DNA of 40,342 nucleotides, from assembly GCF_027257955.1 (NCBI RefSeq), contig NZ_JANZNQ010000022.1, positions 1-40,342 of the forward strand, given 5' to 3'. The position numbers were made by a program, and so were the translations under genes. Positions 1-40,342 of the stretch are shown piece by piece. This DNA is from Zhongshania aquatica. GTDB taxonomy: Bacteria; Pseudomonadota; Gammaproteobacteria; Pseudomonadales; Spongiibacteraceae. Under the pieces are notes generated by a model, which was given only the letters and a program-made list of their open reading frames with translations, had not been told where the DNA came from and searched no databases. The first letter of the stretch is position 1. Each line of letters starts with the position of its first letter.

Positions 1-150
1 GACAGCATATTCACAGACGGAATGATGACCGTTGCCGCCATTGACCGCCTGATTCATCATGCGACCATCATTGAACTTGAGGGCGAAAGTTATCGTAAGC
101 AACAATATGTTGAAAAGGCTAAATCAGCAGTGAAAAGAGAAACCACCTAA
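1..150 (+). CDS. istB: IS21-family helper ATPase IstB, 3' end only
   Basis: An open frame runs from the window edge to a TAA at 148-150, giving the last 49 residues of an IstB-type protein. It contains the typical tail in which a TVAAIDRLIHHA segment is followed by GESYR. In IS21 elements IstB is the AAA+ helper ATPase that works with the IstA transposase. The 5' part and istA would lie to the left of the window, so it is not possible to say whether the element is intact. The tandem terminal repeats directly after the stop support the family call. Confidence 0.85.
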   Translation, partial: DSIFTDGMMTVAAIDRLIHHATIIELEGESYRKQQYVEKAKSAVKRETT

Positions 151-196
151 CCGGCCATCATAGTTGTCGCCGACCGGCCAAGATAGTTGACGCCAG
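151..196. repeat. IS21-type terminal tandem repeats (right end of the element)
   Basis: Two adjacent copies of about 23 bp follow the istB stop at 151-173 and 174-196. Both begin CCGGCCA and share the core ATAGTTG-CGCC. Multiple terminal repeats beside istB are usual for IS21 elements and act as transposase binding sites. The exact outer end of the element was not resolved; it lies somewhere after 196. Confidence 0.7.
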
Positions 197-541
197 ACAT
201 CAGTTTATGGCCAGTCCAGGAAATGGCCGATTAGATGCGCGGGGATTGACGGTGGCAGTAAGAAGGTTGCTACATACATAGTCAATCCTGTGTGTACCTA
301 GATTCAGGGGGCGGCATTTCCGTTTTCGTGGGGTGGTATTCTATCAACATTGTGAGCCTATCCGTCTATAGAATGGTATAGCAGTGGAATATCGCTATGA
401 TTAAGGATTGGAAGATCACAAAAATATAGCAATAACGATATTTACAGGTAAATTTAGCTGCTATGTGAATGTCGTATGTTTGTAGTGTATAATTGTCGTA
501 TATTTGTATAAGATAATTGTCGTATATTTGCGGAGGTTGCC
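197..541. other. Intergenic stretch: IS21 flank and upstream region of the AbiE locus
   Basis: No convincing gene is seen in these 345 bases. The left part is probably the rest of the IS21 end, and the right part is AT-rich and carries the three spaced repeats described separately just before the antitoxin start. The promoter of the toxin-antitoxin locus should be here, but no clear -35/-10 pair stands out. Confidence 0.5.
469..530. promoter_or_regulatory. Three direct repeats with a 24-bp period upstream of the AbiEi-like gene
   Basis: The 14-mer TTGTCGTATATTTG occurs at 493-506 and 517-530, and a variant ATGTCGTATGTTTG at 469-482. The starts are exactly 24 bp apart, so the sites fall at a regular interval of slightly over two helical turns. 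The last copy ends 11 bp before the ATG and abuts the GGAGG ribosome binding site. AbiEi-type antitoxins are known to repress their own promoters by binding repeats, so these are probable operators. That function is inferred. Confidence 0.6.
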
Positions 542-955
542 ATGCGCGTCAAAACGTTGAAAAGTAGAGTCAGGCTCCGTATTAACAAGAGCAAGGGGTC
601 GGTATTTACGCCTGGGGATTTCTTTGACCTCTCGGGTCGTGATCAGGTGGGCCGCGCCTTGCGTGAGCTGGTGGCTGAGGACACGATAATTCGGTTTGGA
701 CAGGGTCTCTACGCCAAGGCTAAGCGGTCGTCAGTGACCGGCGCTATTATTCCCATCAGACCGCTCCCCGATTTGGCGCGAGAGGCCCTTGAGGAAAAGT
801 TAAAGGTGAAGTTGATGCCAAATGCCGATGTGGAGCGCTACAACAGCAGTGAATCAACACAAGTGCCCACCGGCCGTGTTATCACCGTGAAAGGCCGTGT
901 TAATCGCAAGATGTCCTTTAATGGCAAATCGATAAAGCTTCGGAATGTATCCTGA
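542..955 (+). CDS. AbiEi-like antitoxin (DUF6088 family)
   Basis: This 137-residue protein has an N-terminal winged-helix-like segment (residues about 10-60, with the pattern FTPGDFFDL followed by GRALRELVAEDTI and FGQGLYAK) and a C-terminal part typical of DUF6088 / AbiEi-type antitoxins. Such proteins neutralise an AbiEii nucleotidyltransferase toxin and repress their own operon. The ATG has a strong GGAGG five bases upstream. Its 3' end overlaps the start of the toxin reading frame by 11 bases, the translationally coupled order expected for type IV toxin-antitoxin pairs. The gene looks intact although its partner is broken. Confidence 0.75.
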   Translation: MRVKTLKSRVRLRINKSKGSVFTPGDFFDLSGRDQVGRALRELVAEDTIIRFGQGLYAKAKRSSVTGAIIPIRPLPDLAREALEEKLKVKLMPNADVERYNSSESTQVPTGRVITVKGRVNRKMSFNGKSIKLRNVS

Positions 956-1864
956 TCCCCTAGTCATTGCAGAGATTGCGTCGGAACTGGTTATAGATCC
1001 GGCGTTTATCGAAAAGGACTGGTATGCAGTCCAAGTCCTGCGTGCGGTCGCTGCCCACGAGAGTGATGAGATGGTAACGATCTTCTCGGGCGGCACGTCG
1101 CTCTCGAAGGGCCACCAGTAATTGAGCGCTTTTCTGAAGATCTGGATTTTTGGTGCAAGTACAAGAACGAGAGTACGCAAGCGCACCACAAAAAAGTGAG
1201 GCGCCGGTACCGAGAATCGATGCTGGCGACACTGAGTGGTGTTGAGCATATAGATTTAGATCCTGAGTCCGTAGGTAAGGGGAGTGAGCATTTTAAGGTC
1301 CCGCTGCTCTACCCAAAGAATTTTGAGATTTCTTCTGCGCTTAGGACGGATTTGTTGGTGGAGTTTAGCTTCACACAGCCTCATGAAGCGCCGGTACTAA
1401 AGCCCATTCAGTCGATTATCGCTAAGTACACTGGTGGCGAGCCAGAAGTTGAGATCCTTTGCCTGCCTCCGATAGAGATCGCTGGTGACAAAATCAATGC
1501 GCTGATGTGGAGGACACTAAATCTCGTGCGTGGTGATGAGAACTACGATCCGGCCACCATACGCCACCTGCATGATTTAACGGCATTGCATGGGGAGATC
1601 ATGGCAAACCCCGCGTTGTTTGTTAGTCTTGCGCACAGAGCCTTTGCCGCCGATCAGCTACGTGGGCCGCGGATGCTAGAAGACCCGCTCTATGAATCAT
1701 TGGTGCGCGCACATAGACAGATAGGCAACAAAAAATCGAGTAGCGCCGAGTATCGTACATTTGTCGACGCCATGTCTTATGCTGACGATGACAATACGAT
1801 ATCGTTTGAGCTGGCGCTGGACAGCTTTGAGCGTCTCGTGGCGCTATTCGCGCCCGAAAGTTAA
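945..1864 (+). pseudogene. Frameshifted AbiEii-type nucleotidyltransferase toxin
   Basis: The frame starting at ATG 945 encodes the N terminus including the nucleotidyltransferase motif GGTSLSKG, but hits TAA at 1119-1121 after 58 residues. From 1112 the protein continues in another frame with PPVIERFSEDLDF, the second conserved motif of the AbiEii/AbiGii family, and then runs uninterrupted to 1864. The junction needs a net change of one base (one missing) around 1109-1115. Put together the product would be about 306 residues. AbiEii toxins transfer nucleotides to a cellular target and arrest growth or abort phage infection. As written this one would yield only a 58-residue fragment, unless frameshifting or a sequencing error is involved. 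Confidence 0.75.
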
Positions 1865-1888
1865 CTCACGTCAGCCGCTGGCTAAACT

Positions 1889-2089
1889 TTGATTCACTCC
1901 CATTTGGACCTGCATGTGACTACCCACCCTGAACCGCCCGTTGCTCTCGTCAAAACATGGATTACGCTATTCACCTCGGACCAAGACCAAGAGGTTAAAG
2001 ACCGCGCGTCCGAAATGCTGCTAAAAGCCTTTGGCGACATGAAGGCGGTTGCTGCCTTTGTCGAAAAGCACAAAATTCAACTGCGCTAG
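1889..2089 (+). CDS. Small protein of unknown function
   Basis: A 66-codon frame from TTG 1889, with a second possible start at GTG 1916 that would give 57 residues. The product is predicted helical (runs such as EVKDRASEMLLKAFGDMKAVAAFVEK), has no signal peptide, no membrane segment and no motif I recognise. It lies 24 bases after the broken toxin gene, which may make it a third cistron of that locus or an independent remnant. No strong ribosome binding site is visible before either start. It could be non-coding. Confidence 0.35.
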   Translation: MIHSHLDLHVTTHPEPPVALVKTWITLFTSDQDQEVKDRASEMLLKAFGDMKAVAAFVEKHKIQLR

Positions 2090-2159
2090 GTGCAATCCGC
2101 ATTACAAGACCTTCTCTGATCTTTGTTTCAGATGCATTATATTTAGGCGGTTCGTTGGA

Positions 2160-3080
2160 TTACGCTACTAATCTCCCTGCTACGTCGCCTAGCCGAATCT
2201 CAACTGTACATCCCGCATTAAACGTTAAAAAGTCACTCTCAATTCCGTCTGAAAATATGACCCCATTCTCCGGCATAAAAGATTCTACTCGCAGCGGGCT
2301 TAGTTCATTGACCTCGCCACGTGTTAACGTCGTGCCGGTTTGCTTGCTGGGGAAGGGCTCTCTTACCGTGAACATCAGCATCTTGGCATCCCATGCAAAA
2401 CCGCTGCCGACATGTGGGTCTGTCATTGTGCCAGTAATACCCTGCGCCATGGCGAGTAGGCTTTGGTACCAGCCGGTGGAGCCTAAGCCAGTAGATACGA
2501 TGATGCCTGATGAACTCTGTACTTCGCTGCGCTCTCCCCAGTGGAGTGCATAGCGGGCAGAGGTGTGGCTTTTAGGGCCAATAAATAAATCGTTCACGGC
2601 CAGCATGGTTTGGCCGTCGTTGGTGCTCGCCCTGGCGAGGGTGATCTCCTTGTGGCTTCGCTTTCTGCGAAGCACTTCGTCGATAACTAACGGTAGATCT
2701 GCGGGTACAAAGGGCAGTAAAACACCATCCCAACGTTGTGAGTCAGGATTGATCGCGATCACAGGATTTCCATTCAGGTACTTCAACGTATTGGCGACTA
2801 AACCGTCTTGCCCAATGACAACAACGGTATCATCAGTATTAAACCTGTAGCTCGGTAGCATTGCGCGTTCAAGAACCTGAACTCGACCGCGCGCTTCTAG
2901 AGTGCGACGGGCTTGTTCCAAAATGTGCCGGTAGTCTTTGTCTTCTTGCTGATAGTCTGCAAAGTCAGCCCCCGATTGTTCAAGGTAGAAGCGGGCTTGT
3001 TGGACGGTGTTAAACCGTTCAACAAGTTCTGCCAGTCGTGTTTTGCGATGAATGAGGATAATCCGTGTGCTTTGATCCAT
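2160..3080 (-). CDS. NAD(+)/sugar kinase-like protein
   Basis: This 306-residue protein carries the NAD-kinase fold signatures in order: a diphosphate-binding loop GQDG around residue 90 (usually GGDG), NPDSQRWDG near 112, a NDLFIG segment in the middle, and STGLGSTGW further on, equivalent to the STPTGSTAY region. NAD kinases phosphorylate NAD to NADP; the GQDG variant makes the exact substrate uncertain. It begins about ten bases after the SPFH gene ends, with AAGGAG upstream, so the two are an operon. ATG 3080 is preferred; a GTG one codon earlier is possible. The neighbouring NrtR-type regulator fits a role in NAD metabolism. Confidence 0.75.
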   Translation of the reverse strand: MDQSTRIILIHRKTRLAELVERFNTVQQARFYLEQSGADFADYQQEDKDYRHILEQARRTLEARGRVQVLERAMLPSYRFNTDDTVVVIGQDGLVANTLKYLNGNPVIAINPDSQRWDGVLLPFVPADLPLVIDEVLRRKRSHKEITLARASTNDGQTMLAVNDLFIGPKSHTSARYALHWGERSEVQSSSGIIVSTGLGSTGWYQSLLAMAQGITGTMTDPHVGSGFAWDAKMLMFTVREPFPSKQTGTTLTRGEVNELSPLRVESFMPENGVIFSDGIESDFLTFNAGCTVEIRLGDVAGRLVA

Positions 3081-3093
3081 CACTGCAACTCCT

Positions 3094-4113
3094 TCACCCG
3101 TTATAGTCTTTGAGTAAGCTGTTTAGGGTATCTGGACCGATATGCAGGCTGCCAATCTTGTTTGCATTGACGGCGAAGTTGTCCATGGCTACCGCAAACA
3201 GTTGCTGCGGATCCATACTGGCCATGGCCATCGCTTTGACGTACTCAACAGGTACCGAGCTGGCAGCTTTGGCCCGAATCTCAATGGCGTATGCCTCAGC
3301 ATCGGCTTCAATTTTCTTGTTGGTTTGCGCCAGCTCTACTAGTGCTTTACGAGTCTCCTCTGCGCTGATATCCGCAGTCATCTGCTCCGCACGTGTTTCG
3401 GCGCGCTTGCGGGTCAGAGTGCGCTGATTATCTAACTCTGCCTCGGCGATTTCCTGCTGCTTATTGTTAATTGTCATTTCCGTTTGCAGCTCGGCTTCTT
3501 TGATAGTCCGCTCCTGCTCAACGGCGGATTTCCGGCGATCGTAAATAGCGTCATCAGCATCTTTAAGAATAGATTCGCGGGCTTCAGCCTCAAGTGCCTT
3601 GGCTGTTTCTGGTGTGGGGGTGAGTGCGACCAGCATGGCGTCTATCACGGTAATCCCCAGTTGCTGCAAAGGTGTGCTGCTTATAAGTGCGGTCTTAAGG
3701 CGTGTATCTAACTCCTTGAGACGCGTTAAGGCTTGACGTAGTGTGGTGGTTTGAATCTCTTCTTGTATCACCCCTTGCGCCACACGAACTACTCGATCAC
3801 CTAACGTGGTTGGATCCTCTGAGATGTATTCCTTGCCGTTTTCGTTCAAGGTGAAGTTCAACATGTCGGACAACTTCTGTGGATCGGCTGCTCTGTAACT
3901 GAGTTGGCCCTGCACGCGCAGATGTTGGTAGTCGGCCGTTTGCAAATTGAAGATGAAAGGCACGTCCTTCGCGCTCATCGGTATTGCGGTGAGCGAGGTC
4001 TTGGGTGCGTAGTAGAAAAAGCTTAAGCCTTTCCCTTGGCGTTTGATTTGTCCGCTGCTCGTTTGAATAACATGAACAGTGGGGTCTGCTTTGAAGTATT
4101 GAAAACCTAGCAT
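3094..4113 (-). CDS. SPFH / band-7 domain protein
   Basis: A protein of 339 residues with an SPFH domain in the first 200 residues, followed by a long charged helical region rich in E, A, R and K (roughly 190-290) that should form a coiled coil, and a short C-terminal tail. SPFH proteins assemble on membranes as scaffolds; no clear transmembrane helix is seen here. The start is placed at ATG 4113 because AAAAGGAG lies just upstream. A longer in-frame version from 4173 would read through a perfect inverted repeat and is unlikely. It is the first gene of a two-gene unit with the NAD-kinase-like protein and is divergent from the Nudix regulator. Confidence 0.75.
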   Translation of the reverse strand: MLGFQYFKADPTVHVIQTSSGQIKRQGKGLSFFYYAPKTSLTAIPMSAKDVPFIFNLQTADYQHLRVQGQLSYRAADPQKLSDMLNFTLNENGKEYISEDPTTLGDRVVRVAQGVIQEEIQTTTLRQALTRLKELDTRLKTALISSTPLQQLGITVIDAMLVALTPTPETAKALEAEARESILKDADDAIYDRRKSAVEQERTIKEAELQTEMTINNKQQEIAEAELDNQRTLTRKRAETRAEQMTADISAEETRKALVELAQTNKKIEADAEAYAIEIRAKAASSVPVEYVKAMAMASMDPQQLFAVAMDNFAVNANKIGSLHIGPDTLNSLLKDYNG

Positions 4114-4128
4114 GGTGGCGCTCCTTTT

Positions 4129-4173
4129 GTGGCGATAAGACACTATGTGATTTAGATAGTGTCTTATCGCCAC
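4129..4173. promoter_or_regulatory. Perfect 18-bp inverted repeat upstream of the SPFH-NAD kinase unit
   Basis: The arms GTGGCGATAAGACACTAT (4129-4146) and ATAGTGTCTTATCGCCAC (4156-4173) are exact reverse complements separated by nine bases. On the minus strand the repeat ends immediately before the ribosome binding site of the SPFH gene. It may be an operator for the divergently encoded NrtR-type protein, since this regulator class binds palindromes near NAD genes. If it is transcribed, it would form a very stable 5'-leader hairpin next to the Shine-Dalgarno sequence. Which of these applies is not visible from sequence. Confidence 0.65.
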
Positions 4174-4204
4174 TTATGCGTCAAGTATTTTTAGTGGCTT
4201 TTGG

Positions 4205-4216
4205 ACAATTAATTGT
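4205..4216. promoter_or_regulatory. 12-bp palindrome in the promoter region of the Nudix regulator
   Basis: ACAATTAATTGT is a perfect palindrome 57 bases before the regulator start, next to a TAGAAT that could serve as a -10 box. It could be a second, autoregulatory operator, but AT-rich palindromes of this length also arise by chance. Confidence 0.3.
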
Positions 4217-4272
4217 TAGAATTTAGCTAAGCGATTGAAGCTAATGCAAAAACGTTCGAGCTGAGGTGTGTC

Positions 4273-4980
4273 ATGGCCAAATCACCGGCCCCGTACAATA
4301 TCCATGATTATGATGTGCCGCTAACCACGGTAGACAGTGTGCTATTCACGGTTCACGACGAGAAGCTTAAGGTTCTCCTCGTACAGCGTGGCAATGCGCC
4401 TTTTGCCGGCAAGTGGGGATTGCCTGGTGGGTTTATCGAGCAAGGCACTGATGTGGATTTGGAAATGTGTGCTATCCGCAAGCTGAAAGAAAAGACGGGA
4501 ATTGCGCCACCTTATATTGAGCAATTGCTCTCGCAGGGCGGGGCAAGCCGGGACCCTCGTGGCTGGAGCGTTACCATTGTTTTCTATGCATTAGTGGCCC
4601 ATGTGAACTGTGAGCCACACATCGATTCGGTGACCGACGTACAGTGGCGGGAGGTCAGTGCGTTGAGTGCCAAAGACTTGGCTTTTGATCACGGACAAAT
4701 CATTCAGCTTGCGCACGAGCGACTCCAGCAAAAGGCCCTGTATTCGATTGTGCCAGCCTATGCGCTGCCGAATGAGTTTACTTTTACCGAGTTACAGGCC
4801 CTCCATGAAGTCATTATCGGGACGACCCTTGAGAAAAAATCATTTAGGCGCCGCATCGAGAAGGCAGAGCTATTGATAGATACTGGAAAATCTACGGTCG
4901 CCCGAGGCAGGCCAGCCAAACTTTATAAGGTGAAACCTGAGGGGCGGGCTTACCGCTTTGTGCGGAATTTAGAATCGTAG
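4273..4980 (+). CDS. nrtR: NrtR-type transcriptional regulator (Nudix-like domain plus winged helix)
   Basis: The 235-residue protein has an N-terminal Nudix-like domain (about 15-145) and a C-terminal winged-helix domain (about 155-230, with FTFTELQALHEVI and the GRPAKLYKV wing). That is the architecture of NrtR, a repressor of NAD biosynthesis genes that senses ADP-ribose-type ligands. The Nudix box is degenerate: where active enzymes have R-E-x-x-E-E it reads R69-K-L-K-E73-K74, so hydrolysis is probably lost, as in many NrtR proteins. The divergent NAD-kinase-like gene and the strong inverted repeat between them support a regulatory role. A Nudix hydrolase annotation would be the less likely alternative. 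Confidence 0.8.
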   Translation: MAKSPAPYNIHDYDVPLTTVDSVLFTVHDEKLKVLLVQRGNAPFAGKWGLPGGFIEQGTDVDLEMCAIRKLKEKTGIAPPYIEQLLSQGGASRDPRGWSVTIVFYALVAHVNCEPHIDSVTDVQWREVSALSAKDLAFDHGQIIQLAHERLQQKALYSIVPAYALPNEFTFTELQALHEVIIGTTLEKKSFRRRIEKAELLIDTGKSTVARGRPAKLYKVKPEGRAYRFVRNLES

Positions 4981-5019
4981 TACACCTGAAGGACAGTTCT
5001 TGGAAAGGCGGGGCGTGTA

Positions 5020-5487
5020 ATGACTGAGAAAAAAGCCATTGTGTACGTAGATATGGATCATGTTCTTTGCGACTATGCTACCGGCTTTGCGCGTCATAAA
5101 GCCAAGTATCCAAACCTGGCTTTTCCGCAAAGCGTGCCAGGGCTATATGAAAGTCTTGGTCCGATGCCTGATGCAATCGACTCGTATATGTGGTTGCACG
5201 AGCACCCAGCATTGGATGTATATATCTTGACGGCGCCGTCAGTAAAGAACCCTCATTGTTACGCGGAAAAGCGGATTTGGGTCGAAAACCATTTGGGAAT
5301 GGCGGTTGTACAAAATCTGATAATCAGTCCGCATAAACTTCTTAGCAAAGGCGATTATCTCATCGACGATATGCCGTCGGGAAAAGGGCAGGATCGTTTC
5401 GACGGAAAATTAATATTATATGGTTCTGAGGAGTTTCCGAATTGGGTAGGTGTGACCAAGTACTTTAAATCGCAAATTGAATGTTAA
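5020..5487 (+). CDS. 5'(3')-deoxyribonucleotidase, NT5C-type HAD phosphatase
   Basis: A 155-residue HAD-family protein. Motif I is DMDHVLCDY with the nucleophile and acid/base aspartates at 11 and 13, motif II is in YILTAPS, and the acidic motif IV is LIDDMPS. This pattern and length fit the bacterial NT5C/YorS-like deoxyribonucleotidases that dephosphorylate nucleoside monophosphates. It lies 39 bases after the NrtR-type gene on the same strand, probably in one transcript, so the locus groups an NAD-kinase-like enzyme, a regulator and a nucleotidase. Substrate preference cannot be read from sequence. Confidence 0.75.
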   Translation: MTEKKAIVYVDMDHVLCDYATGFARHKAKYPNLAFPQSVPGLYESLGPMPDAIDSYMWLHEHPALDVYILTAPSVKNPHCYAEKRIWVENHLGMAVVQNLIISPHKLLSKGDYLIDDMPSGKGQDRFDGKLILYGSEEFPNWVGVTKYFKSQIEC

Positions 5488-5964
5488 ACGAAATGATTTG
5501 TTTCGAAGGCGCTAAAGAAGTCGATCTTATACTGCTGTAAACATTGCGCTGCTTTTTTTCGGCTTATAATTTCGCCAAACGAAATTCTATTATGACGGCA
5601 TTTACGTGCACTATAAACGCCCCTGACTATAAATACATACTTATGGCGAGGTAGAAGATGCTAATGTAGCGTAAAAAAGTTTGGTATATTTCTTGGTTTA
5701 GCTGCGTTGCATAAGCCGCAAATTTACAATAATTGGCAAATTCAGTTTCGAAAGCTTGATAAATTAGCAGAACATAGGACGAATTTCGTATGTTCCCGAG
5801 CTTTTGCCTAGATATAGAAATTTGCACTTATTGTGAAGGAAGTTGCACAGTACGTCAGTTATTGCCGTAGCTTTAGCGCGAAAATGTGGCATCGTGCAAT
5901 TTAGCGATAGTTAGATTGTGTTATCGCATAAGAAAATAATGAAGTATTTGTGAGGAAGTGAAAA
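5488..5964. other. AT-rich intergenic region upstream of the flavoprotein gene
   Basis: These 477 bases contain no convincing coding frame. A weak inverted repeat, CGAAA/TTTCG, follows the nucleotidase stop but lacks a T-run. The last part should hold the promoter of the flavoprotein gene, whose start has a clear GAGGAAG ribosome binding site. The shift to a more AT-rich composition here marks the probable left border of the catabolic cluster. Confidence 0.45.
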
Positions 5965-7365
5965 ATGACAGTAGTTCTCGAAGCCGATTATTTAGTTGTT
6001 GGTGCCGGCGGGATGGGTATGGCGTTCGCGGATGAGATACTTTCTCATAGCGAAGCTTCTATTATCATTATTGACAAAAATTTTAGTCCCGGTGGTCATT
6101 GGAATTACGCATATCCTTTCGTGCGTCTTCATCAAACATCAACATGTTACGGGGTAAACTCCACGGAGTTGGGTGGGGATCAGCGAGATGAATTTGGTTT
6201 GAATAAAGGGTGCTATGAGTTAGCGAGCGGTCGTGAAGTAGTAGCTTACTTCGATAACGTGATGCGGCGGCGATTCCTGCCTTCTGGGCGAGTTCAATAT
6301 ATTCCCATGTGCGAATATGACAAAGAGTCTGGTACCGCTAAAAACTTAGTAAGTGGCGAAATATACGAGTTTCGTGCAAAGAAAATAGTTGATTCAACAT
6401 ATTTGAATGTGACTGTACCTTCACAGCGTGCCCCCACCTTCGACTTGTCAGCGGATGCAAAAGCTGTGGCGGTCAATGAATTGCCTAGAGTGGCTCCGTA
6501 CTATGATAATTTTGTTATTGTGGGGTCGGGTAAAACCGGGATGGATGCTGTGTTGTTTTTGTTAAGCAATGGCATTGATCCTGACCGAATAACTTGGATT
6601 ATGCCAGCCGACGCGTGGATGTTTGACCGGTTTACTGTTGATCCAGGTAGGAAGTTTAGTGATCCAGTGACGCAATATGCTATTGGCATATTACAGTGCG
6701 CACTTGAAGCCGAAAATTATCGTGATTTTTACGATCGTCTTGCGGGTCGTGAATTGATTGTCCAGCTAGATTCGGCAATCAAGCCTACACGTTGGCGTTG
6801 CGCAACTTTCACCCCTCTTGAGCTTGAGCAGTTACGTAGAGTTAAAAATATCGTACGGATGGGCTATCTTGAAGCTGTGACTAATACAGAAATGAAATTG
6901 TCTAAAGGGGGGCATCCCGTTCCCAGTAATGCCATTTTCATTGATTGCGCTGCAGATGGCTTGCCTAAAGTGCCGGAAGTTAAAGTGTTTGATGGTAATA
7001 GGATTACATTGCAGACTGTCCGCATGTGTCAGCAGGTCTACAGTGCTGGCTTCATAGGTAACGTTGAATGTAATGTTGATGCCGATGAAGACCGCAAGAA
7101 TGAGCTGTGTCGCGCCGTTCCTCTGCCGTACCTTGAAATTGATTACTTACGTTGTGCTCTGAAAAATACTATAAATATGTCTGTTTGGTTAACTGAGCCA
7201 GCGGTTGTGAAATGGATTAACGAGTCGCGAACTGATCTATTTAGTCCGCTACTTGATTTTGATGATCCTGAGATCGCTGCAAATATTCAAGCTATGGGTG
7301 AGCTAATTCAGCAAGCAATTCCGAAAATGGAGTCGCTATTAAGCGAAGGTATGCAGACTGCTTAG
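5965..7365 (+). CDS. FAD/NAD(P)-dependent oxidoreductase, monooxygenase-like
   Basis: A 466-residue flavoprotein with a FAD-binding Rossmann motif GAGGMG at 13-18, a GGHWNY segment at 43-48 resembling the GGxW of flavin monooxygenases, and a second dinucleotide-binding motif GSGKTG at 187-192 for NAD(P)H. The two-Rossmann layout places it near FMO and Baeyer-Villiger-type proteins, but the typical FxGxxxHxxxW fingerprint is not seen. It is not StyA-like. It is transcribed alone and followed by a good terminator. Its place at the edge of an epoxide-isomerase and aldehyde-dehydrogenase cluster suggests an oxidative step on the substrate, which is inference. Substrate unknown. Confidence 0.65.
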   Translation: MTVVLEADYLVVGAGGMGMAFADEILSHSEASIIIIDKNFSPGGHWNYAYPFVRLHQTSTCYGVNSTELGGDQRDEFGLNKGCYELASGREVVAYFDNVMRRRFLPSGRVQYIPMCEYDKESGTAKNLVSGEIYEFRAKKIVDSTYLNVTVPSQRAPTFDLSADAKAVAVNELPRVAPYYDNFVIVGSGKTGMDAVLFLLSNGIDPDRITWIMPADAWMFDRFTVDPGRKFSDPVTQYAIGILQCALEAENYRDFYDRLAGRELIVQLDSAIKPTRWRCATFTPLELEQLRRVKNIVRMGYLEAVTNTEMKLSKGGHPVPSNAIFIDCAADGLPKVPEVKVFDGNRITLQTVRMCQQVYSAGFIGNVECNVDADEDRKNELCRAVPLPYLEIDYLRCALKNTINMSVWLTEPAVVKWINESRTDLFSPLLDFDDPEIAANIQAMGELIQQAIPKMESLLSEGMQTA

Positions 7366-7392
7366 CCTAAGGCTTTTAATTACCCGCAACTT

Positions 7393-7416
7393 GCGCCCTT
7401 AATGGGCGCTTTTTTA
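7393..7416 (+). terminator. Rho-independent terminator after the flavoprotein gene
   Basis: GCGCCC (7393-7398) and GGGCGC (7404-7409) pair around a TTAAT loop and are followed by a run of T. It ends the transcript of the flavoprotein gene. Confidence 0.8.
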
Positions 7417-7475
7417 TAGTTTGCTTCGGAGATTTTGTATTGATCTTCCCGAGTCCTGATTATGGATGGTGGATT

Positions 7476-7967
7476 TTACTTATTCTTTTGTTGTTTTAGA
7501 AAATGCCATACGCCGAGCAGGGCTAGTGAGATCATGATATGTACACCGACGACAGGTATATATCCAGAAAGATAAATGACGTCATTTGCTAGCCCAGGTT
7601 TAAATGGGCCGCCACCAAATGCTAGGCCTCTAGTTCCAAGTAGCGCGTTGAGGGTGGCTTGGATGGTAAATAGCCATGTGGTAGCTAGCGCAGACCAGAA
7701 CAACCATTTCAATTGAGTGCTTCCAAGTATTATAAGCCGGCCTCCCGCGCCAATACCCAGAAGAACTAAACCGTGCGTGATTGCCTCCATGTGAGCCATA
7801 CGCCATGCGCGTCCATCGTCTGGGATTCTTATAGCTATATCAATAGGGAGGGGCCATAGTACGATACGTTCAAGTAGTGCAAAAAACCAAGTCCAGCCTA
7901 TGAGTAGGCTTAAAGCAAGTAGCCCAAATCCATTAAGTAAAAATAGTGCGCGTGTTCTGTCAGGCAT
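7476..7967 (-). CDS. Divergent styrene-oxide-isomerase-like membrane protein
   Basis: A 163-residue protein with four hydrophobic segments (about 8-30, 62-82, 86-110, 133-157). It can be aligned by eye with the StyC-like protein encoded at 14087: both have IP-x4-W-x2-AH in the first loop and RGL-x-FG-x3-F-x2-G between helices three and four. The histidine that binds haem in styrene oxide isomerase (His58) corresponds to His59 here. The position of Asn64 is His65, and the catalytic Tyr103 appears to be replaced by a non-aromatic residue. It is probably a distant family member with another substrate or role. It lies alone on the minus strand downstream of paaY. Family membership is inferred from these shared positions. 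Confidence 0.55.
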   Translation of the reverse strand: MPDRTRALFLLNGFGLLALSLLIGWTWFFALLERIVLWPLPIDIAIRIPDDGRAWRMAHMEAITHGLVLLGIGAGGRLIILGSTQLKWLFWSALATTWLFTIQATLNALLGTRGLAFGGGPFKPGLANDVIYLSGYIPVVGVHIMISLALLGVWHFLKQQKNK

Positions 7968-8109
7968 AATTTTATATCCATTTCCGATTACTAATTATTT
8001 TATCTAGCCGGTGGGTAATAATTTAGCACATATTTTGAGCCTTAATTTGCCTTTACTAATTGGTATCCCTGTGACTTTTCTTGTCTTAATTCGTAAAGCG
8101 AATAACGTA

Positions 8110-8706
8110 CTATATATATTCCTTCTTTCTTTGGTGTGAAGCACTGGTTAGCCTAACGCCCTGTGGCTTGCAAATTCGTTCTGGTCTGCATTCAATTAAT
8201 GAGTCATGACTACGCTTCGCAAGATTTTGATACTCAAGAGTTCCGTTTTCTTTCCATTTTATTTCGTCTGTACTTAATTCTCGTTTGATCGTGGCTGGGG
8301 AGCCAAAAACGAGTGTATTTGATGGCGATCTAAAAGAGTCTGGTACTAAGCTATTCGCGCCGATGATGCAGTTCGCGCCAATATGAGCATTATCTAAAAT
8401 TGTACAATTCATTCCCACTAAGCAATTTTCTTCGAGTGTGCACCCGTGAATTATACTGCTGTGACCAATATGACTATTTCGTCCTAGTATGGTTTGCCTT
8501 CCGGGGAAACTATGGATGACGCAGCAGTCTTGGATATTTGACCCTTCATCAACATAGATCTGCCCAAAATCACCACGTAATACCGCGTTCGGCCCTATAT
8601 AACACTTTTTGGAAATGATTACGTCTCCAATTATTACCGCGCTCGGATGTACATAGGACTCAGAGTCTAAGAAAGGTGTGACTCCGTCTATTGAATAAAA
8701 AGTCAT
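8110..8706 (-). CDS. paaY: Phenylacetate pathway hexapeptide thioesterase PaaY
   Basis: A 198-residue protein of left-handed beta-helix type, with hexapeptide repeats from about residue 15 to 150 (VHPSAVIIGDVIIS, YIGPNAVLRGDFG, NIQDCCVIHSF, HIGHSSIIHGC). Length and the opening YSIDGVTPF match PaaY, a gamma-carbonic-anhydrase-like thioesterase that removes inhibitory CoA adducts formed when the Paa pathway stalls. The metal-binding histidines are present. Start chosen at ATG 8706, where the PaaY-like sequence begins and a GGAAC lies upstream; a longer frame to 8748 has no support. It is divergent from paaK and separated from the main paa operon by about 18 kb. Confidence 0.8.
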   Translation of the reverse strand: MTFYSIDGVTPFLDSESYVHPSAVIIGDVIISKKCYIGPNAVLRGDFGQIYVDEGSNIQDCCVIHSFPGRQTILGRNSHIGHSSIIHGCTLEENCLVGMNCTILDNAHIGANCIIGANSLVPDSFRSPSNTLVFGSPATIKRELSTDEIKWKENGTLEYQNLAKRSHDSLIECRPERICKPQGVRLTSASHQRKKEYI

Positions 8707-8999
8707 TGCGCTAAGTTCCAGTCTTAGGTGATGACAGACATGATACATAAATATGCAATGTAGGTATATCGTTGTATCCTGACGGCGAGTGGCAGGCTCT
8801 CTTAATCAATACTTTCCGCGCTTCTATAACCTATGTTGCCGTTAAATTTCTTGTCCGAACGGTGGTAACGGTTGAAGGTTTAATCCGGCATACTAACTTC
8901 TAATGCGGGATTGCACGCTTCGGCATTTCCTCTGCACCAGCTGCGATGTTCGGTTAAGTCTTTTGATGCATATTGCTTGATATCAGGAGGAAGAAGAAT
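8707..8999. promoter_or_regulatory. Divergent promoter region between paaY and paaK, with a possible PaaX box
   Basis: This region must carry promoters for both genes. CATGATACAT at 8739-8748 recurs exactly at 13738-13747 before the StyC-like gene. Its reverse complement shares TGTATCAT with the duplicated 14-mer before paaZ. It is therefore a candidate binding site for PaaX or another regulator common to these operons. No coding frame is supported here. Confidence 0.4.
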
Positions 9000-10310
9000 A
9001 TGTCCAATATAATTTCACGCAGAAAATCTGAGCTAGAGCCAATTGAAGTAGCTAGTAGAGCCGAGATCGAATCGCTACAGCTATTACGGCTAAAGAAAAC
9101 GCTTGAGCATGCGTATAAGAATGTACCATTTTATAAAGATAGCTTTGATAAGGCTGGGGTTCATCCGGGTGATATAAATTCGCTTTCGGATCTGTCTCAA
9201 TTTCCATTCTTGGTGAAGCAAGATCTTCGCGACAATTATCCGTTTGGTCTTTTTGCTGTGCCGAGGGAGGAGGTGGTTAGGATTCATGCGTCAAGCGGAA
9301 CGACAGGTAAGCCTACAGTTGTTGGTTACACCGCTAATGATATAGATACCTGGGCTGATCTAGTAGCAAGGAGCATATACGCAGCAGGCGGCCGTGCTGG
9401 AGATATTATTCATATAGCGTACGGGTACGGTCTTTTTACAGGCGGTCTCGGTGCGCATTATGGTGCTGAAAGACTTGGCTGTACTGTTATTCCGATGTCT
9501 GGTGGGCAGACTGAAAAGCAGGTTCAGCTAATCCAAGATTTTAAGCCAAAAATTATCATGGTTACGCCATCTTACATGCTCAACTTAATAGAAGAGTTTG
9601 AGCGTCAAGGTATTGATCCTCGAGAAACCAGCCTGAAGATTGGCATTTTTGGTGCCGAGCCTTGGACAAATGCGATGCGTAAGGAGATAGAAGAGCGCAC
9701 AGGTATAGACGCAGTAGATATATACGGACTTTCAGAGGTAATGGGACCAGGGGTTGCGAGTGAGTGTGTTGAATCGAAAGACGGCCCGGTAATCTGGGAG
9801 GATCATTTCTATCCGGAAATTATTGACCCTATTACTGGCGAAGTTCTGCCAGACGGCGAAGAAGGTGAGTTGGTGTTTACTTCACTTACCAAAGAAGCGC
9901 TTCCAGTTATTCGATATCGGACGCGTGATTTAACTAAGCTATTGCCACCGACATCTCGCGGGATGAGAAGAATAGGGAAAATTACAGGCAGGTCGGATGA
10001 CATGCTTATTATCCGAGGCGTGAATGTCTTCCCTACGCAAATTGAAGAGCTCTTACTTAAAATCCCAGAGCTTGCGCCGATTTATCTAATTGAAGTTTCA
10101 AAAGATGGAAATTTAGATTCTGTATCTGTGTCCGTAGAGCTAGATCAAAGTGCGGCAGGCGTTTCGATAGACCGCAGAGAAGAGGTCGTTAAGCAGCTTC
10201 AGCATCTGGTAAAAACCTACGTCGGAATAACTATTATCATTAATTTGCAAGCTCCAGGTGAGATGGAGCGATCGGTAGGTAAAGCTAAGCGTGTTATAGA
10301 TCGTCGATGA
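9000..10310 (+). CDS. paaK: Phenylacetate-CoA ligase
   Basis: A 436-residue adenylate-forming enzyme, the usual PaaK length. The AMP/ATP loop SSGTTGKP is at 98-105, followed by YGYGLFTGGLGAHYG, the IFGAEPW motif, IYGLSEVMGPG, and a C-terminal domain with YRTRDLT, GRSDDMLIIRGVNVFP and the GKAKRV lysine region. It converts phenylacetate, ATP and CoA to phenylacetyl-CoA in the cytoplasm, the entry to the Paa pathway. ATG 9000 is chosen because AGGAGG precedes it; a TTG nine codons earlier would put the ribosome binding site inside the gene. It is followed after one base by the thiolase-like gene, so the two are translationally linked. The aldehyde dehydrogenase downstream would supply its substrate. 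Confidence 0.93.
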   Translation: MSNIISRRKSELEPIEVASRAEIESLQLLRLKKTLEHAYKNVPFYKDSFDKAGVHPGDINSLSDLSQFPFLVKQDLRDNYPFGLFAVPREEVVRIHASSGTTGKPTVVGYTANDIDTWADLVARSIYAAGGRAGDIIHIAYGYGLFTGGLGAHYGAERLGCTVIPMSGGQTEKQVQLIQDFKPKIIMVTPSYMLNLIEEFERQGIDPRETSLKIGIFGAEPWTNAMRKEIEERTGIDAVDIYGLSEVMGPGVASECVESKDGPVIWEDHFYPEIIDPITGEVLPDGEEGELVFTSLTKEALPVIRYRTRDLTKLLPPTSRGMRRIGKITGRSDDMLIIRGVNVFPTQIEELLLKIPELAPIYLIEVSKDGNLDSVSVSVELDQSAAGVSIDRREEVVKQLQHLVKTYVGITIIINLQAPGEMERSVGKAKRVIDRR

Positions 10311-10311
10311 T

Positions 10312-11484
10312 ATGAGTGTCTACATTTGTGGTGCAGTGAGGACACCATTCTGCAGTGGCAAAGGCCTGCTTTCTTCATTTAACGTTGATGCTCTTGCCGC
10401 GCTGCCGATGTCTAACCTAATTAGCAGAAATAAACGTGTAGATTGGTCCGCAGTGGAGGGCGTAATCTTAGGTTGTGCTGATGAAACCGATGAGGACGGG
10501 GGCAATACGGCTTACCGTGCCGCAGTTCGAGCTGGGTTTTCGTCGGAAGTGATTGGCGAGATAGTTAGTCGATCAGTAAATTCAGGCTTGCATGCTGTTA
10601 GTTTATCGGCAGATGCAATCTTGTCAGGAAAGTGGGATTTAGTTGTTGCAGGTGGCGTAGATAAAATTCACAAAGACGCCAGTTTTCTGTTAAGCGCGAA
10701 TAATAATGAAGATGGCTGTTTACTTGAAGTGAGATCAGCTGCTTCGCGCAATGGTCTTAGCTTAGATGTAGAAGCTATGGAGAGTTTGGCTAACAGCTTT
10801 GCAATATCGCGTGAAATGCAAGATGAGTTTGCGTTGCAGAGTCGCTTGCGGTGGCGCCGCGCCGCGGGTACAGGTTTCTTTGAGCGAGAAACTATGGCCG
10901 TTAGGCAGCCTGAGGATAGTAATGGTTTCGTTGTTCGCGCGGACTACATGGCGGCATCGGCTACCTCACTTGTAGATTTATCTAAATTGAATCCACTCGC
11001 TGGTAAAGGTGGCACAGTGACAGCTGGCAATATCTCGGCTGGCAGGGTAGGTGCTTGCGCGCTATTGCTTTCGTCGGAGGCTGCCGCAAATCGATACGGT
11101 TTAATTCCTAGGGTAAAAATATTGGCGCACTCGATGGTGTGTGTTCCGGCAGAACAAATAGGTGTTGGATCCGCTGTCGCTATCAACAAAGTGCTCGGTG
11201 TTGCTGGTTTGTCGCTATTGCAAATGGATTGTATAGAGCTAAGTGAGGACTCTGCTGTTCAGGTTTTGGCGATTATTCAGGAGCTAGACCTTCCGGTTGA
11301 CTCCGAGCGCATCAATTCAAATGGTGGATCAATCGCAGTTGGACATCCCGTAAGTGCAGCCGGCGCACGTTTAGTTATAACTGCAATTAATCAGCTAGAG
11401 CGAAATGGTGGTCGGTATGCTCTTTGCGCAGTGTGTGATGGTGCTGAAAACGCTGTGGCAATAATAATCGAGAAAATAAAATAA
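10312..11484 (+). CDS. Thiolase-fold protein lacking the nucleophilic cysteine
   Basis: This 390-residue protein aligns along its whole length with the PaaJ thiolase encoded at 32647, from the N-terminal GAVRTPF to the C-terminal ALCAVCDG. The catalytic nucleophile is missing: PaaJ has VNRLCGSG with Cys93, here the segment is VSRSVNSG with Val89. The NEAFA motif is changed to SEDSA (311-315), and CIGVGQG to CDGAENA. His345 of GHP and Cys375 remain. Normal thiolysis is therefore unlikely. It might perform a decarboxylative, hydrolytic or purely structural acyl-CoA function, perhaps with PaaK, which it follows by one base, or with the EthD protein behind it. The reading frame is intact and codon use resembles its neighbours, so it is not an obvious pseudogene. 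Confidence 0.75.
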   Translation: MSVYICGAVRTPFCSGKGLLSSFNVDALAALPMSNLISRNKRVDWSAVEGVILGCADETDEDGGNTAYRAAVRAGFSSEVIGEIVSRSVNSGLHAVSLSADAILSGKWDLVVAGGVDKIHKDASFLLSANNNEDGCLLEVRSAASRNGLSLDVEAMESLANSFAISREMQDEFALQSRLRWRRAAGTGFFERETMAVRQPEDSNGFVVRADYMAASATSLVDLSKLNPLAGKGGTVTAGNISAGRVGACALLLSSEAAANRYGLIPRVKILAHSMVCVPAEQIGVGSAVAINKVLGVAGLSLLQMDCIELSEDSAVQVLAIIQELDLPVDSERINSNGGSIAVGHPVSAAGARLVITAINQLERNGGRYALCAVCDGAENAVAIIIEKIK

Positions 11485-11509
11485 ATACAAAGCAGGTTTC
11501 GGAGGAAAT

Positions 11510-11818
11510 ATGATTAAGGTCAGTGTGATGTACCCCTATAAAGACGGTGCGATATTCGACCACGAGTATTATAAAAACAAACATCTCCCATTATTGAAAG
11601 AAAAAATGGGTGATTATTGTGTTAGATATTCGGTAGATCGAGGGTTGAGCGGAGCAGCGCCGGGTAGCCCGCCAGTATATATAGCTAGTTGCCATATCTA
11701 TTGTGAAAGCGTCGAGAGTTTTTATGCCGGTTTTGGCCCGAGCCGGAAGGAAATTCTTGCTGATGTTATAAATTATACCGATCTAACTCCTGAGATGCAG
11801 ATTAGCGAAGAGGGTTGA
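11510..11818 (+). CDS. EthD-domain protein
   Basis: A small 102-residue protein of the EthD type, a dimeric alpha/beta-barrel ferredoxin-like fold. The opening VSVMYPYKDGAIFDHEYYKNKHLPLL is the family hallmark, with the conserved histidine in NKHLPL. EthD proteins are often found beside oxygenases and other catabolic enzymes, and their biochemical role is mostly unknown. The ATG has a GGAGG upstream and lies 25 bases after the thiolase-like gene, so paaK, the thiolase-like gene and this one form an operon. Confidence 0.75.
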   Translation: MIKVSVMYPYKDGAIFDHEYYKNKHLPLLKEKMGDYCVRYSVDRGLSGAAPGSPPVYIASCHIYCESVESFYAGFGPSRKEILADVINYTDLTPEMQISEEG

Positions 11819-11947
11819 GCTCTTTGCTTAGTGCAAAATATGCACCCCCACCGATGCGTTGTGCACGATTGGTTTTGCGCTATGCGGCTTATAGCAGCGA
11901 TATTTAGATAGCTTGACCTTGTAAAAAATTATAAAGGAGAATTACAT

Positions 11948-13426
11948 ATGAGCACGCATAATTCGAACTGTTTTGAGCCGCTTGCTCTTAACCACTTTGT
12001 GAGTGGAATGGATATGGCTGCCTCTGATGGTGGAAGGCTGTCACTTATTAGCCCCGTTGACGAGTCGGAGTTTGCGACATGCGCGCGTGGCACAAAAGAA
12101 GATTTGGATGTCGCAGTCAGTGCTGCGCGAGGTCAGTTTGATGGCGGTGAATGGAGTAAGCTTAGCGGTTCAGATCGAGGTGTTCTGCTAAATAAGCTTG
12201 CTGACTTGGTTGAGCGCGATTCAGCTCTGATTGCTGATATGGACGCACGTTGTATAGGCCGTGTCGGGATCGAGCCGACGTTATTAGATCTGCCGAACTC
12301 AGTGCAGACATTGCGAACCTCTGCTGGTTGGGCTGACAAAATTGAAGGGCGAACTATTCCAACTCCGGGGTATATGGGGCGATCGACGCTTTCTTATACG
12401 CTGCAGCAACCAGTCGGTGTGGTAGGTGCAATTGTGCCGTGGAACACCCCGTTCATGATTACCTGCTGGAAGCTTGGTCCTCTACTCGCTGCTGGTTGCA
12501 CAGTAGTTGTTAAGCCTTCAGAAGAAACCCCGCTTTCTGCTCTGCATTTAGCGAAACTGTGTAAAGAAGCAGGTTTTCCTGATGGTGTGGTAAATGTTGT
12601 TACTGGCTCGGGAATTGTAATTGGACGGGGGCTCGCAGAGCATCCTGGTGTTGATAAGATTACATTCACCGGTAGTCCTGCTGTTGGGCAAGATATTCAG
12701 CGCGTAGCAGGTAAGCAGTTTAAGCGAGTATCGCTTGAGCTTGGTGGTAAGAGTCCACAGATTGTTTTTAATGATGCAGACATTGACGCGGCCATTGGCG
12801 GGTGCGCAATGGGTGTTTTCTTTAATCAGGGGCAAATTTGCGCCGCGGGTTCTCGTATTTTGGTTCACAACGATATCGCAGATGAGTTTGCCGAAAAATT
12901 GGCTGCGGTAGCAAATGGGATAGCGGTTGGTGATCCAAGGTCTGACGGTATACAGATGGGGCCCGTCGCTAAAAAAGGGCAGTTTGATCGAGTTAATAAT
13001 TATATTCGCACCGGTGTAGACGAAGGCGCAAAATTACTAGCTGGAGGCGAGAGCGAATATAAGAAAGGTTGGTTTGTGAAGCCGACAGTATTTTCCCGGG
13101 CGACAAACCAAATGACGATTGCCCGAGAGGAAATTTTCGGGCCAGTAGCGACAGTGATTCCTTTCTCCGACGAGGCAGAAGCGTTGCAGATAGCTAACGA
13201 CTCCCAGTATGGGCTTGCGGCAACTATTTGGACTAAAGACGTGATGCGTGCTCACCGTTTAGCTCGAGGCTTGAAGGTGGGTGCGGTTGGAGTGAATTGC
13301 TGGGCTCCGATTGACGCTCGGCTACCCTGGGGTGGCACAAAATCAAGCGGTATCGGCCGGGAATGTGGTTTGTCAGGTGTTTTGGCATACACTGAAGAAA
13401 AAGTCATAACCATTTTGACTGATTAG
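11948..13426 (+). CDS. Aldehyde dehydrogenase, phenylacetaldehyde type
   Basis: A 492-residue NAD(P)-dependent aldehyde dehydrogenase with all catalytic parts: PWNTPF with Asn166, the coenzyme loop FTGSPAVG at 240-247, the general base Glu264 in ELGGKSP, the nucleophile Cys298 in GQICAAGSR, and EEIFGP further on. The C-terminal [20 protein letters not shown] segment resembles phenylacetaldehyde and related aromatic aldehyde dehydrogenases (FeaB/StyD functional class). It would oxidise the aldehyde produced by the StyC-like isomerase to the acid used by PaaK. An AAAGGAG site lies eight bases before ATG. The 129-base gap from the EthD gene may hold its own promoter; it contains the small palindrome GTGCA-N5-TGCAC at 11831-11845. 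Exact substrate inferred from context. Confidence 0.8.
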
Positions 13427-13876
13427 CATTTATTCCTATAACGATCTATGTAGAGCGTCGCTTGCTATTTGAGGCGGGGCTCTATACTTCGCATTGCCTA
13501 GTTTTATGATCATCACCCCTAGTGGTTTTGACGTAGCGTAAGGCAATCTTGCCCCTCACCTTGTGTGCAATTCTCCCTACCTGTAAAACGTATTAATTTC
13601 TAAGCCGGCTAAAAAATACCTCGGTTTGCTTAAGTAATCGGCTTCAGTGGTAGTGATAAAATATATTGCTGTTTTGCTAGCTTCCGCCGTGCTTTCCGTA
13701 ACTTAGCTTGTGTTGAGTAAGGGGGCTATGCGTAGCGCATGATACATTTTAATCTTTTTAATCAATTAGTTACCGTAATTTTGAAAAAATACGAAGTAGC
13801 CATATTAATTTGATACAAAAATAAGTAGAAAGTTTTAAAAATGACATGTAAAGTAACGTTTAAGTTAGCAGATACC

Positions 13877-13904
13877 TGTCGCTTTTGGCTGATATAAGTG
13901 TCGC
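13877..13904. promoter_or_regulatory. Direct repeat with 22-bp spacing, possible AraC-type operator
   Basis: TGTCGCTTTT and TGTCGCATAT start 22 bp apart, two helical turns, which is the geometry used by AraC/XylS-family dimers. An AraC-type gene lies just downstream of the isomerase gene. Six exactly shared bases is modest evidence. Confidence 0.3.
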
Positions 13905-13938
13905 ATATGATGTGAAGTGTGCGCTAACTCCAGAAAAT

Positions 13939-13973
13939 AGTGCTGATAAGCGGTAATATCACTTATCAGTACT
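13939..13973. promoter_or_regulatory. Inverted repeat upstream of the StyC-like gene
   Basis: AGTGCTGATAAG (13939-13950) and CTTATCAGTACT (13962-13973) match as inverted repeats at 11 of 12 positions with an 11-base centre. No T-run follows, so it is more likely an operator or leader hairpin than a terminator. Confidence 0.5.
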
Positions 13974-14086
13974 GGCTCAAAGAATGAATGCCTTCACGCT
14001 CTACGAGGGTAAATACTAATAAAATACGGCTTTTGTTAAGAATCAAGGTTTCTATCAAAAGCTAATTATTTCATGAGGTTGGTAAT

Positions 14087-14590
14087 ATGCTTTCTAGCTT
14101 GCAATATAAAATGTCAGGTCATGGCGTCCTAATGATATTTTGTACGTTATTATTTGGTGTGCTTTATTGGATGAATCTTGTGGGTGGCTTCGAAATTGTA
14201 CCTGGATATATGGTGCATTTTGAGATTCCGGGGACTCCTGAGGGATGGAAGCGAGCGCATACTGGGCCGGCGATGAATGGAATGATGGTCATTGCTGTGG
14301 CATTTGTTCTTCCTACGCTGAATTTTTCCGAGAAAATGGCGAAGATACTTGGTTACATCATTATTCTTGATGGCTGGGGGAATGTTGGTTTTTACTTCTT
14401 TGGTAACTTCACGCCTAACCGTGGTTTAAGCTTCGGTGACAATAAATTCGGTAGTGGCGATATTTTCAGTGCATTGGCACTTGGGCCCGCATATTTATTC
14501 GGTGTTTTGGCGCTTGGTGCATTGTTTATTATTGGTGTGAGAGCCCTTCAAGTCGCGAAGATCAATAGAAGCAATGTAGAAAATTCATAG
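14087..14590 (+). CDS. styC: Styrene oxide isomerase-like membrane protein
   Basis: A 167-residue integral membrane protein with four transmembrane helices, very close in length and sequence to StyC of Pseudomonas, aligning without gaps over the first 115 residues. StyC performs the Meinwald rearrangement of styrene oxide to phenylacetaldehyde at a membrane-bound haem b. The known functional residues are all present at identical positions: haem ligand His58 in RAHTGP, Asn64 in PAMNG, and Tyr103 in NVGFYFF. ATG 14087 follows a GAGG-type site. It is preceded by 660 bases of regulatory DNA and followed by an AraC-type regulator. No styrene monooxygenase genes accompany it, so the physiological epoxide is uncertain. 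Confidence 0.9.
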   Translation: MLSSLQYKMSGHGVLMIFCTLLFGVLYWMNLVGGFEIVPGYMVHFEIPGTPEGWKRAHTGPAMNGMMVIAVAFVLPTLNFSEKMAKILGYIIILDGWGNVGFYFFGNFTPNRGLSFGDNKFGSGDIFSALALGPAYLFGVLALGALFIIGVRALQVAKINRSNVENS

Positions 14591-14607
14591 CTGATTAGGC
14601 GTCCAAG

Positions 14608-14655
14608 GGGGGGCGGCAGTTTTAGGCTTAAGGACTAGAAATTTTGCCGCACCTC
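14608..14655 (+). other. Possible hairpin between the isomerase and regulator genes
   Basis: GCGGCA (14613-14618) pairs with TGCCGC (14645-14650), with imperfect extension into flanking G-rich and CCTC sequences and a loop of 26 bases. There is no T-run, so it is a weak terminator or mRNA-stability candidate. Confidence 0.3.
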
Positions 14656-14727
14656 TTAGTCTGTTGAGTGGTTTGAAATATTCGGTATCAGCTTACGCTA
14701 AATAATTATATAAAAGAGTAGCTAATA

Positions 14728-15753
14728 ATGAATGAAGTATTCGATGCAAGTAGTCATCAAGCTGTGTTTTCTCGGTTAGGTTGGTGTACCTCCAATACTA
14801 AGCAGCTTGGTAACTTTCGTGAGTGGCAGGATTTTGTTCACGACAATTTTCCGTGGCTAGAGCACAGAAATAATACTAGCGGGCAATTTGAGGCAGAAGT
14901 AAGTACGCATCATTTTGGTAATGATGAAGTCAATGCAATAGATCTTAGTACGATTAGCGCGTCTGACGGCGAGGTTATTAGAACTCGGCATTTAGCAGAG
15001 GTCGCAGATGCAGGATTTATAAAAATTATTTGGCAGTTAAATGGAAAAATTCATTTAGAGCAAAATAGCAAAAGTTGTTTGATACTTCCTGGGCAGGCTG
15101 CTGTGTGCGATACAGCGCGCCCTTATAAAATCGGAATGACCGACAGCTCGCGATTCGCAGTGCTGACTCTGCCACATCAAGCGTGTGTCGGCTGGGATTA
15201 TATTAGTGAATTTATATGCGGTACTAGGTTGCAGAACGGAGCTTCAATTAATGCGGCCTTAGGTTCGTTGATGGCGCTTGCCGCTGCAGACCAGGATTCC
15301 GTAACGAGTGAAGATGTCTTAACTGTTATTCAAGCTATTCAGTTAATGACTACCAAGGCACTTCATCGCTCGGCGGCAGTTCAAGGCGTGTCGAAGTTTG
15401 ATAACCCGAGGCTGTATAAAGTCCAGCGCTTTATACTTGAAAATATTTCAAATTCAAACTTTAGTACCGACGATCTAGCTTCATCAATGTGTATGTCTCG
15501 AAGATCTTTGTATATGCTTTTTGAGGGTAGCAGTACAACACCGGCGCGATTGATACGAGATACTCGCTTAGAGCTTGCTATGCATATGCTTGCGGATAAT
15601 GGTCAGAACCATAGAAAAATTACAGATATCGTATTTGATATTGGATTTAATGACTACGCAACTTTTAGTCGCATATTTAAAACGCAGTATGGTAAAACGC
15701 CAAGCGAATTTCGCTCGACTTCCCTGTCGTTATCTCGAGATTGTGTCCATTAA
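14728..15753 (+). CDS. AraC-family transcriptional regulator, FeaR-like
   Basis: A 341-residue regulator. The C-terminal part (about 230-335) has two helix-turn-helix units typical of AraC/XylS proteins: DDLASSMCMSRRSLYMLF and ITDIVFDIGFNDYATFSRIFKTQYGKTPSEFR. The N-terminal 200 residues resemble the AraC-binding-like domain of FeaR and similar activators of aromatic side-chain degradation. It lies 137 bases after the StyC-like gene and ends in a terminator, so it likely activates the isomerase and aldehyde dehydrogenase genes in response to a pathway compound. Target promoters and ligand are inferred. Confidence 0.82.
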   Translation: MNEVFDASSHQAVFSRLGWCTSNTKQLGNFREWQDFVHDNFPWLEHRNNTSGQFEAEVSTHHFGNDEVNAIDLSTISASDGEVIRTRHLAEVADAGFIKIIWQLNGKIHLEQNSKSCLILPGQAAVCDTARPYKIGMTDSSRFAVLTLPHQACVGWDYISEFICGTRLQNGASINAALGSLMALAAADQDSVTSEDVLTVIQAIQLMTTKALHRSAAVQGVSKFDNPRLYKVQRFILENISNSNFSTDDLASSMCMSRRSLYMLFEGSSTTPARLIRDTRLELAMHMLADNGQNHRKITDIVFDIGFNDYATFSRIFKTQYGKTPSEFRSTSLSLSRDCVH

Positions 15754-15780
15754 GTATTTGGTTTAATTATTAAGTTTGAG

Positions 15781-15809
15781 CCTCAGGCAGAAATGCTAGG
15801 GGTTTTTTT
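15781..15809 (+). terminator. Rho-independent terminator after the AraC-type gene
   Basis: CCTCAGGCA and TGCTAGGGG form a nine-step stem with two G-T pairs and one mismatch around a GAAA tetraloop, followed by seven T. Confidence 0.6.
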
Positions 15810-16011
15810 ATGTCCGCGATAAGTGTATTTAAAATAAATGTAATAATTTTTAAAATATATACTTGAAAAAATCATTAACAGATATGTATGGCGTTAAAAT
15901 TTAACTTGTAATGAGCACGCTAGATCAATGGTTTTGCACAGAAAGGGATGTTTGATTCCGCAAATAAATGGATTCTAGTGGTGTGGAAAATATTTAGCGA
16001 GGAGATAGTTA

Positions 16012-17040
16012 ATGCCAGCCATAAATCGCCGCCTAGTTTTAAAAGAGCGCCCCAGATTTCAGATACCTACCGCAAAATGTTTTCGGCTTGAAGAGGTAGT
16101 GATTCCAAAGCCCGTTGAGGGGCAGATTCGTATAAAAACTACCTGGTTAGGTATGGATCCAAATCAGTTTTCGAAAGTCAAAAAAGTCTCCGATCAGTCG
16201 AAGCCAATTGATATCGGAGCCGTCATGTACGGCGCTACGGTCGGTGTAGTCGATATTTCAAATCATCCAGATTTTAATGCTGGTGACGTTGTTCATGGGT
16301 TGTGGGGGTGGCAGGAGTTCCATGTCTGTGATGGCTACGGAATTACTAAAATTGCCAACGATGGATTGCGACCCTCGTACTATCTTGGTGCACTAGGTGC
16401 TGCAGGTTTTGGTGCTTATCTGGCGGTGAGCGATGTATTAAAGGTTGGTCGGGGTGATGTGGTCTTTTGCAGCGCCGCAACCGGCGCCTTGGGCCAGATA
16501 GTGGGTCAATTAAGTAAGTCCAAAGGCGCTATCGTCTACGGGTCGGCGAGTTCGGATGAAAAATGCAACTTAGCTGTATCGGAGCTTGGTTATAAAGCCT
16601 GCTTTAACTATAAGGACCAAGATTTTGAACGTATCGTTAGTGATCGAATCGAGGCCGGTATTGATGCGATGGTAGTGTCGGCCGGCGGAAAAACGTTTGA
16701 CGCTACATTTCCTATCATGAATGTTGGTGGTTGTATCGCAGTATGCGGATTGATGGCGCTCTATTCGATGTCGCAATTGCCGATAACGTCTGACCGATCG
16801 TTTATGATTTTAAATGAAATACTACTGAAGAGACTGTCTATTAAGGGGTCGATGGTGTTGGATAAATTAAATACCGATGTCCACTTTCAGTTTTTGTCAG
16901 AGATGAAGAAACTAATAAATCACGGAGAGGTTACGCCGATTGAGCACGTTGTTGAGGGCTTGGAGAATGCGCCAGATGCTCTTCGAGGGGTATTCGACGG
17001 AGATAACATCGGCAAATGTGTTGTTCACGTTGCCGATTAG
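16012..17040 (+). CDS. Medium-chain reductase, NADPH-dependent (CurA/PTGR-like)
   Basis: A 342-residue member of the zinc-independent branch of medium-chain dehydrogenases/reductases. The GroES-like part (to about residue 125) contains WLGMDPNQF, typical of the leukotriene B4 dehydrogenase / CurA group, and the Rossmann domain starts with SAATGALGQIVGQL near 160. Zinc-binding cysteines of alcohol dehydrogenases are absent. Enzymes of this group reduce double bonds conjugated to carbonyls with NADPH. AGGAGA precedes the ATG. It is transcribed alone between the regulator and the transporter gene. A role in processing an unsaturated aldehyde or ketone of the pathway is possible but not shown. 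Confidence 0.75.
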   Translation: MPAINRRLVLKERPRFQIPTAKCFRLEEVVIPKPVEGQIRIKTTWLGMDPNQFSKVKKVSDQSKPIDIGAVMYGATVGVVDISNHPDFNAGDVVHGLWGWQEFHVCDGYGITKIANDGLRPSYYLGALGAAGFGAYLAVSDVLKVGRGDVVFCSAATGALGQIVGQLSKSKGAIVYGSASSDEKCNLAVSELGYKACFNYKDQDFERIVSDRIEAGIDAMVVSAGGKTFDATFPIMNVGGCIAVCGLMALYSMSQLPITSDRSFMILNEILLKRLSIKGSMVLDKLNTDVHFQFLSEMKKLINHGEVTPIEHVVEGLENAPDALRGVFDGDNIGKCVVHVAD

Positions 17041-17158
17041 TAGTGAGCATAAATGGCATCCTTATTTAAATACTTAAAGCAAGGTGCACATAGGGACACT
17101 CAAAATGCACTTTGCAACAAGCGTGATATTCTTAAATTGAGACAATAGGGTGTAATTG

Positions 17159-17251
17159 ATGGCGTTTTTTAAAGTGCAGTCTCTACAAGAATGCGAATTT
17201 TCAGGCGAGCATTGCGGTCGCTTTTCATTCAAGCCAGTTAAAAGATTATAA
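17159..17251 (+). CDS. Possible 30-residue leader peptide before the RND gene
   Basis: ATG 17159 to TAA 17249-17251 gives a 30-residue peptide (MAFFKVQSLQECEF and on) whose stop lies four bases before the transporter ATG. An AGGGTG lies upstream. The transporter itself has a poor ribosome binding site, so translational coupling through this frame is conceivable. It is equally possible that this is a chance frame. Confidence 0.2.
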   Translation: MAFFKVQSLQECEFSGEHCGRFSFKPVKRL

Positions 17252-17255
17252 AGAT

Positions 17256-19706
17256 ATGGAAAATTTAAGATTTAAAATAGCCCGCTGGATCGTGTCACAT
17301 CGCGCTCAGGTTGCCTGCGTGTTTCTTATTATTACCATTGGATTTGCCATTGGTGTGCCACGAGTAGACATAAGAACCATATTTGCAGATTTACTCCCTT
17401 CTGACGATCCATTTGTTCAGACTTTTAAAGATCACCCTAATTTCGGTAATCCGTTAACAATTACCGTAATGGTAAAGCGTTCGGATGGTGGGAATATCTA
17501 TAACGAAGATACCTTGAAGAAGGTGTGGGATTTGACTAGAAATATAGATCTTATTGAGGGTGTTGATCACGATAGGATTGTTTCGATAACAACTGAGAAG
17601 GCGAATTATGCTGAGGCGACTCCTATGGGAGTCGAGATGCAACCTTTAATGGGGGATCGAATTCCCAAAGGAAAGCAGGAGCTTGATGCCCTTCAGCGGA
17701 ATGTAGAGCGCTCGCCAATGGCGCGAACCTATCTTGTCTCATCCGACGAAACTTCAACACTTATTCGCGCAGGCTTCCACGAGCACTTGTTAGATTATGG
17801 TCATGTGTTCGATGAAATTCAGAAGCTTGCAAAGGATGCTGAAGATGGTGGTCATACCATCCATGTCGTTGGGCAGCCGGTCCTGACGGGGTGGGTGTAT
17901 CTTCTTCAGGAGCAAACCTACACAATTTTCGCAGTAACTGTTGGCTTGCTTATCATTGCTCTTGCCTTCTATATGCGGAATTTCGCTGGCGTTGTCACCC
18001 CGGTTGTATGTAGTTTTGTCGCCGCAATATGGGGCTTCGGTTTGGTTGGTTGGTTAAAGTCGCCAATTGAGCCATTGCTTATGGTTGTACCTTTGCTTTT
18101 AGTGGCGCGGTCTTTCTCTCACTGTGTTCAGTATACAGAGCGTTATTACGAGGTCTTTAGTGAGCTTAAAGATCGAAAATTAGCATCTGAAGCGACGCTG
18201 GCAGTGATGATGGCGCCTAGTGTGTTTGGCATAATTACCGACATGGTCGCGATAATGTGTATCGGTGTAGCGCCGATCCCAGCGATGCAGAGATTTGCTT
18301 TGTTCTGTGGTTTCTGGGCATTTTTCTTAATCCCGACGGGCGTCATGCTGATTGCCGTTATGCTCTCATATCTTCCTACACCGAAAAATATCGACGATAT
18401 TATCGGTGGCGATCGCGAAAAGGGGGTTCATGGTTTTCAGAAGCGTGTACTTGAGGGTGTGGCTTCTTTAATTACTGGAAAACGAATTCCTAAGATAACT
18501 GCAACTATCGTATGTATTGTATCAATAGTGGTTATTATCCTTTCGCGGCAGGTTGAAATTGGAAACCCAACAGAAGGTAGTAATCTTCTTTGGGATAATT
18601 CCGAGTTTAATGTTGGCGTTAGAGATGTTAACGATCATTTCCCCGGTGTGAACTCTCTGGAAATTATTCTTGAAGCCAAGGATCCAGATAATGTCCAGCA
18701 GCGTGCTGCCCGCACGGAAGAGGCATATGCCTTAACGAAAGAAATATTACGCGTTGCTTTAAGTCAGGAGCATCCAGCAAAGGCCGCGCGCTCATTCTCG
18801 GACTTTATGGAGGAGGGGTCACGTCTTTACTCTGGAGGCCATCCAGCGTGGCTTTCATTAGACCCCACTGATAGATCAGTAAACGCTGCGGGTGTAGCAG
18901 TTGCCTTTGGTCAAAATCCACTTAACTTTGCTGATGTAACTGACTTCCAGTTCCAGCACAGCGCTATTTCTTTATTTTATAGAGACAATAAGCAAGAAAC
19001 TATTGAGAGGGCGCTGATAGCTGCACAAGCCGCAGTTGATGCTGTTGGAACCGATCATAAGGGAATCACTGTCCGTATGGCTTCTGGGACTATAGCGTTG
19101 CAGCATGCGATGAACTCGGTTGTGAAACGTTATGAGTGGATCTTGCTAGGGCTTGCATGCTTAGCCATATTTTTCATCGCAAGTTATATGTATCGCTCTT
19201 TTGTTGCCTCGTTAGTGTTGCTTGTACCTGTGGTCTTAGCGAACTTCTATTTAACGGCCACGATGTCTGTTTTGGGAATTGGTCTAGATATTAACTCGGT
19301 CATGGTTGCTGTTCTTGGTGTTGGCGTGGGTATTGATTACGGCATCTACTTGTTGTCACGAATTTGCGAGGAATATCACGCACAAGGTGAAGACTGGGAT
19401 CGAGCCATAACAGAAGCACTTACAACTACCGGTAAAGCAATAATGTTTACCGCTTCTATTATGCTGATCGGGATTATGCCTTGGTATTTCCTGTCAGATC
19501 TAAAGTTTATGGCTGATATGGGTCTGTTACTTTCAGCAATTATGTTGATCAATATGGTGCTTGCTTTGCTTGTGTTGCCGTTGATCGTATCGGTGCTAAA
19601 ACCTAAGTTTGTAACGAGAACGGACTTGATGGTTGGTGAAGGTATTGACCTCTCTTGGTTTAGTGAAGAAAAAACACGAGAAAAAGAGCAGGGCGTTAGC
19701 GCATAA
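17256..19706 (+). CDS. RND / MMPL-family transporter
   Basis: An 816-residue inner-membrane protein with two repeats of one helix, a large periplasmic loop and five helices: helices near 17-35, 225-375, 425, and 630-790. The signature GVGVGIDYGIYLLSRI lies in the second helix block, and the charged residues of RND proton relays are visible (GIDY). MMPL-type transporters of this size move hydrophobic molecules and occur with DUF1302, DUF1329 and Ycf48-like proteins in clusters for steroids, terpenes and other lipophilic compounds. It is the first gene of that envelope group here. Direction of transport is not evident. Confidence 0.85.
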   Translation: MENLRFKIARWIVSHRAQVACVFLIITIGFAIGVPRVDIRTIFADLLPSDDPFVQTFKDHPNFGNPLTITVMVKRSDGGNIYNEDTLKKVWDLTRNIDLIEGVDHDRIVSITTEKANYAEATPMGVEMQPLMGDRIPKGKQELDALQRNVERSPMARTYLVSSDETSTLIRAGFHEHLLDYGHVFDEIQKLAKDAEDGGHTIHVVGQPVLTGWVYLLQEQTYTIFAVTVGLLIIALAFYMRNFAGVVTPVVCSFVAAIWGFGLVGWLKSPIEPLLMVVPLLLVARSFSHCVQYTERYYEVFSELKDRKLASEATLAVMMAPSVFGIITDMVAIMCIGVAPIPAMQRFALFCGFWAFFLIPTGVMLIAVMLSYLPTPKNIDDIIGGDREKGVHGFQKRVLEGVASLITGKRIPKITATIVCIVSIVVIILSRQVEIGNPTEGSNLLWDNSEFNVGVRDVNDHFPGVNSLEIILEAKDPDNVQQRAARTEEAYALTKEILRVALSQEHPAKAARSFSDFMEEGSRLYSGGHPAWLSLDPTDRSVNAAGVAVAFGQNPLNFADVTDFQFQHSAISLFYRDNKQETIERALIAAQAAVDAVGTDHKGITVRMASGTIALQHAMNSVVKRYEWILLGLACLAIFFIASYMYRSFVASLVLLVPVVLANFYLTATMSVLGIGLDINSVMVAVLGVGVGIDYGIYLLSRICEEYHAQGEDWDRAITEALTTTGKAIMFTASIMLIGIMPWYFLSDLKFMADMGLLLSAIMLINMVLALLVLPLIVSVLKPKFVTRTDLMVGEGIDLSWFSEEKTREKEQGVSA

Positions 19707-19740
19707 GTACTATTAGTTGATCGAGCAAAAAAACCGTAAA

Positions 19741-19765
19741 GTCGCAAGCGGTTAGATATTGCGAC
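19741..19765 (+). other. Intercistronic hairpin between RND and first DUF1329 genes
   Basis: GTCGCAA (19741-19747) and TTGCGAC (19759-19765) are perfect 7-bp arms with an 11-base loop and no T-run. It may influence stability or relative expression of the operon messenger. Confidence 0.45.
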
Positions 19766-19794
19766 ACGTAAATAATAATTCACCGGAGGGTGTT

Positions 19795-21186
19795 ATGCAT
19801 ATTCGTAAATACGATTTAAATTTTGGCCGGCGTGAGCTGCTTAAAGGTATAGCGTGCGGTGCCGGTACCGGTATTCTGATGCCAATAGAAAAAGTTATGG
19901 CTAAGGACATGCCTCTTACAAACGCATATCCCGATGAGCTATATAGCATTGAAGCACAAACAAAGGGGAAAATTAGCGTAGGAGATTACATAACTAAGGC
20001 AAATGTAGAGCATGCTAAACACATTCTCGACCCTTCAATGTATGACCAGATAAAAAATGCTGGGCGTCGAATTAAGATAAAAGCTCCAACTACTGATTTA
20101 CGCCAACTCTTTAACCATGCTTATTACGAAGCAATGCAGCGCAACATAGCTGAGGGCCGAACAGGTAAGTTTAATGCAGATGGAAATGTGGTGGACCCGC
20201 AGGGAAATCCTTGGGGGGGTGGTGTTCCATTTATTAGTCCAAAAACCGGTGTTGAAGTCTGGGCAAACATGGCGATGAGCTGGGGCCGTGCAGATGCCAA
20301 CACTTACGCAATTAAGCAGTGGGACTTTGGCGCCGATGGAAAGCTCGAGTATCAGTACGACTTCCAATGGGTAGAGCTTCAAATGCAAGCGCGGACAGAT
20401 AGAAAAGTGTTCCGTGGATATGATAAGGAGCTTAGAAGACAAACTGTTTATTTTACTAACTCCGCAGATGTTCGCGGTACGTCATTTCTAAGTAACTGGT
20501 CTGTAGATCAGCGTCAGATTCCTGATCTGTATGGTTACTTGCCGGAGTTTCGCCGCGTTAGACAGTTCCCGGCCAACCAGCGCTTCGAGCCGCTTATCCC
20601 TGGCGCGACTTGGTTCCTTACCGATCCATGGGCAGCCGGCGATCCGTTCTTGACATGGGGTAATCATAAGATTGTTGAGCGGAAACCAATGCTTATCGCT
20701 TGTAGCGGTAACTTCTCTGGAACGGATGATAATTGGCAGCCAAAAGAGCAGGAAGGTAATCCTATATTTTGGGAGTCGGAATACGAAATGGCACCGGATA
20801 TTATCGTAACTTCATGTGAGCCTGTAGCCTTCCCTCGGTCACCAGTGAGTAAAAAGCTGGTATATGTTGATGCCCGTAATAGCGTGCCGTGTGGTTGCGT
20901 GAGATATGACCGTCAAGGAAAACTATGGGCTAACTTCGAAATGGCGTTCGGTCAATTTGTCGGCGGCGGGAAAGACGGTAAGCGAGTCGTAATGAGCGCG
21001 GATGGCAAGACGCCTGCTTGGTCTTGGACTTACGTAATGATTTACGATCACCAGAACAAGCGTATGTCGCGTACCCATCATGCCAAAAAAGGCGTTGGCA
21101 CCGAATCTTTATTCCAGATTGATGAAGATTGGTTGTTCGAAACCTATTGTACTCAACAGGCATTGCAGTCCCTTGGGCGTGCATAA
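19795..21186 (+). CDS. DUF1329 family outer-membrane-lipoprotein-sorting-like protein, copy 1
   Basis: A 463-residue DUF1329 protein. The start at ATG 19795 follows GGAGG; the longer TTG frame is rejected. The N terminus has an arginine pair (GRRELLKG) before a weakly hydrophobic stretch ending near MAKD, more like a Tat-type than a Sec signal. The mature part contains NAYPDELYSIEA, repeated aromatic motifs and RQFPANQRFEPL, shared with copy 2 at 24475. DUF1329 proteins are thought to be periplasmic and LolB-like, and accompany DUF1302 proteins in lipophilic-substrate clusters. Function is unproven. It belongs to the same operon as the RND gene. Confidence 0.8.
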   Translation: MHIRKYDLNFGRRELLKGIACGAGTGILMPIEKVMAKDMPLTNAYPDELYSIEAQTKGKISVGDYITKANVEHAKHILDPSMYDQIKNAGRRIKIKAPTTDLRQLFNHAYYEAMQRNIAEGRTGKFNADGNVVDPQGNPWGGGVPFISPKTGVEVWANMAMSWGRADANTYAIKQWDFGADGKLEYQYDFQWVELQMQARTDRKVFRGYDKELRRQTVYFTNSADVRGTSFLSNWSVDQRQIPDLYGYLPEFRRVRQFPANQRFEPLIPGATWFLTDPWAAGDPFLTWGNHKIVERKPMLIACSGNFSGTDDNWQPKEQEGNPIFWESEYEMAPDIIVTSCEPVAFPRSPVSKKLVYVDARNSVPCGCVRYDRQGKLWANFEMAFGQFVGGGKDGKRVVMSADGKTPAWSWTYVMIYDHQNKRMSRTHHAKKGVGTESLFQIDEDWLFETYCTQQALQSLGRA

Positions 21187-21202
21187 CTAACACTGCAATT
21201 AG

Positions 21203-21236
21203 GTAAGTGCGCGATGCATTTGCACCGCGCACTTAC
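21203..21236 (+). other. Strong intercistronic hairpin after the first DUF1329 gene
   Basis: GTAAGTGCGCG (21203-21213) and CGCGCACTTAC (21226-21236) are perfect 11-bp arms around a 12-base loop. No T-run follows, so it is probably an mRNA-stability or attenuating element rather than a full terminator. Confidence 0.6.
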
Positions 21237-21262
21237 TGCCCGATGAAAGATGGAGATTGGGA

Positions 21263-22273
21263 ATGAAGTCGCGGCTATCAATTTGGTATTTGGCACTTTT
21301 GATGTTGGTATTAATTAAGCCAGTTCTGGCTGCGGATGTAGATGAAAGTCTCAATTCCGTAGTTAGCCAAGCAACACCGACAGATCGCTTATTTAGTGTC
21401 GATTTCAATAAAGACACGGGCGTCGCAGTGGGTGAAGCTGGCTTAATAATGCGAACTGACGATGCAGGTCAAACTTGGAAAAAAGAGAAGTCACCAACAA
21501 CTCTCGGCTTAATTAGTGTCGCCCATAGTGGCGGCAGAGAGATTGCTGTCGGGCAAATGGGTGTAGTTATCTACCGTGATGGATCTTCTGAATGGAAAAT
21601 ATCCGATAGCGGCTCAGATATGCGTCTATTAAAAGTTGATTTAAATAGCCATGGGCTAGCGGTGGCTACAGGCGCATTCGGTACGCTTCTACGTTCTCTC
21701 GACGGCGGAGAAAGCTGGCAGCTAGTCACTCCAGATTGGGCAACGCTATATGACTCTGGGGCTGGTGACACTGCTGTTATTCGCGATGAACCAACAAATT
21801 ATGTCGTTAAAGTTTTAGAGGACAACAGAATCATTGTTGGTGGTGAATACGGTCAGTTAAATGTTTCCGAAGATGGTGGTGAAACATGGTCTGTTCTGTA
21901 TCGGCATCCAGAAGTAGATGGAGATACAGCGGCCACATTCTTTGATTTGAAACTGTCGGGAAAAACTGGGTATGCGGTTGGTCAAGCGGGTTTGGTTATT
22001 CGCACCGATGATGCCGGCAAAACATGGACATCAGTTGCAGCTAATACTAAAGGTAGTTTCTTTGCAGTTACGTATACCGGAGCAAGCAAAGTATTTGTGG
22101 TTGGCCAGCGGGTGGCGATGAAAAGCATCAATGGCGGCGAGAGCTGGGAGCAATTTGAACCTTTAGATCTTAGCCTCAATTGGTACTCGGGCTTAGGCCA
22201 AACTGCACCTAACAACGGCCGGATTGTGGCTGTGGGGCATAGCGCGCGTATCTTGTCTCTTTCACCTTTTTAA
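21263..22273 (+). CDS. Ycf48-like beta-propeller protein, exported
   Basis: A 336-residue protein with a Sec signal peptide (hydrophobic stretch about 8-23, cleavage after LAA-like residues near 25) followed by BNR/sialidase-type repeats. At least five copies of the G-x-x-G...DDAG/DGG-x-[ST]-W unit are visible, such as TDDAGQTW, LDGGESW, EDGGETW, TDDAGKTW and INGGESW, giving a beta-propeller. Relatives are annotated as Ycf48 or photosystem II stability factor-like, but in proteobacteria they occur beside RND and DUF1302/1329 genes. GGAG precedes ATG 21263. Likely a periplasmic partner of the transporter; mechanism unknown. Confidence 0.8.
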   Translation: MKSRLSIWYLALLMLVLIKPVLAADVDESLNSVVSQATPTDRLFSVDFNKDTGVAVGEAGLIMRTDDAGQTWKKEKSPTTLGLISVAHSGGREIAVGQMGVVIYRDGSSEWKISDSGSDMRLLKVDLNSHGLAVATGAFGTLLRSLDGGESWQLVTPDWATLYDSGAGDTAVIRDEPTNYVVKVLEDNRIIVGGEYGQLNVSEDGGETWSVLYRHPEVDGDTAATFFDLKLSGKTGYAVGQAGLVIRTDDAGKTWTSVAANTKGSFFAVTYTGASKVFVVGQRVAMKSINGGESWEQFEPLDLSLNWYSGLGQTAPNNGRIVAVGHSARILSLSPF

Positions 22274-22328
22274 TAACAAAGTTTCTACGTGGTTATATCG
22301 CTGTAAGAATCTATAGTGAGGGAAAAAA

Positions 22329-24383
22329 ATGAAAAAACATAATAGCCGCAATAAAATTGCATCCTGTGTACTTTACTTGGCGGGGAGCGTTACGGCTCAA
22401 TCCGTTCTTGCCGGTGGTCTGGTTGAAGAGCTGATTGATAAGACAACATTCTTTGGTCAGGTTCGTCTTGACGCCGCATACAACACCTCTGGAAGTGAAA
22501 ATCCATATAATCAGAGTGACGTACCATTTCAGGATGTGGAGGTTTCTCGACAGGCCTTCCTGCCACCTGATCTAGGCGGTGGAAGATGGGGTGATGTGCC
22601 AATTCCTGCGCTTCCATTTGTACTTGATACTAGAGACACTGTGCGTCGTAGTGATAGATTGCCAGAAAATAACTATGACTTTACGCAAACGATTTTGCGA
22701 TTTAATGGTGAAATGAATACAAAATTCACCAGAAATCTTAGCCTTAATATAAAAGTACGTGCTTTGTTTGACCCAGAGGTTAACGCTGGATTTGACGCTA
22801 TGGATGTACAAAATGATCAGGGTGGAATCGCTGGCGGCGGTGGCGATCGCTATGCAGATACCGGCCGTACTAATTTTTACCAAGCGAAAGGTAGAAACGG
22901 TAAAAACATTAATCCGTTTGAAATTGCTGGTCGCGATTATATGTTGGATTTTCCGACATTCATTTTAAATTACAAAACCGGTAAGTATGACTTTAGATTT
23001 GGTAACCAACAAATCGCCTGGGGTCAGGCTGTATTCTTCCGTACACTTGATGTTGCAAATGGCTTGGATTTCCGTCGTCATTTGATATTGGATAGAGCGA
23101 TTGAAGAGTACGAGGATGAACGTACACCAAAGTTGGCGTTTAGAGCGACCATGCAGGCGACGTCTAACATTACTGCGGATGCTTTTGTTGGTAAATTTCA
23201 GCCTGATGTATTACCCAATCCAAATAGTCAATACAATGTAATACCTTCACAGTTCTATCGCCCACTTGATAATTATTATAGTGGTGATTTTGATAAGAAA
23301 CTCGACTTTGGTATTCGAATTAAGGCGGATTACGGCAACTTTGGTTGGCAGGCGATGGCTGTGAGTCGATATAATTCCCTGGGTGTATTTAGATGGGCTG
23401 AAAGTGGCATTAATAAAGGTCTTACACCCTTTGGTGGTACGGTGGGTGCTGTTGTAGAGACTGCATATGCTGCAAAACCTAAATGTAGTGGCTCTCAGAA
23501 TCCTTACGATAACTTCTGTCGGCTATACGATAGTGTTGGCGAGGCATTATCTCACACGCCCTTTACTGTTGGACCTGGCGGTGTTTATAGCGATAAAGAG
23601 TGGTTCTCTACCGCCTCTAGCGTTCGGTTGGATGGTCTTGATGCGCTAAACACTGCTATTGGCGATTTCGAAGCTCTTCGCGATGTATTTGCTTCGCCAG
23701 CTGCCAACGCGACTGAAGCAGCAGCGCTTTTAAATACATTCTTCATCGGTGCTGGTGGTAGTATTCGCGGACAAGTTCAGCGTGATTACTATCGAGAACA
23801 AGTGTTTGGTCTTGGCGGAAGCTATGTCAATGAGACTGAGGATATCGATTCGTTTTGGAATCAGGTGATTATTAATCTGGAAGTTCAATACACGCCGGAG
23901 CGAGTTTATACATCGCCTGATCTTGGCAAGAACGGCCTAACCAGTGACGAATACATATTTACTGCTGTTGCAGAAAAATGGCATCGCTGGAGCGAGACCT
24001 TCCCATCTGCATACCTTGTTGCGCAATACATGCACCGCAGTGAAAGTGATTTAGTTGGTCTTCACTTAAGTGGTTACGGTGGCAACGTAGGCAATACAGA
24101 TTATAAGCGTTCAGATGGTATTTCCGGTGCTGACTATCTTGTGTTCGCTGGTTTCCAACCCTGGCCGAATAAGAAATTTGTTGCTGAATGGGCGTTTCTA
24201 TACGATATCCGCGGTGGCATTTTGGCTCAGCCGCTTATTAAATGGAATCCAGGTAGTGGTCTTAGCGTAGATCTATTTTATAACTACATTAAGTCTAATA
24301 TTCGCGGTGATTCAGCTGATACATTGACCCGGTCCCTGGACCATATTCAGGAAGTCGGGCTGCGTATTGCATACCAGTTGTAA
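22329..24383 (+). CDS. DUF1302 family outer-membrane protein
   Basis: A 684-residue protein with a Sec signal peptide (about 1-28, ending SVLA) and a body rich in alternating polar and aromatic residues, ending in GLRIAYQL, as expected of a beta-barrel. The length and the segment around YDFRFGNQQIAWGQAVFFRTLD identify it as DUF1302. These proteins are presumed outer-membrane components for hydrophobic substrates. It is the last gene before a strong terminator, with the RND, DUF1329 and Ycf48-like genes upstream in the same operon. GAGGG precedes the ATG. Confidence 0.82.
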   Translation: MKKHNSRNKIASCVLYLAGSVTAQSVLAGGLVEELIDKTTFFGQVRLDAAYNTSGSENPYNQSDVPFQDVEVSRQAFLPPDLGGGRWGDVPIPALPFVLDTRDTVRRSDRLPENNYDFTQTILRFNGEMNTKFTRNLSLNIKVRALFDPEVNAGFDAMDVQNDQGGIAGGGGDRYADTGRTNFYQAKGRNGKNINPFEIAGRDYMLDFPTFILNYKTGKYDFRFGNQQIAWGQAVFFRTLDVANGLDFRRHLILDRAIEEYEDERTPKLAFRATMQATSNITADAFVGKFQPDVLPNPNSQYNVIPSQFYRPLDNYYSGDFDKKLDFGIRIKADYGNFGWQAMAVSRYNSLGVFRWAESGINKGLTPFGGTVGAVVETAYAAKPKCSGSQNPYDNFCRLYDSVGEALSHTPFTVGPGGVYSDKEWFSTASSVRLDGLDALNTAIGDFEALRDVFASPAANATEAAALLNTFFIGAGGSIRGQVQRDYYREQVFGLGGSYVNETEDIDSFWNQVIINLEVQYTPERVYTSPDLGKNGLTSDEYIFTAVAEKWHRWSETFPSAYLVAQYMHRSESDLVGLHLSGYGGNVGNTDYKRSDGISGADYLVFAGFQPWPNKKFVAEWAFLYDIRGGILAQPLIKWNPGSGLSVDLFYNYIKSNIRGDSADTLTRSLDHIQEVGLRIAYQL

Positions 24384-24427
24384 CTAGTTTTCCAGAGGGA
24401 CCGCTAGGGGACTTTATTACCCCATTT

Positions 24428-24459
24428 GGCCGGCAATAGTTTATTGCCGGCCTTTTTTT
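24428..24459 (+). terminator. Strong rho-independent terminator between DUF1302 and second DUF1329 genes
   Basis: GGCCGGCAATA (24428-24438) and TATTGCCGGCC (24442-24452) are perfect 11-bp arms around a three-base loop, followed by seven T. It lies only 16 bases before the next ATG, so the second DUF1329 gene is either fed by read-through or by a promoter inside the DUF1302 gene. Confidence 0.9.
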
Positions 24460-24474
24460 ACTGAGGACTTACAG

Positions 24475-25845
24475 ATGGCTCGTTGGATACCAGGTATTAG
24501 CCGTAGAAATCTCTTGAGGTATAGTACCTCCATTGTTGGTGCTGGTGTTTTGGCGCCGTTATGGCCGACGATAGGACGATCGGGAGAAATTGAAAAGGCG
24601 TATCCGGACGAACTATTATCAGTTGATGCATATACAAAGGGAAAAATTAGTACCGGTAGTATGATTACTGCAGACAATGTTGACGCTGTGAAAAATCTTT
24701 TAGAGCCTGCGAAATATCATCATGTAAAAAATATGGGGCGAAAACTCAAGGTTGTACCAACGACTACTGATTGGATGAAGCTCGGGCCGTGGGAGTATTT
24801 GGAAGCGACATTAAGAAACCAGGGTAAAGCTAAATTCAATGATAAAGGAAATGTGGTTAATGATGACGGTAAACCATGGATTGGTGGGCATCCATTTCCC
24901 GGCACACAGAATGCCTTGGAGCTATTTGCTGGGCTAACGTTATCGTGGGGGCGGCACGACGCTAGTCTCTATGCGATGAAAGAATATGATGTTGCGAGCA
25001 ATGGGAAAGTTGATTATAAGTACGATCTTGTATGGGCTGAGCTCTCTCCTGTTGGCCGCGTAACTCTTGATCCAAAGCCCTATTGGAACAAGCATATTGA
25101 TAAGCTGAGATTTAATACCGTAGTTTATACCTCACCGGCATCAGAGAGCGGTGCTAGTTATCTTAACATTTGGGATTACGATCAAAATAAATTGCCTGAT
25201 TTGTACGGTTATGTGCCTAGCTTTAGAAGAATTAGACAGTTTCCTAGTAATCAACGATTTGAACCCCTCGTGCCTGGCTCAGCTTTATACCTATCCGATG
25301 CTTGGGCCGCCGGAGACCCGCTTCATACATGGGGGAATTACAAGGTAATTGGTCGGCAGCCTTTACTTGCCGGCGTTTCAGGGGGCTGGAACTCGAAACA
25401 CTCAAACTGGGAGCATGGCGTTCACGGTGGAGAGTTAGGTGAAACTTTTTTTGATAGTGTTGTTGAGATGGTGCCAGAGACGATAGTGTGTGAGGCGGAA
25501 CCAACGGGATTTGCAAGGTCGCCTGTTAGTAAGAAGCGCGTTTGGTTTGATGTTCGCAACGGTATGCCGGTTGCGATGGTAACTTATGACCGGCAAGGTA
25601 AGCCATTTCGCTCCTTTGATGGTTGTTATGGCCTATATGACGATGGTGAAAATAAGTTTATGGATGGAAAACATCCATACTGGTCATGGGCATATTTACA
25701 TGCTTATGAATTTCAGTCAGGGAGAATGACGCGGATAGAGCAGGTTAAGGAGTTGGATAGTGGCCATGTCAGTTCTGCAAATAACGATTCGATTTATGAT
25801 GACTATCTAACGCATGCTGCTTTGCAGCGTCTTGGTCGTTCATGA
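24475..25845 (+). CDS. DUF1329 family protein, copy 2
   Basis: A 456-residue paralogue of the protein encoded at 19795, sharing KAYPDELLSVDA, YTKGKIS, YGYVPSFRRIRQFPSNQRFEPL and the SPVSKKRVW segment. The N terminus again carries an arginine pair (SRRNLLRY) before a hydrophobic stretch ending around APLWP, Tat-like in style. Two DUF1329 genes bracket the Ycf48-like and DUF1302 genes. A perfect terminator just upstream suggests it is expressed at a different level from copy 1. Whether the copies are redundant or bind different ligands is not known. Confidence 0.8.
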   Translation: MARWIPGISRRNLLRYSTSIVGAGVLAPLWPTIGRSGEIEKAYPDELLSVDAYTKGKISTGSMITADNVDAVKNLLEPAKYHHVKNMGRKLKVVPTTTDWMKLGPWEYLEATLRNQGKAKFNDKGNVVNDDGKPWIGGHPFPGTQNALELFAGLTLSWGRHDASLYAMKEYDVASNGKVDYKYDLVWAELSPVGRVTLDPKPYWNKHIDKLRFNTVVYTSPASESGASYLNIWDYDQNKLPDLYGYVPSFRRIRQFPSNQRFEPLVPGSALYLSDAWAAGDPLHTWGNYKVIGRQPLLAGVSGGWNSKHSNWEHGVHGGELGETFFDSVVEMVPETIVCEAEPTGFARSPVSKKRVWFDVRNGMPVAMVTYDRQGKPFRSFDGCYGLYDDGENKFMDGKHPYWSWAYLHAYEFQSGRMTRIEQVKELDSGHVSSANNDSIYDDYLTHAALQRLGRS

Positions 25846-26021
25846 GAGGCGGGCTATCGTTTGTTGGCCCTTATTTGAAAAATGCATTTTTGATCATATG
25901 GTTTGCACCTGAAGTCAGTAGCGGTGTGCTCTGTTAGGCGATAATATTTATTATTTAAATGTATCGTCCATTTATATGGCCCTAGATTTCGTATAACTGG
26001 TTTTAAATGCCTAGGTGTTAT

Positions 26022-26052
26022 GGAGGTGTGCTTGTTTGGTGCCTCCTTTTTT
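26022..26052 (+). terminator. Probable terminator after the second DUF1329 gene
   Basis: GGAGG and CCTCC pair with a loop of about 15 bases and are followed by six T on the plus strand, lying between the convergent DUF1329 and paaX genes. Confidence 0.55.
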
Positions 26053-26093
26053 CAGTGCCTTTTTATAAGAGTTAAGCAATGGTTTTAAAAAAA

Positions 26094-27023
26094 TTAACTC
26101 TGAAACCTGTCTTCTACTGAAATGTTTAATCGCGTACCTGATTCAATTGATGAGTTAAACGAAGCTGTTTCACTTACATGCTCGTGCGATAATCTGCAGG
26201 TATACTCATAAATCTGGCCGCAAAGTTCAAATGATTTTTGCCCGGGCCAGTCTCTAGGTAAGAGGGATTCTGGTAGTTGGGGGTCGTGAAGGTTAGCCCG
26301 CCGGAAAGAGTGAATCATAAGGGTTTGAACCTGAAATGCGGTTCTTGGAGTTAGGTTGTGTTGGCTTATAAGTTTTTCAGCGGCGCTAAATTCTGTAATG
26401 AAATTTCGGTACCTTGAATTGACGTTTTCTAAGTTCCAGTTGCTTCTTATTTTAATGTCATTTTGAATTTTATCGTCTGTTTCACCAGTTTCTACCCTGA
26501 ATACGATTGACAGATCTTCAAAGCCATTTTGTGTGACAATTTTTTTGGCAGATTCTACTGTTGCAGTTGGGTGTATAAATACACCATTCGCGATTAAAGT
26601 GAATCCATCCCATTCTAGGTCTCGTCGTAGTTCACTTCGCTCTGGGGTTGATTCATTATTTCGTTGAATAATAACCAGCGTCCATTTACCGTCCCAATTT
26701 TGGCTTGGGGATTTATAAATGTGCCTGTAGGCGGCTTCAAAGCGCTTGGTGCCAGAATTAGTTAGTGAGTAAAAACTTTTTCTGCCTTGCCGTTCTGATG
26801 ACAACCAGTTTTCGTCTGTAAGCCGAAAGGCACTTGTTCGAACTAGGCGTTCATTGACGCCAATTTCCGACATGAGTGAAATGAGATCACCTAGCCAAAT
26901 TCCATTTGAGTAAGGGGCGATCGAATCTCCGAAAACGGTGATAATTAAAGACTTTGATCGAGGGTCATGTTTCTTGATGTAATTCTTGACCCATTGCCCT
27001 ATTTCGTTAGATTTTCCCGGCAC
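26094..27023 (-). CDS. paaX: Phenylacetate pathway repressor PaaX
   Basis: A 309-residue protein matching PaaX in length and order of parts: an N-terminal winged helix (about 25-95, with SLIITVFGDSIAPYSNGIWLGDLI and RLVRTSAFRLTDENWL), a middle domain (WTLVII..., about 110-175) and a C-terminal helical domain with the PRDWPGQKSFELC segment. PaaX represses paa genes and is released by phenylacetyl-CoA. It lies upstream of the paa gene blocks on the minus strand, convergent with the DUF1329 gene. Its targets here may include the duplicated 14-mer before paaZ. Confidence 0.92.
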   Translation of the reverse strand: MPGKSNEIGQWVKNYIKKHDPRSKSLIITVFGDSIAPYSNGIWLGDLISLMSEIGVNERLVRTSAFRLTDENWLSSERQGRKSFYSLTNSGTKRFEAAYRHIYKSPSQNWDGKWTLVIIQRNNESTPERSELRRDLEWDGFTLIANGVFIHPTATVESAKKIVTQNGFEDLSIVFRVETGETDDKIQNDIKIRSNWNLENVNSRYRNFITEFSAAEKLISQHNLTPRTAFQVQTLMIHSFRRANLHDPQLPESLLPRDWPGQKSFELCGQIYEYTCRLSHEHVSETASFNSSIESGTRLNISVEDRFQS

Positions 27024-27408
27024 GAATTGGATATCCCTGTTAATTACGACGAAGTGTGTAGTTCGGCGTTCATGAAATTGATGTAAGTAATATATTCCGA
27101 AATGGTCAATTTTACAGCCTAGGATTTGAGTTCATATGTATGATAAAGCACTCCATTGTATTATATTTTAAGCTTTTAGCGTTATTTTTGCGCTCTTACT
27201 TTTTCTGTAGTATCTATTACTTATTTTAGCCCACACTACGGGCTACACTAACTCAAAATATATGCGAGTATTGGCGTAGAGGGTTTTGTACTATTGTGCA
27301 TACGTAATACGATTGAATAATTAGCATTTAAAGGCGCCCACTAAGGTTGTTTACCCGCAAATTGCTAAGATTCCGACGGATGAGGTCCCAAGTGGGCAAT
27401 ATGATGTT
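27024..27408. other. Intergenic region between paaX and the fused hydratase/dehydrogenase gene
   Basis: These 385 AT-rich bases should contain the paaX promoter. No coding frame of useful length is seen. ATTGTGCATACGTAAT (27292-27307) partly resembles the ATTGTGTATCATAT repeats before paaZ and could be a degenerate copy. No terminator with a T-run was recognised for the fused gene that ends at 27409. Confidence 0.4.
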
Positions 27409-29514
27409 TTATGTATTCAGTTCGGATAACTCTCTGTTGGCTTCAACTAAGCGGATCAGTAGTTGTGCAGGTTCCCAAAATGCATCGTCTGTCTGTTTAT
27501 GAAGCGTTCGTAATTTCTGTAGAATATGCTTTAGGCCCACTTTTTCTGCATGGTACATTGGGCCGCCGCGCCACCGAGGAAAGCCGTAGCCATTCACGTA
27601 TACGACGTCTATATCACTGGGCCGTGCAGCGACCCCTTCGTCAAGGATACGAATGCCCTCGTTAACAAGCGCAAGTGTAAGGCGGTCAATAATTTCGGTG
27701 TCTTGAATTTCACGCCTATCAATTTTCCATTGTTGAGCAATACTGGAGACCAGTGTGTTGACGGAGTCGTCATCGCTGCGTTCGCGTGTTTCTTGGTCAT
27801 AGGTATAGTAACCGGAGCCAGATTTCTGGCCAAGACGTCCACTTTCCACCAGAGCGTCAGGAAGAGCGAATTCTGCCATGCTTCCGCTAGGGATGCCTTG
27901 GTCTCGACGTGACCTGTAGCTAATGTCAATGCCCGCAAGGTCGCCTACTGCCAGTGGACCCATAGCCATTCCCCAAGATTGAATTGCAGTATCTATTTGT
28001 GAGGGGGTGCAGCCTTCCAGCAGTAAGAGCTGTGCTTGGCGTGCATAGCCTTTTAGCATTCTATTACCGACAAAACCATGGCATACACCAACGGCGACAG
28101 GCACTTTCCCGATGCGCTTGCCAATGTCCATGACGGTTTTTAGTACATCTGGTGCGGTCTTTTCGGCCCGGACAACTTCAAGAAGTTTCATAATGTTGGC
28201 TGGACTAAAAAAATGTGCACCGACAACGTCTTGAGGACGGTCTGTAGTGGCAGCGATGGTGTCAATATCCAAATACGAGGTATTGGTAGCGAGGATGCAG
28301 TCTGTTTTGCAAACTGTAACGAGTTTGGCAAAAACTTCTTTCTTTACCTCCATGTTTTCAAAAGTTGCTTCAATAACTAAGTCGGCGTTTGCAATATCTT
28401 GGTAGTCTAGACTGGGTTTAATACAAGCTATCGCGTCGTTAACTTGTTCCTGGCTAAGAAGTCCTCGTTTCATAGATTGTGAATAATTCATTTTAATCTG
28501 TGCAATTCCACGACTGAGATTCGCCTCCGCTGTTTCTACCAGTGTTACTGGGAGGTCTGCGTTAGCGAAACACATGGCAATACCGCCGCCCATGGTGCCG
28601 GCGCCAATAATAGCAACTTGCTCAACAGGGCGAGCGATAGCAGATTGTGCTGTACCGGTGAGCTTAGCGCTTGATCGCTCGGCGAAGAAAATGTGACGTA
28701 AGGCGGCGGAGCCTGCCGAGCTTCGGCATTCGAGAAATCGTTCTCGTTCTATCTGTTGACCTTCGTCTATATTGGTTTTTGTAGCTAATTCAATGAGATC
28801 CAGAATGTAGCTCGTCGCGAGAACACCGCTAGGTTTTATTGAAAGCCTTTTCTTTGCAAAGAATCCATCTGGTGTTTGTGGGATGAGAAGCTCACCAGTT
28901 CGCCTAATTTCGGCACCGTTTTTGATTTGCTCGCGAAGGTGCAGCAGTGCGGAGTCTATCGATGATGATTCTATTATTTGATCAATTAAGCCGTGTTCTA
29001 AAGCCTCTGTGGCTGAAATTGGTTTTCCGCTAGAAATCATGGCAAGCGCTTTTTCAGCGCCTACCAGGCGGGGTAGGCGCTGTGTGCCGCCAGAGCCCGG
29101 TACTAGCCCTAGGGTAACCTCAGGTAGGCCAAGTTTTGTTGTTGCTGTCGCGCATCGATAGTGAGCCGCCATTGCTATTTCAAGCCCGCCACCTAAGGCA
29201 TTGCCGTGTAATAAGGCCATTACAGGTACGGCAAACTCTTCAATTGCAGCAATGACCTCGGGGAGTGTGGGAGAGGTTTGTGGCTTTCCAAATTCAGTAA
29301 TGTCTGCGCCAGCGATAAAGGTTTTACCTTTGCAATACAAAAGCACCGCACTAACGTTGTCGTTCTTTGCTTTATCTAGCGAGCTTAGTAGGCCTTCGCG
29401 AACTGCCGCAGAAATTGCGTTTATTGGCGGGTTGTCTATTGAAATAAGCGCGACGCCATCTTTGATTTCATACCCTATCGGCGATGATTTTGGGTGCTTT
29501 TCTGTGTTCGGCAT
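27409..29514 (-). CDS. Fused enoyl-CoA hydratase / 3-hydroxyacyl-CoA dehydrogenase (FadB-like)
   Basis: A 701-residue two-domain enzyme. The N-terminal crotonase domain (about 10-200) has FIAGADI and both catalytic glutamates, Glu112 in GGGLEIAM and Glu132 in PEVTLG. The C-terminal dehydrogenase starts with the NAD motif GAGTMGGGIAMCF near residue 300 and contains VVGAHFFSPANIMKLLEVV with the catalytic histidine. It hydrates the 2,3-dehydroadipyl-CoA intermediate and oxidises 3-hydroxyadipyl-CoA, the jobs of separate PaaF and PaaH in E. coli, neither of which is present. Start placed at ATG 29514 after GAGGAA; a TTG 14 codons earlier lacks a site. Divergent from paaZ. Use in the Paa pathway is inferred from position. 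Confidence 0.85.
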   Translation of the reverse strand: MPNTEKHPKSSPIGYEIKDGVALISIDNPPINAISAAVREGLLSSLDKAKNDNVSAVLLYCKGKTFIAGADITEFGKPQTSPTLPEVIAAIEEFAVPVMALLHGNALGGGLEIAMAAHYRCATATTKLGLPEVTLGLVPGSGGTQRLPRLVGAEKALAMISSGKPISATEALEHGLIDQIIESSSIDSALLHLREQIKNGAEIRRTGELLIPQTPDGFFAKKRLSIKPSGVLATSYILDLIELATKTNIDEGQQIERERFLECRSSAGSAALRHIFFAERSSAKLTGTAQSAIARPVEQVAIIGAGTMGGGIAMCFANADLPVTLVETAEANLSRGIAQIKMNYSQSMKRGLLSQEQVNDAIACIKPSLDYQDIANADLVIEATFENMEVKKEVFAKLVTVCKTDCILATNTSYLDIDTIAATTDRPQDVVGAHFFSPANIMKLLEVVRAEKTAPDVLKTVMDIGKRIGKVPVAVGVCHGFVGNRMLKGYARQAQLLLLEGCTPSQIDTAIQSWGMAMGPLAVGDLAGIDISYRSRRDQGIPSGSMAEFALPDALVESGRLGQKSGSGYYTYDQETRERSDDDSVNTLVSSIAQQWKIDRREIQDTEIIDRLTLALVNEGIRILDEGVAARPSDIDVVYVNGYGFPRWRGGPMYHAEKVGLKHILQKLRTLHKQTDDAFWEPAQLLIRLVEANRELSELNT

Positions 29515-29595
29515 TAGCGGTTCCTCGTGTGCGTTATTTGCGCTTGCAGCGTCCAATTTGTGAAAGTGTTACACAAAAAGTAATTATAGGCATCT

Positions 29596-29626
29596 ATTGT
29601 GTATCATATTTAATTGTGTATCATAT
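29596..29626. promoter_or_regulatory. Perfect 14-bp tandem repeat in the divergent paaZ promoter region
   Basis: ATTGTGTATCATAT occurs at 29596-29609 and again at 29613-29626, a 17-bp period. It sits between the divergent fused-enzyme gene and the paaZ operon, where a PaaX operator would be expected. The core TGTATCAT also appears before paaK and before the StyC-like gene on the opposite strand. Binding by PaaX is inferred. Confidence 0.6.
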
Positions 29627-29722
29627 CTAAAGATAGCGCTCATGAGGCTCTTGGTGATTTAGAGAGTATTGAAGTGCAGATATTTAGTTATAAATAATAA
29701 ACAGCACAGTGGAGTCTGGTTT

Positions 29723-31765
29723 ATGAAGCTCAATAGTTACATCGGCGGAAAATGGCGTGAAGGCGAGGGCCGCGGGGTCGAAACATTTGACGCTGTGACC
29801 GGCGAGACTGTGTGTTTCGTCTCTAGCGACGGCGTCGATTTTGCGCAGGCATTGCGTTACGGCAGAGAAGTTGGTGGCGCTGCACTACGGGCCATGACAT
29901 TCCACGATCGTGCCGCTGCACTAAAGGCAATGGCTAAGCAGCTAATGGCGGATAAAGAAGATTTTTATGCGCTATCGGCTAAAACCGGTGCAACCCGTGC
30001 CGACAGCTGGGTGGATATAGAAGGTGGTTTAGGCACCGTATTTACCTATGCCAGCCTCGCAACACGTGAACTGCCAAATGATGTAATGACGGTTGAGGGC
30101 GACGTTGAAAACCTATCGCGGGGTGGCAGCTTCCTCGGCCGCCATATTTTAACCTCTAAGCGTGGCGTGTCATTGCACATCAATGCCTTCAACTTTCCGT
30201 GCTGGGGTATGCTCGAGAAAATCGCGCCTAGCCTGATTGCCGGTGTTCCCGTTATTGTGAAGCCCGCCAGCGCTAATGCTTTTCTTGCCCAAGCGATGGT
30301 TAAGGCGATTGTTGATGGTGGATTCCTGCCCGAAGGCGCTATACAGCTTATCTGCGGTTCCGTTGGCGATCTCTTTGAGCACCTCAATGAACAAGATTTA
30401 GTCACCTTTACAGGCTCTGCCAGTACCGGCCGCAAATTGCGGACACACCCAAATATTGTCGCAAACTCAATTCCTTTTACGATGGAAGCGGATTCCCTAA
30501 ATTGCGCCATTCTGGGTAGGACGGTAGCAAAGGACGATCCCGAGTTTGACCTGTTCATTAAAGAAGTTGTTAAAGAGATGACGGTTAAGGCCGGTCAAAA
30601 ATGCACGGCTATTCGTAGAATTGTGGTGCCACGCGCCTTAATGGACGATGTTATCGAGGCGCTAAGTGCGCGGCTAGACAAAATCACTGTTGGTAATCCG
30701 AATGATGAAAGTGTTCGCATGGGCGCCTTGGTAAGCAAGAGTCAGGTTGAGGATGTACGTAGTCAGGTAGCACGTCTTACTGAAGAATGTGAGCTTGTCT
30801 ACGGCGGTGGCGACTGCTTAGATTTAGTGGGTGCAGATAGTAAAGTAGGCGCCTTTTTTCCTAAAACCCTTCTCAAATGCGACAAGCCTTTTGAGAAAAT
30901 GTTAGTGCACGAGATCGAGGCTTTTGGTCCGGTAAGTACCGTAATGCCCTACGACAGCATTGACGATGCAATTCGCATTGCGCAGCTCGGCAAAGGTAGT
31001 TTAGTCGCTTCAGTGGTTACTTTCGACAATGCCGAGGCGCGCGAGTTGGTGCTGGCAGCAGCAGCTTGGCATGGTCGAATTCATATTCTTAACCGCGATT
31101 GCGCTAAAGAATCTACCGGTCATGGTTCACCGCTCGCGATGTTGGTTCATGGTGGGCCTGGTCGTGCTGGTGGTGGCGAAGAACTTGGTGGCTTGCGCGC
31201 GGTTAAGCATTATATGCAGCGCACTGCGTTGCAGGGTTCTCCTAATATACTGTCTGCTATTACCTCTGAATATCACCGCGGTGCGGTGGTAGAGAGTGAT
31301 GGCGTTCACCCGTTCAAAAAATACTTTGAAGATCTACAAATTGGCGAAACGCTAATAACCCACCGCCGCACAGTGACTGAAGCCGATATCGTGAATTTCG
31401 GCTGTGTTAGTGGCGATCATTTCTATGCTCATTTTGACGAAATTGCTGCCAAAGACTCCTTCTTTGGCAAGCGCGTGGCGCATGGCTATTTTGTGATTTC
31501 TGCGGCTGCCGGTATGTTTGTTGAGCCTTCACAAGGCCCTGTTATTGCAAACTATGGCTTAGATAATTTGCGCTTTATCGAGCCCGTGGGCATCGGCGAT
31601 ACCATCCGCGCCAAACTGACCGTTAAGAAGAAAATCAAGAAAACACCCCGCGGCGATGAGAAAGCTAACGGTGTTGTTGCGTGGGCTATCGAGGTCACCA
31701 ATCAGCACGATGTTGCAGTTGCTATTTATGACATTCTGACACTGGTTGAACGCCGCGAAGTTTGA
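29723..31765 (+). CDS. paaZ: Bifunctional oxepin-CoA hydrolase / semialdehyde dehydrogenase PaaZ
   Basis: A 680-residue fusion matching PaaZ. The N-terminal aldehyde dehydrogenase domain (about 1-525) has [22 protein letters not shown], and the nucleophile cysteine in GQKCTAIRR. The C-terminal MaoC-like hotdog domain (about 535-680) has the hydratase motif [10 protein letters not shown]. It opens the oxepin-CoA ring and oxidises the resulting aldehyde to 3-oxo-5,6-dehydrosuberyl-CoA in the cytoplasm. Start set at ATG 29723, where PaaZ proteins begin and GGAG precedes; an ATG 18 codons earlier is unlikely. First gene of the long paa operon, with a candidate PaaX operator upstream. Confidence 0.93.
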
Positions 31766-31780
31766 GCGAGGAGAATTGTT

Positions 31781-32572
31781 ATGAATTACCAAAATATCGA
31801 ATTCACGGTAGAAGATGGCGTTGCCCTGCTGCGCCTTAATCGACCAGACTCATTGAATAGTTTTACGGCGGCAATGCATGGCGAGGTGCGCAAAGTACTG
31901 AGCCAAGCGGCAGAAGACAAACTTGTTCGCTGTGTTGTTATTACCGGAAATGGTCGCGGATTTTGCGCCGGACAAGACTTAAATGATCGTGCTGTTGCAC
32001 CTAGCGACACCATGCCCGATCTGGGTGATTCAGTAGAGAATTACTATAACCCTTTAATCCGTTTAATTACCCACATGGAAAAGCCCGTTATTTGTGCGGT
32101 TAATGGCGTCGCCGCCGGTGCAGGCGCAAATATCGCCTTAGCCTGCGATATTGTTATTGCTGGTCGCAAGGCGAGTTTCATTGAGTCCTTTGCAAAGCTA
32201 GGACTCATTCCTGATTCAGGTGGTACGTGGATACTACCGCGTTTGGTCGGCATGGCAAGGGCCAGAGGCCTCGCGATGCTTGGGCCTAAGGTGTCTGCTG
32301 AACAGGCCGCAGATTGGGGAATGATTTGGCAAGTTGTTGACGACGAAGTCCTGATGGACACCGTGTTAGCACTGGCAAAGCAGATGGCGACTCAGCCAAC
32401 ACGGGGCTTTGCCTTTACTAAGAAGGCCTTCCTATCGTCAGCGACCAATAGCCTTGATGAGCAGCTCGAGGTAGAGAAGGAGCTGATGCGCAGCGCTGGT
32501 AAAACATACGACTACAAAGAGGGCGTCTTTGCCTTTATAGAAAAGCGCAATCCTGAATTTCGTGGTGAATAA
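31781..32572 (+). CDS. paaG: 1,2-epoxyphenylacetyl-CoA isomerase PaaG
   Basis: A 263-residue crotonase-family protein of PaaG length. FCAGQDLNDR and AAGAGANIALACD provide the oxyanion hole, and GLIPDSGGTWILPR, WGMIWQVVDD and the YKEGVFAFIEKR tail are characteristic of PaaG. It isomerises ring-1,2-epoxyphenylacetyl-CoA to the oxepin and also shifts double bonds in a later intermediate. It starts 15 bases after paaZ with GAGGAG upstream, so the genes are co-transcribed. Confidence 0.93.
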   Translation: MNYQNIEFTVEDGVALLRLNRPDSLNSFTAAMHGEVRKVLSQAAEDKLVRCVVITGNGRGFCAGQDLNDRAVAPSDTMPDLGDSVENYYNPLIRLITHMEKPVICAVNGVAAGAGANIALACDIVIAGRKASFIESFAKLGLIPDSGGTWILPRLVGMARARGLAMLGPKVSAEQAADWGMIWQVVDDEVLMDTVLALAKQMATQPTRGFAFTKKAFLSSATNSLDEQLEVEKELMRSAGKTYDYKEGVFAFIEKRNPEFRGE

Positions 32573-32646
32573 TCTATCTAGTAGCGAACGCTGGCGCTGT
32601 AAGAATTACAAGAGTGTAAGCGCGATTAAGGGTTTAGGAGAAGAAA

Positions 32647-33861
32647 TTGAAAAGCTTGAGAGATGTTTTTATTTGTGACGCCCAGCGTACGCCAATTGGC
32701 CGTTACGGTGGCGCGTTAGCGCCAGTGCGCGGGGATGATCTCGGTGCAGTGCCAATGCGGGCTTTAATAGCGAGAAACCCTAGCGTTGATTGGTCGAAGG
32801 TAGATGACGTTTTTTACGGCTGCGCGAACCAAGCTGGTGAAGATAACAGGAATGTGGCGCGGATGTCGGCGCTACTTGCAGGCTTGCCGGTCGACGTGCC
32901 TGGTGTGACCGTTAATCGTCTGTGTGGGTCTGGAATGGATGCGGTGGGTAACGCTGCGCGGGCAATAAAAACAGGTGAAGCAGAGCTTGTAATTGCTGGC
33001 GGTGTCGAGTCGATGTCCCGCGCTCCTTTCGTTGTTTCAAAGACCGATTCTGCCTTTGGTCGTAATAGCCAAATGTTTGATACCACATTGGGTTGGCGTT
33101 TTATTAATAAAGCAATGAAAGCTCAGTACGGCGTGGACTCCATGCCCGAAACGGCAGAAAACGTTGCGGCAGATTTTAATATTAGCAGGGCAGATCAAGA
33201 TAAGTTTGCCTATGTGTCGCAACAGCGTACGGCGGCTGCGCAAGCTCGGGGTCGTTTCGACTGTGAAATTGCTGCGGTGAGCATTCCGAGTCGCAAAGGC
33301 GAGCCGATAATTGTTGACCGCGACGAGCACCCCCGTGCTGACACTACCCTTGAAGGCCTAGCGAAATTACCAACGCCTTTTCGACAGGACGGAACAGTAA
33401 CGGCAGGTAACTCCTCGGGTCTTAACGACGGCGCCTGCGCCCTATTGTTAGCGTCGGAAACGGCAGTTAGTCGTTACGGTTTAACACCAAAAGCCAAAGT
33501 GCTGGGTATGGCTGCAAGTGGTTTGGCACCAAGAATTATGGGCTACGGACCAGTAGAGGCAAGCCGTAAGGTTTTGGAGCAGGCCGGTTTAACAATTGCT
33601 GACATGGATGTTATTGAACTAAATGAGGCATTTGCGGCGCAAGGCCTAGCAGTATTGCGAGCATTAAATATCGCCGAAGACGATGCGCGTGTTAACCCAA
33701 ATGGCGGCGCCATAGCGCTAGGTCATCCATTAGGAATGAGCGGGGCGCGCTTGGTCACTACGGCTGTTTATGAATTGATCGAACGTAAAAAGCGCTATGC
33801 ACTTTGCACTATGTGTATCGGCGTAGGCCAAGGTATTGCCATTGTAATCGAGCGTGTTTAA
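32647..33861 (+). CDS. paaJ: 3-oxoadipyl-CoA / 3-oxo-5,6-dehydrosuberyl-CoA thiolase
   Basis: A 404-residue thiolase with all catalytic parts: nucleophile Cys93 in NRLCGSGMDA, NEAFA, GHPLG with the histidine, and the second cysteine in CTMCIGVGQG. It cleaves the beta-ketoacyl-CoA intermediates of the pathway to acetyl-CoA and succinyl-CoA. The start is a TTG at 32647: it is preceded by AGGAG at proper spacing and no ATG lies nearby. It follows paaG by 74 bases. Its intact active site contrasts with the thiolase-like protein encoded at 10312. Confidence 0.92.
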   Translation: MKSLRDVFICDAQRTPIGRYGGALAPVRGDDLGAVPMRALIARNPSVDWSKVDDVFYGCANQAGEDNRNVARMSALLAGLPVDVPGVTVNRLCGSGMDAVGNAARAIKTGEAELVIAGGVESMSRAPFVVSKTDSAFGRNSQMFDTTLGWRFINKAMKAQYGVDSMPETAENVAADFNISRADQDKFAYVSQQRTAAAQARGRFDCEIAAVSIPSRKGEPIIVDRDEHPRADTTLEGLAKLPTPFRQDGTVTAGNSSGLNDGACALLLASETAVSRYGLTPKAKVLGMAASGLAPRIMGYGPVEASRKVLEQAGLTIADMDVIELNEAFAAQGLAVLRALNIAEDDARVNPNGGAIALGHPLGMSGARLVTTAVYELIERKKRYALCTMCIGVGQGIAIVIERV

Positions 33862-33882
33862 GGAATTAAAAGGAGTACTAAA

Positions 33883-34854
33883 ATGATCCAGTTTGATTCA
33901 AAAGAACTCTCCTCAAGTGAGTTAGAAGGTTTGAATGCGCACTTTCAAGAGCGTATTGATGCGGAAGAAAAAATAGAACCAAAAGATTGGATGCCGGAGA
34001 AGTATCGCAAAAATCTGATTCGCCAGATCTCCCAGCATGCCCATTCAGAAGTGATCGGCATGCAACCTGAGGGCAATTGGATTACTCGCGCGCCAACCTT
34101 GCACCGCAAAGCCGTTTTACTTGCAAAGGTACAAGACGAAGCGGGCCACGGTCTCTACCTTTATAGTTCAGCGGAAACCATGGGTATAACGCGAGAAGAG
34201 CTAATTGAATCGCTTCACGATGGCTCGGCTAAATACGCGCAAATTTTTAACTATCCAACATTAAGTTGGGCTGATATGGGCGCGCTTGGCTGGTTGGTAG
34301 ATGGCGCTGCCATTGTTAACCAAGTTTCGCTACAGCGCACATCTTATGGCCCTTATGCACGGAGCATGGTAAGAATTTGCAAGGAAGAAAGCTTTCATCA
34401 GCGTCAGGGTTACCACATTCTCATGACGTTAATGGAGGGCTCTGCCGAGCAAAAAGCCATGGCTCAAGACGCCGTTAACCGCTTTTGGTGGCCATCATTA
34501 ATGATGTTCGGCCCACACGACGCCGCGTCTGCGCACTCTGCACAATCCATGAAATGGAAGGTTAAACGTCAAACAAACGATGAGCTACGTCAGAAGTTTG
34601 TCGATCAAAGTGTGGAGCAGGCTAAGGCAATTGGACTTACTCTGCCAGACCCAGATTTAGTATGGAATGAAGAGCGTGGTCATTTTGATTTTGGCGAGAT
34701 TGACTGGGCGGAGTTTGATCGCGTCGTTAGCGGCAGTGGCCATTGTAATCGCGAGCGAGTTGCTCATCACCGCCGAGCGCATGATGAGGGTTCTTGGGTT
34801 AGAGATGCAATCTGTGCATACGAAGAAAAAAAGCGCAGCCGAGAAGTCGCATAA
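33883..34854 (+). CDS. paaA: Phenylacetyl-CoA epoxidase, catalytic subunit PaaA
   Basis: A 323-residue ferritin-like protein carrying the diiron site of the ring-1,2-epoxidase. Ligand motifs are visible: Glu56 in HSEVIG, Glu86 and His89 in DEAGH, and [12 protein letters not shown] at 168-178. The bacterial multicomponent enzyme PaaABCE adds one oxygen atom to the ring of phenylacetyl-CoA. AAGGAG lies before the ATG, 21 bases after paaJ. First of the co-directional paaABCDE genes. Confidence 0.95.
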
Positions 34855-34861
34855 GGAGAAA

Positions 34862-35155
34862 ATGATGACTGACAACGTGAATATGAAGTTGTATGAAGTG
34901 TTCCTTCGATCTCGTCGTGGACTTGACCATAAGCATGTCGGCAGTTTGCACGCTGAAGATCAAGAGCAGGCCCTTGAGTATGCTCGTGATGTCTATACTC
35001 GTCGTGGTGAAGGTGTAAGTATTTGGGTTGTTAACTCCTCTGATATTTGTGCCTCTCAAGAAAGTGATTGCGAAAGCTTTTATGACCCGCTTGATGATAA
35101 GCCGTATCGCCACGCTACCCATTATAAGCTTCCCGATGAAGTGAACAGCATGTGA
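34862..35155 (+). CDS. paaB: Phenylacetyl-CoA epoxidase subunit PaaB
   Basis: A 97-residue protein matching PaaB in length and in LYEVFLRSRRGLDHKHVGSL, ARDVYTRRGEGVSIWVV and the YRHATHY tail. PaaB is a small bridging subunit of the epoxidase complex. Two adjacent ATG codons are possible starts (34862 and 34865); the second has better spacing from AAGGAG. It begins seven bases after paaA. Confidence 0.92.
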   Translation: MMTDNVNMKLYEVFLRSRRGLDHKHVGSLHAEDQEQALEYARDVYTRRGEGVSIWVVNSSDICASQESDCESFYDPLDDKPYRHATHYKLPDEVNSM

Positions 35156-35163
35156 GGTCTGCA

Positions 35164-35931
35164 ATGAAAGAACGAGATATAGATCAAACAATAAGCGTAT
35201 ATGCACTGCGACTCGGGGACGATGCACTGATATTGGGGCACCGACTAAGTGAGTGGTGTAGCAATGGCCCGTTTCTAGAAGAAGATATAGCACTGACGAA
35301 TGTCGCGCTGGATTATGTAGGGCGAGCACGTAATTTTTTAAATTATGCCGCGCAATTGCGAGGTAATGGCAGTACCGAAGACTCACTTGCCTACCAGCGT
35401 GATTGTCGGGATTTTACCAATTTCCTAATGCATGAGTTACCGCGTGGTGATTTCGCATTTACGCTCGCTCGTCAATATTTGCTCGATGAGTACGAGGCTT
35501 TGTTTCTTGCTGAGTTGCTTAAATCAAAAGACAGTGATCTTGCTGGTATCGCGGCAAAGTCGGCAAAAGAGACAAGTTACCATCTGCGCCGCAGTCGCGA
35601 GTGGATGTTACGCCTAGGGGGCGGCACAGACGAAAGTCATCGTCGCCTGCAGTTGGCCTTAGACGAATTGACGGGTTATACCACCGAGTTGTTTGAGATG
35701 GATGATCTCGAGCGTGACTTGTGTGAAATTGGCGTTGCCGTTGATCGCAGTGCCTTATTTGACCGTTGGTTTAGTGCGGTATCGAAAACTTTTGCGGAGG
35801 CGAATGTGACTTTGCCTCCGGCAAGTTGGGCGGTTAAAGGCGGGCGTATTGGCTTCCATACCGAGCACCTAGGACATTTGTTAGCTGAATTGCAATATGT
35901 GCAGCGTGCCTATCCTGGCTGTCGTTGGTAG
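35164..35931 (+). CDS. paaC: Phenylacetyl-CoA epoxidase structural subunit PaaC
   Basis: A 255-residue ferritin-like protein related to PaaA but without the full set of iron ligands, as expected of the structural partner. Recognisable parts are LGHRLSEWCSNGPFLEED, ALDYVGRARNFLNYAAQL, AKETSYHLRRSREWMLRLGGGT and the GGRIGFHTEHLGHLLAELQY tail. It forms the core heterodimer with PaaA. ATG 35164 has GAGG six bases upstream; a GTG at 35152 overlapping the paaB stop is less likely. Confidence 0.93.
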   Translation: MKERDIDQTISVYALRLGDDALILGHRLSEWCSNGPFLEEDIALTNVALDYVGRARNFLNYAAQLRGNGSTEDSLAYQRDCRDFTNFLMHELPRGDFAFTLARQYLLDEYEALFLAELLKSKDSDLAGIAAKSAKETSYHLRRSREWMLRLGGGTDESHRRLQLALDELTGYTTELFEMDDLERDLCEIGVAVDRSALFDRWFSAVSKTFAEANVTLPPASWAVKGGRIGFHTEHLGHLLAELQYVQRAYPGCRW

Positions 35932-35948
35932 AGCGTGGGAATAACGCC

Positions 35949-36470
35949 ATGAAAGACAGCAAGCTTATTCCGCTTTTGCCATTGGAGGAGTACCAGCGTC
36001 GTAGGCGACGACGTGAGTCTGATATTCCAGAAGTATGGAATCTGTTAGACGCAGTAAAAGACCCTGAGATACCTGTTCTTAGTATTTGGGATCTCGGTGT
36101 ATTACAAGATATAAAAAAAGTGGGCGAGGAATTACTCGTAACGATCACCCCGACCTATTCCGGTTGCCCCGCTGTTGATGTAATGAAGGAAGATATTCTC
36201 ATTGCATTGCAAAAAACGGGGTACGTGAATAGTCGGGTTGAGTCTAAGCTGTCGCCAGCCTGGACAACTGCATGGATGTCGTCTGAGGGGCGAAAGAAGT
36301 TGCAGGAGTATGGAATTGCGCCGAGTAAACATTCGAATACGGGAATTCAATGTCCACACTGCAATTCAATGGATGTGGCGGTAATAAGTGAGTTTGGTTC
36401 TACATCATGCAAGTCACTTTACCGCTGCAAGGCCTGTAGTGAGGCATTTGATTATTTTAAAAATATTTAG
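35949..36470 (+). CDS. paaD: Phenylacetyl-CoA epoxidase maturation protein PaaD
   Basis: A 173-residue protein. The MIP18/DUF59-type domain (about 30-115) has VKDPEIPVLSIWDLGVL and TPTYSGCPAVDVM, and the C terminus has a zinc-finger-like CPHC...CKACS arrangement. PaaD is thought to help assemble or repair the metal centres of the epoxidase. It is a little longer at the N terminus than E. coli PaaD. Start at ATG 35949; the upstream in-frame TTG would overlap paaC. The ribosome binding site is weak, suggesting coupling to paaC. Confidence 0.9.
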   Translation: MKDSKLIPLLPLEEYQRRRRRRESDIPEVWNLLDAVKDPEIPVLSIWDLGVLQDIKKVGEELLVTITPTYSGCPAVDVMKEDILIALQKTGYVNSRVESKLSPAWTTAWMSSEGRKKLQEYGIAPSKHSNTGIQCPHCNSMDVAVISEFGSTSCKSLYRCKACSEAFDYFKNI

Positions 36471-36500
36471 CTACTTTAGTTTAATTGAGGGTATTGGGGC

Positions 36501-37592
36501 ATGAAGGCCAACTATTTCCATCCGCTTACCGTTTCGCGTAGCACAAAAGAAACCGACGACGCCGTTGTGCTGAGCTTTGAGGTTCCTTCAGAGCTTACTG
36601 CCACATTCAAATACCGCCCAGGTCAATACCTAACCCTGCGTGCCGATATTGACGGGGAGCCTATACAGCGCTCCTATTCAATATGTTCAGGTATAAATGA
36701 TAAAAGTATGCAAATCGCAATTAAACGAGTTGAAGGCGGGAAATTTTCGAATTTCGCAAATGACCGGCTTGCGGCGGGCACAACGCTAGAAATTATGCCG
36801 CCACAGGGTAGTTTTAGTGTGGTCCTAGATCCAGCGAAAAAAAGCAATTATCTTTTTATCGCGTCAGGTAGTGGCATTACACCGGTGTTGTCGAATATCA
36901 AGTCGATACTAGAAGTGGAGCCCGAAAGTCGAGTCACGCTTTTGTACGGTAATCAGCGCACGAACACCATGATGTTTCGCACCGCGCTAAGCTTCCTGAA
37001 AAATCGTTATATGACCCGCTTTCACTGGGTGAATATATTGAGTCGTGAAGATCAAGGTGTCGATCTGCTTAACGGTCGTCTTGATAACGCCAAAGGCGCG
37101 GCCTTAAGCAAACGCTTGCTGCCACTTGGTCAGTTCGATAGTTATTATATTTGTGGTCCAGAGTCGATGATTTCTGAAGTATCTCGCGGCCTGCGTGATT
37201 TTGGCGTTGCAGACGATGATATCCACTTTGAGCTTTTTGGCTCTTCGGCTGAAGATGCAGATACAGTTGTTAAAAAGCACCACGCTCGCGCTAAAACCTA
37301 TGCGGGTAAAACCAGTGCGGTGACGATCATTGCCGACGGTCGTGCTAGTAACTTTGACCTTGCTGCTGACGGCGAGAACATATTAGATGCCGGCATGAAT
37401 AACGGAATAGACCTGCCATACAGTTGCAAGGGTGGGGTTTGCTCCACTTGTAAAGCGCATCTTGTTGAGGGCGAGGTCGATCAAGATATTACTCACGGTC
37501 TGGATGCTTCCGACGTGGAGCGTGGCTTTATCCTTACCTGCCAAGCGCATCCAATAAGCGACAGGGTGATTGTTAGCTTTGACGAGAAATGA
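36501..37592 (+). CDS. paaE: Phenylacetyl-CoA epoxidase reductase PaaE
   Basis: A 363-residue electron-transfer subunit: a FAD-binding domain (RSYSICSG near 54-62), an NAD(P)H-binding domain (FIASGSGITPVLS, YICGPESMI) and a C-terminal plant-type 2Fe-2S ferredoxin domain with CKGGVCSTC and a distant LTCQAHP cysteine. It passes electrons from NADPH to the PaaA diiron site. Thirty bases after paaD in the same operon, with GAGGG before the ATG. It is followed by a terminator-like hairpin. Confidence 0.94.
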   Translation: MKANYFHPLTVSRSTKETDDAVVLSFEVPSELTATFKYRPGQYLTLRADIDGEPIQRSYSICSGINDKSMQIAIKRVEGGKFSNFANDRLAAGTTLEIMPPQGSFSVVLDPAKKSNYLFIASGSGITPVLSNIKSILEVEPESRVTLLYGNQRTNTMMFRTALSFLKNRYMTRFHWVNILSREDQGVDLLNGRLDNAKGAALSKRLLPLGQFDSYYICGPESMISEVSRGLRDFGVADDDIHFELFGSSAEDADTVVKKHHARAKTYAGKTSAVTIIADGRASNFDLAADGENILDAGMNNGIDLPYSCKGGVCSTCKAHLVEGEVDQDITHGLDASDVERGFILTCQAHPISDRVIVSFDEK

Positions 37593-37651
37593 TTACGTTG
37601 GCGACGCGAAAATGTGGCTGGTCGCTATTTCGGTTATTAGGCTGATATTTG

Positions 37652-37688
37652 GCGCATCACTTTTTTTACATTAGGTAATGCGCTTTTT
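37652..37688 (+). terminator. Possible terminator between paaE and paaI
   Basis: GCGCATCAC (37652-37660) and GTAATGCGC (37675-37683) form a stem with one mismatch and a 14-base loop, followed by five T. It could end most paa operon transcripts before paaI. Confidence 0.5.
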
Positions 37689-37714
37689 ACATTTAATGCT
37701 ATTGGTGATTGTTA

Positions 37715-38206
37715 ATGCAAAGTACCGTTGAATTATCGCCACAACTGTTAGCAGAATCTTGTGCGGCGCTAATGTATGAGCGCGATTTAGCAACGCGCGC
37801 TCTGGGAATGGTGATAGACACCATAGTACCTGGCGAAGCAGTGCTAAGTATGATCGTTAGCAATGTGATGATACAGGGCCACGATAGCTGTCATGGCGGG
37901 TATATTTTTACACTCGCCGACTCCGCGTTTGCGTTTGCCTGTAATACTTATAATGCAGTGACTGTTGGGCAAGCTTGCACAATTGACTATATTGCACCGG
38001 CTAAACTTGGGGATCGATTAACCGCTACAGCAAAGGAGCTATCACGGGGCAAGCGGACAGGGGTATACGATGTCAGTATTGTAAATCAGCGAGCCGAGCT
38101 ACTTGCAACATTCCGTGGGCGCTCCTATCAAGTACAGGGTGTATTGATGGACGAGCGCGAATTGCAAAGCAAAGCCGCTGAGTACCTAGTGTGGTGTAAC
38201 GAATAG
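37715..38206 (+). CDS. paaI: Acyl-CoA thioesterase PaaI
   Basis: A 163-residue hotdog-fold thioesterase. GHDSCHGGYIFTLADSAFAFACN is the PaaI signature with the catalytic aspartate, followed by ACTIDYIAPAKLGD and TGVYDVSIVNQ. It hydrolyses stray hydroxyphenylacetyl-CoA esters and protects the CoA pool. Compared with E. coli PaaI it carries about 20 extra C-terminal residues. Its stop codon lies next to the probable end of the IS630 element, so the C terminus may have been altered by insertion. Start at ATG 37715; the ribosome binding site is poor. Confidence 0.88.
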   Translation: MQSTVELSPQLLAESCAALMYERDLATRALGMVIDTIVPGEAVLSMIVSNVMIQGHDSCHGGYIFTLADSAFAFACNTYNAVTVGQACTIDYIAPAKLGDRLTATAKELSRGKRTGVYDVSIVNQRAELLATFRGRSYQVQGVLMDERELQSKAAEYLVWCNE

Positions 38207-38211
38207 TGTAT

Positions 38212-39300
38212 TCATACCAATACCTTCTTGGCGCGCTCGATTTTCTCTAATATCGTTTCCGCATCCTTGGTCCACACAAACGGCTTTGGGTTAACGTTGT
38301 GGGCCTCTATGAATGCCATGATTTTCTGCTCCAAGTCTTTCACTGAGGAAAATACACCACGGCGAATTTGTTTTTCCGTGATCAATCCAAAAAAGCGTTC
38401 AACCAAATTCAGCCATGATGAGCTGGTAGGTATAAGGTGCATAACCACTCGTGGATTTTTCTTCAGCCAATCACGAACCTTTTCATGCTTGTGTGTGGAA
38501 TAGTTATCCACGATCACATGCAGCGCCTTATCTTTATCCGTTTGCGCTTCAACCCTCTTCAAGAATGAGAGAAATTCCTGGTGGCGATGACGCTGCTTGC
38601 ATTCACCAATTATCTCACCGGTAAATACGTTCAATGCCGCAAATAATGTGCTTGTGCCATGGCGCTTGTAGTCATGGGTCATGGTGCCAGCCCGTCCTTG
38701 CTTCATGGGAAGACCAGGTTGAGTGCGATCCAGCGCTTGAATCGAACTCTTTTCATCCACCGAAAATACGACCGCGTTTTCCGGTGGATTTAAATACAAT
38801 CCCACCACATCTTCCAGCTTTTCTTCGAAGTTCGGATCATTGCTGATCTTGAATTGACGCATCAGGTGCGGCTTAAATCCACACTCCTGCCAGACCCGCG
38901 CCACAATCATGTGGTTTGTATCAAGCTTGTCGGCCAGGGTTCTGGTCGTCCAGTGCGTCATCCCTTCGGGAAGCTTGTCCCTGCTGGTGGTGTATTCAAT
39001 AATCTTCTTGCGCAGTCTCGCCTGTTTCTTACTGTCTGCACCACCATGATTTGCGCCTCGCGGCAGGTCTTTCTCTATGCCTTTCAAGCCAGATGCTGCA
39101 AATCGATTCCGCCACCGCGCTATTTTATGTGCGCTAAAGGGTAAGCACTCAGAAATTTCCCCGTTCGATAAACCTTCATCGGCAAGCAATATAATGGAAA
39201 GACGTTCTTTAAGTCTCGCCGATGTCTTTCCACTGCGACAACGGCGGTGAAATTCCTTTCGTTCTTCATCTGTGAGGGATATTGTTACAGGTGCGGGCAT
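38212..39300 (-). mobile_element. IS630-family insertion sequence, transposase gene
   Basis: A 362-residue IS630-type transposase: N-terminal helix-turn-helix region (LSNGEISECLPFSAHKIARWRNRF), then a DDE domain with FSVDEKSSIQALDR, HVIVDNYSTHK and SSWLNLVERFF carrying the catalytic acids. The frame is intact. ATG 39300 is preferred to an upstream in-frame ATG at 39336. The gene ends tail to tail with paaI only five bases away. A possible short terminal inverted repeat is AGTGTATTCA (38205-38214) with AGTGCATTCA on the other strand (39344-39353), which would make an element of about 1.15 kb. The ends are not certain. Confidence 0.85.
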
Positions 39301-39436
39301 TGACTGCGTACCGAAAATAACCAATGGATAGGTCAATTATATTTGAATGCACTGTTTGTTACACTACATTAGTTCTTTCTTGTTCATAGCTGTCTATCCT
39401 TAGCCATTACTGGGTAAACGCCAATCCAACCACGCC

Positions 39437-40120
39437 CTAGCTTAATTCAATATTCCAAGGTAACAAGGCCTCAACCTGCTCTGCCGTCTCTGCGTTAGGC
39501 AGCTCTTTAAAAACACGTTGTAAATACTCAAACACATTCAGTTCGTTTGCTTTCGCTGTTTCAATCAAGCTATACAGATTCGCACTGGCGTTCGCACCCG
39601 CTTGGCTTTTACTAAACATCCAATTTTTACGACCGATGGTAAATGGCCGAATGGCACGCTCCGCCGCATTATTATCAATTGGATAATGGCCTGCATCAAT
39701 ATAGCCGACTAAGCGATCCCACTGATTATTCAGGTACACCAATGCCTTGCCGATGGCCGTTTTCGGCGGCACCGTAAGCAAGCTTTTATCCAGCCAGTCT
39801 TTTAACTTATCAAGAATGGGTTTCGCTTCATTTTGTCGCACTTGATAGCGTTTATTCGGAGGCTCCTCTTTGATTTTTTTTTCAATCGCGTAAAGCTTTT
39901 GAATAAAGGCTAACCCTTGGTCTGCTTTGCCTATTTTTCCCTTTGGTTGCACGTTTGCGCTTCTTTAAATTTTCTACGCACATGTGCCCAGCAGCCCAAG
40001 CGTTTAATGCCATATTTATCGCACGCTTTTTGGTATCCGTCATAGCCATCTAACATCAGTGCGGTGTTGTCATGGCTGAGTAATTCCAGCGGTACGCGTT
40101 GACTGCGATTATCGGAATAT
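39437..40120 (-). pseudogene. IS66-family transposase (TnpC), 3' part, frameshifted
   Basis: On the minus strand two frames together give the C-terminal part of an IS66 TnpC. The upstream piece (about 40120 to 39955) reads YSDNRSQRVPLELL, LMLDGYDGYQKACDKYG and GCWAHVRRKFKEAQ. The downstream piece (39952 to 39437) reads KGKIGKADQGLAFIQKLYAIE, YPIDNNAAERAIRPFTIGRKNW and NASANLYSLIETAKAN. A net one-base loss around 39953-39956 separates them. The 5' end is cut off near 40120 by what looks like an IS4-type element. The copy is therefore inactive. Confidence 0.8.
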
Positions 40121-40342
40121 CATTGCTGTCCCATAAATCAGACATAAAAAAGGCTTGAACCTCAACAAGTTGCTACAATGGATGTGCGACCAAACACTGT
40201 AAAAACAGGGAGATCCAAGCCTTGGCACATCATAACACGGTATTTTCTCAATTGCTGAAACTGGTATCGAGACATGAATTTGAAACCCTCGCTAAACAGC
40301 ACCACGAGGGGCAAAAACTGCGCAAAATGTCGCGCTGGTCTC
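40121..40342 (+). mobile_element. IS4-family element, left end and start of transposase
   Basis: The IS66 similarity stops near 40120 and a new sequence begins. A frame from TTG 40222 to the window edge reads AHHNTVFSQLLKLVSRHEFE followed by TLAKQHHEGQKLRKMSRWS, the N terminus of IS4-family transposases with a DUF4372-type leader. GGGAG lies upstream of the TTG. The remainder lies beyond the window. The element appears to have inserted into the older IS66 copy. Confidence 0.7.

Follow-up and report, generated by a model that had tools for sequence, protein, structure and literature searches.

Where does the epoxide come from when a gene for a styrene-oxide isomerase, styC, lacks its usual partners styA and styB? 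This question is raised by a contig of 40,342 nucleotides from Zhongshania aquatica, analysed in full and hereafter called the window, which represents the entire contig C22 of the genome designated G000. In Pseudomonas, styrene side-chain oxygenation is encoded by the styABCD cluster. The natural route from alkene to aldehyde that is described in the available text of PMC5874493 rests on StyAB together with StyC, and among open-licence papers, in the text available to us, we found no description of a StyC cluster without styAB. The initial annotation proposed that the epoxide is either made in another way or differs from styrene oxide. As far as sequence goes this proposal stands, with StyA not found in G000; of its two branches, another source of the epoxide is better supported than a different epoxide substrate. 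The features on which we draw are listed in Table 1.

Table 1. Genes of the window considered here, in order of position, with the matches on which their names rest.
Feature	Position	Strand	Basis
FADox, flavin-monooxygenase-like flavoprotein, candidate epoxidase	5965-7365	+	Two dinucleotide-binding domains; predicted fold
SOI2, divergent StyC-family paralogue	7476-7967	-	NF045734 22.8-23.2 bits, below cut-off
PaaY-like hexapeptide-repeat protein	8110-8748	-	TIGR02287 248 bits, below cut-off 319.6
PaaK phenylacetate-CoA ligase	8973-10310	+	TIGR02155 726.6 bits, over cut-off 646.3
Thiolase-family protein	10312-11484	+	Family matches
EthD-family protein	11510-11818	+	TIGR02118 114 bits, over cut-off
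StyD-like phenylacetaldehyde dehydrogenase (ALDH)	11948-13426	+	NF045736 668.7 bits, below cut-off 800
StyC, predicted styrene-oxide isomerase, haem b membrane protein	14087-14590	+	167 aa; PDB and NCBIfam matches
FeaR-like AraC-family regulator	14728-15753	+	NF007243 149.7 bits, below cut-off 199
Zinc-type alcohol dehydrogenase/reductase-like protein	16012-17040	+	Family match
MMPL-family RND transporter, AmeD-like	17256-19706	+	Best model HAE3 139.6 bits, below cut-off 351.9
DUF1329 protein, first copy	19759-21186	+	Pfam
YCF48/BNR protein, AmeC-like	21257-22273	+	Pfam
684-aa protein, presumed outer-membrane part	22329-24383	+	No Pfam hit; kept in 6/6 cassettes
DUF1329 protein, second copy	24475-25845	+	Pfam
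PaaX repressor	26094-27023	-	Family match
paa genes paaZ, G, J, A, B, C, D, E, I	29669-38206	+	Labels from sequences

As first annotated, the window gene belongs to the StyC-type isomerases and has a complete active site. Residues 1-158 of its product align with residues 15-172 of the chain in the cryo-EM styrene oxide isomerase 8pnu (phmmer against PDB sequences, E 2.9e-76), and the NCBIfam StyC model NF045734 matches over the full length at 250.3 bits, above its curated cut-off of 150. W, H, N, Y and R occupy positions 54, 58, 64, 103 and 112; according to the available text of PMC11374702, H58 is the haem ligand of styrene oxide isomerase, and Y103 and N64 hold the epoxide oxygen. StyC itself is ordinary for its family, and the novelty lies in its genomic setting. 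In our preferred explanation, which as a whole has a chance just short of even, this gene codes for a functional isomerase of styrene oxide, the sty cluster around it is devoid of styAB, and another enzyme, most plausibly FADox (below), makes the epoxide.

The reported lack of styA and styB in 40 kb was upheld, as nine StyA/StyB queries (E 0.01) gave no match in the window or in 16 further stretches comprising congener cassettes and some G000 contigs; StyB was sought in these cassette stretches and contigs only. For StyA the search extended to the remainder of the genome (4.49 Mb in 107 contigs, completeness 100%), where model NF045732 had no match, contig C22 included. As the same model scores 750 and 588 bits in the StyA-bearing genomes G146 and G422, we reject a StyA hidden elsewhere in G000. 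A Pfam search with Smoa_sbd was silent everywhere, the positive control included, and carries no weight. Five congeners share StyC with G000 (G001, G004, G006, G007 and G010; StyC >230 bits in each of the six), and the StyA model found nothing in three of the six and only 19-20-bit fragments, at most 20.3 bits, in the other three. The interval between the ALDH gene and styC, upstream of StyC, held no styAB remnant in the six genomes, with matches at noise level only (best E 0.25), and no repeats were found around it. Of 57 relatives, 14 had a StyA-model match (E 0.001), always below the cut-off: those in G027 (215 bits) and G056 (199 bits) were whole-length or nearly so, and the remaining 12 were fragments of at most 23.2 bits.

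The initial annotation also pointed to an aldehyde dehydrogenase, PaaK and paa genes in the window, all of which we recovered, StyD being the best family for the ALDH encoded beside styC. Annotated Phaeobacter paaA, C and D match the window paa genes, and unusual paa regulators are mentioned for Zhongshania and Spongiibacter in the available text of PMC13186573. Genes for FADox, the StyD-like ALDH, EthD, StyC, the FeaR-like regulator, the zinc alcohol dehydrogenase-like protein, the RND transporter, two DUF1329 proteins, the YCF48 protein, the 684-aa protein and the PaaY-like protein are common to all six congeners, in a gene order and strand that vary among species. PaaK is present in five of the six cassettes, the stretch of G006 stopping short of its position, and SOI2 likewise in five, lying outside the stretch fetched for G001. 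A thiolase-family gene is found in all six, in divergent form in four (28-48% identity). In what we take to be the active-site Cys region, the window copy reads SRSVNSG, where the PaaJ-like protein (32647-33861) has NRLCGSG, and it may therefore lack thiolase activity. The 684-aa protein, which has no Pfam hit, may be of the DUF1302 type. Near the start of the window (542-1864), a gene for a DUF6088 protein is followed by one for an AbiEii-like nucleotidyltransferase; the two may form a type IV toxin-antitoxin system.

Within the genus, the gene we call FADox is present in 6/6 StyC-positive congeners and 0/12 others, and the five further copies are 81-93% identical to that of the window; as FADox and StyC are linked in the genus, this counts as one observation rather than six. 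A second instance comes from another order, that of the Salinisphaeraceae MAG CPC72, where nine of 85 genomes carry FADox relatives (61-74% identity). All nine (FADox at E 1e-100) carry StyC above 200 bits, compared with three of the 76 without FADox (Fisher p 5e-10, a value that ignores shared descent); the 73 genomes of this order without such a StyC all lack FADox at E 1e-100, leaving 12/85 with StyC. Three genomes (G443, G437 and G444) have a contiguous styA-styB-styC-feaR-FADox arrangement, and proteins encoded there resemble those of the window (StyC 66-71%, FeaR 45-46%, FADox 61-62% and DUF1329 57-58% identical, and ALDH 71% in G443 and G437); unlike the window, these clusters retain styAB. 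In G459 styA, styB, feaR and FADox lie together with StyC about 26 kb away, and in G422 two further genes stand between styABC and the FADox that comes after it. No sty gene adjoins FADox in the stretches fetched for G465, G435, G442 and G450 (3.9 kb for the last), which have styA-styB-styC elsewhere in the genome. As for the StyC genomes that lack a close FADox, styAB adjoins StyC in G430 and G453, and the 20-kb stretch of G454 contains neither styA nor styB. From the arrangements in this order, we conclude that the window cassette corresponds to a sty cluster without styAB, and that FADox appears to be an old companion of StyC.

The association belongs to part of the FADox family. Six-congener FADox forms one clade (100/99) next to the proteins of G422 and G465, and when 32 FADox proteins were placed in a tree, a single, weakly supported branch (77/47) set apart the 21 that come from genomes with an isomerase. 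Across 369 genomes of the class at large, seven have an isomerase-family match and six a FADox match at E 1e-60; since the FADox-family matches of G198, G310, G405 and G401 (386-443 bits) come from genomes in which the isomerase family has no match, the link to StyC is a property of the close FADox group and does not extend to the family at large. Conversely, G146 has StyA and StyC with no FADox match at E 1e-60, so StyABC can do without FADox. At 12 loci with more distant FADox-family members (40-45% identity), the flanking sequence, short in several cases, contains no isomerase. In plasmid records we found FADox relatives in nine (30-42% identical) and StyC in seven, with styA beside styC in all three inspected.

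A further link came from divergent isomerases. The CPC72 order yielded 28 matches over the StyC cut-off, of which 12 exceed 200 bits and 16 score 154-192 bits; of the latter, 12 loci were fetched. Seven of these (G453, G454, G485, G456, G423, G483 and G425) have, immediately after the StyC-like gene and in the same orientation, a gene for a FADox homologue (35-38% identity), and the stretches fetched contain no styA. The paired isomerases have W, H, N, Y and R at the five sites noted above, and the styAB of G453 lies on another contig than its pair.

Judged by its structure model (pLDDT 93.2), FADox would be a flavoprotein with the two-dinucleotide-binding fold of class B monooxygenases, and its sequence has two GxGxxG motifs. 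The best Foldseek matches of the model were Baeyer-Villiger (BVMO) and flavin-containing (FMO) monooxygenases (E about 1e-11), with bacillithiol disulphide reductase matching as well. FxGxxxH is the FMO/BVMO fingerprint, and it has no match in window FADox. No curated family claims the protein: the ArsO model gave 20.5 bits against a cut-off of 425, and the only Pfam match was MurD-like_N, below cut-off. At one end of contig C44 in G000 (L131, 9552-9987), fragments of an SPFH-like protein (98%, 42 aa) and of FADox (68%, 106 aa) are perhaps a decayed second copy. On predicted fold and co-occurrence, FADox is the best candidate for the epoxidase, at a likelihood we place a little under one half. 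A role as simple replacement for StyA is weakened by the retention of styAB in all nine FADox genomes of the other order.

Between G000 and G007 (L045), dS is 0.01-0.02 for StyC and ALDH and 1.3-1.9 for FADox and SOI2; as the former is far below that of the adjoining genes, the ALDH-StyC segment (11948-14590) looks recently exchanged. Rough dN/dS values of StyC, for which dS is saturated, were 0.03 and 0.04 in the G000-G010 and G006-G004 pairs, and the near-identical pair G000/G007 gave 0.51 on very few changes. A quick tree hinted that StyC has two distinct origins in the genus; this was not upheld, monophyly of the six sequences not being rejected (AU p 0.40).

The strongest competing explanation is that an oxygenase encoded elsewhere, whether a soluble multicomponent di-iron monooxygenase, a P450 or a PF10118 protein, makes the epoxide and that FADox has another role, as might be suspected from its company with styAB in the other order. 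G000 has six matches to the di-iron monooxygenase family PF02332 on contigs C15 and C96, some of them adjoining genes for an MmoC-like reductase and 2-hydroxymuconic semialdehyde dehydrogenase, and the family is also matched in G001 and G006. However, the StyC-positive congeners G004, G007 and G010 have no PF02332 match, so such an enzyme cannot be the partner common to the six, and we rejected it as such.

The case for PF10118 arises from isomerase paralogues. G000 has four isomerase-family members, three of which were overlooked in the initial annotation; one of these, SOI2, lies in the window, convergent with FADox. SOI2 keeps the haem His (H58), with N64 replaced by H/Q and Y103 by A, and so falls outside StyC proper. 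Another genome has six matches, most below the StyC cut-off. On contig C23 (L005, 225-3244), a pair of PF10118 genes lies between two genes of the isomerase family, next to a MalT-like regulator, and SOI3 overlaps the PF10118 gene MH1 by 4 bases. Proteins of this family are annotated as 'metal-dependent hydrolase', and PF10118 appears as a protease candidate in the available text of PMC8960859, which has no bearing on the isomerases; no link between the two families was found in the available text of open-licence papers. MH1 is predicted to adopt a ferritin-like helical di-iron fold, with two ExxH motifs and two further Glu in an invariant E..ExxH..E..EExxH pattern. In the fetched loci, a PF10118 gene is found no more than 4 kb from 56 of the 119 reading frames assigned to the isomerase family, and eight loci (L220, L221, L222, L224-L227 and L229) have tandem isomerase-family pairs beside one PF10118 gene, perhaps encoding a heteromer. 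In the loci examined, however, PF10118 accompanies other isomerase paralogues and not the window StyC, and overall we regard an oxygenase elsewhere as unlikely.

Other oxygenases also occur near isomerase genes, the P450 and AlkB genes being recognised by patterns that we assume to be diagnostic. In a sister genus, two genomes (L117, 8631-10344; L118, 8616-10317) have a P450 gene that overlaps or abuts a gene weakly matching the isomerase family, and near isomerases of G438, G446 and G449 tblastn gave matches of 25-29% to a putative AlkB-like ORF, so named from what we take to be its His motifs. On the Rhodococcus opacus plasmid pR1CP1 (L236, 6077-8098), styC2 adjoins a gene whose annotation is nitric oxide synthase oxygenase. 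That isomerases of this family pair with PF10118 and other oxygenases, as gene neighbourhoods and models suggest, is a more surprising lead than FADox. StyC may belong to a wide-ranging group of haem isomerases of epoxides that evolution has coupled to StyAB, an FMO-like flavoprotein, PF10118 di-iron proteins misnamed as hydrolases or a P450, such pairs converting alkene to aldehyde, with PF10118 and FADox as new alkene epoxidase families; we hold this generalisation tentatively, as somewhat more doubtful than even.

The remaining explanations fare less well. Aryl epoxides or arylacetaldehydes could arrive from outside, made by neighbouring organisms or by light, and the cassette could serve salvage or detoxification with no need for an epoxidase; the rest of the cassette does act from the epoxide or aldehyde onward and includes a presumed export module, but the co-occurrence of FADox with StyC and the FADox-StyC-like pairs would be left unexplained, and we consider this improbable. 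More improbable still is that FADox supplies H2O2 or reducing power while StyC epoxidises as a haem peroxygenase and then isomerises: the FADox fold is also found in reductases, and a 2025 title in the reference list of PMC13101518 names peroxidase and peroxygenase activity of styrene oxide isomerase, yet that title calls the activity unnatural. That StyAB was lost in a gap of the 107-contig draft has a very small chance, given the completeness of the assembly and that G004 and G010, each a single contig, also lack a StyA-model match above 20.3 bits.

We therefore return to FADox as the candidate source of the epoxide. Another epoxide source is favoured by the downstream genes for the conversion of phenylacetaldehyde via phenylacetate to phenylacetyl-CoA, by like genes lying beside styABC in the other order, and by a second flavoprotein that tracks StyC. 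Styrene or a closely related aryl alkene would be converted to its epoxide without StyA, with FADox acting as an NAD(P)H-dependent single-chain epoxidase that does the job of StyA and StyB. The ferric haem of StyC would open the epoxide and shift a hydride to give the arylacetaldehyde, which the StyD-like dehydrogenase would oxidise to the acid for conversion by PaaK to the CoA thioester and onward by the paa gene products. Regulation would fall to the FeaR-like and PaaX proteins, and the RND module would export toxic hydrocarbon. If the substrate differs, it may be a styrene oxide substituted on the ring or at the alpha position. The PaaK and paa genes that follow make a terpene epoxide less probable, although the cassette does include an RND module resembling AmeABCD, a system for monoterpene efflux.

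Biocatalysis seeks ways to oxidise alkenes to aldehydes with anti-Markovnikov selectivity, and if FADox or PF10118 proteins feed these isomerases, they would be natural single-component or di-iron alternatives to StyAB. Many proteins now annotated as 'metal-dependent hydrolase' would gain a hypothesis for their function, and StyC would be part of a wider chemistry than that of styrene alone. A missing styA need not mean a missing styrene-type pathway, which matters when pollutant degradation is read from genomes.

Compared with known systems, the predicted proteins have only distant kin. FADox shares its predicted fold with the class B flavoprotein monooxygenases (BVMO and FMO) at 10-17% identity, and the predicted ferritin-like fold of MH1 recalls the N-oxygenases CmlI/AurF and the R2-like ligand-binding oxidases, at 7-15% identity among the matches listed and Foldseek E values of 0.05 and weaker. 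The window RND module (17256-25845) combines an RND transporter (HAE3 best, below cut-off), a YCF48-type protein and DUF1329 in one gene run, as does AmeABCD, for apolar monoterpene efflux in Castellaniella defragrans, in the available text of PMC6394551; this likeness is one of gene make-up and not of directly compared sequences, and the module differs in its two DUF1329 copies and its 684-aa member. Relative to the styABCD cluster, the locus is without styA and styB and has the additional flavoprotein FADox, a divergent second isomerase and the RND module. Phaeobacter inhibens carries a plasmid styABCD with an EthD gene, which follows styC and is not close in sequence to the window EthD, and with paa genes beside the cluster, as in the window. 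The styABCD of a Rhodococcus opacus 1CP plasmid likewise has StyC, a StyD-like dehydrogenase and an AraC-family regulator nearby, as does the window.
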